From positions 1-54,626 of the forward strand of contig CANIEV010000005.1 in NCBI GenBank assembly GCA_947466535.1: a stretch of 54,626 nt of DNA, in the 5' to 3' direction. The notes beneath the pieces were generated by a model, which saw only the letters and a list, made by a program, of their open reading frames with translations, ran no database searches and was not told where the DNA came from. Position numbers and translations under genes: made by a program. The stretch's first letter is position 1, and each line of letters opens with the position of its first letter. The DNA is from Betaproteobacteria bacterium. GTDB lineage: Bacteria > Pseudomonadota > Gammaproteobacteria > Burkholderiales > SG8-39. Below, in pieces: positions 1-54,626 of this stretch.

Positions 1-532
1 CGGTCATGACATAGGCCGCCATGGTCGCGGCGAGGTTGACCGTGCCCTGGTAGCCGAACATCTTCACCGCCTGTGCAAAGGTGCCGGACGAGGGCTTCTT
101 GAACACCAGCAGCTCGCGGCCGAAGCGGATGATCAGCGCTTCCTTGTCGGGCAGGCCGTCGACGGGCTTGCGATTTTTCACGATGTCGATGATCTCGGTG
201 GTCAGGCCCACCTTGAGCGCGGCGGGCTCGTGCTGGGTCCACTCGAACTGCTGGTCGGTCTCGCGCGCCGCCACCAGGATCGCGAGTTCGCGCAGCCGAG
301 GCGTGAGGTCCACCTCGTAGCGGATGACGCGATTGAGGTCCTGCATCAGCGTGCCGATATGCGGGCTGTGCAGCCAGATGCCCGAGGGCCCCTGCAGGCC
401 GGCAAGCGAGGGATGCCGCGGATCGAACACCGCATCGAAGATCTTTTTGCCCGAGGCGTCCAGTTCTTCCCGCTTGAGCGGCGGCAGGCGCGAGAGCGAG
501 TCGGGGAAAATGTCGTCGGGCAGATCGTTCAT
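1..532 (-). CDS. Carboxymuconolactone decarboxylase (AhpD-like) family protein, 3' end cut by window
   Basis: I translated the minus strand from the ATG at 532; the frame stays open for 177 codons and runs off the window edge, so the C-terminus is missing. The protein starts MNDLPDDIFPDSLSRLPPLK and contains a helical segment with RLRELAILVAARE followed by QQFEWTQHEPAA, the pattern of CMD/AhpD-fold proteins, where this region precedes the active-site part. The family includes 4-carboxymuconolactone decarboxylases and alkylhydroperoxidase-like reductases; the Cys-x-x-Cys of true AhpD is not seen in the visible part, so a decarboxylase-like or uncharacterised role is more likely. It lies 146 bp downstream of a Bug receptor on the same strand and has its own candidate operator palindrome (559-576). 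Family assignment is fairly secure, substrate unknown. Confidence 0.75.
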   Translation of the reverse strand, partial: MNDLPDDIFPDSLSRLPPLKREELDASGKKIFDAVFDPRHPSLAGLQGPSGIWLHSPHIGTLMQDLNRVIRYEVDLTPRLRELAILVAARETDQQFEWTQHEPAALKVGLTTEIIDIVKNRKPVDGLPDKEALIIRFGRELLVFKKPSSGTFAQAVKMFGYQGTVNLAATMAAYVMT

Positions 533-550
533 GGTGTCGGACTCGTTACG

Positions 551-634
551 GTCGATGAGTTGCTAAAATTAGCAACCGGATTGGCGTCTTTCTAGCATGG
601 GACGGTCTTCTCTAAACGTAAAAGTGCACAATTT
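551..634. repeat. 84-bp dispersed repeat, copy A (partner at 25188-25271)
   Basis: Aligning this segment with 25188-25271 without any gap gives 57 identical bases of 84 by hand count. The best blocks are the first nine bases (GTCGATGAR) and the last fourteen (AAAGTGCRCAATTT). In one shared plus-strand frame both copies read VDEL near the start and KRKSAQF near the end, but each has a stop in between, so it may be a decayed coding fragment. Origin unknown. Confidence 0.55.
559..576. promoter_or_regulatory. Perfect inverted repeat, candidate operator upstream of the CMD-family gene
   Basis: The arms GTTGCTAA and TTAGCAAC are separated by AA and match perfectly. The site ends 26 bp before the start codon at 532, a usual place for a repressor site. 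The half-site TTAGCAA resembles the known SlyA/MarR-family consensus; a MarR protein is encoded at 16518. That link is inference. The palindrome is not kept in the repeat partner at 25188. Confidence 0.5.
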
Positions 635-678
635 TACCGAAATGGGTGCGGCCCGCTCGCACTTCTGAGTCGATCCGC

Positions 679-1653
679 TCAGTCAATTCTAATGCGCGCC
701 TCGCGGATCACCTTGCCCCATTTTTCCTGTTCCGAGCGGATGAATGCGGCGAACTGTTCCGGCGTCCCGCCGCCGCCTGCGGCGCCGAATTTGAGGAAGC
801 GCTCCTCGACGTCGGGCTGTTTCAGGATGGCGCCGAGCTCGGCGTTCATCTTCGCGATGATGTCGGCGGGCGTGCCGGCGGGCACGAGCACGCCGAACCA
901 GCCGGTGGCCTCGTATCCGGGGGCGCCGGCTTCCGAGATCGTCGGGATGTCGGGCGCGGACTTCGAGCGCTGCAGGCTGGTCACGCCGAGCGCGCGCAGC
1001 TTGCCCGCGCGGATATTGGGCAGCGCGGTGGCGAGGCTGTCGAACAGCGCCTGCACCTGGCCGGCGAGCAGGTCGTTCACCGCGGGCGCGGTGCCCTTGT
1101 ACGGCACATGCACGATGTCCACGCCGGTCATGCCGCGAAAGAGTTCGCCGAAGAGATGCGGCCCGGTGGCATTGCCCACCGAAGCGTAGTTGATGGTGGC
1201 GGGTTTGGCTTTCGCGAGAGCGATGAATTCGGCGAGCGTGTTGGCGGGCACCGAGGGGTGGACGATCAGCACGTTCGGAATGCGCACCGCGAGGATGACC
1301 GGTGCGAGGTCGCGCTGCGGGTCGTAGGGCAGCTTGGATTGCAGCAGCGGCTGCAGCGCGATGCTGTTGCTGCCCAGCAGGATTGTGTAGCCGTCGGGCG
1401 CGGACTTGGCGGCGATCTCGGTGCCGATGATGCTGCCCGCGCCGGGGCGGTTCTCCACCACCACCGGCTGGTTCCAGCGTTCCGAGAGCTTCTGCGCGAG
1501 CGTGCGGCCGGTGATGTCGGTCGGGCCGCCCGGGGGGAAGGGCACCACCATGCGCAAGGGGCGTGAAGGATAGGCCTGGCCAAACGCGGGAAGGCTAATC
1601 GTGACGGCTGCGAGGATGCCGGCGGCGAAGGCGAGAAATTTTCTCGGGTACAT
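679..1653 (-). CDS. Bug/TctC-family periplasmic tricarboxylate-type substrate-binding protein (1)
   Basis: This 324-residue protein has a clear signal peptide (MYPRKFLAFAAGILAAV, cleavage near AFGQA), then the hallmark start of Bug receptors, YPSRPLRMVVPFPPGGPTD, followed by VVVENRPGAGSIIGTE and KSAPDGYTILLG. Bug proteins bind small carboxylates or aromatic acids in the periplasm; only some work with a TctAB permease, and none is encoded in this window. It is the last gene of a probable operon with a second Bug receptor, an amidohydrolase and a methylenetetrahydrofolate reductase (32 bp gap). An upstream GGAG supports the start. Family call is firm; ligand unknown. Confidence 0.93.
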   Translation of the reverse strand: MYPRKFLAFAAGILAAVTISLPAFGQAYPSRPLRMVVPFPPGGPTDITGRTLAQKLSERWNQPVVVENRPGAGSIIGTEIAAKSAPDGYTILLGSNSIALQPLLQSKLPYDPQRDLAPVILAVRIPNVLIVHPSVPANTLAEFIALAKAKPATINYASVGNATGPHLFGELFRGMTGVDIVHVPYKGTAPAVNDLLAGQVQALFDSLATALPNIRAGKLRALGVTSLQRSKSAPDIPTISEAGAPGYEATGWFGVLVPAGTPADIIAKMNAELGAILKQPDVEERFLKFGAAGGGGTPEQFAAFIRSEQEKWGKVIREARIRID

Positions 1654-1685
1654 GGAGAAACTCCGGTGTTGGCTAACTTGGCAAC

Positions 1686-2624
1686 TCAGGCAGCGGCTTT
1701 CGGTGTTCCTGCAACCCCTGAGCGCCGGATCACCTCCGGCACCGCCGAGGCAAATGTCGGCGCCATGATATGCGCGCCGGCGATTCCGGGTATCTGCGCG
1801 AGCTGCTGCACGAGTTCGACGCAGATAGCGATGCCCTCGGTCTTCGGGTCGGCGGCGGCCTCGAGTCGCTGGATCAGCGATTCGGGAATGATCGTGCCGA
1901 AGAGCTTTTCCTTCATCCAGCGGCCGGAACGCACCGAGGGTATCGGCGCGACGCCGATGAGAATCGGCAGGCGCTGTGCGATACCCAGATCGAGCAAGCG
2001 CGCGGCGTAGCGGCGCACGATGTCGATGTCCATGCAGAACTGGGTCTGGATGAAATCCGCGCCTGCGTCGGCCTTGGACTTGATTGCCTTCGGGTCCCAG
2101 TTGGCGGGCGGATCGATCGGCAGGTCGGCCCCGCCGATCACCAGATCGAAGCCGCCCCTGATTTCGGTGCCGGGCGGCAGCGCCTGCTCTGTGCGCATGC
2201 GGTGGACCATCGCGAGCAGGCCGGCGCTGTTGACGTCGAACACCGCCTTGGTTTCGGGCTGGTCGCCGTTCTTCGGGTCGTCTCCGCCGAGGATCAGCAG
2301 GTTGCGGATGCCGAGCGCCGCCGCTCCGATCAGGTCTCCCTGCAGCGCGATGCGGTTGCGGTCGCGGCAGGTGAACTGCAGGATCGGCTCCATGCCGTTC
2401 TGCAGGAGGAAGTGCGAGGCGACGAGGCTCGACATGTGCGCCTTCGCGCCCGCGCCGTCAGTGACGTTCAGCGCGGTGGCCAAGCCCTTGAGCGGCAGGG
2501 CCTTTGCGATGAATTCCGCCGGGTCGGTGGACACCGGCGGGGTCACTTCGGCGGTGAGGACGAAGCGGCCTGCCTGCAGTTCGCGTTGCAATCCGCTGGA
2601 TGCGGCTTTCGTCGGGCTTGTCAT
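1686..2624 (-). CDS. Methylenetetrahydrofolate reductase family protein
   Basis: A 312-residue protein with the MetF TIM-barrel pattern: a glutamate in the first strand (FVLTAEVTPP), LNVTDG, then ILQFTCRDRNR and LLILGGDDPK, and a later FIQTQFCMDID. MTHFR reduces 5,10-methylene-THF to 5-methyl-THF with flavin. Length is close to E. coli MetF (about 296). The context is not methionine synthesis: it sits between an ACMSD-type amidohydrolase (25 bp upstream) and a Bug receptor. In some aromatic O-demethylation pathways, for example LigM with MetF in Sphingobium, a dedicated MTHFR recycles methyl groups; such a role here is inference. It could also be a divergent housekeeping copy. Confidence 0.85.
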   Translation of the reverse strand: MTSPTKAASSGLQRELQAGRFVLTAEVTPPVSTDPAEFIAKALPLKGLATALNVTDGAGAKAHMSSLVASHFLLQNGMEPILQFTCRDRNRIALQGDLIGAAALGIRNLLILGGDDPKNGDQPETKAVFDVNSAGLLAMVHRMRTEQALPPGTEIRGGFDLVIGGADLPIDPPANWDPKAIKSKADAGADFIQTQFCMDIDIVRRYAARLLDLGIAQRLPILIGVAPIPSVRSGRWMKEKLFGTIIPESLIQRLEAAADPKTEGIAICVELVQQLAQIPGIAGAHIMAPTFASAVPEVIRRSGVAGTPKAAA

Positions 2625-2649
2625 AGCAGCCGCTCCGTACGGTGATTCT

Positions 2650-3639
2650 TCAGATGTTGAAGATCTTTCGCGCGTTGACGCTTCGCACCTTGGCGCAGGT
2701 GCGCGGCGGCAGCGCGTTCACGCGCGCAAGGCAACCCGCCATGTCGCCGATCTGGTGCGGGTAGTCCGAGCCGTAGAGGATGTTGTCCGGGCCGCAGGTG
2801 CGAAGCGCGGTCTTGAGCGCATCGTCGGTGAACACCACCGCATCGGCGTAGATGCGCCGCATGTACTCCGAGGGCGGGATGCGGGTCTTGGAACGTGCTT
2901 CCTCGGACGCCTTCCAGCAGATGTCCAGCCGCCCGACGAGATAGGGCAGCGCGCCCGCGCCGTGCGAGGCGATCAACTTCAGGTTCGGGTAACGATCGAG
3001 GAAGCCGTCGTAGATGCAGCGCGCGATCGCAAGCGAGGTATCGAAGGTGAAGCCGATCGAGGGGCCGAGATAGTACTCATCCAGGCCGAGCGCGGCCGCG
3101 CCCGGCGGCAGCGTCGGGTGCACCAGCACAGGTAACTTTCGATCATCGATGGCCTTCCAGATCGGCGCGAATTCCGGCGCGGTAAGCGGCTTGCCCTCGA
3201 TATTGGCGATCACCATCACGCCGACCGCGCCGGCGGCACAGGCGCGCTCGAGTTCCGCGATCGCGAGATCGGCATGCAGCCAGGGGAGGGAGGCAAACCA
3301 GCGGATGCGGTCGGGATAGGCGACCTGTGCTTCGGCCATGCTGTCGTTCATGACGGTCGCGGCCTTGAGCGCGATCTCGGGTGCGCCGAAATGCGCGTTC
3401 GGCGCGGTGAGCGAGACGATCGCGATATCCACCTTGGCCGCGTCCATCGCGCTGATGCGCAGGTCGTAGTCGAACATGCCCGGGGTGATGTTGAAGAACT
3501 GTGCGCCTTCGCGATGGATGACGCGCTTGCCTTCGGGCGATGTGCGCAGTTCGTAGGTCGGGCCGCCGTGCGCGGCGAGCAGGCTCATCCACTCCTCGGA
3601 CAGCATGTGGGTGTGGACGTCGATTACATCGGTGGTCAT
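2650..3639 (-). CDS. Amidohydrolase family protein, ACMSD/LigW type
   Basis: 329 residues. Metal-binding residues are visible: HxH at 9-11 (DVHTHM), a histidine in VLVHPT, another in SHGAGALPYL and the aspartate in YGSDYPH. This set is typical of the aminocarboxymuconate-semialdehyde decarboxylase branch, which performs metal-dependent non-oxidative decarboxylation or hydration/hydrolysis of aromatic and muconate-type acids. It is a cytoplasmic enzyme without signal peptide. It lies between a Bug receptor (49 bp upstream) and the MTHFR gene, suggesting that imported substrate is processed by it. A second member is encoded at 31660-32664. The exact reaction cannot be told from sequence. Confidence 0.88.
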   Translation of the reverse strand: MTTDVIDVHTHMLSEEWMSLLAAHGGPTYELRTSPEGKRVIHREGAQFFNITPGMFDYDLRISAMDAAKVDIAIVSLTAPNAHFGAPEIALKAATVMNDSMAEAQVAYPDRIRWFASLPWLHADLAIAELERACAAGAVGVMVIANIEGKPLTAPEFAPIWKAIDDRKLPVLVHPTLPPGAAALGLDEYYLGPSIGFTFDTSLAIARCIYDGFLDRYPNLKLIASHGAGALPYLVGRLDICWKASEEARSKTRIPPSEYMRRIYADAVVFTDDALKTALRTCGPDNILYGSDYPHQIGDMAGCLARVNALPPRTCAKVRSVNARKIFNI

Positions 3640-3688
3640 GGGATTGCCTTGCTCGTGGATAAAACAGGTGGGTGATTAAACGCGGTGT

Positions 3689-4708
3689 TCAGTTGGGTGA
3701 GGTGATGCCGGCGTCGACGATCATCTTCTTCCATTTCGCGGCGTCGACGCGAAGGACGTCTGCGAAGCGCTCGGGCGTGGTGCCGGCGGGCTCGATGCCG
3801 GAGTCGGTGAGCGATTTCGATACGTCCTCGGCCGCGAGCACGCGGTTCACGTCGGCATTCATCTTGAATACGATCGGGCGCGGCGTGGCGGCGGGAAGCA
3901 GCAGCCCGAACCAGCTCACGGTATCGAGCGGATAGCCAAGTTCGGCGAAGGTCGGCACATCGGGCAGCACCTTCGCGCGCTGCGGCTGTGCCACAGCGAG
4001 CACGCGCAGCTTGCCGGCGCGCACATGCGCGCTCAGAATGCCCACCGATTGCCACGAGGACTGGATCTGCCCGCCGAGCAGGTCGGTAAGAGACAGCGCT
4101 TCGCCCTTGTACGGCACCATGGTCATCGAGGTCTTCGACGCGATGCGCAGCGTCTCGCCATAGATGTGATAGGTCGAGCCTTGCCCGAAGGTGCCGTAGG
4201 TGAGCGGAGATGCCGGGTTCTTCGCCGCATTGATCAGGTCGGCGAGGTTCTTGTAGGGCGAATCCGTGCGCACCGCGAGCGCCACCGGGCCGTACACCGC
4301 GAGCGTCACCGGCGCGAAGTCCTTTTCGATGTCGTAGGGGACCTTCGGCAGCAGCGCCGGCGCCTGTATGACCGAGGTGAAGGCGAACAGTGCGGTGTAG
4401 CCGTCGGCCGGCGACTTCGCGACGTATTCACTGCCGACCGTGCCGGTGCCGCCGGGGCGGTTCTCCACGATCACCGGCTGGCCCCAGATCGTGCCGACGC
4501 GTTCGGCGATCAGGCGTGCCACGCGGTCCGGGCTGCTGCCGGGCGCCGCGGGCATGACGAATTTAACCGGTTTCGCGGGCCAGGCCTGCGCCTGCGCGGT
4601 ACTTGGGCAAACGCCGGCGGCAAGCAGCGGGGCAAGCAGCGGGGCAAGAACGGAGAAAGCGCGTAAGAAGAACGCCGGGAACGCGTGCGCGAAGAGTTTC
4701 GATGACAT
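3689..4708 (-). CDS. Bug/TctC-family periplasmic substrate-binding protein (2)
   Basis: The open frame extends upstream to 4921, but I place the start at the ATG at 4708: it is preceded by GGAGG and begins a proper signal peptide (MSSKLFAHAFPAFFLRAF, cleavage near AQAQA), whereas the extra 71 residues have no such character. The mature protein begins WPAKPVKFVMPAAPGSSPD and continues with IVENRPGGTGTVGSEYVAKS, standard Bug sequence, 339 residues in all. It is the first gene of the probable minus-strand operon receptor - amidohydrolase - MTHFR - receptor. The 177 bp to the divergent cupin gene should hold promoters for both. Confidence 0.92.
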   Translation of the reverse strand: MSSKLFAHAFPAFFLRAFSVLAPLLAPLLAAGVCPSTAQAQAWPAKPVKFVMPAAPGSSPDRVARLIAERVGTIWGQPVIVENRPGGTGTVGSEYVAKSPADGYTALFAFTSVIQAPALLPKVPYDIEKDFAPVTLAVYGPVALAVRTDSPYKNLADLINAAKNPASPLTYGTFGQGSTYHIYGETLRIASKTSMTMVPYKGEALSLTDLLGGQIQSSWQSVGILSAHVRAGKLRVLAVAQPQRAKVLPDVPTFAELGYPLDTVSWFGLLLPAATPRPIVFKMNADVNRVLAAEDVSKSLTDSGIEPAGTTPERFADVLRVDAAKWKKMIVDAGITSPN

Positions 4709-4885
4709 CGAGGGGCCTCCGGAGGGTGTTCTTATAGGTGTGGGGAGCATTTTACGCGCCTGCCTGCCGGCATCGACGCAAGGCACGGAAACTGTTCCGT
4801 GGGGTGGCGGTGGTACCGCGCCCACCGGTGGAGTGCTCTGTGCAAGAATCCGCGGCTCGAATCGCAATGAACGAAGGATGGACCG

Positions 4886-5431
4886 ATGAAAAACAACATC
4901 CGGCGGGTGGTCACCGGTCACGACGCGGGCGGAAAGGCGGTCGTCGTGATCGACGGCATCGCGCCCAACGTGAAGGTGCGCGAGGCCCAGGGTGGGCTGG
5001 TGTCAACTCTGTTATGGGCGACCGACGAATGCCCGGCGGACATCTCGGGCGCGGCGGATCGCGCCGAGCGCACGATAGGCGTGCCGCCGCCCGATCGCGG
5101 CTCGGTGTTCCGCATGGTGGATTTTCCTCCGGTGGCAACCGCCGGCCGTGTGGACAATGCAGCGGTGCTCAAGGAGATGGGACTGGACCCGGGCAAGGTG
5201 TCGGACCGCAGCGGCTTCATGCATCGTACGCGCAGCATCGACTACGCGATCGTGGTCTCGGGCGAGATCGACATGCTGCTCGACGATTCCGAGGTGCATC
5301 TCAAGGCGGGCGACGTGATGGTGCAGCAGGGCACCAACCACGCCTGGGAGAACCGCGGGACGCAAACCTGCCGGATTGCCTTCGTGCTGATCGATGCGCT
5401 GACGCCGGCGCAGCTGAAGGGGCGGGATTAG
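4886..5431 (+). CDS. Cupin domain protein
   Basis: 181 residues. The C-terminal half has the cupin pattern: SIDYAIVVSGEIDMLLDDSEVHLKAGD split over two beta motifs, then VMVQQGTNHAWENRG with the QGTNHAW histidine. The first-motif histidines are replaced (DYAIVVSGE), common in this small-cupin group, so metal binding may be incomplete. Proteins of this type are often found beside aromatic catabolic genes, where functions range from isomerase to sensor; no reaction can be assigned. It is divergent from the Bug-amidohydrolase-MTHFR operon and followed by a repeat array. ATG at 4886 is preceded by GGATGGACCG, a weak Shine-Dalgarno region. Confidence 0.82.
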   Translation: MKNNIRRVVTGHDAGGKAVVVIDGIAPNVKVREAQGGLVSTLLWATDECPADISGAADRAERTIGVPPPDRGSVFRMVDFPPVATAGRVDNAAVLKEMGLDPGKVSDRSGFMHRTRSIDYAIVVSGEIDMLLDDSEVHLKAGDVMVQQGTNHAWENRGTQTCRIAFVLIDALTPAQLKGRD

Positions 5432-5449
5432 CCCAAGGCTGTACCGGCG

Positions 5450-5830
5450 GAGATCGCGTCGCTGCGCTCGCGATGACGTCCGCTACCGGTCATTGCGAGC
5501 GCAGCGAAGCAATCTCAGTCGGGTCGAGCGCAGCGAAGCAATCTCAGTCGGGTCGAGCGCAGCGACGCAATCTGCAGTTTTCGGTGTGACCTCGGGTAGG
5601 CATCGCGCGAGATGGAGATTGCTTCGTCGCCTGCGGCTCCTCGCAATGACGGTCGCTACCGGTCATTGCGAGCGAAGCGACGCAATCTAGGGCGGGTCGA
5701 GCGAAGCGAAGCAATCTGCCTCACCGGGGTGTTACTGCGTGTGGGCTGGAGCTTGCTTCGTCGCCTTCTGCTCCTCGCAACGACGGCCACTGCCCGTCAT
5801 TGCGAGCGCAGCGAAGCAATCTCAGATGTA
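5450..5830. repeat. Array of CATTGCGAG-type palindromic repeats filling the gene-free gap
   Basis: The 410-bp gap between the cupin and the luciferase-like gene is nearly all repeat. Three modules each have an inverted copy, about 11 bp, then a forward copy of GTCATTGCGAGCG..GCAATCT: 5450-5478 with 5489-5517, 5615-5650 with 5662-5688, and 5751-5784 with 5796-5822. Each can fold into a long hairpin. The first is extended by a 29-bp tandem repeat (units at 5495, 5524 and a partial one at 5553). Similar dispersed elements are known from many bacterial genomes. I see no gene here; the region can also separate the convergent transcripts. Confidence 0.85.
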
Positions 5831-5841
5831 GCGACGCAATC

Positions 5842-6870
5842 TCAGGCCGCCTTCTGGTACTGCTCGATCAGCGCGTCCTTGATGTGCTCGTTGAACAGGT
5901 TCGCCGAGCGTGACGATTCGGCGAGTGTCATGTCGCCGAAGGCGAGGCGCAGCAGGAAGTAGTTGATGCCGGTCTCCGCCGCCTGCTTGAGCATGGCGCT
6001 TCGCACCGTGGCGGGCGAGCCGGCGATGCCCTGGCCGTTGGCCACGACTTCGTCGAAGCTCTCGGTGTAGGTGGTGTAGAGCGGCTTGGTGTTGCGCTTG
6101 CGCCAGAGGTAGATGAAGTTGTCGTACCAGCGGCTGTAGGCGCGCCGGCCGATTTCCATGGCTTCCTTGTCCGTATCGGCGATCACGATATGGCGCGTGG
6201 TGCCCATGAAGGGAATCTGTGCCGGGTCGCGGCCGAGGCGCGTCCACTCGGCGCGGTAGCGGCCGGTGACCTCCTTCACCATCGTCGGCAGGCCGTTGGT
6301 GACCACGTTGAAGCCTTCGCCCGCGGCCCAGGTGGCGCTTGGGGGGTTGGAAGTGCCGTACCAGATCGGCGGCATTGGTTTTTGCAGCGGCTTGAGCAGC
6401 GAGGGCACGTCCTTGAAGGTGTAGTACTCGCCTTCGAAGTTCACCGTGTCCTGGGTGAGCGACTGCTTGATGACCTGGTAGCCCTCGAGGTACATCGCCT
6501 GCGCCTTCTGCGGATCGAAGCCGAAAAGCTGGATTTCGATCGGCGACACCCCGCGGCCTATGCCCAGCTGCAGGCGGCCGCCGCTCATGTGATCGAGCAT
6601 GCAGATCTCGTCGGCGAGGCGCAGCGGGTGGTAAAGAGCAAGCGTGTACACCAGCGGGCCGAAGCGCAGTGTCTTGGTGCGTTGCGCGAGCGCGGAGATG
6701 AACACAGAAGGCGAGGGCGACATGCCGAGCGGCGTCGCGTGGTGCTCGGCCATGTGATAGGCGTGGATGCCGATGTTCTCGTACACCTGCGCGAGCTTCA
6801 GCCGGTTTTCGAAGAATTCCTGCATCGGCAGGCCGCTGTTGTCTAGGTGGTCGAAGATGCCGAATTTCAT
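5842..6870 (-). CDS. LLM-class flavin-dependent oxidoreductase (luciferase-like monooxygenase) (1)
   Basis: 342 residues starting MKFGIFDHLDNSGLPM, with AEHHATPLG, LALYHPLRLADEICMLDHMS and GIGRGVSPIE, the usual motifs of bacterial luciferase-like F420/FMN-dependent TIM-barrel enzymes. Such enzymes oxidise or hydroxylate organic substrates with reduced flavin; none of the specific subfamilies is recognisable. It is strikingly similar to the protein at 30498-31514 over its whole length, so the two are paralogues. It follows an MDR-type oxidoreductase on the same strand (95 bp). Its stop lies at the edge of the repeat array. Confidence 0.9.
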   Translation of the reverse strand: MKFGIFDHLDNSGLPMQEFFENRLKLAQVYENIGIHAYHMAEHHATPLGMSPSPSVFISALAQRTKTLRFGPLVYTLALYHPLRLADEICMLDHMSGGRLQLGIGRGVSPIEIQLFGFDPQKAQAMYLEGYQVIKQSLTQDTVNFEGEYYTFKDVPSLLKPLQKPMPPIWYGTSNPPSATWAAGEGFNVVTNGLPTMVKEVTGRYRAEWTRLGRDPAQIPFMGTTRHIVIADTDKEAMEIGRRAYSRWYDNFIYLWRKRNTKPLYTTYTESFDEVVANGQGIAGSPATVRSAMLKQAAETGINYFLLRLAFGDMTLAESSRSANLFNEHIKDALIEQYQKAA

Positions 6871-6965
6871 TACGTTTTCCTGTGTTCGTCCGGAGAATTT
6901 TCTGTCTGCCGCGGTGCCGGCTGCGCGGTATGTGAATTATCGCAGGTGGGCAGACGGTAGTGAGA

Positions 6966-7958
6966 TCACGGCTTGAGCACCAGCTTGCCGAACACCTTGC
7001 CGCTCTCGAGCAGGGTGTGCGCGCGGGCAACCTCCGCGAGCGGAATGCGATCGTGAATCGCCGGCCGGATCGCGCCGCGGGCGAGCAGGTCGATCAGCGC
7101 ATCGGTGGCGCGTGCGCGTGCCGCGCGGTCGTGGTCAAAGGTGTGCATCGAAAACATGCGCATGCCGAGGCTGTCACCCTGGCGTTCGCGGATCTTGGCG
7201 GTGAGTTCCGATCCCGGCCAGCCGTCGAGCGAGCCGTACAGCACAGCCAGCCCCAGCGGAGCGAGGTGATCGAACAGCGCGGCGAATCCGGTGCCGCCCA
7301 CCGGGTCGAGCAGCAGATCGACGCCGAAGCCCTTGGTGGCGGCGGCGATGCGCGCGTTGGCATCGGCATCGCGGGTGTTGATCGCCGCATCCGCGCCCTG
7401 CGAAAGCGCAAACGCAGCCTTTTCCGCCGAACGCACGGTGGCGATAACCCGCTTTCCCGCGGCCCTGGCGAGCTGCACCGCGGCCGAGCCGATGCCGCCG
7501 CCCGCCGCGGTGATGAGCACCGAGTCATACGTAAATCCGCGCGTGGCGCTGTAGAGCAGGTGCCAGGCGACCTGATAGTTGGCGAGAGTCGCCGCGGCAT
7601 CGAGGTCCGCACCCTCGGGCAGCACGTAGGGCACCGAGGCATCGACCGCGATGTATTCCGCATAGCAGCCGGCGCGCACCGCAAGTTCGCGCGCCGAGAC
7701 ATAAACCTTCTGCCCGGTGCGAAGCGACGTCACCTCGTTTCCGACCGCGACGATCGTGCCGCTCATCTCGATGCCGGGAATCGCCGGCAGCGGCGGCATC
7801 CAGGAGTAGGTACCTTTTCGCACCAGCACCTCGGGCATGTTCACGCCGATCGCGTGCGCCCGCACCAGCACCTGCGTCGGGCCGGGGACCGGTGTGGGGA
7901 GTTCGGTGTAGTCGAGGACCTCGGGCCCGCCGGTGCGGGTGATGCGGATCGTTTTCAT
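6966..7958 (-). CDS. Zinc-type alcohol dehydrogenase-like / NADPH:quinone oxidoreductase
   Basis: 330 residues of the medium-chain dehydrogenase/reductase superfamily. N-terminal GroES-like part (LPTPVPGPTQVLVRAHAIGVN), then PGIEMSGTIVAVG, and a nucleotide-binding segment VLITAAGGGIGSAAVQLARAAG with the AxxGxxG pattern of quinone oxidoreductases (zeta-crystallin group) rather than zinc-dependent alcohol dehydrogenases; catalytic zinc ligands are absent. It would reduce quinones or enones with NADPH. The gene starts 19 bp after the SrkA-like kinase gene ends, so they are probably co-transcribed, with the luciferase-like gene downstream. Confidence 0.88.
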   Translation of the reverse strand: MKTIRITRTGGPEVLDYTELPTPVPGPTQVLVRAHAIGVNMPEVLVRKGTYSWMPPLPAIPGIEMSGTIVAVGNEVTSLRTGQKVYVSARELAVRAGCYAEYIAVDASVPYVLPEGADLDAAATLANYQVAWHLLYSATRGFTYDSVLITAAGGGIGSAAVQLARAAGKRVIATVRSAEKAAFALSQGADAAINTRDADANARIAAATKGFGVDLLLDPVGGTGFAALFDHLAPLGLAVLYGSLDGWPGSELTAKIRERQGDSLGMRMFSMHTFDHDRAARARATDALIDLLARGAIRPAIHDRIPLAEVARAHTLLESGKVFGKLVLKP

Positions 7959-7977
7959 GGGAGATCGTCCGGGTCAG

Positions 7978-9054
7978 TTATGGCCAGAGCGGCGGTTCGT
8001 CCATCAACGAGATCTGTTCCTTCAGCTCGAGGATGCGGTCCTGCCAGTAACGCTGCGTGTTGAACCACGGAAACGCAGCGGGAAAGGCGGGGTCGTCCCA
8101 GCGGCGCGCGATCCACGCCGAGTAATGGATCAGCCGCAGCGTGCGCAGCGCCTCGATCAGGCGCAGCTCGCGCGTGTCGAACTCGAAGAAATCCTCGTAG
8201 CCGGCGAGCACGTCGGCAAGGCTGGTGCCCATGTGTTCTCGCTCCGAGGGCAGGAGCATCCACAGGTCCTGGATCGCCGGGCCCATGCGGCAGTCGTCGA
8301 AATCCACGAAGTGCGGGCCGCGCTGGTCCCGGCTTTCGCTCCAGAGCACGTTGCCCGAGTGGCAGTCACCGTGCAGGCGAATGAGCTTCACGTCGCCCGC
8401 GCGTTCGTACGAGCGCTTTACGCCATCGAGCGCGAGGTTCACTGCGGCAGTCCATGCTCCGAGCAGTTCATCCGGGATGAAGCGGTGCTTCAGCAGCCAG
8501 TCGCGCGGCTCGATGCCGAAGCTGTCGATGTCGAGCGCGGGGCGATGGGCAAAGGGGCGGATGGCCCCCACCGCATGGATGCGACCCATGAAACGGCCGA
8601 TCCACTCCAGCGTTTCGCGGTTTTCCAGTTCGGGCGGGCGGCCGCCGCGGCGCGGATAGACGGCAAAGCGGAAATCCTTGTACACCGCGAGTGTGCTGCC
8701 GTTCGCGTCGAGCGGCGCCACCACCGGGATTTCGAGTTCGGCGAGTTCCTGCACGAAACCGTGTTCCTCGAGGATCGCGGCATCGCTCCAGCGGCCGGGG
8801 CGGTAGAACTTGGTCACCACCGAGGTGTTGTCCTCCAGCCACACCTGATAGACGCGGTTTTCATAGCTGTTCAAGGCCTGAAGGCGCCCGTCGCCGCGAA
8901 AATCCACGGTATCGAGGGCATCCAGGACGGTGTCCGGCGTGAGACCGGAGTAGGGGGTATTGGCGGGAGGGGGGGCGGGGGAGCGGGCCGCTTTGGGTTG
9001 CGAATCTTGACCGCGATTCGGGTCGAACTGCGAGTCGGGCGGCTGGGTGTTCAT
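7978..9054 (-). CDS. srkA: SrkA/YihE-like stress response kinase
   Basis: A choline-kinase-fold protein. Visible are a nucleotide-binding region ending VVTKFYRPGRWSD, the catalytic loop RLHGDCHSGNVLW and the metal-binding HFVDFDDCRMGPA, followed by DLWMLLPSERE, matching the YihE/RdoA (SrkA) family, cytoplasmic Ser/Thr kinases linked to Cpx/envelope stress in E. coli. I use the ATG at 9054 (MNTQPPDSQF); the frame is open up to an ATG at 9096, and the real N-terminus is uncertain because residues 1-30 are low in complexity (Pro/Ala rich). It is divergent from the MlaF-like gene; the two share a gap of about 100 bp. Confidence 0.85.
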   Translation of the reverse strand: MNTQPPDSQFDPNRGQDSQPKAARSPAPPPANTPYSGLTPDTVLDALDTVDFRGDGRLQALNSYENRVYQVWLEDNTSVVTKFYRPGRWSDAAILEEHGFVQELAELEIPVVAPLDANGSTLAVYKDFRFAVYPRRGGRPPELENRETLEWIGRFMGRIHAVGAIRPFAHRPALDIDSFGIEPRDWLLKHRFIPDELLGAWTAAVNLALDGVKRSYERAGDVKLIRLHGDCHSGNVLWSESRDQRGPHFVDFDDCRMGPAIQDLWMLLPSEREHMGTSLADVLAGYEDFFEFDTRELRLIEALRTLRLIHYSAWIARRWDDPAFPAAFPWFNTQRYWQDRILELKEQISLMDEPPLWP

Positions 9055-9152
9055 CCATGCATTGTACGGGGCGATGCGTGTAAGATTCCCGGTCACCAGA
9101 TTTCATACTTGCCGCACGCAAGACTCCCGGGCGAAACACCATTTCCGAAGCC

Positions 9153-9965
9153 GTGAACGACACCTCCGAATACATCGTCGAGACCGAGAATCTCGCCTAT
9201 GCCTTTGGCACGCACAGCGTGCTCAAAAGCCTGTCGCTGAAGATTCCGCGCGGCAAGGTGGTGGCCATCCTCGGCCCGAGCGGTTGCGGCAAGACCACGC
9301 TGCTGCAGCTGATCGGCGGTCAGGTCGAGCCGGCTGCGGGCAGCGTTCGCGTGAACGGCCGCGTGGTGCACGAAATGGACAACGACGAGCTGTACGGAAT
9401 GCGTCGCAAGATGGGCATGATGTTCCAGGTGAGTGGCCTCTTCACCGACATGACGGTGTACGACAACATTGCCTTTGCAATCCGCGAGCACACGCAGTTG
9501 CCGGAGGCGGTGATTCGCGAGCTGGTGCTGATGAAGTTGCAGGTGGTGGGGCTTCGCAATGCGCGGCATCTGCTGCCGGCGGAACTCTCCGGAGGGATGA
9601 TGCGACGCGTGGCGCTGGCGCGCGCGATCGCAATGGACCCGATGCTCGCGATGTACGACGAGCCCTTTGCCGGCCTCGACCCGATTTCGCTCAACCAGAT
9701 TGCGGTGCTGATCCGCGAGCTGAACGATGCGCTTGGCACCACCTCGATCGTGGTGAGCTACGACCTCTCGGCATCATTGAAGCTGGCCGATTACGTCTAT
9801 GCGATCGCCAACGGAACGGTGGCGGGGCAGGGAACGCCGGAGGAGATGCTCGCCTCAGACGACCCGTTCCTGAAGCAGTTCTTCCATGCGCTGGCAGACG
9901 GGCCGATCCAGTTTCACTTCCCGGCCAAGCCGTTCAAGCTGGACCTCGGCTGGCCGGCGGCCTGA
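9153..9965 (+). CDS. MlaF/Ttg2A-like ABC transporter ATP-binding protein, without a neighbouring permease
   Basis: 270 residues. Walker A GPSGCGKTT at 41-49, Q-loop FQVSGLF (Gln92), signature LSGGM at 145-149, Walker B ending MYDEPF (Asp169, Glu170) and DPISL as in MlaF, the ATPase of the phospholipid-trafficking Mla system. Two oddities are seen. The switch (H-loop) residue is Tyr203 (IVVSYDLS) where ABC ATPases normally have histidine. No mlaE, mlaD or mlaC follows: the next gene, 19 bp away, is a convergent Bug receptor. The C-terminus ends in a FHFPAKPFKLDLGWPA tail. It may serve a transporter encoded elsewhere or another partner. No canonical Shine-Dalgarno precedes the ATG. Confidence 0.85.
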   Translation: MNDTSEYIVETENLAYAFGTHSVLKSLSLKIPRGKVVAILGPSGCGKTTLLQLIGGQVEPAAGSVRVNGRVVHEMDNDELYGMRRKMGMMFQVSGLFTDMTVYDNIAFAIREHTQLPEAVIRELVLMKLQVVGLRNARHLLPAELSGGMMRRVALARAIAMDPMLAMYDEPFAGLDPISLNQIAVLIRELNDALGTTSIVVSYDLSASLKLADYVYAIANGTVAGQGTPEEMLASDDPFLKQFFHALADGPIQFHFPAKPFKLDLGWPAA

Positions 9966-9984
9966 AACCATTGTCGGGCCGACG

Positions 9985-10959
9985 CTACTCGGCCTTGATG
10001 TTGGCGGTGCGGATCAGCTTCGACCAGCGGTCCATGTCCTTCATAAGCAGTGCGCGGAATTCTTCCGGCGAGCCGATTGCGGACACCATGCCCTGGCCGC
10101 CGAGCGTCGTGCGGATGTCTTCCATCGCTAGAATCTCGCGCGTCGCGCGGTTGAGCTGATCGACGATCGCACGCGGCGTCTGCGCCGGCAGCAACAGCGC
10201 ATACCAGAGGTCCACGTCGAAGTCCGCAAAGCCAAGCGCTTCGGCAATCGTCGGTGTATCGGGAAGCGCCGCATGCCGGCCGGGACTTGCCACAGCGATC
10301 GCACGCAGCTTTCCGCTGCGGATGTGCGGCAGCGCGGACTGCAGCGGCACGAACATGAGGTCGATGTGGCCCGCGAGCAGCGCGCCCACCACTTCCGCCG
10401 CGCCCTTGTGCGGTACATGCACCATGTCTATCGAGGCGGTGTTCTTGAGCAGTTCCATCGCGAGGTGCTGCGGCGTGCCAATGCCGGCCGAGCCGTAGTT
10501 GAGCTTTCCGGGATTCGCCCGTGCCGTGGCAACGAGTTCCTTCGGATTGCGCGCCTCGACCTTCGGATTCACCGCCAGCACCAGCGCGCCGCGTGTCACA
10601 AGGCCCACCGGCGCGAAGTCCTTCAGCGGGTCGAAGCGCAGCTTGTACAGGCTCGGGTTCATCGCAATCGTGTTGGCCACCATCAGCACGTTGTAGCCGT
10701 CGGGCGGTGCGCCTGCCACGAGTTCGGTGCCGATGTTGCCGCCCGCGCCGACGCGGTTCTCGACATACACCGGCTGGCCGAGCTTCTCGCTCATCTTCTG
10801 CGCGATCGACCGGGTGACGAGGTCGATGCCGGTGCCGGCGCTGTAGGGCAGGACGAAGCGGATAGGTTTCGATGGCCAGGCCTGCGCCGCGACGGGACCG
10901 GCAAGCGCCGAGGCGATGACGATGAGCACAAGAGCGGCAAGACGAAGGCGTGGGTTCAT
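9985..10959 (-). CDS. Bug/TctC-family periplasmic substrate-binding protein (3)
   Basis: 324 residues with signal peptide (MNPRLRLAALVLIVIASALA, cleavage near AQA) and Bug-family sequence: WPSKPIRFVLPYSAGTGID, YVENRVGAGGNIGTELVAG, PDGYNVLMV. Instead of the common PPGG loop it has YSAGTGID, suggesting a different ligand from the two receptors at 679 and 3689. It lies 22 bp after the stop of a Rieske oxygenase on the same strand, so the two are likely co-transcribed and the receptor may deliver that enzyme's substrate (inference). No TctAB genes are nearby. Confidence 0.92.
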   Translation of the reverse strand: MNPRLRLAALVLIVIASALAGPVAAQAWPSKPIRFVLPYSAGTGIDLVTRSIAQKMSEKLGQPVYVENRVGAGGNIGTELVAGAPPDGYNVLMVANTIAMNPSLYKLRFDPLKDFAPVGLVTRGALVLAVNPKVEARNPKELVATARANPGKLNYGSAGIGTPQHLAMELLKNTASIDMVHVPHKGAAEVVGALLAGHIDLMFVPLQSALPHIRSGKLRAIAVASPGRHAALPDTPTIAEALGFADFDVDLWYALLLPAQTPRAIVDQLNRATREILAMEDIRTTLGGQGMVSAIGSPEEFRALLMKDMDRWSKLIRTANIKAE

Positions 10960-10981
10960 GAAGGCTCGGGTAAAAGAGGGC

Positions 10982-12184
10982 TTAGACCGGAAATACCAGC
11001 GTGTCGCGGCTCGGCGTGCGCTCGTTGCGCGGTGCTCGCGTGCCCTCGAGTTGCTGGGCGACGAAGGCTTCGGCCAGGCGCCGGCGTATGCGCACCATGT
11101 CGCGGTCCGGGCTGAGCAGGAATTCGTTGGCGCGCGATTCGACGAGATCGCCCGCCATTGCCGCCATCGCGCGGTCTTCCGCCGCAGTCCGGAGCTGGCG
11201 CGGGCGCACCACGCGCTCGACGAGATCGCGAAGCTTCTCGCGCTGGGCGTCCGATTCGACCCGCCACGCGGCGAAGCGGAACAGGCGGGTGCGGTGGTAG
11301 TCGATCGGCACCTGGTACAACCGCGACACGTAGGCGGCGGCGGTGGGCACCGGCCGAAGCACGTTGGTGACCATGCCCGGCAGGTTGAAGCGTTCGCCGC
11401 GGATGGTCTCCAGCCGGTGGCCGTGGTCGAGATGCCGGCCTTCGCGATCCACCGAGATGCCGCGCAGGCCGTGGCCGTCGGTCTCGACGATCTCGATCAG
11501 GCGGTCTGCAAGCGGAACCGTGCTCGCGCCGGCGTCCTTGCCCGCATGCGCGCGCGCGGCGGCCGGGTCGATGTAGCGCAGCACCGATTCATGTTCCTGC
11601 GATTCGGCGTGCAGCGTGACCGCGTGATAGGTGTCGCTGCCGTCGATCACCAGCAGCCAGTTCGCATCCCATTCCTCGGTCGGAAGCGAGAAATGAATGA
11701 AGCGGTCGGGGTGAAGCAGTTCCTCCGGCAGACAGTCCTCGATGGGTGGCGCGGGAAACTTCTTCACATCCCCGAGATACGCCCAGACATAGCCGCCGAT
11801 TTCTTCGGTCGGATAAGACGTGACGCAAAGTTTGCTGTTCAGGTCGGACGCCTGCTTTTCCCACGGGATCAGCGTGCAGGAACCGTCGCCCGCGAAGCGC
11901 AGACCGTGATAGGCGCACTGGAGTTCGCCGGCGAGCACGCGGCCGGCGGAGAGTTTCACCCGGCGGTGCGGGCAGCGGTCGTTCATCACGCGCGCACGGC
12001 CCTCGCCGTCGCGCCAGATGACGAGATCCTCGTTCAGGCACTTGAGGCCCACCGGCGCGTTCGCCGGCACCTCCGGACTCTGGATGATCGGATACCAGTA
12101 GTTGCGAAGCCCGGTCTCGAGGCCCTTCGGGACGCCGCTTGCCAGCTCGGGCCAGGATTTCGATGCGGTATTCGTGTTTGCCAT
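10982..12184 (-). CDS. Rieske-type aromatic ring oxygenase, terminal oxygenase subunit (1)
   Basis: I use the ATG at 12184 (MANTNTASKS) because AAGGTGG lies five bases upstream; the frame opens further to 12214. About 400 residues. The Rieske [2Fe-2S] ligands are Cys71-x-His73 and Cys90-x2-His93 (CPHRR, CAYHG). The mononuclear iron motif is DGSDTYHAVTLH with Asp184, His187 and His192. This is the phthalate/vanillate/dicamba-type single-component oxygenase arrangement, which needs a separate reductase; none is encoded nearby. Substrate unknown. It is divergent from a second Rieske gene at 12433, with a perfect 22-bp palindrome between them, and precedes a Bug receptor. Confidence 0.92.
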   Translation of the reverse strand: MANTNTASKSWPELASGVPKGLETGLRNYWYPIIQSPEVPANAPVGLKCLNEDLVIWRDGEGRARVMNDRCPHRRVKLSAGRVLAGELQCAYHGLRFAGDGSCTLIPWEKQASDLNSKLCVTSYPTEEIGGYVWAYLGDVKKFPAPPIEDCLPEELLHPDRFIHFSLPTEEWDANWLLVIDGSDTYHAVTLHAESQEHESVLRYIDPAAARAHAGKDAGASTVPLADRLIEIVETDGHGLRGISVDREGRHLDHGHRLETIRGERFNLPGMVTNVLRPVPTAAAYVSRLYQVPIDYHRTRLFRFAAWRVESDAQREKLRDLVERVVRPRQLRTAAEDRAMAAMAGDLVESRANEFLLSPDRDMVRIRRRLAEAFVAQQLEGTRAPRNERTPSRDTLVFPV

Positions 12185-12310
12185 GATCGCCACCTTGTCA
12201 GCGCGTCGCGCCATGAAAGATTCGCCCGCTCATTGAACCGGAGCGGTGTCCCGGGCGCAAGCAGGGTGCCTTGGAGGTGCATCCACTGCCAGCCTGCATG
12301 ATAGGATAAA

Positions 12311-12332
12311 ACTGCTTAGGGTCCTAAGCAGT
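12311..12332. promoter_or_regulatory. Perfect 22-bp palindrome between divergent Rieske genes, candidate operator
   Basis: The arms ACTGCTTAGG and CCTAAGCAGT are exact reverse complements around a GT spacer. The site lies 126 bp from the start of the minus-strand Rieske gene and 100 bp from that of the plus-strand one, so a single dimeric regulator could control both. The MarR-type protein at 16518 is a candidate by proximity. The sequence is clear; the function is inference. Confidence 0.6.
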
Positions 12333-12432
12333 CAGTATTTTTTCCGCCACTCTGGCGCGCTGTCGAAGTGTTTGCACCGGACCGAGCGATGCGCGGTCGG
12401 ATTTTCCCGGAAAACCGGATGAGGAGATTGGA

Positions 12433-13548
12433 ATGTCGGCCAATCCAGCAGAAGTGAAATACATCGATGCGCGTGCCGGTTCCGGCAGGCGCGACCGGCG
12501 CAGCTGGGGCGAGCTCGAAGCCGAACTCGCCACCGGGCTTCGCAACCACTGGTATGCGCTCATTCCGTCGGACGAAGTGCCGGCGGACAAGCCGCTTGGC
12601 ATCACCCGCATGGGCGAGGACCTCGTCCTCTGGCGCGACGGCGACGGCAGGATCCGGGTGATGTCGGACAAGTGCCCGCATCGCGGTGCGAAGCTGTCGC
12701 TCGGCAAGGTGCACAGCGGCGGCCTGATGTGCTGGTACCACGGCTGGTTCTTCGAGCCCTCGGGTCAATGCACCAGCATCCCGTCCGAGGGCGGCGCCTG
12801 CGAGCTCGCGAACGAGGTGAAGGTGCGCAGCTACCCGGTCGAGGAACACGGCGGCCTGGTGTATGCGTACTTCCCCGCCGAGGGCACGCCCGAGGGCGCG
12901 GCGCCGGCCGAGCCCTGCCCGAATCCCTACGAGCTGGAGAGCCCGGAGTGGAACGGCTTCATCGTCCGCCATCACTGGAAGGGCGTGAACTGGTTCCGCG
13001 CGATGGACAACCTGATCGATCCGCTGCACGCGCCGTTCCTGCACGCGGGCACCTACACGCTCAACAAGACCACGGGCTACAAGGACCATATCGAGGTGCG
13101 CAAGAACGAGGACGGCAGCTACTTCGTCGGGCGCAAGGGGCAGGCGCTGGTGAATTTCGATTTCACCGAGTTCCACTTCCCGAACTGGTTCCGGCTGGAC
13201 ATTCCCTATCCGTGGTCGGCCGGGCCGGGCGGGCCGATGCGCATCCTCGTCACCGTCTGCCCGATCGATGCCGACTCCTGCCAGGTGTACATGGTGCGCA
13301 AGCGCAAGATCACCGGCTGGAAGTGGTGGCTCTGGGCTTTCCTCTGGCATGTGCGCCTGGAGAACAAGATGTGGCAGGTGATCGATCAGGACGAGGCGAT
13401 CCTCGCATCACAGCGGGTGGGCGAGGCGCTTACCAGCGAATACCTGGTGCAGGGTGACACGGGACTTGTCACGCTGCGCAACCTGTTCCGCGAAGCGGTG
13501 GCGAAGCAGGCAGATGCTCAACAAGACAACCCGCGGGGCGCACGATGA
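12433..13548 (+). CDS. Rieske-type aromatic ring oxygenase, terminal oxygenase subunit (2)
   Basis: 371 residues. Rieske ligands Cys81, His83, Cys100 and His103 (CPHRG, CWYHG); mononuclear iron motif DNLIDPLHAPFLH with Asp196, His199 and His204. Class as for phthalate 4,5-dioxygenase or vanillate demethylase oxygenase subunits. It shares fold and N-terminal style (TGLRNHWYALIPSDEVP) with the divergent Rieske protein but is clearly distinct. It is the first gene of the plus-strand catabolic block and overlaps the LigA-like gene by four bases (ATGA), implying translational coupling. Start supported by GAGGAGATTGGA upstream. The electron-transfer reductase is not in the window. Confidence 0.93.
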   Translation: MSANPAEVKYIDARAGSGRRDRRSWGELEAELATGLRNHWYALIPSDEVPADKPLGITRMGEDLVLWRDGDGRIRVMSDKCPHRGAKLSLGKVHSGGLMCWYHGWFFEPSGQCTSIPSEGGACELANEVKVRSYPVEEHGGLVYAYFPAEGTPEGAAPAEPCPNPYELESPEWNGFIVRHHWKGVNWFRAMDNLIDPLHAPFLHAGTYTLNKTTGYKDHIEVRKNEDGSYFVGRKGQALVNFDFTEFHFPNWFRLDIPYPWSAGPGGPMRILVTVCPIDADSCQVYMVRKRKITGWKWWLWAFLWHVRLENKMWQVIDQDEAILASQRVGEALTSEYLVQGDTGLVTLRNLFREAVAKQADAQQDNPRGAR

Positions 13549-13820
13549 GTCTGTACGGCATGCAGAAGTTCATGTTCGTCCTGAAAAAGGACAAGTCGCT
13601 GCAGGCGAAATTCAAGGAGGATGCGCAGGGTGCGCTCGGTTCCTTCCCGCTCAGCCAGCCCGAGAAGGACGCGCTTGCCGCGGGGGATCTGGCTGCGCTC
13701 TACACGATGGGCGTGCATCCGCTGCTGCTCGCCCCGTATTCGCGTTTCATGGCAATTCCCCGACCCAAATACCAGACCGCACTCGACCCGCTGAGGGGTC
13801 TGCGCGTGCTGCGTAGCTAG
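13545..13820 (+). CDS. LigA-like protein (protocatechuate 4,5-dioxygenase alpha-chain family)
   Basis: 91 residues, shorter than LigA of Sphingobium (about 139) and similar to stand-alone LigA-like domains. It has the helical pattern SLQAKFKEDAQGALGSFPLS and ALAAGDLAALYTMGVHPLLL seen in this family. LigA-type subunits cap the active site of a LigB-type catalytic subunit; the matching LigB-like gene starts 129 bp downstream. The start overlaps the stop of the Rieske gene. The gap to ligB is unusual in this otherwise tight operon because it contains a two-hairpin repeat element. Confidence 0.85.
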   Translation: MSLYGMQKFMFVLKKDKSLQAKFKEDAQGALGSFPLSQPEKDALAAGDLAALYTMGVHPLLLAPYSRFMAIPRPKYQTALDPLRGLRVLRS

Positions 13821-13828
13821 AGAGAGTT

Positions 13829-13922
13829 TGAACAAGGGGGCGATGCCCCCTTGTAGATTCCCCAATTCAGACGGAAGCTGAGATTGATTCGTTGCACGAT
13901 ATGAACCAATCGCAGCTTCCGT
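13829..13922 (+). repeat. Two-hairpin intergenic element, copy 1 (between ligA-like and ligB-like genes)
   Basis: Hairpin I is 13832-13854: ACAAGGGGGC, loop GAT, GCCCCCTTGT, a perfect ten-base-pair stem. Hairpin II is 13871-13922: outer stem ACGGAAGCT with AGCTTCCGT, a 2x2 internal loop, inner stem GATTG with CAATC and a 20-base loop. The element ends 27 bp before the ligB-like start codon. Copies 2 and 3 are at 27553 and 38371. It could be a mobile REP/MITE-like element, an RNA-processing or stability element, or a leader RNA. There is no T-run, so it is not a canonical terminator. Confidence 0.75.
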
Positions 13923-13949
13923 GAACGGAAAGAACGGAAAGAACCGACC

Positions 13950-14762
13950 ATGGGAAGTCTCGTATTCGCAGGAGCAATGAGACACGCGCCCGGTATCGCT
14001 GCGTTCACCAATGCGGCGAGCCCGGAGCAGCGCGCGAGCTTTTTCGGTGCCACCGATCAACTCAAGGCGGCGGCGGCCGCCGCGGCGCCGGATGTGATGT
14101 TGGTGATCGCACCGGATCATTTTTCCAATTTCTTCATCGACAACATGCCGCCCGCCTGCGTCACGCTGAACGAGGCATACCCGGGGCCGGTGGAAGACTG
14201 GCTGGGCATTTCGAAAGTATCGATCAAGGGCGCGCCGGATCTTGCACGCTCGATTCTCAAGCATGCGTTTGACGCGGGCATCGAACCCGCGTTCTCCGAG
14301 GACGCGGCGCTCGAGCACGGTGTGATCGTGCCGCTCAATCTTGTCACGCCCGGATTCGGCGTTCCGATCGTCTGGATCATGCAGAACTGCCAGGTGCCAC
14401 CGCTGCTGTCGCTCGCGCGCTGCCACGCCTTCGGTCGCGCGATCCGCAAGGCGATCGACGCGAGTTCGCTGCGCGTGGGCGTGCTCGGCACCGGCGGACT
14501 CTCGCATGCGCCGGGTGCGGCGGAGGCCGATCGGCTGGATGAGGAGTTCGATCGCGATTTCCTCGGGCGTCTGGATCGCAATGCGGTCGACGAAATTCTT
14601 TCCATGCCGAATGCGCGGCTCGATGCCGCAGGTTTCGGAAGTTGGGAAATACGCCAGTGGGTGACCGCTTTGGGCGTGGCGCACGACCGCAAGCCGCGCA
14701 CGCTCGCCTACGAAGCGGTGGTCGAGTGGGACACCGGCTGCGCAGTCGCGATCTACGAGTGA
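13950..14762 (+). CDS. LigB-like class III extradiol ring-cleavage dioxygenase catalytic subunit
   Basis: 270 residues. By comparison with LigB, the iron ligands His12 (MRHAPG), His57 (APDHFSN) and Glu233 (WEIRQW) and the catalytic base His186 (GGLSHAPG) are all present, so an active Fe(II) extradiol dioxygenase is expected. It would open a catechol-type ring using O2, with the LigA-like protein as partner. Substrate could be protocatechuate, gallate, an aminophenol or another catechol derivative; sequence alone does not tell. The start is preceded by two tandem GAACGGAAA units, giving a GGAAAG Shine-Dalgarno-like site. Confidence 0.92.
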   Translation: MGSLVFAGAMRHAPGIAAFTNAASPEQRASFFGATDQLKAAAAAAAPDVMLVIAPDHFSNFFIDNMPPACVTLNEAYPGPVEDWLGISKVSIKGAPDLARSILKHAFDAGIEPAFSEDAALEHGVIVPLNLVTPGFGVPIVWIMQNCQVPPLLSLARCHAFGRAIRKAIDASSLRVGVLGTGGLSHAPGAAEADRLDEEFDRDFLGRLDRNAVDEILSMPNARLDAAGFGSWEIRQWVTALGVAHDRKPRTLAYEAVVEWDTGCAVAIYE

Positions 14763-14807
14763 CGCGAGCGAATAAATGAGCGGAAAACTGAGCGGATAAC
14801 TTAGCGA

Positions 14808-15719
14808 ATGCCTGCCGATTCCGGGAAGTCGCTTCGAACCGTCACGCTCGCGCTCGGCCTGCGCTCCACCGCGCAGAGCCTGGGCGTCATCGGGCGTGAG
14901 CTGGGTGTCTTCGCGCGGCACGGGCTCGACCTGTGCATCGTACGCGAGGAAACCGCCGGGCCGGACGGTGCGCGCGGACTGCTCTCGGGCGAATTCCAGT
15001 TCGCCGAATTCGGCTCGGTGCCTATCGTGCAGGCGGGCATCGAGGGGCAGGATCCCTTGATTCTCCTCGCGGCGGAACCGGTGTCGGCGCTCTACATCCT
15101 CGGCAATCGCGATACCGATTCCCCGGCCAGGCTCGAGGGCGGCGCGATCGGCGTGCTGTCGCAGGCGGGACAGACCGGCTTTTCCGCGCAGAAGATGCTC
15201 GAACGTTGGGGCCTCGCCGGCAAGGTCGCGCTAATGCCGCTCGGCACCTATCCGAAGATCTACGCCGCGCTCGGCGCGGGCGAGATCGCGGGCGGCGTGC
15301 TCACCGCGGACTACCGACTCGCGGGTGAGATCGCGCACGGCTTCGTGCAGCTCGCCGATCTTGGCGAGGAATTCAAGTACCAGGGCCCGGTGGTGGCCAC
15401 GACCAAACGGCTTCGCGACAGCGATCCCGAGCTTGTGGCTGCGGTGGTGCGCGCCTATATGGAATCCATCCGCGTGTTCAAGACCGAGGCGGCGCAGGTG
15501 GTGCCGGTGCTCAAGCGCCATCTCGGTTTCGTGGACGACGCACAGGCGGCGGCGATCCAGGCCTTCTACGCCGTGCGCTTTCGCGACTTTCCGCTCGCCT
15601 CCGACGAAGGCATTGCGCGAGTGATCGCCTCCTTCGAAGCCACGCATCCCGGCGCGGCAAAACTCAAACCGTCCGATGTGCACGATCCGTCCTTCGTGCG
15701 CGCGGAAAGGGGAATCTGA
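14808..15719 (+). CDS. NMT1/SsuA-like substrate-binding protein without signal peptide
   Basis: 303 residues resembling the NMT1/ThiY-like periplasmic binding fold: TVTLALGLRSTAQSLGVIGR, ELGVFARHGLDL, LLSGEFQFAEFGSVPIVQ and later GIGVLSQAGQTGF-like sequence. Unusually, the N-terminus (MPADSGKSLRTVTLAL) has no signal peptide and no lipobox, and there is no SsuBC-type permease or ATPase pair beside it. It may be a cytoplasmic protein using the fold for ligand sensing or enzymatic purposes. It lies between ligB-like and SDR genes and ends two bases before the SDR start, so it belongs to the same operon. Family call moderate, role unknown. Confidence 0.8.
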   Translation: MPADSGKSLRTVTLALGLRSTAQSLGVIGRELGVFARHGLDLCIVREETAGPDGARGLLSGEFQFAEFGSVPIVQAGIEGQDPLILLAAEPVSALYILGNRDTDSPARLEGGAIGVLSQAGQTGFSAQKMLERWGLAGKVALMPLGTYPKIYAALGAGEIAGGVLTADYRLAGEIAHGFVQLADLGEEFKYQGPVVATTKRLRDSDPELVAAVVRAYMESIRVFKTEAAQVVPVLKRHLGFVDDAQAAAIQAFYAVRFRDFPLASDEGIARVIASFEATHPGAAKLKPSDVHDPSFVRAERGI

Positions 15720-15721
15720 CC

Positions 15722-16504
15722 ATGGACCTCGGCATTCGCGGCCGTACCGCACTGATTACCGCTTCTTCCAACGGCATCGGCAAGCGTTGCGCGCTGACGC
15801 TCGCGGCCGAAGGCGTGAAGCTGGTGCTCTGCGCACGCGGCAAGGAACGGCTGGATGTTACCGCGGCGGAAGTCGCGGCGATCGCGGGTGCGGACAATGT
15901 GCTTGCGCTCACCGCCGACATCGGAAAGACGGACGATATCGAACGCGTCTGCCGCGAAGGAGAGGCGAAGTTCGGCGGCATCGATATTCTGGTTTTCATC
16001 GGCGGTTCGCCCAAGCGCGGCGCACCCGCGGTGATAAACGAGGCGGACCTGCGCGATGCGTTCGAACTCACCGTGGTGCCGGCCTTCACGCTCACCCGGC
16101 TGCTCGTGCCCGGCATGCGCAAACGCGGCTGGGGCAGGGTGGTGACGGTGCAGGCGCGCTCGGTGCGCGAACCGATCGAAGATCTGGTCACGTCGTCGGC
16201 GACGCGCCCCGGCGTGGCGGGCCTGTTCAAGTACCTTGCCAACGAAGTCGCGGGCGACGGCGTCACGGTGAACACCATCGTACCCGGCCGCATCAATACC
16301 GAGCGTTTCCGCGCCGGTGCCGAATACGCGGCGAAAGTGGGTGACGCCACCTACATGAAGGACAAGGTCGGCGGCATTCCTGTCGGGCGCCTCGGCGAGC
16401 CGCAGGAAGTGGCCGATGCGGTGTGCTATCTCGCCTCGATGCGGGCGTCCTATATCAACGGCGCCGCGCTGCAGGTCGACGGCGGCGTGATCCGGGCGAT
16501 CTAG
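15722..16504 (+). CDS. Atypical short-chain dehydrogenase/reductase
   Basis: 260 residues with a Rossmann N-terminus (ALITASSNGIGKR) and the SDR C-terminal pattern VNTIVPGRINTER and SYINGAALQVDGG. The usual NNAG is replaced by FIGGS, and where YxxxK is expected the sequence is SSATRPGV, so the catalytic Tyr and Lys read Ser and Arg. This matches a divergent SDR subgroup seen in catabolic clusters, whose chemistry is not established. It is tightly packed between the NMT1-like gene (2 bp) and a MarR gene (13 bp). Confidence 0.85.
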   Translation: MDLGIRGRTALITASSNGIGKRCALTLAAEGVKLVLCARGKERLDVTAAEVAAIAGADNVLALTADIGKTDDIERVCREGEAKFGGIDILVFIGGSPKRGAPAVINEADLRDAFELTVVPAFTLTRLLVPGMRKRGWGRVVTVQARSVREPIEDLVTSSATRPGVAGLFKYLANEVAGDGVTVNTIVPGRINTERFRAGAEYAAKVGDATYMKDKVGGIPVGRLGEPQEVADAVCYLASMRASYINGAALQVDGGVIRAI

Positions 16505-16517
16505 GGACGCGACCATC

Positions 16518-17024
16518 ATGCTCTCCACCCTGAAAAACGGCTACCCGGTGAGCGAGAGCATCGGCCACCTGATCAACCTCACCCACAGACAAATCCAGCC
16601 GCTACTGGAAGAACGCGTCCGTGAATACGGTGTTTCCTACGGTACCTGGTTCTTCCTGCGCGCGCTCTGGGAAGAGGATGGCGTGAGCCAGGCGGCGCTC
16701 GCCGAGCGCGTCGGTGCCTCGCAGCCAACCACGCTCGCGGCGCTTCGCAAGCTCGCCGATCAGGGGCTGGTCGCGCTCAAGGACGACCGAGCTGACAAGC
16801 GCAAGTTCCGCGTCATGCTCACCGCCAAGGGGCGCGCGCTGCACGCGGAACTGATTCCCCGCGTCGCTGAAATCAACGGCGTCGTGCTGCGCGGACTCTC
16901 GCGCAGCGAAGTGAACGAGTTGCGTAGAATGCTCAAGCTCATCCAGAAGAATGCGAACGCCGACATCGCCGAATCGCATTCCCCCACGCTGCGCGCGAAG
17001 CGCGCCCGCAAGCCCGTGATCTGA
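16518..17024 (+). CDS. MarR-family transcriptional regulator
   Basis: 168 residues. A winged-helix domain is visible: recognition region VSQAALAERVGASQPTTLAALRKL (shown in part) and wing DDRADKRKFRVMLTAKG, flanked by dimerisation helices. MarR proteins of catabolic operons usually repress and are released by a pathway intermediate. It sits between the ring-cleavage genes and the ABC importer, and is the most likely local regulator. Candidate target palindromes are at 12311-12332 and 559-576 (inference). The C-terminal tail is basic (RAKRARKPVI). Confidence 0.93.
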   Translation: MLSTLKNGYPVSESIGHLINLTHRQIQPLLEERVREYGVSYGTWFFLRALWEEDGVSQAALAERVGASQPTTLAALRKLADQGLVALKDDRADKRKFRVMLTAKGRALHAELIPRVAEINGVVLRGLSRSEVNELRRMLKLIQKNANADIAESHSPTLRAKRARKPVI

Positions 17025-17065
17025 ATCCACGACACAGACGTTCACCCTTCACCAGGAGACTGCAC

Positions 17066-18277
17066 ATGAGCGAAAAGAAATTTACGCGCAGGGATGTCCT
17101 CACGATCGCGGGCGCGGCCGCGGGTACGATGATGGCGCCGGGCATCATCCGGGCGCAGTCGCGCTCGAACGCGCCGATCAAGGTGGGCGTCAATCTGCCG
17201 ACCTCGGGCGTGTTCGCACTCGTCGGCCAGGAGGCCAACAAGGGCGTGCAGATGTACCTCGAGTCGATCAAGCACACCGTCGCCGGCCGCAAGATCGAGG
17301 CGATCTTCGAGGACGAGACAGTGCAGGTGAACGTCGGCGTCGCCAAGGCCCGCAAGCTGCTGGAAAACGACGGCGTGCATGCGCTGATCGGCGGCGTGGC
17401 CACGCCGGTGATCTATGCCACCGCACCGCTGATCATCAAGGCGCAGACGCCCTACATCATCACCGTGGGCGGCGGAGCCGAAATTACGCGCAAGTCCAAG
17501 CGCAACGAATACTCATTTCGCACCAGCTACAACATCTGGGCGCAAACCTATCCCTTCGCCAAGTGGATCGCGCAGAACAAGACCAAGAAGGTCTACATCT
17601 TCTGCCCCGACTACGCGGCGGGCAAGGAATTCGCCGACGCCTTCAAGGCGGGCTTCACCGAAGGCGGCGGCACGATCGTGGGCGAGTCGTACGCGCCGCT
17701 CGCCACGCCGGATTTCGTGCCTTTCCTCACCAAGGTCGCCGAAGCCAAGCCCGAAGGCATCTTCGGTTTCTGGGCGGCGAGCGCGGCGATCCGCTTCCTC
17801 AAGGCGGCCGACCAGCTCGGTATCAACCGCACGTCCACCCTGTATCTCTCCGGCTTCGCGGTGGACTACGACACCCTGCCCGAAACCGCCAACGCGGCGA
17901 TCGGTGCGATCTCGGTGCACTCCTGGAACCTCGACCTGCCTAACGCCGCCAACCAGGCCTTCGTGAAGGCCTACGAGGCAAAGTACAAGGCAACGCCGTC
18001 CTACCTGCCGTTGTTCGGTTGGGATGCGATGCGCGCGGTGGTGGCGGCCGTCGAAAAGGTGAAGGGCAATGTCGAGGACAAGCCGAAGTTCGCTGCCGCC
18101 TTCAAGGGCCTGACCTTCGACAGCCCGCGCGGCAGGATGTCCATCAATGCGAACACCCACGACATCGTGCAGGACCTGTACATCCGCGAGACGGTGGCGG
18201 GCGGCAAGACGATGCCGGTCTCCAAGGTGATCGCGACCCTGCCCAACGCGGCCGATCCGTTCCCGGACAAGGGCTAG
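17066..18277 (+). CDS. Branched-chain amino acid/aromatic-type ABC transporter substrate-binding protein (LivJ family)
   Basis: 403 residues with a Tat signal: twin arginine in TRRDVLTIAGAAAG and cleavage near IIRAQ. The mature part has the periplasmic-binding type I pattern IKVGVNLPTSGVFALVGQEA and the later VYIFCPDYAAGKEF. Family members in catabolic clusters often bind aromatic acids or amides rather than leucine. It starts the set binding protein - permease - permease - ATPase - ATPase. AGGAG lies upstream of the ATG. A Tat signal is common for this family in Burkholderiales. Confidence 0.93.
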   Translation: MSEKKFTRRDVLTIAGAAAGTMMAPGIIRAQSRSNAPIKVGVNLPTSGVFALVGQEANKGVQMYLESIKHTVAGRKIEAIFEDETVQVNVGVAKARKLLENDGVHALIGGVATPVIYATAPLIIKAQTPYIITVGGGAEITRKSKRNEYSFRTSYNIWAQTYPFAKWIAQNKTKKVYIFCPDYAAGKEFADAFKAGFTEGGGTIVGESYAPLATPDFVPFLTKVAEAKPEGIFGFWAASAAIRFLKAADQLGINRTSTLYLSGFAVDYDTLPETANAAIGAISVHSWNLDLPNAANQAFVKAYEAKYKATPSYLPLFGWDAMRAVVAAVEKVKGNVEDKPKFAAAFKGLTFDSPRGRMSINANTHDIVQDLYIRETVAGGKTMPVSKVIATLPNAADPFPDKG

Positions 18278-18302
18278 CGGCGCTCGCGCGCGGAGGGTTC
18301 GC

Positions 18303-19181
18303 ATGTCGTTTTTCGCCGTCCAGTTCCTGAACGGGCTTGCCTTCAGCCTGCTGCTGTTTTTCGCGGCGGCCGGCCTGTCGATCTCGTTCGGCCTGCTCAA
18401 CCTTGCGAACCTCGCGCACGGCGGCTTTTACATGCTCGGCAGCTATGTGGCGCTCGCGGTCTATGCCGCCACCAAGAGCTTTACGCTCGCACTGGTGGTG
18501 GCGCCGCTGGTGCTCGCAGTGGTGGGCATGATCATCGAGCTGGGATTTCTTCGGCATTTGTATCAACGCGACCACCTCGACCAGGTGTTGCTCACCCTCG
18601 GCTTCGCCTACGTGATCTGGGATGTGGCGAACTGGATCTGGGGCGGGGCGGCCTACCTGCTCTCGCCCCCGGACATTCTTTCCGGAAAGATCCAGGTGAT
18701 GGGGCACGACTACCCGGTGTACCGGGTGGCGGTGCTCGGCGGCGGCCTGGTGATGGCGGCGATCCTGCTCTGGATCGAGGCGAAGACGAAGATCGGCGCG
18801 GTTATCCGTGCCGGCGTGTCCGACCCGCAGATGCTGCGCGCGATGGGCATCAACGTCGGCCTCGTGTTCACCGTGACCTTCTGCTTCGGTGCGGCGCTCG
18901 CGGGACTCGGCGGCGTGGTGGGCGGGCCGATCATCGGCCTGTACCGCGATGTGGACTTCGAAATCCTGATGCTCGCGACCATCGTTGTGGTGGTGGGTGG
19001 CCTCGGTTCGCTGCGCGGCACCTTCGTGAGCTGCCTGCTGGTGGGACTGATCGACAGTTTCGGCAAGGTCTATTTCCCCGACTTTGCGCTGGTTTCGATG
19101 TTCATCGTAATGGCGGTGGTTCTGCTGGTGCGGCCCGCGGGGCTGTTCGGCGTGCAGCGTTCCATCCTGTCGGGCGCGTAG
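18303..19181 (+). CDS. Branched-chain-type ABC transporter permease, LivH family
   Basis: 292 residues, mostly hydrophobic, with about eight membrane segments. The LivH signature start is seen (FLNGLAFSLLLFFAAAGLSI followed by FGLLNLANLAHGGFYMLG), as is the EAA-like loop near ALAGLGGVVGGPI. It forms the inner-membrane channel with the LivM-like protein encoded two bases downstream. GGAGG precedes the ATG. Confidence 0.93.
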   Translation: MSFFAVQFLNGLAFSLLLFFAAAGLSISFGLLNLANLAHGGFYMLGSYVALAVYAATKSFTLALVVAPLVLAVVGMIIELGFLRHLYQRDHLDQVLLTLGFAYVIWDVANWIWGGAAYLLSPPDILSGKIQVMGHDYPVYRVAVLGGGLVMAAILLWIEAKTKIGAVIRAGVSDPQMLRAMGINVGLVFTVTFCFGAALAGLGGVVGGPIIGLYRDVDFEILMLATIVVVVGGLGSLRGTFVSCLLVGLIDSFGKVYFPDFALVSMFIVMAVVLLVRPAGLFGVQRSILSGA

Positions 19182-19182
19182 C

Positions 19183-20157
19183 GTGGACCTTATCCCGGAG
19201 GCGCGCCGCAGGCGTGCAGTGATTGAGCTTGCAGTGCTGGTGGCGCTCGCCGCGCTGCCTTTCCTTGCCAACAAGCCGTTCTACATCACCGTCATCGCGG
19301 AAGCGATGGTGTTCGCGATCGCAGCGATGAGCCTCGACCTGCTGCTCGGCTACACCGGGCTTGCGTCCTTCGGCCATGCCGCCTTCTTCGGCATCGGCGC
19401 CTACACCGCGGGGCTGATCGGGGTGAAGTTCACCGCGCTACTGCCGGTGACGCTCGGTGCGGCGATGATCGTGGCGGGGGCGGCGGCGCTGGTGGGCGGC
19501 TGGCTTGCGATTCGCTCGGCGGGCATCTACTTCATCTTTCTCACGCTCGCGCTCGCGCAGATGGTGTTCGCGATTGCATTCAAGTGGCGCAGCCTCACCG
19601 GTGGCGACGACGGCCTCCCCGGCGTGCCGCGGCCCTCGGTCTGGCCGTTCGACGCGCTCATCGACACCTCCGACAACCGCGTTTTCTATCTGCTGACGCT
19701 TGCGATTTTCTCGATCGCCTATCTCGTTCTTCGTCGCATCGTGTCCTCCGGATTCGGCACGGTGCTCATCGGCATTCGCGAGAACGCGGGGCGCATGACT
19801 GCGATTGGCTACAACGTGCAGGCCTACAAGATTGCCGCCTTCGTGCTCTCGGGCGCGTTCGCGGGCCTCGCGGGCGGGCTGTTCGCGCATCTCTTCCAGC
19901 TGGTGTCGCCCGAGCAGGCGCACTGGCAGACGTCCGCCCTGCTGCTGATCATGGTGGTGCTTGGCGGCTCGGGCTCGCTGGTGGGACCGAGCGTCGGCGC
20001 GCTGATCGTGGTGCTGCTGCACAACGTGGTGTCTACCTATACCGAGCGCTGGCCGCTGATCATGGCGGGGATCTTCATCCTGGTGGTGATGTTCGCGCGC
20101 GGCGGGCTGTGGGGGCTTGCAAGCCGTTACGTGATGCGGAAACGGGGCGAGGCATGA
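19183..20157 (+). CDS. Branched-chain-type ABC transporter permease, LivM family
   Basis: 324 residues with multiple membrane segments and LivM motifs: AMSLDLLLGYTGLASFGHAA, FFGIGAYTAG, and SGAFAGLAGGLFAHLFQLVSP in the coupling region. It begins with GTG at 19183, two bases after the livH stop, and overlaps the livG start by four bases, so translation is coupled. It is the second channel half of the importer. Confidence 0.93.
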   Translation: MDLIPEARRRRAVIELAVLVALAALPFLANKPFYITVIAEAMVFAIAAMSLDLLLGYTGLASFGHAAFFGIGAYTAGLIGVKFTALLPVTLGAAMIVAGAAALVGGWLAIRSAGIYFIFLTLALAQMVFAIAFKWRSLTGGDDGLPGVPRPSVWPFDALIDTSDNRVFYLLTLAIFSIAYLVLRRIVSSGFGTVLIGIRENAGRMTAIGYNVQAYKIAAFVLSGAFAGLAGGLFAHLFQLVSPEQAHWQTSALLLIMVVLGGSGSLVGPSVGALIVVLLHNVVSTYTERWPLIMAGIFILVVMFARGGLWGLASRYVMRKRGEA

Positions 20158-20963
20158 GCGAGAGCTCGATGGCAGGCGAAGGCCTCGTCGCCGACAAGGA
20201 GGGCCTGGTGGCCGTGGCCATCACCCGACGCTACGGCGGCTTCAACGCGCTGGAGAATGTGAACCTCACCGTGGCGCCGGCCGAGCGGCATGCGCTGATC
20301 GGCCCGAACGGCGCGGGCAAAACCACGATGTTCCATATCCTCGGCGGGCAGGTGCCACCGTCGGCAGGCAAGATCACGCTCGGCGGCGAGGACATCACCG
20401 AAATGGCGCCGTACCGGCGCGTGGCGCTTGGCGTGGCGCGCACCTTCCAGCGCAACAATCTTTTCTTCGGCCTTACCGTGTTCGAGAACATCCGGTTGTC
20501 GGTGCAGGCGCACACCTCCGCCGGGCGCAATCTGTTTCGCCTCGCCTCGGTTCATCGCGGCATCACTGAACGCGCGCAGCAGATCATCGAGCAGTTCGCG
20601 CTTGAACCGCTTGCGCGCAGGCCTGCCTCCGAGTTGTCCTACGGCGACCAGCGAAAGCTGGAGATTGCGGTGGCGCTTGCCGGGAAGCCGCGCGTGCTGC
20701 TGGTGGACGAACCCACCGCGGGCATGTCGCCCGCCGAGACTGCCGAGATGGTGAAGGTGCTCTCGCTGATGCCGCGGGACGTTTCGCTGCTCATCGTCGA
20801 ACACGATATGGACGTGGTCTCGGCGCTAGCCGACCGCGTCACCGTGCTGCAGAACGGCCGGCTGATCGCCGCGGGCACCTGGGACGAGATTCGCGTGAAC
20901 GAATCCGTGCAGATGGCATACATGGGTAACAAGCGGGGCACAAAAAGGCCAAAGGCCCGCTGA
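20154..20963 (+). CDS. Branched-chain-type ABC transporter ATP-binding protein, LivG family
   Basis: The frame is open much further upstream, but the ATG at 20154 (MSESSMAGEG) overlaps the livM stop as ATGA and gives a normal 269-residue protein. Walker A GPNGAGKTT, family-typical ARTFQRNNLFFGLTVFENI, signature LSYGDQRKLEIA in place of LSGGQ (normal for LivG), Walker B VLLVDEPTAGMSP and H-loop VEHDMDVV. It powers import together with LivF. Confidence 0.94.
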   Translation: MSESSMAGEGLVADKEGLVAVAITRRYGGFNALENVNLTVAPAERHALIGPNGAGKTTMFHILGGQVPPSAGKITLGGEDITEMAPYRRVALGVARTFQRNNLFFGLTVFENIRLSVQAHTSAGRNLFRLASVHRGITERAQQIIEQFALEPLARRPASELSYGDQRKLEIAVALAGKPRVLLVDEPTAGMSPAETAEMVKVLSLMPRDVSLLIVEHDMDVVSALADRVTVLQNGRLIAAGTWDEIRVNESVQMAYMGNKRGTKRPKAR

Positions 20964-21670
20964 TGCTCGAACTCCAGGACCTCAATGCGTTCTACGGCGT
21001 AAGCCATGTGCTGCAGGGCGTGTCGATGAAGATCGGCCCGGGTGAGGTGGTGTGCCTGCTCGGGCGAAACGGCGCGGGCAAGACCACCACCGTGTCCTCG
21101 ATCATCGGTTTCGTGAAATCCCGTGACGGCAAGATCCTGATGAACGGCGAGGACATCTCCGGACTCGCCGTGGAAAAGCGTGCGCGCACCGGCATTGCGC
21201 TGGTTCCGCAGGGGCGGCGGGTGTTTCCGCTGCTCACCGTGGAGGAGAATCTGGTCATTGGCGGTCGCAAGGGCAAGGCGCGTGGCGATTCCGGAGGCTG
21301 GACGCTGGAGCGGGTGTACGAACTGTTCCCGCGGCTTCGCGAACGCCGCACCAACCTCGGCAGCCAGCTATCCGGCGGCGAGCAGCAGATGCTTGCGATC
21401 GGCCGCGCGCTGATGGCGAATCCGGCACTGATCCTGATGGACGAGCCCTCCGAAGGCCTCGCACCGATGGTGATCGAAGAGGTGTACCGGGTGATCGGGC
21501 AACTCGCGAGCAAGGGCATGTCGATCCTGCTGGTGGAGCACAGCCTGGAGCAGGCGATTGCGCTCGCGAGCCGTATCTACATCATGAACAAGGGGAAGAT
21601 CGTCTTCGAGACGACCGACCCGGCTGCGCTCACCGACGAGGTGCGCGAGCGTTTTCTGGGAGTGGGCTGA
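20963..21670 (+). CDS. Branched-chain-type ABC transporter ATP-binding protein, LivF family
   Basis: 235 residues; the ATG shares one base with the livG stop. Walker A GRNGAGKTT, RRVFPLLTVEENL as in LivF, signature LSGGEQQMLAIGRAL, Walker B LILMDEPSEGLAP, H-loop LVEHSLEQ. It ends two bases before the gamma-glutamyltransferase gene, so the importer and the downstream enzymes are probably one transcript. Confidence 0.94.
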   Translation: MLELQDLNAFYGVSHVLQGVSMKIGPGEVVCLLGRNGAGKTTTVSSIIGFVKSRDGKILMNGEDISGLAVEKRARTGIALVPQGRRVFPLLTVEENLVIGGRKGKARGDSGGWTLERVYELFPRLRERRTNLGSQLSGGEQQMLAIGRALMANPALILMDEPSEGLAPMVIEEVYRVIGQLASKGMSILLVEHSLEQAIALASRIYIMNKGKIVFETTDPAALTDEVRERFLGVG

Positions 21671-21672
21671 CG

Positions 21673-23220
21673 ATGCTTCGATCGGTGCGTGGATTCACCG
21701 GCATGGTGGGCGCGGGGCATACGCTTGCCGCCGCCGAGGGCCTTGCGGTGCTCAAGTCCGGCGGCAACGCGGTGGACGCGGCAATTGCGGCAGCCGGCGT
21801 GCTCGCGGTGGTGGCGCCGCACGAATGCGGTCTTGGCAGCGACATGTTCGCGCTTGTCTATGAAGCGAAGACCGGCAAGGTCCACGGCCTGAACGCCACG
21901 GGGCGCTCGCCCGCGGCGGCGACGCTCGAACGCTTCCGCGACGGGATTCCCGAATCCGGCCCGCTCGCGGTGTCGGTGCCCGGCATGGTGGGCGGCTGGC
22001 AGGAAGCGGCGGCGCGCTTCGGCACGCGACCGCTCGGCAGCCTGCTGTCTGCGGCCATCGGCTACGCGGAAAACGGCTTTCCGGTCTATGACGTGATGAT
22101 CGAGAACGCCAAGGAAAAGGCCGCGGCGATCAAGGCCAACCCGGATTGCAGCGCGATGTTCATGCCCGGCGGCCGGATGCTTACCGAAGGCGAACGCCTG
22201 CGCCAGCCCGCGCTCGCGGCGAGCCTGCGCGCTATCGCCAGGGACGGGCCGGACGCGTTCTATCGCGGGCCGATCGGAAAGAGCCTCGCCGCGTACATCC
22301 AGTCGGTGGGCGGCATCCTGAGCGCGGAGGATATGGCGGCGTACGAACCGCTCTGGCAGGAGGTGGTGTCGGCGGGCTTCATGGGCCACACGGTGCATTC
22401 GATGCCACCGAACTCCTGGGGTTCGGCGACGCTGCTGCAACTCATGGCCCTCGAGCGCGAGGGCATCGCGGCTGTGAAGGGCAACGAAGCCGAGGCGATC
22501 ATCCGCGGCATCCGCGCGCGCAAGCTCGCCTACAAGCTGCTCGCCGGTTGCGTGGCCGACCCCGCGGTGGCGGGTGACCATGCGCGCGAGGTGCTTGCGC
22601 GCTTCGCGCGAGGCGAAACCACCGCGCCGGGCAAGGGCACGGAGTCGCGCGGATCGGACACGAGCAACGTGATCGTGGTGGACGCGCAGGGCAACGCGGT
22701 GTCGCTGCTGCAAAGCGTGTTCGTTCCTTTCGGCTCGGGCGTGCTCGCGGGCGACACCGGGATCCTGCTCAACAACCGCATGCGCGGCTTCAGCACCACC
22801 GAAGGCGATCCGAACTGCGTCGCGCCTTCCAAGAGGCCAGCGCAGACCTTGACCCCGATGCTGGTCACGCAAGGGGTAGGGAAAAGCGGCGGCGGTATCA
22901 GCGCCGCGCTCAATACCCCCGGCGGACCCGGGCAGACCGGCACGCTCGCGCAGTTCCTTGTGCGCACGCTTGCCTGGGGCGAGACCGCGGCGCAGGCGAT
23001 TGCCGCTCCGCGATGGGCGATGACGCTCAAGGGGCGCTTCATTCTGGAAGAATCATCGCCTGCGGACGTACGCGCGGCAGTTCTGGCACAGGAACCCGAG
23101 GTGGACGTGACGCCCTGGGGCTCGGTGAATTACGGTTCGTTGATCGCGTTTTTTCGCGACGGCGAAGGATGGGCCGGTTGCGCCGATTCGCGGCGCAACG
23201 CGGCGGTGTACGGTTACTGA
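21673..23220 (+). CDS. Gamma-glutamyltransferase family protein, lacking a signal peptide
   Basis: 515 residues. The N-terminal nucleophile-type self-processing site is visible: GSDTSNVIVVDAQGN with candidate catalytic Thr330, giving a large chain of about 329 and a small chain of about 186 residues, normal for the family. Classical GGTs are periplasmic; this one starts MLRSVRGFTGMVGAGH without any signal peptide and so probably acts in the cytoplasm. Cytoplasmic members can hydrolyse gamma-glutamyl amides or other amides formed in amine catabolism. Its position after the importer and before RidA suggests the imported compound contains or yields an amide or amine (inference). Confidence 0.9.
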   Translation: MLRSVRGFTGMVGAGHTLAAAEGLAVLKSGGNAVDAAIAAAGVLAVVAPHECGLGSDMFALVYEAKTGKVHGLNATGRSPAAATLERFRDGIPESGPLAVSVPGMVGGWQEAAARFGTRPLGSLLSAAIGYAENGFPVYDVMIENAKEKAAAIKANPDCSAMFMPGGRMLTEGERLRQPALAASLRAIARDGPDAFYRGPIGKSLAAYIQSVGGILSAEDMAAYEPLWQEVVSAGFMGHTVHSMPPNSWGSATLLQLMALEREGIAAVKGNEAEAIIRGIRARKLAYKLLAGCVADPAVAGDHAREVLARFARGETTAPGKGTESRGSDTSNVIVVDAQGNAVSLLQSVFVPFGSGVLAGDTGILLNNRMRGFSTTEGDPNCVAPSKRPAQTLTPMLVTQGVGKSGGGISAALNTPGGPGQTGTLAQFLVRTLAWGETAAQAIAAPRWAMTLKGRFILEESSPADVRAAVLAQEPEVDVTPWGSVNYGSLIAFFRDGEGWAGCADSRRNAAVYGY

Positions 23221-23247
23221 TTTCTTACCCAATAAACGGAGGCTGAC

Positions 23248-23715
23248 ATGGCTGGAAAAATCGACGCGAAGCTGCAGGAACTCGGAATCACCTTCACGCC
23301 CGCAGGCCCGGTGGCGGGAAACTACGTCGGCAGCGTGGTGACCGGCAATCTCGTGTACATCGCGGGCCAGGTGCCGCAGGAAAACGGCGTGCGCAAATTC
23401 ATCGGCAAGGTAGGGCGCGAATTCGGCACGGACGAGGGCTACAAGGCGGCCGAGCTGTGCGCTGTCGGCATGCTCGCGCGTCTGCGCGATGCCTGCGGCG
23501 GCGACCTCGACCGCGTGGTGCGCTGCGTGAAGATCGTCGGCTTCGTCAACGCGACGGAAGACTTCGGCGATCACCCGAAGGTGGTGAACGGTGCTTCCGA
23601 TCTGATGGTGAAAGTGTTCGGCGAGGCGGGCAAGCACGCGCGCTCGGCGGTGGGCATGAGCTCGCTGCCCTTCGGCGTGGCGGTGGAAGTCGAAGCGATC
23701 TTCGAGATCAAGTAG
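23248..23715 (+). CDS. RidA family protein (YjgF/YER057c/UK114)
   Basis: 155 residues. The family arginine and glutamate are present in [25 protein letters not shown] (split: KHARSAVG and VEVEAIFEI), corresponding to the Arg105/Glu120 pair that supports imine/enamine hydrolysis. It also has YIAGQVP and the conserved [17 protein letters not shown] region. RidA members include housekeeping 2-aminoacrylate deaminases and pathway-specific 2-aminomuconate deaminases. In this catabolic block a pathway role is plausible but unproven. ACGGAGG precedes the ATG. Confidence 0.92.
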
Positions 23716-23723
23716 CAAGCGTC

Positions 23724-24410
23724 ATGGCCGGGCAAGCAGGCTTCACGGCCGAGGGCGACATCGTCCGCTGCGAGGACGGGCACGCGCTGCCGGTGTACCG
23801 GGCGGTGCCCAAACGCGACTCGCGGGCGAACATCATCGTGGTGCAGGAGATCTTCGGCGTGACCCCGCATATCCGCACGATATGCGACCGCCTCGCCGAA
23901 CGCGGCTTCACCGCGGTGGCGCCCGATCTTTTTTCGCGCGATGTACCCGAGACCTTGTTGCCCTACACCAAGACGGGCAAGGAGCGGGGCCTCGCGATCA
24001 AGAACGCGATCGGAGAGGAACGCATGGCGCGGGATGTGATGGCGGTGGCGGGCACGATGCAAGGCCGCACCGGCGTGATCGGCTTTTGCCTCGGCGGCAC
24101 GGTGGCGTGGCTCGCGGCGGCGCAACCCGGTATCGCCTGCACGGTCGGGTACTACCCGGTGAAGATCGACGCGCACCTCGGGTCGAAACCGGCTTGTCCG
24201 GTGCTGCTGCATTTCGGCAGGACCGATACGAGCATACCGATGAGCGCGGTGGACGCGGTGCGTGCGGCGTACCCCGAGGTCGATGTGCAGGAGTACGAGG
24301 CGGGGCATGCGTTCAACCGCGACGACGACGTCTCGTTCAACCCGCAGGCGGCGGCAACTGCCTGGCGCCGCACTCTGGATTTCTTCGGCCGCCACCTCGC
24401 GCATGCATGA
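23724..24410 (+). CDS. Dienelactone hydrolase family protein
   Basis: I place the start at the ATG at 23724 ([11 protein letters not shown]), nine bases after the ridA stop; the frame opens further upstream only as overlap with ridA. 228 residues of alpha/beta hydrolase fold: Glu42 in VQEIFG, nucleophile Cys122 in GFCLGG, Asp168 in GRTDTS and His195 in EAGHAF, the Cys-Asp-His triad of dienelactone hydrolase. Such enzymes hydrolyse lactones formed after ring cleavage in aromatic degradation. Confidence 0.92.
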
Positions 24411-24416
24411 GCTGAC

Positions 24417-25172
24417 ATGAAACGACTCGCAGGCAGGATCATTCTCGTCACCGGCTCGGCGCGCGGACTCGGCTTTGCGATCGCCAAACGTTGTGCGGAA
24501 GAGGGCGCGACGGTGGAGATGTGCGACATCCTCGAAGACGTCGGGTGGCTTGCGGCGGGCGAACTCGATGCCGCCGGCCACACCGTGCACTTCCAGTCCT
24601 GCGACATCACGAAGCAGGCGGAGGTGGATGCGCTGTTCGCCTCGATCCGCGCGCGGCGCGGCCGGCTGGATGGCCTGGTGAACAACGCGGCGCTCGCCAC
24701 CCGGCTCGCCGGCAAGGGCTTCGACGAGATCGACGAGGCTGTGTGGGACCGCGTGTTCGACATCAACGTGAAGGGCACCTGGCGCGTGACCAAGGCAGCC
24801 GCCTCGCTGCTGCGCGAAGCCAAGCCCGGGCGTGTCGTGAACCTTGCTTCCGACACCGCGCTCTGGGGCGGCGACCTGTTCCTGCACTACATCACCAGCA
24901 AGGGCGCGATCATCGCCATGACCCGCGGGCTTGCGCGCGAACTCGGCCCGCACGACGTGACGGTAAACGCCATCGCCCCCGGCCTCACGCCCACCGAGGC
25001 GACCGAGGCCGCGCCCGAGCGGCGCTGGCAGCAATACCTCGACGGCCAGCTCATCAAGCGGGCGCCGACGACCGAAGACATCGCCGCGATGGCGGCCTTC
25101 CTGCTCTCGCCGGATGCGGCGATGATCACCGGCCAGACGATGGCGGTGAACGGCGGGATGACGCTGAACTAG
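24417..25172 (+). CDS. Short-chain dehydrogenase/reductase, classical type
   Basis: 251 residues: TGSARGLG nucleotide-binding motif, [18 protein letters not shown] with the catalytic Ser region, and YITSK as the YxxxK motif (Tyr and Lys present), then [11 protein letters not shown] normal active SDR, in contrast to the one at 15722. It is the last gene of the plus-strand catabolic block, six bases after the dienelactone hydrolase gene. Substrate unknown. Confidence 0.92.
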
Positions 25173-25187
25173 GTGTCGTCCAAGCAG

Positions 25188-25271
25188 GTCGATGAATTGT
25201 GAAAAGTAGCAATCGAGTTAGCCACTTTCACGCACCGGCTCTTGGGTTTGAAAAGGAAAAGTGCGCAATTT
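25188..25271. repeat. 84-bp dispersed repeat, copy B (partner at 551-634)
   Basis: Ungapped partner of 551-634 with 57 of 84 identical bases. Here the shared frame after the stop is open: [20 protein letters not shown] and onward to a stop at about 25306. The coiled-coil-like run before KRKSAQF loosely recalls the N-terminal part of IS66-type transposases, but this is weak. It marks the right border of the catabolic block while copy A is near the window's left edge. Confidence 0.55.
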
Positions 25272-25303
25272 AGGCAATCCTTCAAGTCGGAGGGTAAAAG
25301 CGG

Positions 25304-25660
25304 ATGACCGTCCCTATCGCCGGCAACAAGCACGACCTGGTGTCACGACTGCGCGATGCGCTTGCCGGCACGACCGGCGTGACCGAGCGCAAGATGTTCG
25401 GCAACGCCGGGTTCATGGTGCACGGCAAGTTCTCCCTGAGCGCCTGCGCGGAACGGATCATGTGCCGGATCGTTCCCGCGCTGCACGACAAGGCGGTGGC
25501 CCGCGCGGGATTCAAGACGGTGGTCATTCGCGGCCGATCGATAAAGGGCTGCATGCATGTCGCGGCCGACGTCCTGACCACGCGCCGCGCGCTGGACTAC
25601 TGGGTACGGATGGCGCTGGCGTACAAGCAAACGCTGGAACCCGCGAAGCGCCGGGGGTAG
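25304..25660 (+). CDS. TfoX N-terminal domain protein
   Basis: 118 residues with the TfoX/Sxy N-terminal domain pattern: RKMFGNAGFMVHGKF, the MFGG-like core, and later a segment with AADVLTTRRALDYWVRMAL. Full TfoX regulates competence in Gammaproteobacteria; stand-alone N-domain proteins are widespread and their function is unknown. GGAGGGTAAAAGCGG lies upstream of the ATG. It has no operonic link to the toxin gene that follows. Confidence 0.85.
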   Translation: MTVPIAGNKHDLVSRLRDALAGTTGVTERKMFGNAGFMVHGKFSLSACAERIMCRIVPALHDKAVARAGFKTVVIRGRSIKGCMHVAADVLTTRRALDYWVRMALAYKQTLEPAKRRG

Positions 25661-25702
25661 TCAGTTCGCAAACCGTTTGGCAAGGCCGAGATCGGAATTG
25701 CG

Positions 25703-25728
25703 CGATTGTATCCAATCGGATACTATCG
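25703..25728. promoter_or_regulatory. Operator-like palindrome in front of the toxin-antitoxin genes
   Basis: Arms CGATTGTATCC and GGATACTATCG flank AATC; they match except at one position, and the inner GTATCC/GGATAC is perfect. It ends four bases before the toxin ATG at 25733, so a bound antitoxin or complex would block transcription or initiation. Autoregulation by such sites is usual for type II systems. Confidence 0.6.
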
Positions 25729-25732
25729 TTCG

Positions 25733-26032
25733 ATGATTGTCTTTGAGCGCACCGACGAGTTCGACGCTTGGCTCTCCAGGCTCAAGGACAAGTTCGGTCG
25801 CGCTCGAATCGTCCACCGCATTCGATCTGCCGAGCATGGAAACTTTGGAGATTGCGTGCCGTTGGGTGACGGCATATCCGAAATGCGCGTTCACGTCGGG
25901 CCGGGTTATCGGCTGTATTTCACCCGCCGTGGTGAAGTGGTCTATCTGCTTCTGCTCGGAGGTGACAAGTCCTCTCAGAAACGGGATATCAAGCGGGCCG
26001 TCGAGATGGCGCGGGCATTGAACAAGGAGTGA
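25733..26032 (+). CDS. Type II toxin, RelE/ParE superfamily (addiction module killer protein type)
   Basis: I use the ATG at 25733 (MIVFERTDEFDAWLSRLKDK), which gives 99 residues as usual; the in-frame upstream ATG at 25706 would lie across the palindrome. Core features are ARIVHRIRSAEHGNFGD, EMRVHVGPGYRLYFTRRG and VYLLLLGGDKSSQ-KRDIKRA, typical of the HigB/RelE-like killer-protein group. Such toxins are ribosome-dependent mRNA endonucleases. The antitoxin gene follows by three bases: toxin first, antitoxin second, as in higBA. Confidence 0.9.
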   Translation: MIVFERTDEFDAWLSRLKDKFGRARIVHRIRSAEHGNFGDCVPLGDGISEMRVHVGPGYRLYFTRRGEVVYLLLLGGDKSSQKRDIKRAVEMARALNKE

Positions 26033-26035
26033 ACC

Positions 26036-26323
26036 ATGACCAAGACTGCAAGATTCGACGCTGCCGACTACCTGACCGACGACGAGACGATCGCCGAATA
26101 CATCACCGCCGCGCTGGAAGATCCGAATCCCGATGTATTTCTCAGCGCCGTGCGGGACGTGGCTCGTGCCCGCGGGATGGCGCAGCTAGCCAAAGACACG
26201 GGGCTCGGAAGGGAAAGCCTTTACAAGGCGCTCACGCCCGGCGCCAAGCCGCGCTACGACACGATGCTCAGGTTGCTTCATGCGCTGGGTGTGAAACTCT
26301 CGGCCTCGCCTGTTCATTCGTGA
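26036..26323 (+). CDS. Type II antitoxin, HTH addiction module antidote (HigA-like)
   Basis: 95 residues. The N-terminal DAADYLTDDETIAEYITAAL is typical of antidote proteins paired with this toxin group. The C-terminal half contains a Cro/C1-like helix-turn-helix: MAQLAKDTGLGRESLYKAL followed by RYDTMLRLLHALGV. It would neutralise the toxin encoded just upstream and repress the operon through the palindrome at 25703-25728. GGAGTGA overlaps the toxin stop as Shine-Dalgarno. Confidence 0.9.
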   Translation: MTKTARFDAADYLTDDETIAEYITAALEDPNPDVFLSAVRDVARARGMAQLAKDTGLGRESLYKALTPGAKPRYDTMLRLLHALGVKLSASPVHS

Positions 26324-26439
26324 TCAGGTAGTGCCTTTTTTTGCGTCAAGTTGACGTCTGGCTTGCGCGAATCTGATCTTCAAGTACGGATGGCTACAGG
26401 CAACAACCGCTCACGCTCGGAATACGGCAGGAGACCTAC

Positions 26440-26823
26440 GTGCCCTGGGCGTTGATGAACCGGCGCGGGCCGGACCATGCGCGCTACGGCATCAGCCACG
26501 ACGTCCCCTCGATCACCGCGCCCGAACAATGCCGCTACGACGCCTGCGCGGAAGTGGCACCGGATTTCGTGGCCAACCGCGGCGCGATCAAGACCACCCT
26601 GCCGAGCGGTCGGTACGCGGTGCTGAAATTCAGGGAGGGGCACGGTGCAGGAGGCGGGCGAGGCCTGGGCTGCACTGCTGCGGGACTGGCTGCCATCCAG
26701 CGGAATGCAACTCGGTGGCCGGCCGTACTTCGAGTACTACCCCAGGGGGGCGTGATGTACGACTTGCAGACTGGCGTGTTCGTATGCGGGATATGCAATC
26801 CCGTCGCCGCGCTGTTTGAATAG
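26440..26823 (+). pseudogene. GyrI-like (AraC effector-binding type) domain, broken by two compensating frameshifts
   Basis: In one frame (GTG at 26440) the sequence RYGISHDVPSITAPEQCRYD and LPSGRYAVLKFREG matches the GyrI-like small-molecule-binding domain that usually follows AraC-type helix-turn-helix domains. After about 26640 the family sequence continues in another frame (EAGEAWAALLRDWLP, GRPYFEYYP) and after about 26750 returns to the first (MYDLQTGVFVCGICNPVA). The second shift is at a run of six G. The N-terminal DNA-binding part is absent. A sequencing error is possible, but two indels plus a missing N-terminus favour a decaying remnant. Confidence 0.75.
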
Positions 26824-26882
26824 CCCGCATCGATACGGCGCGCGGCACTGCCGGAACCGCTGACAAGCTGCGAGAATCCACC

Positions 26883-27314
26883 ATGACAAGCCCCGCCACG
26901 ACCGTCCCTGCCGATCGCCCGGCCACGATCCCGCTCTGGATCAACGGCCTCAGCATCGTGATCGCGCTGATCCTCGCGTTCCAGTGCTTCTCGGGTTACT
27001 TCGAGCCGTCGCTTGCGTTCGGAGACTTTAGCCTGGATCGGGTTGCCAACCGGGAGGCGATGAGCAAGCTCGCGGGACGCAACCTCGTCATGCTGGTGCT
27101 GACCCTGCTTGCGCTGATGTCCAGCACCCCCCTGTATCTGGCGGGCACGTTTCTGATGCACTTTCTTCGTGAAGCGCAGGACCTGTTCATCGTGCCCTAC
27201 CACCTAGGGTTCACGACGCCAAAGGGGATGGCGGTGTTCTGCGTGCTTCTTTTCATGTTCGTGATTCCGGAGTTTGTTGCGCTGAAAACGTTGAGGAAGA
27301 TTGCGCGCGGGTGA
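26883..27314 (+). CDS. Hypothetical inner-membrane protein
   Basis: 143 residues. Hydrophobic segments are visible at about 18-40 (LWINGLSIVIALILAFQCF), 66-96 (NLVMLVLTLLALMSSTPLYL and on) and 116-134 (MAVFCVLLFMFVIPEFVAL). It looks like a small integral membrane protein with three or four spans and resembles DUF-type four-helix membrane proteins, but I do not recognise the family. It follows the GyrI remnant and has no clear operon partner. Coding potential is supported by consistent hydrophobicity and codon use like its neighbours. Confidence 0.7.
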   Translation: MTSPATTVPADRPATIPLWINGLSIVIALILAFQCFSGYFEPSLAFGDFSLDRVANREAMSKLAGRNLVMLVLTLLALMSSTPLYLAGTFLMHFLREAQDLFIVPYHLGFTTPKGMAVFCVLLFMFVIPEFVALKTLRKIARG

Positions 27315-27552
27315 GTGTCATTTTCCATGCGTAGGATGCGGGGACACGGCCTGGTTTTCCAGCGATCTCCAAACCAATCTGTCACTGACCTGAATTCCTC
27401 GATGCAAATTCCTCGTTGTGACCCTTGATCTGGGCGCTTTGCGTCTTCGGATTCATCTTCGTCCGGAGGATGGAACTGTTCCTGCATCGCGAGAAGTGAA
27501 CCGCCGCCGGTGGGAATGTGCGGAACGAGAGGATCGGGACCTTAGGGAGCCA
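27315..27552. other. Gene-free stretch with a short hydrophobic C-terminal-like fragment
   Basis: No convincing gene. In one plus-strand frame, 27422-27499 reads PLIWALCVFGFIFVRRMELF and then a short tail to a stop, bounded upstream by a stop at 27419. It looks like the end of a membrane protein and may be a remnant, but it is too short to be sure. The two-hairpin element follows. Confidence 0.4.
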
Positions 27553-27647
27553 CTGAACAAGGGGGCTACGCCCCCTCGTAACTCCCCCATCTCAGATGGG
27601 AACGCTGAACCTTCAAGCCTCGAAATTGGACTTGATCAGCGATTCCT
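27553..27647 (+). repeat. Two-hairpin intergenic element, copy 2 (upstream of a luciferase-like gene)
   Basis: Hairpin I 27557-27579: ACAAGGGGGC, loop TAC, GCCCCCTCGT with one mismatch. Hairpin II 27599-27646: GGAA/TTCC, one bulged A, CGCTGA/TCAGCG, an ACCT bulge, then TCAAG/CTTGA with a 13-base loop. Compared with copies 1 and 3 the stem sequence differs but the pairing is kept. It ends 71 bp before the start codon at 27719. Confidence 0.75.
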
Positions 27648-27718
27648 TACTAAAGCATTCCGGATTCGATACCGTTAAGATCGATCCTTGACGACACTTT
27701 CGTCGGACGAGGCCCGCA

Positions 27719-28720
27719 ATGAAATTCACTCTCCATCTCAGCACCCGCATCCAGGACAAGCGCAACGAGCTTCCTCTCATCAACTACATGACCGAGCTTG
27801 CGCTCGAGGCCGACGTCACCGGCTTTGAAGCGATATCGCTCACCGAGCATCACCTGCACGAGAACCAGGGCTATCAGAACTCGCTGCTCTTCGCGTGCGC
27901 GCTCGCGCCGCGGCTGAAGCAGGCGACGCTGGTTCTCGCCACGGTGAATCCGGCTATCCACCATCCGGTGCGGCTGGTGGAGTCGTGCAACCTGATCGAC
28001 CAGTTGAACGGCGGGCGGCTGGTGGTGGGATTCGGCTCCGGGTTCAAGGACACGGACCTGATCGCCTTCGGGAGAGATCTTTCGCAGCGCTCGACGCTGT
28101 TCGAGGACAGCATCCGCACGGTGCTGGATGTCTGGGCGTTCGACCGCTCGAAAGGGCCGCTGGACTTTGCTGTGGGCAGCGAGCGCGGGCGGATAGAGTC
28201 GCCGGTGAATCCGTCGTCCTTTCGCAAGCCGCATCCGATGCTCGCGCGCGGCACGCTGAACGAGCAGGCGGTGCTCGAGACCGCCGCGCGCGGATGGGCG
28301 GTGCTCACCGCGGCGAAGACGCCGGAGGATGCAAAGCGGCAGATGGCCAAATACCACGCGGCGCTCGATGCGGCGGGTCACGATGCGGAAACCGTTCGCC
28401 GCGCGCGCGCCTGGTCGGCGGTGGGCAAGGCGCTGCACGTGGCCGAGACCGACGCGCAGGCACGGGCGGAAGCCACCGCGTTCTTCGAGAAGAACCCGAG
28501 CGGCGCGATCGCGCGCAATCCGGACGACATGATCTGTGGCAGCCCGGAGACGGTCACGCGCACGATGCGCGCCTTCGCCGAGTCGGGCGTCGGGCAGATG
28601 ATCTGCGGCCCGCTGATCGACGTCGAAGATCGGTCGGCGCTTCAACGCAGCCTGCGGTTGCTGCGGGAGGAAGTGATTCCGAAGGTCAGCCGCGAGGCGC
28701 CCGCGCTTCAGGCTGCGTGA
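27719..28720 (+). CDS. LLM-class flavin-dependent oxidoreductase (2)
   Basis: 333 residues of luciferase-like TIM-barrel fold: MKFTLHLSTRIQDKR start, ISLTEHHLHENQGYQNSLLF, VNPAIHHPVRLVESCNLIDQ and GGRLVVGFGSGFKDTD. It belongs to the same superfamily as the proteins at 5842 and 30498 but is clearly a different subgroup. It is probably a single-gene transcription unit with the two-hairpin element in its leader. Substrate and flavin cofactor (FMN or F420) cannot be assigned. Confidence 0.9.
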   Translation: MKFTLHLSTRIQDKRNELPLINYMTELALEADVTGFEAISLTEHHLHENQGYQNSLLFACALAPRLKQATLVLATVNPAIHHPVRLVESCNLIDQLNGGRLVVGFGSGFKDTDLIAFGRDLSQRSTLFEDSIRTVLDVWAFDRSKGPLDFAVGSERGRIESPVNPSSFRKPHPMLARGTLNEQAVLETAARGWAVLTAAKTPEDAKRQMAKYHAALDAAGHDAETVRRARAWSAVGKALHVAETDAQARAEATAFFEKNPSGAIARNPDDMICGSPETVTRTMRAFAESGVGQMICGPLIDVEDRSALQRSLRLLREEVIPKVSREAPALQAA

Positions 28721-28774
28721 CGTGTGAGTCGCTCGCGTAGCAGTCGCGGACTCGCGATCGACCTGAGTCGGCGC

Positions 28775-29479
28775 TCAGGCTTTGTTTTTGAGCGTCTCAG
28801 CAGACTGCCCGAAGAGCAGCTTCCGTGATTCCTCGCTCACCGTCGGCGCGACGTTGATGGTCTTGGCGACTTCGTAGGCGCGTACCGTCGCAGGCCGGGC
28901 GCGTATGGTGTCGAACCAGCGGCGCAGGTTTGGGAAGTCATCGAGGTTCTGCTGCTGCCGCTTCCACGGCACCACCCAGGGGTAGCTCGCCATGTCGGCG
29001 ATCGAGTAGTCGCCCGCCAGGAACTCGCGATCAGAAAGGCGGTTGTCCATCACCTTGTAAAGCCGCGAGGTTTCGCGCACGTAGCGGTCCATCGCATACG
29101 GTATCCGCTCGGGTGCGTACTGCACGAAGTGGTGGTTCTGGCCTGCCATCGGGCCGAGGCCGCCCATCTGCCAGAAGAGCCATTGCATCACCTCGCGCCG
29201 GCCGCGAGGATCGCGCGGCAAAAACTTGCCGGTCTTCTCGGCGAGGTACACGAGGATCGCACCCGACTCGAACACCGACACCGGCCCGCCGCCGTCGCCG
29301 GGTTCGGTATCGACGATCGCAGGGATGCGGTTGTTCGGTGAGATGGCGAGGAACTCCGGCTTGAACTGGTCGCCGGTGGAGATGTTCACCGGCACCACGC
29401 GGTAGGGCGTGCCGGTTTCCTCGAGGAACATCGTGATCTTGTGGCCGTTGGGCGTGGTCCAGTAGTACAGGTCGATCAT
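28775..29479 (-). CDS. Glutathione S-transferase, YfcG/YghU-like
   Basis: 234 residues. Thioredoxin-like N-domain: DLYYWTTPNGHKITMFLEE with the TPNG segment seen in YfcG-type nu-class enzymes, then SPNNRIPAIVD (cis-Pro) and VFESGAILVYLAEKTG (glutathione gamma-glutamyl contacts, ESGAI). The C-terminal helical domain has ADMASYPWV. Such enzymes act as glutathione-dependent disulfide reductases or conjugate xenobiotics. It is the second gene after the alpha/beta hydrolase (13 bp), probably in one transcript. Confidence 0.92.
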   Translation of the reverse strand: MIDLYYWTTPNGHKITMFLEETGTPYRVVPVNISTGDQFKPEFLAISPNNRIPAIVDTEPGDGGGPVSVFESGAILVYLAEKTGKFLPRDPRGRREVMQWLFWQMGGLGPMAGQNHHFVQYAPERIPYAMDRYVRETSRLYKVMDNRLSDREFLAGDYSIADMASYPWVVPWKRQQQNLDDFPNLRRWFDTIRARPATVRAYEVAKTINVAPTVSEESRKLLFGQSAETLKNKA

Positions 29480-29492
29480 GGCCGGCGGCTCC

Positions 29493-30356
29493 TCAGCCTT
29501 TCAGAAAGTCGAGGTGGATGCGGTTGAAGGTGGGCGCGTCCTCGAACTGCGGCCAGTGGCCGCAGTCCTGCATCACCACCAGCTTCGCACCCGGGATCAT
29601 CGAGGCGAGCTTCTCGCCGACTTCCACTTTCGCGGTGGGATCGTGTGAGGTCCAGAGTACCAGCGTCGGCTGCTTGATCGAGGCCCATTGCTCGGTGGTG
29701 AGGGCGTATTTCTGCCGCGCTTCGGGCGTATGCATCGAGAGGACATGTGCCATCGCGGTCGTCATGCCGGGCGCGGCGTAGATGCGCTGGCGGCCGGCGA
29801 TGAGATCGTCGTGCACGAGTGTCTTGTCGTACATCAGGAATTCGAGCCGGCCCTTGAGTCGTTCCCACGAGGGGTCCTCCACCGCGGCCATGGTCATGGC
29901 GCGGATTCGGCCGAGCGCTTCCATGTCGATGCGGTCGCCGCCCGCGGTGTTGAGCACCAGCTTCGTCACACGGGAGGGATGGGTCACCGCGAAGTGCGAG
30001 GCCACCCAGCCGCCGAGCGATTCGCCCGAGAGGGCTGCGGTCTTGATGCCGACCGCGTCGAAGAAGTCGGCCAGGTGCGCGACGTACTTCGGCACTTCGT
30101 AGTCGTAGTCCGGCTTGTCGGTGTAGCCGTGGCCGAGCATGTCCACCGCCCAGGTGCTGAAGTGCTCGCCGTGGGCGGCGAGGTTGCGCACATAGGCCTC
30201 GGCATGGCCGCCGGTGCCGTGCAGGAAAACGAGGGCCGGTTTGGACTTGTCGCCGGAGTGCAGGAAGCGGGTGCGTACGCCGCCGGCGTTGACGTAGCCC
30301 TGGGTGAAGGCGACGCCCTGCAGGTCGGACCAGATGCTCGAATGGGCTTGGGTCAT
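29493..30356 (-). CDS. Alpha/beta hydrolase, meta-cleavage-product hydrolase-like
   Basis: The start is the ATG at 30356 (MTQAHSSIWS); the frame extends 110 codons upstream without protein-like content, overlapping the divergent gene. 287 residues: oxyanion HGTGGHAEAY, nucleophile Ser113 in SGESLGGW, Asp239 in TSHDPT, His267 in DCGHWPQFED. The HGxGG and GHWPQ pattern is that of MhpC/BphD-type C-C bond hydrolases, which act on ring-fission products of meta-cleavage. A role downstream of one of the extradiol dioxygenases is reasonable inference. It is divergent from the luciferase-like gene at 30498. Confidence 0.88.
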   Translation of the reverse strand: MTQAHSSIWSDLQGVAFTQGYVNAGGVRTRFLHSGDKSKPALVFLHGTGGHAEAYVRNLAAHGEHFSTWAVDMLGHGYTDKPDYDYEVPKYVAHLADFFDAVGIKTAALSGESLGGWVASHFAVTHPSRVTKLVLNTAGGDRIDMEALGRIRAMTMAAVEDPSWERLKGRLEFLMYDKTLVHDDLIAGRQRIYAAPGMTTAMAHVLSMHTPEARQKYALTTEQWASIKQPTLVLWTSHDPTAKVEVGEKLASMIPGAKLVVMQDCGHWPQFEDAPTFNRIHLDFLKG

Positions 30357-30404
30357 GGAAGTTCCGTGTTGTCCGTGATGTTCTTGCGAATGGGAATCAT
30401 AGCG

Positions 30405-30420
30405 CGGCATCGCGATGCCG
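30405..30420. promoter_or_regulatory. Perfect 16-bp palindrome between divergent hydrolase and luciferase-like genes
   Basis: CGGCATCG followed directly by CGATGCCG, with no spacer. It lies 48 bp from the hydrolase start and 77 bp from the luciferase-like start. In a GC-rich genome short palindromes arise by chance, but this one is long and well placed; an operator is possible. Confidence 0.4.
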
Positions 30421-30497
30421 GGCCCCGCAGGACAGCGAATTTTCGGTATCGTTCGCCCTACGAGGAACCGTAACAAGAAAAAACGGAGAGGGGAACC

Positions 30498-31514
30498 ATG
30501 AAGTTCGGGATTTTCGATCACCTGGATGCGAACGATCTGCCGCTTGCGGACCTGTTCGAGAACCGCCTTAAGCTGATCGAGGCGTACGAGCGCATCGGCA
30601 TCCACTGCTATCACCTTGCCGAGCACCACGCGACGCCGCTCGGCATGGCGCCCGCGCCGAGCGTGTTCCTCGCGGCGGTGGCACAACGCACGAAGAAACT
30701 GCTATTCGGGCCGATGGTGTACACGCTGGCGCTCTACCACCCGCTTCGCCTCGCGGAAGAGGTCTGCATGCTCGATCACATGAGCCGCGGCCGGTTGCAG
30801 ATGGGTATCGGACGGGGCGTGTCCCCGATCGAACTGGACATGTTCGGCATCGATGCGTCCAAGGGGCGCGAGCGCTACTTCGAGACCTACCAGGTGCTGC
30901 TCAAGGCGCTGGACACCAAGATGCTCAGCCACCAGGGCGAGTTCTACAAGTTCACCGACGTGCCGATCGCGATGGCGCCGCTGCAGAAGCCGCATCCGCC
31001 GATGTGGTACGGCGTGCCGGTGCCCGCCGCCTGCGAATGGGCGGCGCAGAACGAGATCAACATCGTGTCGCTTCGCGGGCCGGGCGATGTGGCGGCGATC
31101 GTTGCTCGATACAAGGAGGAATGGGCAAAGGCGGGCAAGCCGGCTGCGTCGATCCCCTTTATGGGTTTCGCACGGCATATCGTGATCGCCGAGACCGACG
31201 AAGAGGCACTTCGCGTCGGTCGCCGCGCCTACAAGCGCTGGCACGAGAACTTCTGGTATCTCTGGGTGAAGCACAACAAGCTCGGCGTTACGCCGCCGAG
31301 CGCGAGCTACCCGCCGGAGCTGGATCAGCTGATCGCGGCGCGGCTGGCTTTTGTCGGCACGCCCGAGAAGGTGCTGCGCGAACTCAAGGCGCAGGTGGAG
31401 GAGTGCGACGTGAACTACGCGATGCTGGATTTCGCCTTCGGAGACCTGACGCTCGAGGAGTCGCTGCGCTCGGTGGACTTGTTCGCCAGGCACGTGATGC
31501 CGGCGTTCAAGTAG
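30498..31514 (+). CDS. LLM-class flavin-dependent oxidoreductase (3), paralogue of the one at 5842
   Basis: 338 residues starting MKFGIFDHLDANDLPL, with AEHHATPLGMAPAPSVFLA, LALYHPLRLAEEVCMLDHMS and GIGRGVSPIELDMFG. The match to the protein at 5842-6870 extends to the C-terminus, including LDFAFGDLTLEESLRS versus LRLAFGDMTLAESSRS, so the two genes are paralogues. GGAGAGGGG precedes the ATG. Divergent from the hydrolase-GST pair. The substrate is unknown; duplicates in one region suggest related steps in different pathways. Confidence 0.9.
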   Translation: MKFGIFDHLDANDLPLADLFENRLKLIEAYERIGIHCYHLAEHHATPLGMAPAPSVFLAAVAQRTKKLLFGPMVYTLALYHPLRLAEEVCMLDHMSRGRLQMGIGRGVSPIELDMFGIDASKGRERYFETYQVLLKALDTKMLSHQGEFYKFTDVPIAMAPLQKPHPPMWYGVPVPAACEWAAQNEINIVSLRGPGDVAAIVARYKEEWAKAGKPAASIPFMGFARHIVIAETDEEALRVGRRAYKRWHENFWYLWVKHNKLGVTPPSASYPPELDQLIAARLAFVGTPEKVLRELKAQVEECDVNYAMLDFAFGDLTLEESLRSVDLFARHVMPAFK

Positions 31515-31612
31515 GATGTCATCGGGATAAAAGTTTAACTTTTATTTCAAAACACCTTGGCCCGAGATTGAAAGAAGGCGATTCCGATACTGGATTTGGA
31601 ATAATCCTGAAT

Positions 31613-31640
31613 GAAAAACGGGCCCCTCGGGGCCCGTTCT
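31613..31640 (-). terminator. Rho-independent terminator after the amidohydrolase gene
   Basis: A nine-base-pair GC stem, ACGGGCCCC with GGGGCCCGT (31618-31637), is followed on the minus strand by TTTTT. It lies 20 bp beyond the minus-strand stop at 31660 and also faces the convergent luciferase-like gene, so it may work in both directions, better on the minus strand. Confidence 0.88.
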
Positions 31641-31659
31641 CCTTTCAGCGGACCGGGGG

Positions 31660-32664
31660 TTACGCCGCCGGCATGCCGAGATAGCGCCGCGCGTTGTCTT
31701 CGCGCAGCATCTTTTCGGCCTCGGCGCCGAGGCCTGCCGCGGCGACGGCGCCGTGCGGGTCGGTCTCGCAGATCGCAAACGGGTAGTCGGTGCCAATCAT
31801 GATCTGCGACAGGCCGAAGCGTTCGATGATGTAGCGCAGCGCGACCGGGTCGTACACCAGCGTGTCGTAGAAAAGTTTTTTCGCGTAGGTGCTCGGCGGG
31901 TGCGGGAGCGTGTCCTTCACCGCGGGAAAGACATTCCATCCATGTTCCAGGCGCGGCAGCACCATCGCGAAACCGCCGCCGCCGTGCGAGAAGCCGATAC
32001 GCAGTTTCGGGTGGCGTTCGATCACGCCGCCGGTGATCAGCGATGCGATGCCGAGCGCGACATCGCCTGGGAAGGCCACCACTTGTTCCAGGTTCGCCGG
32101 GCCGACGAGGCGGTCCTTGCCGGCGGGGCGCAGCGCGTGCACGAAGATCGTCGCGCCGAGTTCTTCTGCAGCGGCGAAGAAGGGATCGAAGCGCGGATCG
32201 CCGATCGACACTCCGTTGACGTGCGTGGCGAGTTCCACGCCAAGCAGCTTCTGCGATTTCAGGATGTGCTCGAGTTCGCGGATTGCGAGATCCACGTCCT
32301 GCAGCGGCACGCCGCCGAGGCCCGAGAAGCGGTCCGGGTGCGCGTTGCACAGGCCGGCGATCTCGTCGTTGATATGCCGCAGCAGCACCGCCGCATCCTC
32401 GGCCGGCAGCCAGTAGGAGAGCAGCTCGGGCATCGGCGAGACGACCTGGCGGCGGATGCGCATGCCGTCCATGTCGCTGATGCGTTTTTCGCCGTGCCAG
32501 CAGGCCTCGGTGACGCTGCGGTAGTTCTTTCCCTGGATCATCACGTGGGCGTGGCCGCAGCCGACGTGCTTCATCGAGGGCCAGGGGAGGTTGGCGCTCT
32601 TGCCGAGGTAGGCGGGGAATTCCGAGGGGACGAAATGCGTGTGTACGTCGATGCCGTTGATCAC
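31660..32664 (-). CDS. Amidohydrolase family protein, ACMSD type (2)
   Basis: 334 residues. Metal ligands: DVHTHF with His8 and His10, a histidine in FVHALRP, one in FSHGGGG and the aspartate in IGTDYPF. The branch is that of aminocarboxymuconate-semialdehyde decarboxylase and related decarboxylases or hydratases. It differs from the member at 2650 (for example GTDYPF versus GSDYPH). It lies 87 bp downstream of a DODA-type dioxygenase gene on the same strand; ring opening followed by decarboxylation is a sensible pairing (inference). Confidence 0.9.
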   Translation of the reverse strand: MINGIDVHTHFVPSEFPAYLGKSANLPWPSMKHVGCGHAHVMIQGKNYRSVTEACWHGEKRISDMDGMRIRRQVVSPMPELLSYWLPAEDAAVLLRHINDEIAGLCNAHPDRFSGLGGVPLQDVDLAIRELEHILKSQKLLGVELATHVNGVSIGDPRFDPFFAAAEELGATIFVHALRPAGKDRLVGPANLEQVVAFPGDVALGIASLITGGVIERHPKLRIGFSHGGGGFAMVLPRLEHGWNVFPAVKDTLPHPPSTYAKKLFYDTLVYDPVALRYIIERFGLSQIMIGTDYPFAICETDPHGAVAAAGLGAEAEKMLREDNARRYLGMPAA

Positions 32665-32751
32665 TGCGCGACTCTCCTTTTTGTCCGGGGAGGAGGGTAG
32701 CGCAATCGGCGCGGCGACGCTTCAGGTGTAAAGCGCCGCGGGAGGAAAGTG

Positions 32752-33570
32752 CTATGCGGCCTTGCGCAGCGATCCGTCGGCATCGACGGGATCAAAGACG
32801 TACGTATCCATCGCGAGAATGCGGTAGTCCACCGCATCGGTGATGCGCTTCGCTCCCGCGACATTGTCGGCTGCGCCGAGCGCGACGTGCAGTGGGATGA
32901 AGTGTTCCTCGCTCGGATGCGCGCGCACCGCGTGCGGTGCGATGCGGCGGTAGTCGACGAGCGCGTCTGTGTCGCCCGCGGAGATGCGGTCGTGCACCCA
33001 GGCCTGGAATTCGGCCACGTAGGGCTCGACGCCCGCGGCCTGCGCGCCGCCGCGGAATTCATGCAGGTTGTGGGTGAGCGAACCGGAGCCGACGATCAGC
33101 ACGCCTTCGTCGCGCAGCGGACGCAGGGCGCGGCCGAGTGCGAAGTGGTGCGCAGCGCCGAGGTGCGACTGCACCGCGAGCTGGGTGACCGGGATGTCGG
33201 CGTCGGGGTAGATGAAACGAAGCGGCGACCAGGCGCCGTGGTCGAGGCCGTGGCTCGGATGGATGCGCGCGGGCAGGCCGGCGGCGGTGAGAAAGTCGGC
33301 TGCGCGCTTCGCAAGTGCCGGCGCGCCGGGCGCGGGGTAGCGCAGCGCGAACAGCGGCGCGGGGAAGCCGTAGAAATCGTGAATCGTTTCGGGATGATCG
33401 GCGGCGCTCAGCGTGGGCGCGCTCTGGTCCCAGTGCGCCGAGATTACGAGTATGGCTTTCGGACGGGGCAGCGATGCACCGAGATGCTTGAGTGCTTCGC
33501 CGGCGGCGCCCGGCTCGAGCGCCATCATCGGCGATCCGTGCGAAACGAAAACGGCGGGCATACGGCTCAT
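32752..33570 (-). CDS. DODA-type extradiol ring-opening dioxygenase (LigB superfamily, YgiD-like)
   Basis: 272 residues. Metal-binding histidines are visible as His11 (VSHGSPM) and His46 (SAHWD), with further conserved DHGAWSPL and EEHFIPLHVALGAA. This is the pattern of the DOPA 4,5-dioxygenase/YgiD group, which cleaves catechol rings and often carries zinc or iron. A different branch from the LigB-like enzyme at 13950. M1 and M4 are both possible starts. The ACMSD-like amidohydrolase follows on the same strand. Confidence 0.92.
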   Translation of the reverse strand: MSRMPAVFVSHGSPMMALEPGAAGEALKHLGASLPRPKAILVISAHWDQSAPTLSAADHPETIHDFYGFPAPLFALRYPAPGAPALAKRAADFLTAAGLPARIHPSHGLDHGAWSPLRFIYPDADIPVTQLAVQSHLGAAHHFALGRALRPLRDEGVLIVGSGSLTHNLHEFRGGAQAAGVEPYVAEFQAWVHDRISAGDTDALVDYRRIAPHAVRAHPSEEHFIPLHVALGAADNVAGAKRITDAVDYRILAMDTYVFDPVDADGSLRKAA

Positions 33571-33703
33571 CGGATGTTCCTTGTCAATGCCTTACTTGCC
33601 ATTCCACAAGTATGCGGTGCCGTCGGTGTGCCAACCAGCCCTCCGTCCGGAACGGACTGTTGCATAAACCGACCCACTCGGGATGAGGTTCAAACGCCGG
33701 GAG

Positions 33704-34969
33704 TCAGAGTTCTAGCAGTGCGTCGGCGGCGGCGGTGGCGCCGTGCTCCTCGAACACCTGCGCGCCGGTGTGTGCGGCGCGTTCGGCCAGGGTGCGGTCT
33801 TCGAGAAGGTATTCAAGTTCGCCCGCGAGCCGGGGCGCGGTGACACGTCGAAACGGCAGCACGCGCGCGACGCCGAGACGCTTGCTGCGTGCGGCGTTGT
33901 CGGGCTGGTCGAAGGCCACCGGCACGATGAGTTGCGGCCGTCGCGCGGCGAGCGCCTGCGAGAGCGTGCCGATGCCAGCCTGATGCACTACCGCGGCGGC
34001 GTAGGGGAACACGAGCGAATAGGGCAGGTAGGGGAAAACCGCGATGTCGTCGCGATTGCCCAGGTCGGGCAACGGCTGGTCGCGCCCGGTGATCAGGATC
34101 GCGCGACGGCCGAGCGCGCGCGAGGCTTCGATCGCTTCCTCCCAGAAGTGGCCCGCGATCATCACCGCCGACGAGCCGAGTACGAACGCCAGCGGCGGAT
34201 CGCCCGCCTGCATGAAGTGCGATAGGCGTTCGGCGGTGGCTTGGTCGAGCGGCTTACCGTCGTAGAGCGGAAAGCCGCTGGTGCGGGTGTTCGCCGGCCA
34301 GTCGGACGCGGGCTCGGCAAGCAGGCGCGAGAATAGCGCGAGATTGAACATCGGGGAATACTGGCCCTCGAAAAACGCGGGGCCGCGCGGAGACGCGAGC
34401 CCGAGTTCGCTGCGCAGGCCGGCGATTTCGTGTTCCCATTGGCGGCCGGCTGTCTTGATGAGGCTGAAGACTGCGCGATACGGGCCGGGACCGAGATGGC
34501 GAAGCGCACGCAACCACGGCAGCGGCGCAAACACCGGAGGATCGACTGCGGAGAAGAGGCTCAATGGCGAGAGCACGGTGGACACCCAGGGCCGGCCGAG
34601 TTTTTCGGCCACCATTGGGAGGGTGACGGTGATCGGGTGGCTGACGACGAGGTCGGCGTCCGACGCGGCATGCTTGAGGTCTTCATAGGCCTGGCGCAGG
34701 TACGGCAGCACCAGCGTGCCGATGAGGAACTCGGGACCGCGTATCGGGTGAAAGAGCTTTTTCGCCACACCTGAGAAATCGCCGAACTCCGCCGCGCCCG
34801 GGCGCATCGGCGCGTATTCGATGCCTTCGGCTTCGATCGCGTCGCGGTGCATGTCGGTGGTGGCGATCACCGGGCGATGGCCGCGGCGCAGCAGCGCACG
34901 CGCAATGCCGATGTAGGGGAAGACGTCGCCGAGGGAGCCGAAGGTGGCGAAGAGGATGCGTTTGGCCAT
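33704..34969 (-). CDS. Glycosyltransferase, MGT/UGT (GT1) family
   Basis: The frame opens at 35053, but the ATG at 34969 (MAKRILFATFGSLGDVFPYI) is the family-typical beginning; 421 residues. The acceptor domain start GSLGDVFPYIGIARALLRRG and the donor-binding segment VVHQAGIGTLSQALAARRPQ, then PVAFDQPDNAARSKRLGVAR, are characteristic of GT1 enzymes such as rhamnosyltransferases and sterol glucosyltransferases. It would transfer a sugar from a nucleotide sugar to a lipid or small molecule. Single gene, divergent from the radical SAM gene. Confidence 0.9.
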   Translation of the reverse strand: MAKRILFATFGSLGDVFPYIGIARALLRRGHRPVIATTDMHRDAIEAEGIEYAPMRPGAAEFGDFSGVAKKLFHPIRGPEFLIGTLVLPYLRQAYEDLKHAASDADLVVSHPITVTLPMVAEKLGRPWVSTVLSPLSLFSAVDPPVFAPLPWLRALRHLGPGPYRAVFSLIKTAGRQWEHEIAGLRSELGLASPRGPAFFEGQYSPMFNLALFSRLLAEPASDWPANTRTSGFPLYDGKPLDQATAERLSHFMQAGDPPLAFVLGSSAVMIAGHFWEEAIEASRALGRRAILITGRDQPLPDLGNRDDIAVFPYLPYSLVFPYAAAVVHQAGIGTLSQALAARRPQLIVPVAFDQPDNAARSKRLGVARVLPFRRVTAPRLAGELEYLLEDRTLAERAAHTGAQVFEEHGATAAADALLEL

Positions 34970-35082
34970 TACGCTTCTCAAAGTACCAGATTCGGCGGAT
35001 TGGCTCGATCCGGTCGAGTTCGATATGTCTTTGGCATCGATCGGACAAGCCACGCGAACGCCGGTCGCTCTACACTCGCGGT

Positions 35083-36603
35083 ATGCCGGATATCGTCCTC
35101 GCCACGCTCAACGCACGCCATGTGCACGCCTCGCTCGGGCTGCGCTATTTGCACGCCAATCTCGGCGAGCTGGCGTCGCGCGCGCGGATTCGCGAGTTCG
35201 TGCTTGGCGCGGCCACTGCGGATCTGGTCGAGACGTTGCTTGCCGACTCTCCCGTGGTCGTCGGCTTCGGCGTGTACATCTGGAACGTGGAGGAAACCAC
35301 ACGCGCGGTGGCGATGCTGAAGCGCATCGCGCCCGAGGTGTGCGTCGTGGTCGGCGGGCCGGAGGTGAGTTTCGAGATCGACGGGCAACGAATCTGCGCG
35401 CTGGCCGATTACGTCGTCAAGGGGCAGGCGGACCTCGCGTTCGCGGACCTGTGCCGGCGCGTGCTTGCGGGCGACCGGCCCGCTGGACGCGTCATCGACG
35501 GCGGCGCGGCCGATCTGTCGAAGATCGCGCTTCCGTATTCGCTCTACACCGACGAGGACCTGCGCAATCGCTTTATCTACGTCGAGGCTTCGCGCGGCTG
35601 CCCGTTTCGCTGCGAGTTCTGTCTCTCCTCGCTCGACAAGACTGCGGTGCCCTTTGATCTGCCCGCGTTGCTTGCAGAGTTGGCTATGCTTCACAATCGC
35701 GGCGCGCGGCATTTCCGTTTCGTCGATCGCACCTTCAACCTGAAGGCGGCGGCGGGACTTGCGGTGCTGGAGTTCTTTCTCGATCGGCTGGATGAAAAAC
35801 TATTTCTTCATTTCGAGCTGATTCCGGATCATCTGCCCGAGGCGCTCAAGGCGGCGATCGCGCGCTTCCCCGCGGGGAGCCTGCATTTCGAAGTCGGTAT
35901 CCAGACCTGGAATCCGCAGGTGCAGTCCCTGATCTCGCGTCGGCAGGACAACGGTAAATCGGAGGAGAACCTGCGCTGGCTGCGCGAACATTCGAACGCG
36001 TTGGTGCATGCCGACCTGATCGCGGGCCTGCCGGGCGAGGACATGGTGAGTTTTGGCGCGGGCTTCGACCGCTTGCTTGCGCTCGGGCCGCACGAGATAC
36101 AAGTGGGCATTCTCAAGCGCCTGCGCGGCACGCCGATCGCGCGGCATACCGATGCGTTTGCGATGCGGTTCAATCCGGAGCCGCCATACAACGTACTTGC
36201 GACGGATCGGTTGTCGTTTTCCGAGTTGCAGGATATTTCGCGTTTCGCCCGCGCCTGGGAACTCGTCGCAAACTCCGGCCGGTTTGCGCGTGCACTGCAG
36301 CTGCTGGTGGGTGATAGTCCATTCCGGCATTTCATGGAGTTTGTCCGATGGCTGCAAGCGGTGAGCGGCAAGACGCACGGCATTGCGCTCGAGCGGCTGT
36401 TCGAATACGTTCATGAGTATCTTGTGTCGATCAAACGGATGGATGGAAATTCGGCGACCGAGGCGCTGGTCGCGGACTACGGTGCCAGCGGTGCGCACGG
36501 GCGGCCCGCGTTCATGCAGGAAGGCCTGACATCGAGCAGGCGCCGCGCGCGCGGTGCGGCGGGGCTGCGTCAGGCGCGGCACGTCCCGGCACGTTCGGGC
36601 TGA
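35083..36603 (+). CDS. B12-binding-domain radical SAM protein
   Basis: 506 residues. Residues 1-130 form a cobalamin-binding-like Rossmann domain (DIVLATLNARHVHASLGLRY, then VVVVGGPEVSFE); the radical SAM cluster motif is Cys173-x3-Cys177-x2-Cys180 (GCPFRCEFC), followed by FRFVDRTFN and the EVGIQTWNP segment. The C-terminal 150 residues match the DUF4080 type. The typical B12-binding DxHxxG is not obvious, as in many of this group. Reaction unknown. The last 25 residues are basic and low in complexity. A single-gene unit divergent from the glycosyltransferase. Confidence 0.88.
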   Translation: MPDIVLATLNARHVHASLGLRYLHANLGELASRARIREFVLGAATADLVETLLADSPVVVGFGVYIWNVEETTRAVAMLKRIAPEVCVVVGGPEVSFEIDGQRICALADYVVKGQADLAFADLCRRVLAGDRPAGRVIDGGAADLSKIALPYSLYTDEDLRNRFIYVEASRGCPFRCEFCLSSLDKTAVPFDLPALLAELAMLHNRGARHFRFVDRTFNLKAAAGLAVLEFFLDRLDEKLFLHFELIPDHLPEALKAAIARFPAGSLHFEVGIQTWNPQVQSLISRRQDNGKSEENLRWLREHSNALVHADLIAGLPGEDMVSFGAGFDRLLALGPHEIQVGILKRLRGTPIARHTDAFAMRFNPEPPYNVLATDRLSFSELQDISRFARAWELVANSGRFARALQLLVGDSPFRHFMEFVRWLQAVSGKTHGIALERLFEYVHEYLVSIKRMDGNSATEALVADYGASGAHGRPAFMQEGLTSSRRRARGAAGLRQARHVPARSG

Positions 36604-36713
36604 ACGTTGATCTGAATATCGGCAGATCGACGAGCAGATCAAAAGGGAAGCATCCCGGAGTGCGAGGGCCGGTGGAGTATCATCGACAGGACATCCTCGG
36701 GGAGGTCAACTTC

Positions 36714-37172
36714 ATGGAAGTCAAAGAGGTTCTGCGGGTCAAGGGCAGCACGTTGTTTACGGTGTCCCCCGAGTCACTTCTGTCGGATGCGGTGATCACG
36801 ATGTCCGAGCACGACATCGGATCGCTGGTCGTGATGGAGGCCGGCAAGCTGGCAGGCATGCTGACGTTCCGCGAGGTGATCGGAGTGCTCGCAATGCGGC
36901 AGAAGGAAAAGCGCGTCGGGCCGACTCCGCCGATCGCCGACATCCTGGTGAGCGAAGCACTGCAGCGCGACCCGATCACCAGCCGTCCGGACATGGATGT
37001 GGACGAACTGCGCGCGATCATGCTGAAGCATCACGCGCGGTATGTGCCGGTGATGGACGGCGACATGCTGCTTGGCGTGATTTCCTTCCACGACGTGGCT
37101 AAGGCCGTCCTCGAAGAGCGCAGCTTCGAGAACAAGATGCTCAAGGGCTACATCAAGAACTGGCCGGCGTAA
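36714..37172 (+). CDS. CBS-domain pair protein
   Basis: I take the ATG at 36714 (MEVKEVLRVKG), preceded by GGGGAGG with good spacing; the frame extends to 36660. 152 residues with two CBS motifs: the first from VSPESLLSDAVITMSEHDIG to AGMLTFREV, the second from RPDMDVDELRAIMLKHHARY to GVISFHDVAKAVL. Stand-alone CBS pairs bind adenosyl nucleotides and regulate partner proteins; no partner is evident. A GC hairpin without T-run lies at about 37267-37297 between it and the convergent gene. Confidence 0.9.
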   Translation: MEVKEVLRVKGSTLFTVSPESLLSDAVITMSEHDIGSLVVMEAGKLAGMLTFREVIGVLAMRQKEKRVGPTPPIADILVSEALQRDPITSRPDMDVDELRAIMLKHHARYVPVMDGDMLLGVISFHDVAKAVLEERSFENKMLKGYIKNWPA

Positions 37173-37304
37173 CGAAGGCGTTTGACCTGCACGCGCGCAG
37201 TACGCAGTGCAGAGAAAATCCACACTCTGAACGAAGTCAGACTGGATCAGATGCCGCCGGCACAGTCCCGGGTCGGCGCGAGGCCGAACCCCGGACGGGG
37301 AAAC

Positions 37305-37688
37305 TCAGACCGACTCGAGTTCCTTGGACGGCTCGTCGTCGCCGAGCATCCGGATCACCCGGGGTGTGCCCGAGGGCAGGCCGAGCGCGGACGGGCCGAC
37401 GCGGCGCAGCAACTCCGAAAAATCGTAACGACCGTCACTGGCCTTGAACGGCTCGATGTGCTCGGGTGTTTCCACCGCGGAATAGCGCCTGGCAGCGCGT
37501 GCACCTCGCATTACAGGCTCTCCGGCAACAACCGCATAGCCGCTACGAACCGCGTTCTGGATGCGAGGATGCACTTCCTTGGGAGGAAGCGTGGTCGCAG
37601 TGCAGATTTCCGCAATCGTCAGGGGCTTTTTGGTGATCGAGTTGAGAATTGCCCGGGTCTTGGGACTGAACTTGGGTGTTTTTTGCAT
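37305..37688 (-). CDS. Hypothetical protein with winged-helix-like N-terminus
   Basis: 127 residues. The N-terminal KTRAILNSITKKPLTIAEIC and KEVHPRIQNAVRSGYAVVAG look like a small winged helix-turn-helix domain; the remainder is charged with RRYSAVETPEH. The ATG at 37688 is preceded by GGAGAGATATT, a good Shine-Dalgarno. I do not recognise a family; it could be a phage- or plasmid-type regulator. It borders an AT-rich, gene-free stretch on its upstream side. Confidence 0.65.
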   Translation of the reverse strand: MQKTPKFSPKTRAILNSITKKPLTIAEICTATTLPPKEVHPRIQNAVRSGYAVVAGEPVMRGARAARRYSAVETPEHIEPFKASDGRYDFSELLRRVGPSALGLPSGTPRVIRMLGDDEPSKELESV

Positions 37689-38085
37689 AATATCTCTCCG
37701 TGGGTCGTGTCAATTCCGCCCTTACTGTTTTTGTCTCCACACCCAGCCCGCCCTCGTTGGAGCAGCTTTATTTATGTGTGCAATTTTGACACAAGACCGG
37801 TGAAAAGGTTGCAAAAAACGTCGATCCTGCACCAACAAATCCTCGGCTCACTACCTGTTTTGCAGATGAAACAATACTAAATCCATGAAAGCTATGGCTT
37901 TACCATCATTTCCATTTGCAATATAAGACAATTTTCAGAAATGTCGCAGTGCGGAATTTTTTCTGGATTCCGGGACGAAATGGCGTCGCAATCCGGGGGC
38001 GTGCCGGCGGCGGGCCTTTCGTCCTCTGCTTCAGGTATCTACGACACGTTTCGGAATTTCTTTAACCGGTCGGTGTAAGTAGTGG
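37689..38085. other. Gene-free, AT-rich stretch
   Basis: About 400 bp without a convincing gene. Base composition is visibly lower in G+C than the surroundings, especially 37740-37960 (for example AATATAAGACAATTTTCAG). A weak hairpin GGAAT/ATTCC lies near 37951-37971. It may contain the promoter of the regulator at 37688, and looks like foreign or decayed DNA. Confidence 0.6.
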
Positions 38086-38271
38086 CTAACGTCCTGGTTT
38101 TTTGTCCCATACGTAGCGGACGAATCGTTGCCAGCGCGAGGATTTGTTCGTCAACGCGTTGCGCGCCTGCAGCGCGGCGCGGTCGCGATCGGCGGATTTC
38201 TTCACCTGTTCATGAATCTGCCGCAGGGTGAGACCGCCCGGCGCCTTGAGTTTGTCCGGGTCGTCGCTCAT
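38086..38271 (-). CDS. Small hypothetical protein
   Basis: 61 residues, MSDDPDKLKAPGGLTLRQIH and on, highly charged, ending RYVWDKKPGR. Codon use is like that of real genes in this genome and the composition is protein-like, but no good Shine-Dalgarno precedes the ATG and no family is recognised. It is isolated between the AT-rich stretch and the two-hairpin element upstream of aroC. Confidence 0.5.
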   Translation of the reverse strand: MSDDPDKLKAPGGLTLRQIHEQVKKSADRDRAALQARNALTNKSSRWQRFVRYVWDKKPGR

Positions 38272-38370
38272 CGGGCCCGGCTAAGGCGAAGCGTGTTGGC
38301 GGATGCGGTCAGGGAGTACATACCCGCATGTTAGACTTTGCATTGATTTTCCGCGAGTTAGGGATAGCGC

Positions 38371-38476
38371 AAACAAGGGGGCGATGCCCCCAATGTTAGT
38401 CCCCTGCTCCAATCCCCCACTTCAGAGGGAAGCTTCGCTTGATTCGTCGCAGAATATGAATTGATCAGAGCTTCCT
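38371..38476 (+). repeat. Two-hairpin intergenic element, copy 3 (upstream of aroC)
   Basis: Hairpin I 38377-38391: GGGGGC, loop GAT, GCCCCC, with AACA/TGTT able to extend it. Hairpin II 38428-38475: GGAAGCT/AGCTTCC, an internal loop, then TTGATTC/GAATTGA with two G-U pairs. Its loop sequence (CGTCGCAGAATAT) closely matches copy 1 (CGTTGCACGATAT). It ends 16 bp before the aroC ATG, so it would be in the 5' leader of the message. Confidence 0.75.
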
Positions 38477-38492
38477 TACACGAGTAATTTCC

Positions 38493-39593
38493 ATGTCCGG
38501 CAACAGCTTCGGCACCCTGTTTTGCGTAACCTCCTTCGGCGAATCCCACGGTCCGGCCCTTGGAGGCGTAATCGACGGCTGCCCGCCGGGCATGTCGCTC
38601 GACGCGGCGGACATCCAGAAGCAACTCGACCGGCGCAAACCGGGCACCTCACGTCATGTGACGCAGCGCCAGGAATCGGACCGGATCGAGCTTCTGTCGG
38701 GGATTTTCGAGGGAAAAACCACCGGCACGCCGATCGGCTTCGTGATCCGCAACGAGGACCAGCGCTCCAAGGACTATTCGGACATCGCCCGGACCTTCCG
38801 TCCCGGTCATGCGGATTACACCTATACACAGAAGTACGGCTTTCGCGATTTTCGCGGCGGCGGACGCGCGTCGGCTCGCGAAACCACGGTACGGGTAGCG
38901 GCGGGCGCGGTTGCAAAAAAATGGCTGGCCGAAACCTACGGCGTCGTGGTGCGCGGCTACCTGTCGCAACTCGGTCCGCATGTCGTGCCGTTCAAGCGCT
39001 GGGATGCGGTGGGTGCGAATCCGTTTTTCGTCGCCGACCCGGATGCGGTGCCGGCGCTCGAAGCCTTCATGGATGACCTGAGGCGCGACGGCGATTCCTG
39101 TGGCGCGCGCGTGACGGTGATTGCCGAGGGCGTTCCTGTTGGCTGGGGCGAACCGGTGTACGGCAGACTCGACGCGGACATCGCCGCGGGCATGATGGGA
39201 ATCAACGCGGTGAAGGGCGTGGAAATCGGTGCGGGATTTGAGTCGGTCGACCAGCGAGGGAGCGTGCACGGCGACGAACTCACGCCGGAGGGCTTTCTTT
39301 CGAATCATGCGGGCGGCGTGTTGGGTGGCATTTCTACGGGGCAGGATGTGGTGGTGAGCATCGCACTGAAACCGACTTCGTCAATCCGAATTCCGAGGCA
39401 ATCAATCGATCTGGACGGCAAGCCCGTGACAGTCGCCACGACCGGGCGCCACGACCCCTGCGTGGGCATACGCGCCACTCCCATCGCCGAGGCGATGCTG
39501 GCCTGCGTACTGATGGACCATGCGTTGCGCCATCGGGCGCAGTGCGGTGACGTGACGACAGTCACGCCGAAAATCGGCGAGCGACGCGGCTGA
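38493..39593 (+). CDS. aroC: Chorismate synthase
   Basis: 366 residues, full length. Signature sequences are [20 protein letters not shown] at the start, a central [20 protein letters not shown] and [16 protein letters not shown] near the end. It catalyses the last shikimate-pathway step, EPSP to chorismate, using reduced FMN. It is a single gene with the two-hairpin element directly upstream and only a weak Shine-Dalgarno (ACGAG). In related bacteria an MFS transporter gene follows aroC; here a 1038-codon gene on the other strand lies between them. Confidence 0.97.
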
Positions 39594-39624
39594 GGTTTTC
39601 CGGCGCGGGGCTTTCAGCTCAGCC

Positions 39625-42600
39625 TTAAAATGCGTGCGCGTACAGAAAGCGCAGCGTCACATCGGTGGTGCCATCCACATCCTTGGGGTGACGACTCCAC
39701 ACAGCGGCGGCCCCGGCCTTGTCCTTGCGCATCAGGTGTCCCGTCATCGCGGCGGTAATCAGGAATTGCCGGTTGCCTTTCGGAAGATCGGTTGAAAGGC
39801 TGAGCAGGGATTCCGACAGCATCGTCATCGCCTGCGCATCGCGCCGTCCGATCGCGAGGTAGAGGTCCAGCCATTTCTGCTGCGCTTCGGGAATCTTTCC
39901 GCCGCAGGGATGCGCAATGAGCTTAGTCCATAGCTGATCGGCGTCGACCGCCGACAGGTAAGGGTTCACCGCGCGTGCGAGCGTGTACAGCGAATGAAAC
40001 CAGATGTCGAAACGCTCGGGATTGCGGCAGTCGATAAGACGCAGCTGGGTGAGTTCGAGATCCTTCTGGAAATTGCGCGGAATCGAAACCGGATCGGGCG
40101 GCACCGGACTCAGGAAGAAATTGCGGGCGTACAGCGCGCGGCGGGTCTGTTCGATCCGGTCGAGATAATCCTCGCCGCCGAGCGAGGGCGCGATGGTGGA
40201 GTGCGAAACGCGGCCTTCGAGCATCGACAGCACCGGGATGCCCGAGGCACTGTCGATTTCGGTGACTTCGCCCGCGTAGCGCTGCAGGAAGCGGAACTTC
40301 GCGGCGTTCAGGTCGAGGTAGGGCTGGAAGTCCGAATTGCCGGGCACCTTGTAGCTCCTGAAAAACGGATCGAGCGCGGCTTTCCCTCCGAGGCGACGCA
40401 TCTGGATGTCGCCGAGTGTGTTGACGTGGATGCGTTGCAGTTCGTCCGAGAGGCCGGCGATCTTTGTCACGTCGGCGAGCGGACGGGCGAGGGTTTCCGG
40501 ATCGCCTGCGATGATCAGCAGATCGCTTTCGGTGGCCATGTAGATGACGTAGTCAGGGAATTCCGCGCCGAGCGAGAGCAGCACCGAGCCGACGAGGCTG
40601 GGGTCGATTTCGTACAGCTGGAACCACTGCACCAGAACGCCGCCAGGCTTGAGATAGCGTTTCGTGTGGCGGTAGAACTCGCGCGTAAACAGGCTCGACA
40701 CGCCGCTCACCCACGGATTGGACGGCTCCGAGACGATAATGTCGTACTTGCGGTTGCGTGTTGAGAAGTAGGTCTTGGCGTCGTCGAAGATGATGTGGCT
40801 GCGCGGGTCGGCGAAGGCATTGGCATTCACCGGTGCGAACAGTCGCGATGCTTCGGCCATCGCGGGTTCGATCTCGATCGTGTCCACTTCCTCGATCGTC
40901 GGGCTCGACACCATCGTATGGGTGGTGAGCCCGGTGCCGATGCCGATGATCGCCGCGTGCTTTGCATCCGGCTTGTAGGCAAGCGGCAGCGCCGCGGTGA
41001 GCACCATGGTGAGTTCGTCGGAGATGCGTGCGCCAAGCGGGTTCATGTTGATCGCGCCGTCGGACTTTCCGTTGGTGCGCAGGCTCCGGCCCTCGCTGAA
41101 ATCGAGCATGCTTACCGTCGTGGTCTTGCCGTCGCGGTGCGAAATGACCTTCACATCGCTGTCGACGAACAGGTCCCCGCGGCGGAAAACGCCGGAGGCC
41201 ATCTTGTGGGCATCAAGCGAGAACACCGGAACCACCACCGCAAAGCCGAGCAGCACAACAGCGGTGGCGAACACCGGGGCGAAGAGGGATGCGCGGTAAC
41301 GCCAGAGCAGCACGAGGCCGAGCGTCACGTCGATCAGCGCGCCCGCGACGATCAGGCCCTTGAGCCCGAGATACGGCATGCCGATGTGCGCCGCGAGCAC
41401 GACGCCGAGGATCGAACCCAGCGTGTTGGAGGCGTACACCGCCCCGATAGCCTTCTCGCCCTGCCCGGAACGCAGCAATACATAAGTGATTAGCGGCAGG
41501 GTCATACCGGCGCAGAAGGTGGCGGGGAACATCACCGCGAGCGCGATACCGTGGCTCGAGGCGAGAAACATCACGTGGCCCGCGTCCGTCTTGGCAAGGC
41601 CCTTGATCACTGCCTGCATCACACCGAACATCTGGCCGTAGACAGGGATAGTCGCGAGCGCGAGCAGTCCCATCGCGACCTGCACCGTGCCAAGCCAGCG
41701 GATCGGCTCGGCGATCGAGTCGATGCGCTTTCGCACCCACAGTCCGCCAAACGCGAGGCCAAGGATAAAGGACGAAAGCATCAGTTCGAAGGAATGCGTC
41801 GATGCGCCGAGCACCAACGACAGCATGCGGATCCAGCCGATCTCGTAGATGAACGAGGCGGTGCCGGTGAGCAGCGCAACGACGAGGAACAGGGCTGGCG
41901 TCGATCCCGCCGAGTCGTTTTTCTGCACCGGCGCGGCGCCGGGTTCGCCGCCGCGGGTGAGCATCCAGACCGCGCCGGCAAGAACCAGATTCAGCACGCC
42001 GGCGGTCTGCATCGTGCCGGGCAGTCCGAGGTGATCGATCAGGATGAATCCGCTCGCGAGCACGCCGACCGCGGCGCCGAAACTGTTGGTGAAGTACAGC
42101 ATCGCAAGCGACTCACCGGGCGCGAGCGGATAGCGGCGGATGATGCCGGCGCTCATCAGCGGAAAGGTCATGCCGAGCAGGATGGACTGCGGCAGGATCA
42201 GCGCGCTGCCGAGGGTCCATTTGGCAAGCGTCGCGAGTGATTCGTTGCCGAGCGCCGGAAGAAGGCTGTCGAACGCGGCGTCGGTGGTGGCGACGAACAA
42301 CGGATGGAAGACGAGGGCGGCGATGCCGATGAGTGCTTCCGCGATCGCATAACCCGCGAGCAGGTTCGTCCAGCGCCCGCCCGCGCGGCTGCAGAGCCAT
42401 GCGCCGATTGCCATGCCTCCCATGAAAAGCGCAAGTACCAGCGTCTGCGCGTAGGCGGCGTGACCGAGAAAGAGTTTCAGGTAATGGGTCCAGATCGACT
42501 CGTAGATCAGGCCGGCGAAACCGGATACCGCGAACAGCGCGAAAAACACGCTGCGGGGAACACGCGTGGCGGAGGAATTCAAGTCGGTGAGTCCATAGGT

Positions 42601-42741
42601 CGAGGTGCGCCCGCGAAGTGTGCCCGTAGTGTCCGCGGTAAAACGCGGCACGGATCGCGGACGATCGCAAATAGCGGTTATCTTACGCGCTTGCCGCGCA
42701 TCGAAAGCCTGCGCGTCGCTCACCGAATTTCCGGTATTCAC
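39625..42741 (-). CDS. Fused MFS-like membrane protein / spermidine-synthase-like domain, 1038 residues
   Basis: The N-terminal ~500 residues hold many membrane spans (SGFAGLIYESIWTHYLKLFL, LALFMGGMAIGAWL and so on). A spermidine-synthase-like domain follows: GIGTGLTTHTM, IEIEP, FDDAKTYF and SEPSNPW. The last ~250 residues are a soluble helical extension. The polyamine-site Asp of SpeE is replaced in SEPSNPW, so true aminopropyl transfer is doubtful; such fusions are known but poorly characterised. The start is uncertain: the GTG at 42741 is one base from the divergent MFS ATG, and residues 1-58 lack family character, so the TTG at 42582 may be the real start. Confidence 0.88.
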   Translation of the reverse strand: MNTGNSVSDAQAFDARQARKITAICDRPRSVPRFTADTTGTLRGRTSTYGLTDLNSSATRVPRSVFFALFAVSGFAGLIYESIWTHYLKLFLGHAAYAQTLVLALFMGGMAIGAWLCSRAGGRWTNLLAGYAIAEALIGIAALVFHPLFVATTDAAFDSLLPALGNESLATLAKWTLGSALILPQSILLGMTFPLMSAGIIRRYPLAPGESLAMLYFTNSFGAAVGVLASGFILIDHLGLPGTMQTAGVLNLVLAGAVWMLTRGGEPGAAPVQKNDSAGSTPALFLVVALLTGTASFIYEIGWIRMLSLVLGASTHSFELMLSSFILGLAFGGLWVRKRIDSIAEPIRWLGTVQVAMGLLALATIPVYGQMFGVMQAVIKGLAKTDAGHVMFLASSHGIALAVMFPATFCAGMTLPLITYVLLRSGQGEKAIGAVYASNTLGSILGVVLAAHIGMPYLGLKGLIVAGALIDVTLGLVLLWRYRASLFAPVFATAVVLLGFAVVVPVFSLDAHKMASGVFRRGDLFVDSDVKVISHRDGKTTTVSMLDFSEGRSLRTNGKSDGAINMNPLGARISDELTMVLTAALPLAYKPDAKHAAIIGIGTGLTTHTMVSSPTIEEVDTIEIEPAMAEASRLFAPVNANAFADPRSHIIFDDAKTYFSTRNRKYDIIVSEPSNPWVSGVSSLFTREFYRHTKRYLKPGGVLVQWFQLYEIDPSLVGSVLLSLGAEFPDYVIYMATESDLLIIAGDPETLARPLADVTKIAGLSDELQRIHVNTLGDIQMRRLGGKAALDPFFRSYKVPGNSDFQPYLDLNAAKFRFLQRYAGEVTEIDSASGIPVLSMLEGRVSHSTIAPSLGGEDYLDRIEQTRRALYARNFFLSPVPPDPVSIPRNFQKDLELTQLRLIDCRNPERFDIWFHSLYTLARAVNPYLSAVDADQLWTKLIAHPCGGKIPEAQQKWLDLYLAIGRRDAQAMTMLSESLLSLSTDLPKGNRQFLITAAMTGHLMRKDKAGAAAVWSRHPKDVDGTTDVTLRFLYAHAF

Positions 42742-42742
42742 G

Positions 42743-43930
42743 ATGTCCTCCGTCCCCTATGTCCGGCTCTCGGCGTTCTACTTCGCGTACTTCGCCTACG
42801 TCGGCGCCTTCACGCCCTTTTTCAGCCTGTATCTGCAGCGTGAGCTCGCGCTTCCCGGTGTGGAGATCGGCATCATTCTTTCGGTGATGGCGCTCGCGCG
42901 GATTCTCGTTCCGCTCGTCGTCGGTCCCTGGGCGGACCGCAGCGGACACCGTTCCGGCGTGCTGCGCGTGTCCATGGTGCTGGGTGCAATTACCTGGGCG
43001 GGGGCGTTCGCCGCCGATTCCTTCATTGGCATGCTGGTGTTGATCGCCGTGTTCAGCGCGGTGGTGGCGCCGGTAATGCCGATCTTCGAGGGCATCACGT
43101 TTTCCCATGTGCGAGATCACCCCGGACGCTACGGACCGGTACGGCTCTGGGGGTCGATCGGCTTTGTCGTGACCGTGCTCGTCGTCGGTCCGCTGCTGGA
43201 CATTTATCCGATACGCCTTTTGTTATGGTTGTTGCTGGCGGTGCTTGTCGCGGGCGCGTTGATGGCGTTCTCGGTGCCCGAGCCGGTGGCGGTATCGCAT
43301 TCCGCCGACCGGGGCGGCGTGTGGCAGGTGCTTGCCAAGCCGCAGGTGATGGCCCTCTTTACCGCCTGCTTTTTGATGTCGGTGGCGCACGGTCCGTTCT
43401 ACGGTTTCTATTCCATCCATCTCGCGCAAGCCGGCTACAGCAAGACTGCGGTGGGCATGCTCTGGTCGCTCGGGGTGGTGGCGGAGATCTTCGTGTTTCT
43501 CTGGTCGCCGCGGCTGTTCCATCGTTTTTCAAGCGAGACCTTGCTCAAGTTCGCGTTTGCCTGCGCGATCCTGCGCTTCGCCTCGATCGGCTGGTTTGCG
43601 GAATCGGTGATCATCATCGTGATTGCGCAGCTTCTGCATGCGGCCACCTTCGGTGCGCATCACGCGGCATCGATAGGCCTGGTGAGCGCGTGGTTCGGTG
43701 ATGGCAGGCGGGCGAGCGGGCAGGCGCTCTACGGCAGTCTTACTTACGGCGCCGGGGGCATGCTCGGCAGCCTCGTCAGCGGCGTGCTCTGGGATGCGGT
43801 GGGGCCGGCCTGGACGTTCACTTTCGCGTCATTCGCCGGGGCGATTGGCCTTGCAGTACTTGTCCGGGCGCGGCGGCTCGCTCCGTCTCAGGAGACAGTC
43901 AGGATTCCGGGTCAACAAAATGCGGTCTGA
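42743..43930 (+). CDS. MFS transporter, HcaT/NucP-like
   Basis: The ATG at 42743 (MSSVPYVRLSAFYFAYFAYV) fits the family start; the frame opens 46 codons earlier within the divergent gene. 395 residues with 12 expected spans. Pattern GAFTPFFSLYLQRELALPGV, then PLVVGPWADRSGHR between spans 2 and 3, and GAHHAASIGLVSAWFGDGRR in the second half, like the 3-phenylpropionate/nucleoside permease group. Genes of this kind are often next to aroC in Burkholderiales. The start codons of this and the preceding divergent gene nearly touch. Confidence 0.9.
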   Translation: MSSVPYVRLSAFYFAYFAYVGAFTPFFSLYLQRELALPGVEIGIILSVMALARILVPLVVGPWADRSGHRSGVLRVSMVLGAITWAGAFAADSFIGMLVLIAVFSAVVAPVMPIFEGITFSHVRDHPGRYGPVRLWGSIGFVVTVLVVGPLLDIYPIRLLLWLLLAVLVAGALMAFSVPEPVAVSHSADRGGVWQVLAKPQVMALFTACFLMSVAHGPFYGFYSIHLAQAGYSKTAVGMLWSLGVVAEIFVFLWSPRLFHRFSSETLLKFAFACAILRFASIGWFAESVIIIVIAQLLHAATFGAHHAASIGLVSAWFGDGRRASGQALYGSLTYGAGGMLGSLVSGVLWDAVGPAWTFTFASFAGAIGLAVLVRARRLAPSQETVRIPGQQNAV

Positions 43931-43987
43931 AAGCGTTATCAGGGATAATCCGGGCGCACGCGTCCTGGACACACATGCGGGGAAACG

Positions 43988-44824
43988 ATGAAACGGACGG
44001 TCAGTCAGACGATCGGGTTTTTCGGAGTCGCGATCTGCGCGGCGTTATCGATTGCCGCCTGCCAGACGGTGCAGACGACCCAGGCGGGCGCGGTCGGCGT
44101 CGATCGGACGCAGAGCTTCATGGTCTCGGCCGCGGCGGTCAACAGCAGTGCGGTCAAGGCCTACCAGCAGGTTATGGCAGATGCGCAGAAAAAAGGGCAG
44201 CTCAACCGCGACCCGGCGCAACTCGAACGGGTGCGCGCGATCGCCAGCCGCCTGATCGCGAACGTCAACGCGTTTCGCTCCGATGCGCCGGGGTGGAAGT
44301 GGGAAGTCAACGTCATCACCTCACCCGAGGTCAACGCATGGTGCATGCCCGGGGGCAAGATCGCGGTGTACACCGGCCTGATCGACAAGCTGCGCATCAC
44401 CGATGACGAACTCGCGGCGGTGATGGGGCATGAAATCGCGCATGCGTTGCGCGAGCACGGCCGCGAACGCGCGTCGCAGACGGCGGCGCAAAGTCTGGCG
44501 ATCGGCGTGGTTGGTGCGGTGCTCGGCATCGGTGCCGCGGGGCAGGACATTTCCCAGACGATCCTCGACGTTACGTTCAACCTCCCGAATTCGCGGCTGC
44601 ACGAAACGGAGGCGGATCGTGTCGGGGTGGAATTGGCGGCGCGATCGGCGTTCGACCCGCATGCCGCGATATCGCTCTGGCAGAAGATGGGTTCGCTCGG
44701 CGGGTCGCGTCCGCCGCAGTTTCTGTCCACGCACCCGTCTGCGGATACACGGCAAAAGGACCTTCAGGTCTATGCCGATAGGGTGGCGCCGCTTTACGAG
44801 ACGGCCCGCCGCGGCGGACGCTGA
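43988..44824 (+). CDS. M48-family zinc metalloprotease, lipoprotein (LoiP/YcaL-like)
   Basis: 278 residues. A lipoprotein signal ends with the lipobox SIAAC (Cys25), so the mature protein is probably anchored in the outer membrane. The zinc motif HEIAH is at 148-152 (VMGHEIAHALREHG); the third ligand is expected in the LHETEAD region (about 206-208). WCMPGGKIAVYTGL is typical of the family, which degrades or assembles outer-membrane proteins. GGGGAAACG precedes the ATG. It lies just upstream of leuC but ends 62 bp before it, beyond a GC hairpin (44843-44860). Confidence 0.93.
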   Translation: MKRTVSQTIGFFGVAICAALSIAACQTVQTTQAGAVGVDRTQSFMVSAAAVNSSAVKAYQQVMADAQKKGQLNRDPAQLERVRAIASRLIANVNAFRSDAPGWKWEVNVITSPEVNAWCMPGGKIAVYTGLIDKLRITDDELAAVMGHEIAHALREHGRERASQTAAQSLAIGVVGAVLGIGAAGQDISQTILDVTFNLPNSRLHETEADRVGVELAARSAFDPHAAISLWQKMGSLGGSRPPQFLSTHPSADTRQKDLQVYADRVAPLYETARRGGR

Positions 44825-44868
44825 ATCGCCGGTTTGCCAGTGGCCGGGAACGCCCCGGCGCTTGGATA

Positions 44869-44874
44869 TATAAT
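44869..44874 (+). promoter_or_regulatory. TATAAT -10 box very close to the leuC start
   Basis: A consensus -10 hexamer ends 12 bases before the leuC ATG, putting the transcription start about five to six bases before the codon. No -35 box at the normal spacing and no Shine-Dalgarno are seen in front of leuC. The message may be nearly leaderless, or another promoter upstream may be used. Confidence 0.45.
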
Positions 44875-44886
44875 CCTTGACCTACC

Positions 44887-46293
44887 ATGAACCCAACAAC
44901 CCTATACGACAAGCTGTTCGACAGCCACGTGGTTCACGTCGAGGAGGACGGAACCGCGCTGATCTACATCGACCGCCATCTTGTGCACGAGGTGACGAGC
45001 CCGCAGGCCTTCGAAGGACTGCGGCTCGCGGGCCGCGGGCTATGGCGCGTCTCGGCCAATCTTGCCACCGCGGATCACAACGTTCCTACGACAGACCGTT
45101 CGCAGGGCATCGAGGACCCGATATCCAAGCTGCAGGTGGATACGCTCGACGCCAACTGCAAGACCTACGGCATTCTCGAGTTCGGCATGAACGATCCCCG
45201 CCAGGGCATCGTGCACGTCATCGGGCCTGAGCAGGGCGCGACCCTGCCGGGGATGACCGTGGTGTGCGGCGATTCGCATACCAGCACCCACGGCGCGATG
45301 GCCTGCCTCGCGTTCGGCATCGGCACCTCGGAAGTCGAGCACGCGCTGGCGACCCAGTGCCTGATGCAGAAACGCTCGAAGTCGATGCTGGTCACGGTCG
45401 AAGGTGCGCTGCCGCGCGGCCTGAGCGGCAAGGACATCGCGCTCGCGTTGATCGGCAAGATCGGCACAGCGGGCGGCACCGGCTATGCGATCGAGTACGG
45501 CGGCAGCACCATGCGTGCGCTGTCGATGGAAAACCGCATGACGGTCTGCAACATGACCATCGAAGCCGGTGCGCGTACCGGCATGGTTCCGGTTGATGAC
45601 ATCACCATCCAGTACCTCAAGGGACGGCCGTTTGCGCCCAAGGGCGAACTCTGGGACAAGGCGGTTGCACACTGGAAGACGCTCGTTAGCGATCCGGGCG
45701 CCAAGTTCGACCGTGTGGTCGAGATCGACGCGACCAAGCTGACGCCTCAGGTCACCTGGGGCACATCCCCCGAGATGGTTGTGTCGGTGGACGGCCGCGT
45801 GCCCGACCCCGACAAGGAAAAGGATCCTGTACGCCGCGAAGGCATGGAACGCGCGCTCGTGTACATGGGTCTTGAGCCCAACACGCCGATGACCAGCATC
45901 CAGATCGACAAGGTATTCATCGGTTCGTGCACCAATTCGCGCATCGAGGATCTTCGCGAGGCCGCGGTGGTGGTGCGTGGCAAGCGCAAGGCAGCGAACG
46001 TCAAGGTGGCTCTGGTAGTTCCCGGCTCGGGACTGGTCAAGCGCCAGGCCGAGAAGGAAGGCCTGGACAAGATTTTCAAGGATGCCGGTTTCGAATGGCG
46101 CGAGCCGGGTTGCTCGATGTGCCTCGCGATGAACGCCGACCGGCTGGAGCCGGGCGAGCGTTCGGCGTCCACGTCGAACCGCAACTTCGAGGGGCGGCAG
46201 GGGTCGGGTGGACGCACGCATCTGGTCAGTCCTGCCATGGCTGCTGCGGCCGGCGTTGCCGGTCATTTCGTCGACGTCCGGGAGTGGCGCTGA
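44887..46293 (+). CDS. leuC: 3-isopropylmalate dehydratase large subunit
   Basis: 468 residues, full length. Start [20 protein letters not shown], then [16 protein letters not shown]. Aconitase-type [4Fe-4S] ligands are visible as the Cys in [13 protein letters not shown] and the pair in [11 protein letters not shown]. With LeuD it isomerises 2-isopropylmalate to 3-isopropylmalate in leucine synthesis. It is first in the run leuC - lipoprotein - leuD - leuB - asd. There is no Shine-Dalgarno and a -10 box lies just upstream. Confidence 0.98.
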
Positions 46294-46326
46294 ATAGCGC
46301 CGCATGATTCGATAAAGGAGCCTGCA

Positions 46327-46449
46327 ATGCAACGCGTACTCGTCGCTCTGATGCTTGGTCTGATGCTCGCCGGATGCAATACGGTGCAGGGTCTGGGCAA
46401 GGACATCGAGAAGGGCGGCGAGGCCCTGCAGAAGGCCGGCAAGAAATAA
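46327..46449 (+). CDS. Entericidin-like small lipoprotein
   Basis: 40 residues: [20 protein letters not shown] followed by [20 protein letters not shown]. Signal peptide, lipobox LAGC and the short amphipathic helix with [10 protein letters not shown] are typical of entericidin A/B family lipoproteins. AAAGGAG precedes the ATG by seven bases. It is inserted between leuC and leuD (33 bp and 40 bp gaps), an arrangement I know from other Betaproteobacteria. Function there is not established; E. coli entericidins relate to stationary-phase cell lysis. Confidence 0.88.
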
Positions 46450-46489
46450 CCGCTCCCCGGGCGCAGACGCGCGCAGGAAAGAAAGACAC

Positions 46490-47128
46490 ATGGACAAGTT
46501 CACCGTACACCGCGGCACCGTGATCCCGATGGATCGCGCCAACGTCGACACCGACGCCATCATCCCGAAGCAGTTCCTCAAGTCGATCAAGCGCACCGGC
46601 TTCGGCCCGTTCCTGTTCGACGCCTGGCGCTACAAGGACATCGGGGAGCCCGGCATGGACGTTCGCGGCCGTCCGATCAATACGGACTTCGTGCTCAACC
46701 AGCCTCGCTACAAGGGCGCTTCGATCATGATTGCCCGCAAGAACTTCGGCTGCGGCTCCTCGCGCGAACATGCGCCCTGGGCACTGCTCGAGTACGGCAT
46801 CCGCGCGGTGATCGCGCCGTCTTACGGCGACATCTTCTACAACAACTCGTTCAAGAGCGGCCTGCTGCCGATCGTGCTCGAGGAGTCGAAGGTCGACCGG
46901 CTGTTCCACGAGGTCGCGCCTTTCCCCGGCTATCAGTTGGTGATCGATCTTGAGCGCCAGGTGGTCGAGAAATCCGACGGCACGACCTACGATTTCGAGG
47001 TGGATCCCTTCCGCAAGTACTGCCTGGTGAACGGTTTCGACGAGATCGGACTCACGCTGCGCCGTTCGGACGCGATCAAGACGTTCGAGGAAAAACACAA
47101 GGCTTCGCAGCCCTGGCTTTTCACCTGA
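46490..47128 (+). CDS. leuD: 3-isopropylmalate dehydratase small subunit
   Basis: 212 residues. Start [20 protein letters not shown], then [15 protein letters not shown], the signature of aconitase-type small subunits, and [20 protein letters not shown]. It completes the LeuCD enzyme. GGAAAGAAAGACAC precedes the ATG. It is followed by an intrinsic terminator 12 bp after the stop, before leuB. Confidence 0.98.
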
Positions 47129-47139
47129 TGCATACGTGA

Positions 47140-47176
47140 AGCGCCGGGGCCCGAAAGGTCCCGGCGCTTTTTTTTT
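47140..47176 (+). terminator. Rho-independent terminator between leuD and leuB
   Basis: AGCGCCGGG pairs with CCCGGCGCT (47140-47148 with 47160-47168); nine T follow (47168-47176). It is a strong intrinsic terminator on the plus strand, only 25 bp before the leuB ATG, so leuB needs read-through or a promoter within or after it. Confidence 0.9.
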
Positions 47177-47201
47177 GGACAATTGAATCGTTGAGGTCAT
47201 C

Positions 47202-48260
47202 ATGAAGATTGCGGTGCTCCCTGGAGACGGAATCGGTCAGGAAATCGTAGCGGAAGCGATGAAGGTCCTGCGTGCGCTGAAGCTGCCGATGGACTTTGGC
47301 GAGGCGCCGGTGGGCGGCGTGGCCTACGAAAAGACCGGGCATCCGCTGCCTGAGGGCACGCTCGCGCTTGCGCGCGAGGCGGATGCGATTCTCTTTGGCG
47401 CGGTGGGCGATTCGCGATTCGACAACATCGAGCGCTCGAAACGCCCGGAGCAGGCAATCCTCGGGCTTCGCAAGGCGCTCGGCCTGTTTGCGAACCTGCG
47501 TCCCGCGATGGTTTATCCGGAGCTGGCCGATGCGTCGGCCCTGCGCCCCGAAGTGGTCGCGGGGCTGGACATCCTGATCGTGCGTGAACTCACCGGGGAC
47601 ATTTACTTCGGCGAGCCCAAGGGCATCCGCATGACCGACGGCGAGCGCGAGGGCTTTGACACGATGCGCTATCGCGAATCCGAAGTCCGGCGCATTGCGC
47701 ACACCGGGTTTCTGGCTGCGCGAAAACGTGGCAAGCGCCTGTGCTCGGTGGACAAGGCGAACGTACTCGACACGTCGCAGCTCTGGCGCGAGGTGGTGAT
47801 CGAGGTTGCGAAGGAATATCCCGACGTCGAGCTCTCTCACATGTACGTCGACAACGCGGCGATGCAGCTGGTGCGCAATCCAAAGCAGTTCGACGTCATC
47901 GTCACCGGCAATCTGTTCGGCGACATTCTCTCTGACGAGGCTTCTATGCTCACCGGTTCGATCGGCATGCTGCCGTCGGCCTCGATGGACAAGAACAACA
48001 AGGGCCTGTTCGAGCCGATCCACGGATCGGCGCCGGATATCGCAGGCAAAGGCGTGGCGAACCCGCTCGCAACCATCCTGTCGGCCGCGATGATGCTTCG
48101 CTACAGCCTGAATCAGGATGCGGCGGCCGAACGGATCGAGGCTGCAGTGCGCAAGGTGCTTGCATCCGGACTGCGCACGGCCGACATCGCGGCGCCAGGC
48201 GCGAAGCGTGTGGGAACGCAGGAAATGGGGAATGCCGTGGTCGCGGCACTCGGCGCCTAG
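47202..48260 (+). CDS. leuB: 3-isopropylmalate dehydrogenase
   Basis: 352 residues. Start [20 protein letters not shown], later [35 protein letters not shown] and [15 protein letters not shown], the family signature. It oxidises 3-isopropylmalate with NAD and decarboxylates it. GTTGAGGTC lies upstream of the ATG. The leader is short because of the terminator just before it. The asd gene follows after 63 bp. Confidence 0.98.
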
Positions 48261-48323
48261 GCGCCGGTCATTTCGGTAATTGCAGATAAAGAATCACGCA
48301 AACGACATCAGGACATGCACATC

Positions 48324-49433
48324 ATGCGGCGAATCGGAATCATAGGCTGGCGGGGCATGGTCGGATCGGTGCTCATGCAGCGGATGCGCGAGGAGCGGGA
48401 CTTCGATCACGTGGACCCGATGTTCTTTTCCACCTCGCAGGCGGGTGGCAAAGGCCCGGACATCGGTCGGGCGGTGCCACCGCTCGCCGATGCACGCTCG
48501 GTCGATGCGCTACGCGCGATGGAAATCATCATCAGCTGTCAGGGCGGTGATTACACCAACGAGATGCATCCGAAGCTGCGAGCCGCCGGCTGGAACGGCT
48601 ACTGGATTGATGCCGCCTCCGCGCTGCGGATGAAGGATGACGCGGTGATCATTCTTGATCCAGTCAATATGGATGTGATCAAGGGTGCTGTCGCCAAAGG
48701 CGTGAAGGACTACATCGGTGGCAATTGCACCGTGAGCCTGATGCTGCTCGCGATGCACGGTTTGTTCAAGGCGGACATGGTCGAATGGATGACCGCAATG
48801 ACTTATCAGGCGGCCTCCGGTGCGGGTGCGGAGAACATGCGCGAACTCGTGGCGCAGATGGGCGCGGTCCACGCCGCGGGCGCGAAACTGCTCGCCGACC
48901 CGGGTTCGGCGATCCTCGAGCTCGACCGCGTCGTCGCGGGTACGCTGCGGTCCAAGGAGTTTCCGACGGACAACTTCGGCCATGCTCTGGCGGGAAGCCT
49001 TCTGCCGTGGATCGACAAGGACCTCGGCAACGGGATGAGCCGCGAGGAATGGAAGGGCGGTGCGGAAGGCAACAAGATTCTCGGCAAGCAGGCCAATCCG
49101 GTGCCGATCGACGGCATCTGTGTTCGCATCGGCGCGATGCGATGCCACAGTCAGGCGCTGACCGTCAAGCTGAGAAAGGATTTGCCGATGAAGGAAGTCG
49201 AGGAGCTTCTCGCAGGCGCCAACGATTGGGTGAAGGTAATTCCCAACGAACGGGAAGCCAGCCTTCGCGAACTCACGCCTGCGACCGTCACCGGAACGCT
49301 CTCGGTTCCGATCGGGCGTTTGCGCAAGCTTGCGATGGGCGGCGAATACCTGACGGCGTTCACTGTCGGGGACCAGCTGCTCTGGGGGGCGGCCGAGCCG
49401 CTTCGCCGGATGCTCAGGATCCTCGTGTCCTGA
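48324..49433 (+). CDS. asd: Aspartate-semialdehyde dehydrogenase
   Basis: I use the ATG at 48324 ([20 protein letters not shown]) rather than 48315, because AGGA lies 10 bases before it but only one base before the earlier ATG. 369 residues. [10 protein letters not shown] is the NADP-binding motif; the catalytic Cys is Cys135 in [10 protein letters not shown]. It makes aspartate semialdehyde for lysine, threonine and methionine synthesis. Between leuB and fimV as in other Betaproteobacteria. Confidence 0.97.
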
Positions 49434-49751
49434 GTGGCTGATGCATGCGTCCCGCAGCAGGGCGGCGGCGCGTATTTTGGTCCGCCGCCTGCCGGGCGAA
49501 TCGAGGCGGCACTAGCACAATCCCAAGAAGCAATTGCCGGTCGGAGGCTGATTTCTGCCAAAAAATACCGACTTAGTGCAGCTTGTGAGAGCGGGGTTGA
49601 GCTTGCAAGCCTAACCTCATGATGGTAAGTTGGTTTCCCCGCCGAAGTTTCGATATATCCGTACGGTATGTCTTTGTTTTCGATGCAATGTCATTAATCT
49701 AGCTGGACCGCAACTCAGCACGCGACAAAAGGCCGAGTGGGAGAATTTGCT
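49434..49751. other. Gene-free stretch upstream of fimV
   Basis: About 320 bp without a protein-like frame. It probably holds the fimV promoter; the AT-richer part 49640-49710 (CGATATATCC, TTAATCTAG) is a candidate, but no convincing -35/-10 pair is seen. No repeats or RNA genes recognised. Confidence 0.55.
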
Positions 49752-52526
49752 TTGAAGAAAATCGCGCTGATCCTCGTCGGATTGTTACTGCCGTGTTCCG
49801 TCGCTCTGTCCGCGGGTCTGGGACGGCTTAGCGTCCAGTCTGCCCTTGGACAGCCCCTGCGCGCCGAGATCGAGATCGTTTCCCTTCAGTCCGGGGAAGC
49901 CGAAACCCTGGGTGCCGCGCTTGCCTCAGCCGGTGCCTTTCGCCAGGCCAACATTGACCTGAACACCGCGCTGTTCGCTATCCGTTTTGCCGTCGAGCGT
50001 CGTCCGTCCGGGCAGTTCGTGGTGAGCCTCACATCCGGCCAACCGATCAACGAGCCGTTCATCGACATGCTCGTGGAATTGTCCTGGTCCGGCGGGCGCC
50101 TTACCCGCGAATACACCTTCCTGCTGGATCCGCCCGAATACAAGGGTGCAGCGACGGCAGCCGTCGTGCAGCCGATTGCCCCGCCCGTGGTCGCAAGTCC
50201 GCCCGTCGAGCCTGCTCGTCCGGCGGCCCCCCCCGTTCCTGCGCAAGCCCCCGCACCCGCGGTCGCCGCGCCTGCCGCTGCACCGGCACCAGCCCCGGCG
50301 GCACCCGCTGCACGCAAGCCCGCGGCGAAGCCCGCAGCAGGTACGTATGAGGTGAAGCGCGGCGACACCCTTGCCAAGATCGCCCAGCAGACCAAGCCGG
50401 CCGATGTTTCATTGCAGCAGATGCTGGTGTCACTGTACCGGGCCAACGAGGATGCGTTTATCGGCAGCAACATGAACCGCCTGCGTGCCGGCCGCATCCT
50501 GAATGTGCCCGACAAGGATGCAGTGGCGGGCATCAGCAACGACGAAGCGCGCGGGATCGTCAATGCGCAGAGCAGCGACTACGCCGCGTTCCGGCGCGGC
50601 ATGGGCGAGGCGGTTGCCAGTGCGCCTGCGCGTGCGGACGCGGGTCGCCAGTCTTCGGGGCGCATTACTCCTCCGGCCGAGCCGAAGGCCGCGCCGCGCG
50701 AAGCAGCCAAGGACCAGTTGCGCCTGTCCCGTCCGGACGACGCAAAAAAAGGCGGGCGTGCTGCCGCGGTTGCCAACGGCGACGATATCGCGGCGAAGGA
50801 TCAGGCACTGAAGGATGCGCGCGAGCGGATCGCCCTGCTCGAGAAGAACCTAGAGGACATGAAGCGCCTCGCGCAGTTGAAGAGCGTGGCGGGTGCGCAG
50901 ATTCAGGAAACTGCGAAAGCCGCGCCCGCAAAGGCGGCCGAGCCGGCCAAGGCGGCTCTGGAACCCGCGAAAGCCGCAGCCCCGAAGGCACCGGAACCTG
51001 CCAAGGCACCCGAGGCAGCCAAGGCTGCCGAAGTTCCTGCGGTTGCTCCGGTGGCGCCCGATGTTGCAAAAGCGGCCCCGCCCGCCGAGGCCCCCCAAGC
51101 GGCCGCTTCGAAGGCGCCCGCCAAGGCGGCTCCGCCGCCTCCGCCACCGACCTTGATGGAAGAACTGCTCGACAGCGATTTCGCGTTGCCGGGCGCGGGC
51201 GGCCTGCTGGTGCTGCTGATCGGTTATGCGGCCTACAAGTGGAGGCGCAAGAAGCAACTGGCGCAATCCGAAAGCAGCGTGACGGGACCGGAGCCGGTGC
51301 TGGCGAGTTCCATCGTCGGTGACGCAGGCAGCCGCAGTGTAGACACGGGTGCGGAGGATGCATCCTCGTTCCAGTCCGACTTCAGCCAGGGCGGCGTGGG
51401 CAAGATCGACTCCGAGGAAATCGACCCGGTGGCGGAGGCCGATGTCTATATGGCGTATGGCCGTGACGCTCAGGCGGAGGAGATCCTCAAGGAAGCGCTT
51501 GGCAAGGATCCGAGCCGCAATGCGATCCGCGTGAAACTCCTGGATATCTATTCCAACCGCAAGGATGCGACTGCATTCGAAGCCACCGCACGCGAATTGC
51601 ACGACGCCACCGGTGGTTCGGGCGATGACTGGGCGCGTGCCCAGGCGCTCGGCGCTGCGCTCGATCCCGCGAACCCGCTCTATGGCGGCGCGATGCCGAG
51701 TTCGGGCATGCTCGATACGCAGGTGATTCAGGCGCCGAACATGGCGGCGGATACGCCCGATACGACTGTCGTTCCCGGTGCGGCCGGCGGCGAGACCTCG
51801 GCGGCGGCGGAGGAAGACACGGCGCCGCCTGCGCTTGATTTCGATCTCGACCTTGGCGATGCACCGGCCGAGGCAGCCGCGCAGCCGGACATCAATCTCA
51901 ATGAAGTGTCGGCGAGTGCCGATCCGCTTGCCGATACGTCGAGCGGCCTGGACTTCGATCTGGATGCGGGCACGGGTGAAACTGCACCTGCCGAGGCGAC
52001 CGCGCCGGACTTCAGCCTGGACGGCACGCTGATCATCGACCCGGCGGCTGCTCCTGCGATGCCGGAACCCGCGCCCCCTGTCGCCGCTGCGGACGACGGC
52101 GGCATGTCGATCGATTTCGATCTGGGCATGGACACGCCGGCCGCCGAAGCGCCCGCGGCGCCGGAACCGGTTGCCGAAGCGCCTGCGGACGACGGCAACA
52201 TGATGGATTTCAAGCTGGATCTGGACTTGCCCGATGGTGAAGGGGTTGCGGACTCGGAGCCTGCCAAACCGGCTCCGCTTACCGAGGTGAAGCCGGCAGA
52301 CATCGATCTTTCCGCGCTGAGTCTCGATCTTGGCGCCAGCGACGCGGGTGCGCCTCTCGAGATGGACGCGAAGTGGCAGGAAGTCGCGACCAAGCTCGAT
52401 CTCGCCAAGGCCTACGAGGATATGGGCGACAAGAACGGTGCTCGCGAACTGCTGAACGAAGTGGTCGCGGAAGGCGACGCGGCGCAGCAGGCGCAGGCGA
52501 AGTCCATGCTCGAGGCGCTCGGGTAA
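49752..52526 (+). CDS. fimV: FimV/HubP-family polar protein
   Basis: About 924 residues. I favour the TTG at 49752 (LKKIALILVGLLLP as signal start), preceded by GGGAGAA; a GTG at 49737 is also possible. Then GLGRLSVQSALGQPLRAEIE (family N-domain), a Pro/Ala-rich linker, a LysM domain (GTYEVKRGDTLAKIAQQ), an Ala/Lys/Pro-rich stretch, one membrane span (GGLLVLLIGYAAYKW, near residue 485), an acidic repetitive cytoplasmic part with FDLDLG-type motifs and a C-terminal TPR-like FimV domain (KLDLAKAYEDMGDKNGAREL). FimV binds peptidoglycan and organises polar type IV pili. A terminator follows. Confidence 0.95.
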   Translation: MKKIALILVGLLLPCSVALSAGLGRLSVQSALGQPLRAEIEIVSLQSGEAETLGAALASAGAFRQANIDLNTALFAIRFAVERRPSGQFVVSLTSGQPINEPFIDMLVELSWSGGRLTREYTFLLDPPEYKGAATAAVVQPIAPPVVASPPVEPARPAAPPVPAQAPAPAVAAPAAAPAPAPAAPAARKPAAKPAAGTYEVKRGDTLAKIAQQTKPADVSLQQMLVSLYRANEDAFIGSNMNRLRAGRILNVPDKDAVAGISNDEARGIVNAQSSDYAAFRRGMGEAVASAPARADAGRQSSGRITPPAEPKAAPREAAKDQLRLSRPDDAKKGGRAAAVANGDDIAAKDQALKDARERIALLEKNLEDMKRLAQLKSVAGAQIQETAKAAPAKAAEPAKAALEPAKAAAPKAPEPAKAPEAAKAAEVPAVAPVAPDVAKAAPPAEAPQAAASKAPAKAAPPPPPPTLMEELLDSDFALPGAGGLLVLLIGYAAYKWRRKKQLAQSESSVTGPEPVLASSIVGDAGSRSVDTGAEDASSFQSDFSQGGVGKIDSEEIDPVAEADVYMAYGRDAQAEEILKEALGKDPSRNAIRVKLLDIYSNRKDATAFEATARELHDATGGSGDDWARAQALGAALDPANPLYGGAMPSSGMLDTQVIQAPNMAADTPDTTVVPGAAGGETSAAAEEDTAPPALDFDLDLGDAPAEAAAQPDINLNEVSASADPLADTSSGLDFDLDAGTGETAPAEATAPDFSLDGTLIIDPAAAPAMPEPAPPVAAADDGGMSIDFDLGMDTPAAEAPAAPEPVAEAPADDGNMMDFKLDLDLPDGEGVADSEPAKPAPLTEVKPADIDLSALSLDLGASDAGAPLEMDAKWQEVATKLDLAKAYEDMGDKNGARELLNEVVAEGDAAQQAQAKSMLEALG

Positions 52527-52571
52527 GGGGCGGGCTGAAACCCGGCCTCGCCACCATGTCGATCCGGTTGA

Positions 52572-52601
52572 AAATCGGCGCCTCGGGCGCCGATTTCTTT
52601 T
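52572..52601 (+). terminator. Rho-independent terminator after fimV
   Basis: AAATCGGCGCC pairs perfectly with GGCGCCGATTT around a TCG loop (52572-52596), followed by CTTTT. It lies 46 bp after the fimV stop and ends 20 bp before the truA TTG. Confidence 0.92.
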
Positions 52602-52620
52602 GTGCGCACGGAGTGCTTCT

Positions 52621-53424
52621 TTGAGCGAAGTCGCGCGCCGGATAGCTCTCGGGCTTGCCTACGATGGCAGCGGCTTTGCCGGGTGGCAGTCGCAGGCCTC
52701 GGGTGACACTCTTCAGGATGCGCTCGAGCGTGCGCTGGCGGCGATCGCGGGCATCGAGATTCGAGTGGTTGCCGCGGGGCGGACCGATGCCGGGGTACAC
52801 GCGGCGGCCCAGGTGGTGCATTTCGACACCGGAGTCGCTCGTCCGGAGTCGGCCTGGGTGCGGGGCGTGAATTCTCACCTGCCGTCGCAGATCGCGGTGC
52901 AGTGGGTGACGACGGTGGACGCGGGATTCCATGCGCGATTCTCGGCGACCGCGCGCTGCTATCGTTACGTACTGATGAATCATCCGGTCAGACCTGCGCT
53001 GGTCTCGCGGCATGCCGGCTGGTTTCACCGCGCACTCGACGTTGCTGCGATGCGCGATGCGGGGGCGCTACTTGTCGGCCAACACGACTACTCGTCGTTT
53101 CGATCCTCGGAATGCCAGGCAAAGAGCCCCGTGCGCACGATCGAGCGGCTCGATATCGCGCAGCGAGGGCCGTGGATTTTCATCGACATCACCGCGAACG
53201 CGTTTCTGCATCACATGGTGCGCAACATCGTCGGTTCGCTGATCCATATCGGCAAAGGCGCCGAATCCGTGGCATGGATGGGCGATCTGCTCGCGCAGCG
53301 CGATCGCAGGCGTGCGCCGCCGACGATGAGTGCCGCCGGTCTTTATCTCACCGGGGTACGCTATCCCCAGACATGGCAGTTGCCGGCGTTCGCACCGGCC
53401 TCGCCCTGTCTGTTCATGGAGTAG
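52621..53424 (+). CDS. truA: tRNA pseudouridine(38-40) synthase
   Basis: The start is placed at TTG 52621 (MSEVARRIALGLAYDGSGFA), with GGAG seven bases upstream; a GTG at 52600 lies in the T-tract of the fimV terminator and is unlikely. 267 residues. The catalytic Asp is Asp56 in GRTDAGVHA; also ATARCYRYVLMN and HHMVRNIVGSLIHIG as in TruA. It modifies U38-U40 in the anticodon stem. Four bases separate it from trpF, so the two are co-transcribed. Confidence 0.96.
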   Translation: MSEVARRIALGLAYDGSGFAGWQSQASGDTLQDALERALAAIAGIEIRVVAAGRTDAGVHAAAQVVHFDTGVARPESAWVRGVNSHLPSQIAVQWVTTVDAGFHARFSATARCYRYVLMNHPVRPALVSRHAGWFHRALDVAAMRDAGALLVGQHDYSSFRSSECQAKSPVRTIERLDIAQRGPWIFIDITANAFLHHMVRNIVGSLIHIGKGAESVAWMGDLLAQRDRRRAPPTMSAAGLYLTGVRYPQTWQLPAFAPASPCLFME

Positions 53425-53428
53425 ATGA

Positions 53429-54058
53429 ATGCGCCCATCGCGCACACGAATCAAGGTCTGCGGGATCACCCGACTCGAGGACGGCCTCGCCGCGGCGCAG
53501 GGCGCCGATGCGATTGGTTTCATTTTCTGGCCGAAGAGCGAACGTTTCGTGACGCCCGATACCATGGCGTCGATCGCCCGGCGCATGCCGGCGTTCGTCG
53601 ATGCGGTGGCGGTGTTCGTGAATCCCTCGGTGACTGAGGTCGAGGTCGTGCTGCGTGCATGGCCCGCGTCGACGCTGCAGTTTCACGGCGAGGAAACGCC
53701 CGGGTTTTGCGCGCAGTTCGACCGTCCCTGGATCAAGGCGGTGAGGGCGAAGCCGGGCGTGGATTTGCTAGAATGCCTGCTTCCATACCAAGAGGCATCG
53801 GGATGGATGATCGATGCGTTTCATGATCAGATCTACGGAGGTACCGGTCGCTCTTTCGACTGGAAGCTCGTGCCCCGCGATCTGCCCCGTCCATGGATGC
53901 TTTCCGGCGGATTGACGGTGGACAATGTCGTCGATGCAGTGCGGACGATGCATCCCTGGGGAGTCGATGTCTCCAGCGGTGTCGAAGTGGCCAAAGGGAT
54001 CAAGGACCCCGCGAAGATCGCGGCATTCATTGAAGGAGTTCGCCTTGCAGATGTATGA
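53429..54058 (+). CDS. trpF: Phosphoribosylanthranilate isomerase
   Basis: 209 residues. TrpF motifs: [20 protein letters not shown] with catalytic Cys11, [38 protein letters not shown] with the catalytic Asp, and [13 protein letters not shown] lies seven bases before the ATG. It converts phosphoribosylanthranilate in tryptophan synthesis and overlaps trpB by eight bases, which suggests translational coupling. Confidence 0.97.
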
Positions 54059-54626
54059 CCTACCCGATGCCCGCGGGCATTTCGGGCCGTACGGGGGCGT
54101 TTTCGTCTCCGAAACCCTGGTGCACGCGCTCGATGAACTCAAGGCGGTGTATTCCGAGTGTCGCGCCGATGCCGCGTTCATGGCGGAGTTCGAACACGAT
54201 CTGAAACACTATGTGGGACGCCCCAGCCCGGTCTATCACGCGGAGCGCCTTTCGAAGAAACTCGGAGGTGCTCAGATACTGCTCAAGCGCGAGGACCTGA
54301 ACCACACCGGCGCGCACAAGATCAACAACACCGTAGGCCAGGCACTGGTTGCGCGGCGCATGGGCAAGCCGAGGGTGATCGCCGAAACCGGCGCGGGCCA
54401 GCACGGCGTGGCCAGCGCAACCGTGGCGGCGCGCTACGGCATGGAGTGCGTGGTGTACATGGGCTCCGAGGACATCAAGCGCCAGGCGCAGAACGTCTAC
54501 CGGATGAAACTGCTCGGGGCGACCGTGGTGCCGGTCGAGTCGGGTTCAAAGACGCTCAAGGATGCGCTCAACGAGGCAATGCGCGACTGGGTGAGCAATG
54601 TCGACAACACCTTCTACATCATCGGC
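54051..54626 (+). CDS. trpB: Tryptophan synthase beta chain, partial at window end
   Basis: Only the first 192 residues are present; the frame continues past the window. Start [20 protein letters not shown], then the PLP lysine Lys90 in HTGAHKINN and [12 protein letters not shown]. It makes tryptophan from indole and serine, with TrpA expected next. The ATG at 54051 overlaps the trpF stop, and AAGGAG lies 12 bases upstream. Confidence 0.97.

Follow-up and report, generated by a model that had tools for sequence, protein, structure and literature searches.

A perfect 22-bp palindrome lies between two divergently transcribed Rieske oxygenase genes in the 54.6-kb stretch of DNA analysed here (the window) and is, on comparative evidence, most likely a MarR-family operator. 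It probably serves the MarR-family regulator encoded at 16518-17024, a dimer of which would repress both Rieske transcripts as well as its own gene and would be released by an aromatic compound. The palindrome and the gene order are read directly from the window (Table 1), and the core of the palindrome, TTAG-N4-CTAA, recurs at the same spacing together with homologous MarR genes and at Rieske or reductase promoters of other genomes. Binding of this particular protein to this particular site is predicted from these sequence comparisons; repression, the effect on both promoters and the aromatic inducer are postulated from the usual ways of MarR-type catabolic repressors.

Table 1. Features of the palindrome region and its flanking genes, with positions in the window.
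Feature	Position	Strand	Basis and remarks
TctC-type periplasmic binding protein	9985-10959	-	PF03401; 3′ of Rieske oxygenase 1
Rieske oxygenase 1	10982-12214	-	PF00355 (Rieske), E 3.6e-21; likely start 12183
Predicted MarR operator, 22-bp perfect palindrome ACTGCTTAGGGTCCTAAGCAGT	12311-12332		Sequence, and register common to MarR-linked sites
Core TTAG-N4-CTAA (TTAGGGTCCTAA), part common to other MarR-linked sites	12316-12327		Cross-locus comparison
Sigma-70-like promoter match TCGACA-18-AAAAAT	12337-12366	-	Weak, 9/12; the only one in 12150-12500
VanA_C-containing Rieske oxygenase 2, at the head of the rightward operon	12433-13548	+	PF00355, E 3.3e-25; PF19112
LigA-type subunit, ring-opening dioxygenase	13545-13820	+	PF07746
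LigB-type catalytic subunit, ring-opening dioxygenase	13950-14762	+	PF02900
NMT1-like substrate-binding protein	14808-15719	+	PF09084
Short-chain dehydrogenase (SDR)	15722-16504	+	PF13561
MarR-family regulator, candidate binder of the palindrome	16518-17024	+	Pfam, homologue and PDB searches; begins 13 bp past the SDR gene, within the operon it would control
Periplasmic binding protein of a branched-chain amino acid-type ABC transporter	17066-18277	+	PF13458
ABC transporter permease (18303-19181) and ATPase (20963-21670)	18303-21670	+	Pfam; called gene 19183-20157 in between

A unique palindrome in the divergent gap

The palindrome consists of two ten-base arms, ACTGCTTAGG and CCTAAGCAGT, that are exactly complementary around a two-base GT spacer, as an earlier sequence-only reading had described and as re-reading of these positions confirmed. 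That reading also judged a perfect ten-base arm unlikely to arise by chance, and this holds: the 249 bp that separate the likely start codons of the two Rieske genes (12184-12432) were shuffled 4000 times with dinucleotides preserved, and four of the shuffles contained a perfect inverted repeat with arms of at least 10 and a spacer of at most 8. Palindromes of this class are not unique within the window, since five such repeats occur in its 54.6 kb, against 0-3 in 10 shuffles. The sequence itself is single-copy. The genome search that had been proposed for further sites returned no second 22-mer at up to three mismatches, either in the window or in the organism's own 4.63-Mb assembly (341 contigs, approximately 90% complete), and the 16-bp centre at up to one mismatch is likewise found once in that genome. 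The many genomic copies that mark a dispersed, REP-like repeat are therefore not seen for the palindrome at up to three mismatches.

In its dimensions (22 bp, arms of 10, spacer of 2) the palindrome matches a MarR-family operator, which spans roughly 16-22 bp and offers two symmetric half-sites to a winged-helix dimer. It also lies where such an operator belongs, in the promoter region of MarR-linked genes, as the divergent gap heads an operon that contains the MarR gene, with co-transcription deduced from gene spacing.

Another of the five perfect repeats is the hairpin ACAAGGGGGCGATGCCCCCTTGT at 13832-13854, between the LigA and LigB genes. It belongs to the family AAGGGGGC-N{1,6}-GCCCCCTT, which has 42 dispersed copies in the own genome against none for a reversed control and is possibly a REP-like element; the same family is also present at 8043-8065 of locus L066. 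Further perfect palindromes are located at 31527-31545 (ATAAAAGTTTAACTTTTAT) and 31617-31638 (AACGGGCCCCTCGGGGCCCGTT), between convergent genes at 30498-31514 (+) and 31660-32664 (-), and are perhaps terminators.

Flanking genes and the candidate regulator

Pfam searches bear out the two divergent Rieske oxygenase genes flanking the palindrome, with strong matches on the minus and plus strands. The listed start of the leftward gene is 12214, but an ATG at 12183 has the better ribosome-binding site by eye. The TctC-type gene is probably carried on the same transcript as Rieske oxygenase 1. On the plus strand, the gaps between genes from 12433 to 19181 range from -4 to 45 bp, with the sole exception of 129 bp at 13821-13949, where the hairpin repeat is found, and these short gaps suggest that the genes form one operon. 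For the Rieske gene at 12433, the public genome scan gave no close orthologue, and the best match outside the window among 98 genomes of the family was 42% identical. The window is rich in oxygenases, also encoding a second LigB-type dioxygenase (32752-33570) and three luciferase-like monooxygenases (5842-6870, 27719-28720 and 30498-31514).

The protein encoded at 16518-17024, previously named as a MarR protein, scores above the cut-off of both Pfam MarR models, PF12802 (MarR_2; 36.9 bits, cut-off 27) and PF01047 (MarR; 35.3 bits, cut-off 24.6), and matches PDB MarR chains with a best E of 1.9e-16, as for a MarR-type winged helix. Its gene, 4.2 kb from the palindrome, is the only transcription-regulator gene among the Pfam-scanned ORFs of the window, several called genes, such as 19183-20157 and 49737-52526, lying outside that scan.

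The palindrome core recurs beside homologous MarR genes

The exact 22-mer, at up to two mismatches, is present in 1 of 300 genomes of the order, namely the window's own, indicating that the conserved unit is the TTAG-N4-CTAA core and not the whole 22-mer. This core was counted in 30 loci (427 kb) encoding homologues of the window's MarR protein, gathered irrespective of the motif from all 16 non-window chromosomal places (stretches of at most 19 kb) and from 14 of 83 plasmid records, the latter including the near-copies L085/L090 and L088/L089. It occurs 32 times, in 18 of the 30 loci; shuffling the same loci over 20 rounds gave a mean of 0.45 and a maximum of 2. Spacers of 2, 3, 5 or 6 in place of N4 yielded no occurrence in these loci, and other four-letter control motifs yielded 1 to 8. 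The 12 loci without the core include three homologues from the own genome. A set of 30 control loci (106 kb), 14 of which (L020-L033) came from a loose search with the motif, contained no site, a zero that says little because shuffles of these loci average just 0.10.

With the motif fixed, a hold-out of ten further plasmid loci, nine from another plasmid homologue search and one from the earlier 83-record set (L136 and L137 being near-copies), carried the core in nine cases, with 15 sites in 119 kb and a single occurrence of a wrong spacing (N2, in L139). The earlier proposals that this MarR protein is the regulator and that both Rieske genes are under joint control thus gain support from comparative genomics. 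On a larger scale, in 15 whole genomes or records chosen because a site had already been seen in their locus, 29 of 45 sites fall within 7 kb of a MarR gene, an area of 210 kb, and 16 are spread over the other 34.1 Mb; the far sites of one record, W03, were counted without regard to the additional MarR-like places in it.

The position of the sites relative to genes was counted in 18 annotated plasmid loci, leaving out the unannotated L088, L094 and L133 and the site-less L093, L095 and L132. All but one of 29 sites lie between listed genes, a count that may be generous as the plasmid gene tables are incomplete and listed genes cover 80% of the loci. Twenty-four of the 29 are located at most 150 bp upstream of a listed start, and for 11 that start belongs to a Rieske oxygenase or PDR reductase gene. 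The core in the window is approximately 106 bp from the start of Rieske oxygenase 2 and 133 bp from the likely start of Rieske oxygenase 1, farther than nearly all the nearest starts in the annotated loci (11-94 bp, with one at 140 bp); this, like the 4.2 kb between palindrome and MarR gene, counts against the operator reading.

On several plasmids (L085, L091, L093, L134, L136, L137 and L139), the vicinity of MarR genes of this group includes a gene annotated as nadC (quinolinate phosphoribosyltransferase-like). Its recurrence, often with Rieske genes, suggests a nicotinate/quinolinate- or phthalate-like step.

Occurrence in the order and in public genomes

Of 399 genomes of the order, 12, among them the window's own, encode homologues of the window's MarR protein at E of 1e-15 or better. 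The longer core CTTAGG-N2-CCTAAG occurs in three of the 399, with one site each (the window's genome, G175 and G076), and its reversed control pattern, though not counted, is commoner in the same genomes. In G175 the core is part of ATTACTTAGGCGCCTAAGTAAT, again a perfect palindrome of 22 bp, which separates divergent Rieske and reductase genes and has a MarR gene at 2.3 kb whose product is 39% identical to the window's; the Rieske and reductase genes were named via homologues in L070, L072 and L074 (45-62% identity by tblastn, with Pfam Rieske and LigXa_C, and Fer2 and NAD/FAD domains). The match in G076, a 1.9-Mb genome, is apparently due to chance: the surrounding 3 kb hold four ORFs of at least 100 amino acids, none MarR-like by eye.

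The pattern WNTRCTTAGGNNCCTAAGYANW, built from the sites of the window and G175, was scanned over 84,980 public genomes and found on 12 contigs. On four of these (L070, L071, which is G175, L072 and L074) the site is at a Rieske and/or reductase gene. A MarR gene of the window's group lies within 2.3 kb of the site in L070, L072 and L071 (as seen in L052), and none was found in the 8 kb of L074. In place of the strictly orthologous gaps that the earlier reading had named as a check, gaps analogous to that of the window carry the site in other genomes. Four more contigs have another MarR-like gene nearby, recognised by Pfam in L073 and L081 and by tblastn or phmmer only in L075 and L076; a Pfam scan of one ORF of L075, perhaps in the wrong frame, gave no match. 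In L077-L080 no MarR or Rieske gene was detected by tblastn or in the one or two ORFs of each that were scanned with Pfam, and in L080 the site falls within a long ORF that encodes an ABC-transporter membrane domain.

Palindromes of the form AATACTTAGG-N2-CCTAAGTATT immediately precede MarR genes of Firmicutes (Enterococcus, Anaerostipes; L073 4762-4783, L081 6520-6541), suggesting that the half-site may serve MarR proteins outside the Proteobacteria too.

Motif shape and promoters

Alignment of 47 distinct sites gives, for each half, A/T at -11 to -9, mostly A/T at -8 and C/A at -7, followed by TTAG, which was fixed by the search, and then most often A/G at -2 and T at -1. The halves of the window's site, ACTGCTTAGGG and ACTGCTTAGGA, are consistent with this motif at most positions, differing in a C at -10 and a G at -8; among the 47 other distinct sites, these bases make up 7% and 17% of their respective positions.

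For promoter elements, 31 site-gene pairs were picked by hand, leaving out L090 and L137 as near-copies together with a few second sites. In nine of them a TTGAC starts 16-20 bp ahead of the centre of the site, and only four occur elsewhere in the 120-bp stretches, which in those clusters places the site in the spacer between the -35 and -10 elements. None of the nine is from the window, which has no such arrangement. A count of promoter overlap (24 of 31) came with no null and was not taken as evidence. The weak sigma-70-like match in the window adjoins the palindrome and is directed left, towards the minus-strand Rieske gene, so that an operator here would cover the transcription start; no convincing match for a promoter of the rightward operon was found in the gap.

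Other explanations for the palindrome

Another of the genome's MarR proteins may be the one that recognises the operator, an unlikely reading that nevertheless has some observations in its favour. The own genome has 29 MarR_2 matches, 23 of them above the cut-off and the window's included, leaving 28 other candidates, among which three are homologues of the window's protein encoded on other contigs. The window's protein also has a recognition helix that begins QPTT, slightly unlike the EPTT of most site-bearing relatives. Against this, the surroundings of the three own-genome homologues (19.0, 11.8 and 13.0 kb in L062, L064 and L066) contain no TTAG-N4-CTAA, and the gene at 16518 belongs to the very operon that begins next to the palindrome. 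The core is present three times in the 4.63-Mb own genome, the palindrome being one; the second site, which we take to resemble half of a CIRCE element, is 110 bp upstream of an ORF that resembles a heat-shock sigma factor by eye, and the third is beside a pilin-like ORF, also by eye. The contigs of these two sites, albeit short (9.1 and 7.3 kb), contain no MarR_2 match. With three sites against 29 MarR_2 matches, the core is hence not a general mark of MarR genes in this genome.

The divergence of the window's MarR protein, which shares 31-42% identity with its homologues and forms a long branch, counts against the main reading, as does the QPTT of its recognition helix. In a tree of the homologues, from which seven rows, mostly weak or second matches, had been removed beforehand, the window's protein grouped with site-bearing rows, with weak placement (84/71). 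Presence of the site showed no significant clustering on this tree, 147 of 500 shuffles being as low. When recognition helices were grouped by eye, the site was present in 18 of 24 (E/A)PT(T/A) rows and in none of the 6 remaining rows (Fisher p 0.0016). This grouping is not relied upon because it is post hoc, the QPTT of the window falls in neither group, the MarR gene of L055 is at a contig end, some rows are near-copies and the tree test is non-significant.

It is very unlikely that the palindrome acts in RNA, where it would form a hairpin of the rightward transcript, either a leader element or an intrinsic terminator, with the stem at 12311-12332 followed by CAGTATTTTTT. A terminator scan does report these positions (shuffles average 0.2), with nine pairs and a T-rich tail, and in one of the 12 public-scan contigs (L077, Prevotella) the pattern is the middle of a longer hairpin, terminator-like in appearance. 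However, only four of the nine pairs are G-C, the loop is two bases, the unbroken T run begins 5 bases past the stem, and upstream on the plus strand the closest called gene already ends at 9965, such that the palindrome does not qualify as an intrinsic terminator; the recurrence of the core at fixed spacing upstream of start codons likewise argues against an RNA feature. Chance or a functionless relic is very doubtful as well: perfect palindromes are not rare in this window, but the gap shuffles, the uniqueness of the 22-mer in the genome and the recurrence of its core at corresponding positions of other genomes speak against it.

Proposed mechanism

As the operator of the MarR protein at 16518-17024, the palindrome would be bound by a dimer that places one recognition helix on each TTAG half of the core, about a centre at 12321/12322. 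The bound dimer would stop RNA polymerase at the divergent promoters from which the two Rieske transcripts start, a leftward one comprising the Rieske 1 and TctC-type genes and a rightward one running from Rieske 2 through the LigA, LigB, NMT1-like, SDR and MarR genes to the ABC transporter. With the MarR gene within the rightward operon, the circuit would be self-repressing. The releasing ligand is envisaged as an aromatic acid, the CoA ester of this acid or an early product of the pathway, and release would turn on uptake, oxygenation and ring cleavage together.

Comparison with known systems

The operators of SlyA and HucR have a TTAG...CTAA register about the dyad, as does the site of the window, although these proteins belong to other subfamilies and have other targets. 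The boxes of DtxR-type iron regulators differ in layout from the palindrome. In pairing a MarR gene with a Rieske-oxygenase catabolic operon, the window resembles the locus of MarR_73 (IadR) of Variovorax. The PDB chain 7kfo, which we take to be MarR_73, matches the window's MarR protein at an E of only 3.3e-4, and on that identification the two proteins are probably distant.

As reported, MarR_73 represses the iad auxin-degradation locus, which includes a Rieske oxygenase, operator duplexes of 22 and 24 bp were tested by calorimetry, and the substrate releases MarR_73 (PMC9613470, PMC12633357). BhbR2 of Pigmentiphaga kullae recognises the site TTGATT-N5-AATCAA and is reported as an activator (PMC12016517). 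The window shares with that system a palindrome of about 17-22 bp at an aromatic-degradation promoter and a cluster-encoded MarR protein, whose binding in the window is predicted; the half-site and spacing differ, and since BhbR2 activates, the sign of control in the window is not certain.

Phthalate-type clusters, consisting of Rieske, PDR/VanB reductase, Gfo/Idh/MocA and MarR genes, are a further point of comparison, and several have TTAG-N4-CTAA at the Rieske or reductase promoter. Plasmid pPNAP04 of Polaromonas carries such a cluster, with a homologous MarR gene and an annotated 4,5-dihydroxyphthalate decarboxylase, and the core is absent from the 12.4 kb taken from it. Unlike these clusters, the window combines two Rieske genes with LigA/LigB and an ABC transporter, with no reductase seen beside them, and Rieske identity is only approximately 31-42%.

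No printed description of a shared operator code was found in the accessible portions of the open-access literature, including a phthalate/MarR paper (PMC13040137). The accessible text of a HucR paper (PMC6401476) contains no TTAG, the regulator in the available part of a Rieske paper (PMC13273656) is of the IclR type, and in two open-access MarR-family papers the letters CTTAG or CTAAG occur only in primer tables. The MarR-type operator is a known kind of element, and a code shared by the Rieske-linked MarR group is possibly undescribed.

Implications for Rieske oxygenase clusters

The mechanism itself, a MarR repressor at a divergent promoter, is ordinary. Beyond the single locus, the recurrence of the site leads us to favour, with some reservation, the view that it represents an undescribed operator code of approximately WWTACTTAG-N4-CTAAGTAWW, used by a wide MarR group that controls Rieske catabolic islands of phthalate-like and other types across Alpha-, Beta- and Gammaproteobacteria, with the window as an instance in which a single operator would silence two Rieske systems. 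The degradation of many aromatic pollutants begins with a Rieske oxygenase, yet the annotation of clusters such as this one names neither a control site nor an inducer. If a short operator code can be tied to a MarR group, regulons would become predictable and parts for biosensors would become available, and, if the code is true, the regulator, the promoters and the likely inducible genes of many uncharacterised oxygenase clusters would be predictable from sequence alone.

Follow-up and report, generated by a model that had tools for sequence, protein, structure and literature searches.

Three hairpin repeats in a betaproteobacterial contig are very probably copies of an IS5-type MITE whose target duplication often falls on stop codons

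The 54,626 bp stretch of contig CANIEV010000005.1 analyzed here (the window) carries three copies of a two-hairpin repeat, and these are almost certainly copies of a non-autonomous transposon of the IS5 family, that is, a MITE. The repeats are short, non-coding and multi-copy, with terminal inverted repeats and a target duplication of fixed length; their ends match those of IS5-family elements (loci L081 and L268, discussed below) and their target is YTAR. The first-pass annotation had found the three copies, all on the + strand, and had proposed a leader RNA, an RNA-processing site, or a REP or MITE element that prefers 5′ leaders; the MITE part of that proposal stands, and the 5′ leader preference and the regulatory-RNA reading do not.

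The spans of the three copies with their target sites are slightly wider than first reported (bp 13817–13924, 27542–27650 and 38358–38479). Copy 1 proper (bp 13821–13920, + strand) is 100 bp long and is an old, diverged, A-like copy that matches the consensus of subfamily A at 76%. Its hairpin 1 (bp 13831–13854; AACAAGGGGGC-GAT-GCCCCCTTGT) overlaps the inner end of the left inverted repeat, and its hairpin 2 (bp 13873–13920) is formed by an inner arm, GGAAGCT (bp 13873–13879), and the right terminal inverted repeat, AGCTTCC (bp 13914–13920); both the GGGGGC-NNN-GCCCCC hairpin and this second one fold as had been claimed. The left target-site duplication is CTAG (bp 13817–13820), in which TAG (bp 13818–13820) is the stop codon of the ligA-like gene (bp 13545–13820; PF07746), and the right target-site position (bp 13921–13924) is decayed and reads GTGA today. 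The ligB-like gene (bp 13950–14762; PF02900) lies 25 bp past this position. Copies 2 (bp 27542–27650) and 3 (bp 38358–38479) both have flanking tetramers TTAG/TTAC; copy 2 is 99% to the young subfamily C and is followed by a luciferase-like monooxygenase gene (bp 27719–28720; PF00296), and copy 3, which has a 14-bp internal insertion and falls in none of subfamilies A, B and C, is followed by aroC (bp 38493–39593), a chorismate synthase gene named from its sequence. All four genes are on the + strand, and the identities first given to them hold; the reported gap of 16–71 bp to the next gene is roughly right for the three window copies, whereas the wider family does not keep to it. The window also contains an array of a different palindromic repeat at bp 5431–5831 (CGAGCGNAGCGAAGCAATCT and inverted copies), a motif that recurs in L146 and L023.

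Copy 1, used as a DNA query, matched 57 times within its own draft genome (341 contigs, ~90% complete). A covariance model trained on 22 copies, the check for more copies proposed at first pass, gave at least 147 matches there with E ≤ 0.01, in about 140 places; 147 is a lower bound, as scoring covered 150 of the 1437 first-look candidates, and three of the 147 listed matches are antisense repeats of others. Copies 1, 2 and 3 score 109, 95.9 and 83.4 bits, respectively. With this many model matches the repeats are far from chance. The 110 full-length copies extracted and aligned for the study of anatomy and flanks fall into three main subfamilies, A (18 copies), B (41) and C (48), with three copies in none. 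Subfamily C is nearly uniform (median 98% to its own consensus) and was thus amplified late. An apparent chimaera, with a subfamily B left end and a subfamily C right part, lies at L160 1497–1604.

The element is ~100 bp long, which leaves no room for a transposase, and runs from left end GGANNNTCTGAACAAG to right end CTTGATCAGAGCTTCC with a tetramer at each side; its terminal inverted repeats are imperfect and ~16 bp long. The target duplication is 4 bp with the consensus YTAR. The flanking tetramers are identical in 62 of the 110 copies, compared with a mean of 10.9 and a maximum of 22 when right tetramers were shuffled among copies (10,000 shuffles). Identical pairs include TGAA, TGAG, CTTG, TAAG, TTCA, CTCT, CGAA and TTTC; many of these are asymmetric (TGAG, CTTG, TTCA, CTCT and TTTC), and the match is thus not a by-product of symmetry. 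YTAR is present on both sides of 51 copies, and in 46 of these the two tetramers are identical (13.5 expected). Several tandem pairs of copies overlap by exactly 4 bp, as expected if the new copy took the tetramer of the old one as its target. At TTTCTAGGTACAG, the sister genome G001 (L223) has an empty site where G000 (L118) has a filled one, and the two alleles differ by the element plus 4 bp; the empty allele reads ...GCGCGTTTC-TAGGTACAG... and the filled allele ...GCGCGTTTCTAG-[100 bp]-TTAGGTACAG.... Two further pairs of sister loci (L160/L196 and L146/L200) also align without the element, but their borders are messier and so only L118/L223 is counted as proof of an empty site. The ligB gene in the sister genome is a fragment at a contig edge, and this proof thus comes from L118/L223 and not from copy 1.

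Complete IS5 transposase elements of related bacteria have nearly the same ends as the MITE, with CTAG duplications. One, in a genome of the same bacterial family (G007, L081), reads CTAG|GGAATCTCTGAACAAG ... CTTGTTCAGACATTCC|CTAG and encodes a transposase that matches the NCBIfam IS5 family model NF033581 (E 3.8e-105) and Pfam DUF772 and DDE_Tnp_1; another, in a different family of the same order (G041, L268), has an 18-bp perfect repeat, GGAAGGTCTGAACAAGTC, and CTAG. From these relatives we infer that the mobilising enzyme would be an IS5-type transposase acting in trans. No IS5 DUF772 protein and no matching transposase was found in the source draft genome (~90% complete). Draft assemblies often lose IS elements. 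The only DDE_Tnp_1 hit of the genome (L046) was considered as a partner and rejected; it looks ISAs1-type by eye, and the single match to the MITE ends there has four mismatches and lies inside its own transposase gene. The MITE consensus had no match in a plasmid collection. YTAR is also the published target duplication of IS5 elements (PMC10359306).

The repeats are short, palindromic, extragenic, numerous and at times tandem, as are REP or BIME sequences moved by a RAYT (Y1) transposase (PMC2817692), but we consider it highly improbable that they belong to that class: the PF01797 protein is absent from the source genome and its sister, the GTAG/GTGG-type head of published REPs is lacking (PMC2817692), and 4-bp duplications and DDE-type inverted repeats are seen instead.

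Genes were called with a simple home-made codon-usage caller that was checked on the window. In 47 of the 109 copies that lie outside genes, the TAR of the tetramer is the stop codon (TAA or TAG) of the neighboring gene, and copy 1, on the ligA TAG, is such a case. Compared with non-genic YTAR sites that are unoccupied and 300 bp or more away, and stratified by tetramer, the odds ratio for stop codons is ~4.9, and the excess is significant in each class (CTAG, p 0.001; TTAA, p 0.016; CTAA/TTAG, p 0.014). Just one of 110 copies is inside a called gene, versus 113 of 324 unoccupied YTAR sites. A gene hit at its stop codon survives the insertion, because the duplication restores the stop. Stop codons are at the left end in 34 copies and at the right end in 13 (binomial p 0.003), and these copies thus favor the direction of the gene they follow. 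Neighboring genes occur in all four orientations (34, 26, 21 and 18), which gives no support to a general preference for 5′ leaders. The literature searched offered no direct precedent for an insertion element that targets stop codons, and it did not confirm that mycobacterial MIRUs lie at overlapping stop and start codons.

The placement of the copies also bears on the idea that selection keeps them in front of particular genes as a regulatory leader RNA or an RNA-processing element. The two-hairpin fold is stable, 95.7% of cells retain their pairing, the covariation exceeds both shuffles and slid controls, and the three window copies are all upstream of same-strand genes; nevertheless, this is a very unlikely explanation, since the family stands in both orientations to genes and 47 of its 109 copies outside genes coincide exactly with a stop codon, and its insertion is demonstrated by the matched target duplications and the empty site. 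Copies in both orientations and at gene 3′ ends are what the first-pass annotation itself had named as grounds for refutation. Nor is an orthologous position conserved: copy 3, at aroC, is also present in G001 (the sole sister genome searched), but the element is absent from 18 other aroC loci and 19 ligB-like loci in the other relatives scanned. The Rfam comparison suggested at first pass gave no match for the window and seven loci.

The fold itself is real, but the covariation is weak and mostly reflects one difference between subfamilies. Hairpin 1 has no two-sided changes among 99 distinct sequences. Hairpin 2 has them at five pairs, and 41 of the 48 such cells are at a single pair, at which the commonest types (G-C, 42; U-A, 37) largely separate the subfamilies; in addition, two of the 13 pairs (columns 122–203 and 123–202) are in the target tetramer and hence outside the element. 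The compensatory changes taken at first as a sign of selection on the fold do therefore exist, but are largely of this kind. The hairpins and a 34-nt core are conserved beyond what the ends alone would require, and they may have an additional role. A hairpin variant, AAAAGGGGGC...GCCCCCTTTT, is present in L313, L315, L318, L319, L330, L372 and L375, with some copies preceded by a GGGTGTTGAAAAAG-like end; it is a compensatory change at the base of the stem, perhaps with a different IS-type end.

The transposition of the MITE probably proceeds as follows. An IS5-type transposase supplied in trans would bind the MITE ends, cut at YTAR and paste in copies, leaving the 4-bp duplication behind. Where a target's TAA or TAG stop is within YTAR, it would be duplicated on either side of the insert and the gene would remain whole; such copying of stop codons, together with loss of insertions inside genes, would bring nearly half of the copies onto stops. 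In the second hairpin, the right end pairs with an inverted copy of itself that lies further inside the element. The hairpins of transcribed copies would end up in 3′ UTRs or in the spacers of operons, and a change in RNA stability or in the coupling of ligA to ligB, if there is one, would be a by-product.

The closest described element is MITEPsy1 of Pseudomonas syringae, an ISPsy2-related MITE of the IS5 family that is 100 nt long and was trapped in active transposition; it has ~18-nt inverted repeats (GGAAGGTCTGAAAAAGCC / GTATCCTCTGAAAAAGCC) and a 4-nt duplication of CTAG or YTAA (PMC3189936). The likeness rests on the published length, ends and target. By this description, the family studied here joins MITEPsy1 as a new member of its kind. 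MITEPsy1 has six copies in strain 1448A, compared with about 140 places here, and the stop-codon bias seen here was not found in the available part of its description (PMC3189936). Correia/NEMIS, RUP and similar MITEs likewise are ~100–155 bp long, with inverted repeats and high copy number, and have base-paired transcripts and are moved in trans (PMC2229807); RUP, however, is related to IS630 and has TA targets (PMC2229807), whereas the present family is related to IS5 and has a 4-bp YTAR duplication.

The 34-nt hairpin core, GAACAAGGGGGCNNNGCCCCCTTGTANATCCCCC, is also found apart from IS5 ends: in genera g9, g23, g5 and others belonging to the bacterial family of the source genome, and in about ten places in the source genome itself (L011, L161, L357, L361, L362, L363, L365, L370 and L374); the named genomes that carry it are, with few exceptions, betaproteobacterial metagenome-assembled genomes. 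At these loci of the source genome and at L296-L351 and L176-L224, such cores lie between long direct repeats that consist of the start or the end of a gene. Of the 76 copies in other genomes, 31 have a long direct repeat on both sides of the core with a score above 11, the 99% score of the null; further cases are in G000, and none of 104 IS5-type copies has such a repeat. The repeats are mostly 20–106 bp, and the left copy usually stops 7–10 nt before AACAAG. The repeated stretch is often the start of a gene (by sequence, those of YchF, fructose-bisphosphate aldolase, glutamate-1-semialdehyde aminomutase, MoxR, exonuclease III and a GlnQ-type ATPase) and in other cases the 3′ end of one, and in several cores an inverted copy of the left flank directly follows the core. 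At one G009 locus, both of whose neighboring regions are matched by three other genomes of the same genus, BLAST places the core between two copies of a 71-bp repeat that is single-copy in those three genomes. Where the reading frame is certain, the left fragment seems by eye to differ from the intact gene mostly by synonymous changes, which is suggestive only; the raw automatic count, with mis-framed cases included, is 24 synonymous and 18 non-synonymous. Pairs of cores 120–145 bp apart with the intervening stretch repeated, resembling a small tandem array, are present at L206 (5560/5705), L215 (5766/5886) and L300.

These cores are possibly a distinct kind of element, and as a class they may be more novel than the window MITE. 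It is quite possible, though short of probable, that the MITE is composite, an older independent 34-nt core having gained IS5 ends in some lineages. The cores between long direct repeats without IS5 ends favor such an origin, as does the lack of such repeats at IS5-type copies, but the first bases of the core, GAACAAG, also form the inner end of inverted repeats in genuine IS5 elements, and so the core could be a relic of the MITE instead. A composite origin concerns where the element came from and is compatible with the IS5-type MITE explanation. We propose tentatively, and regard as rather unlikely, that the core is a new kind of mobile or structure-driven element. It would insert near the start or the end of a gene with a direct duplication of ~20–106 bp, which rebuilds the damaged gene end next to it, and in some cases it would add a short inverted flank copy; the window MITE would be one lineage that acquired or lent this core.

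The long-duplication class, if real, would be an unusual mode of insertion and would allow a direct test of how short hairpins get between two copies of a gene end. As for the window repeats, what appeared to be a new RNA element becomes a derivative of an insertion sequence, and it is a clean example of target choice making a transposon nearly harmless: because the YTAR duplication copies TAA and TAG stops, the family can reach about 140 copies in a gene-dense genome with one of 110 copies inside a called gene.
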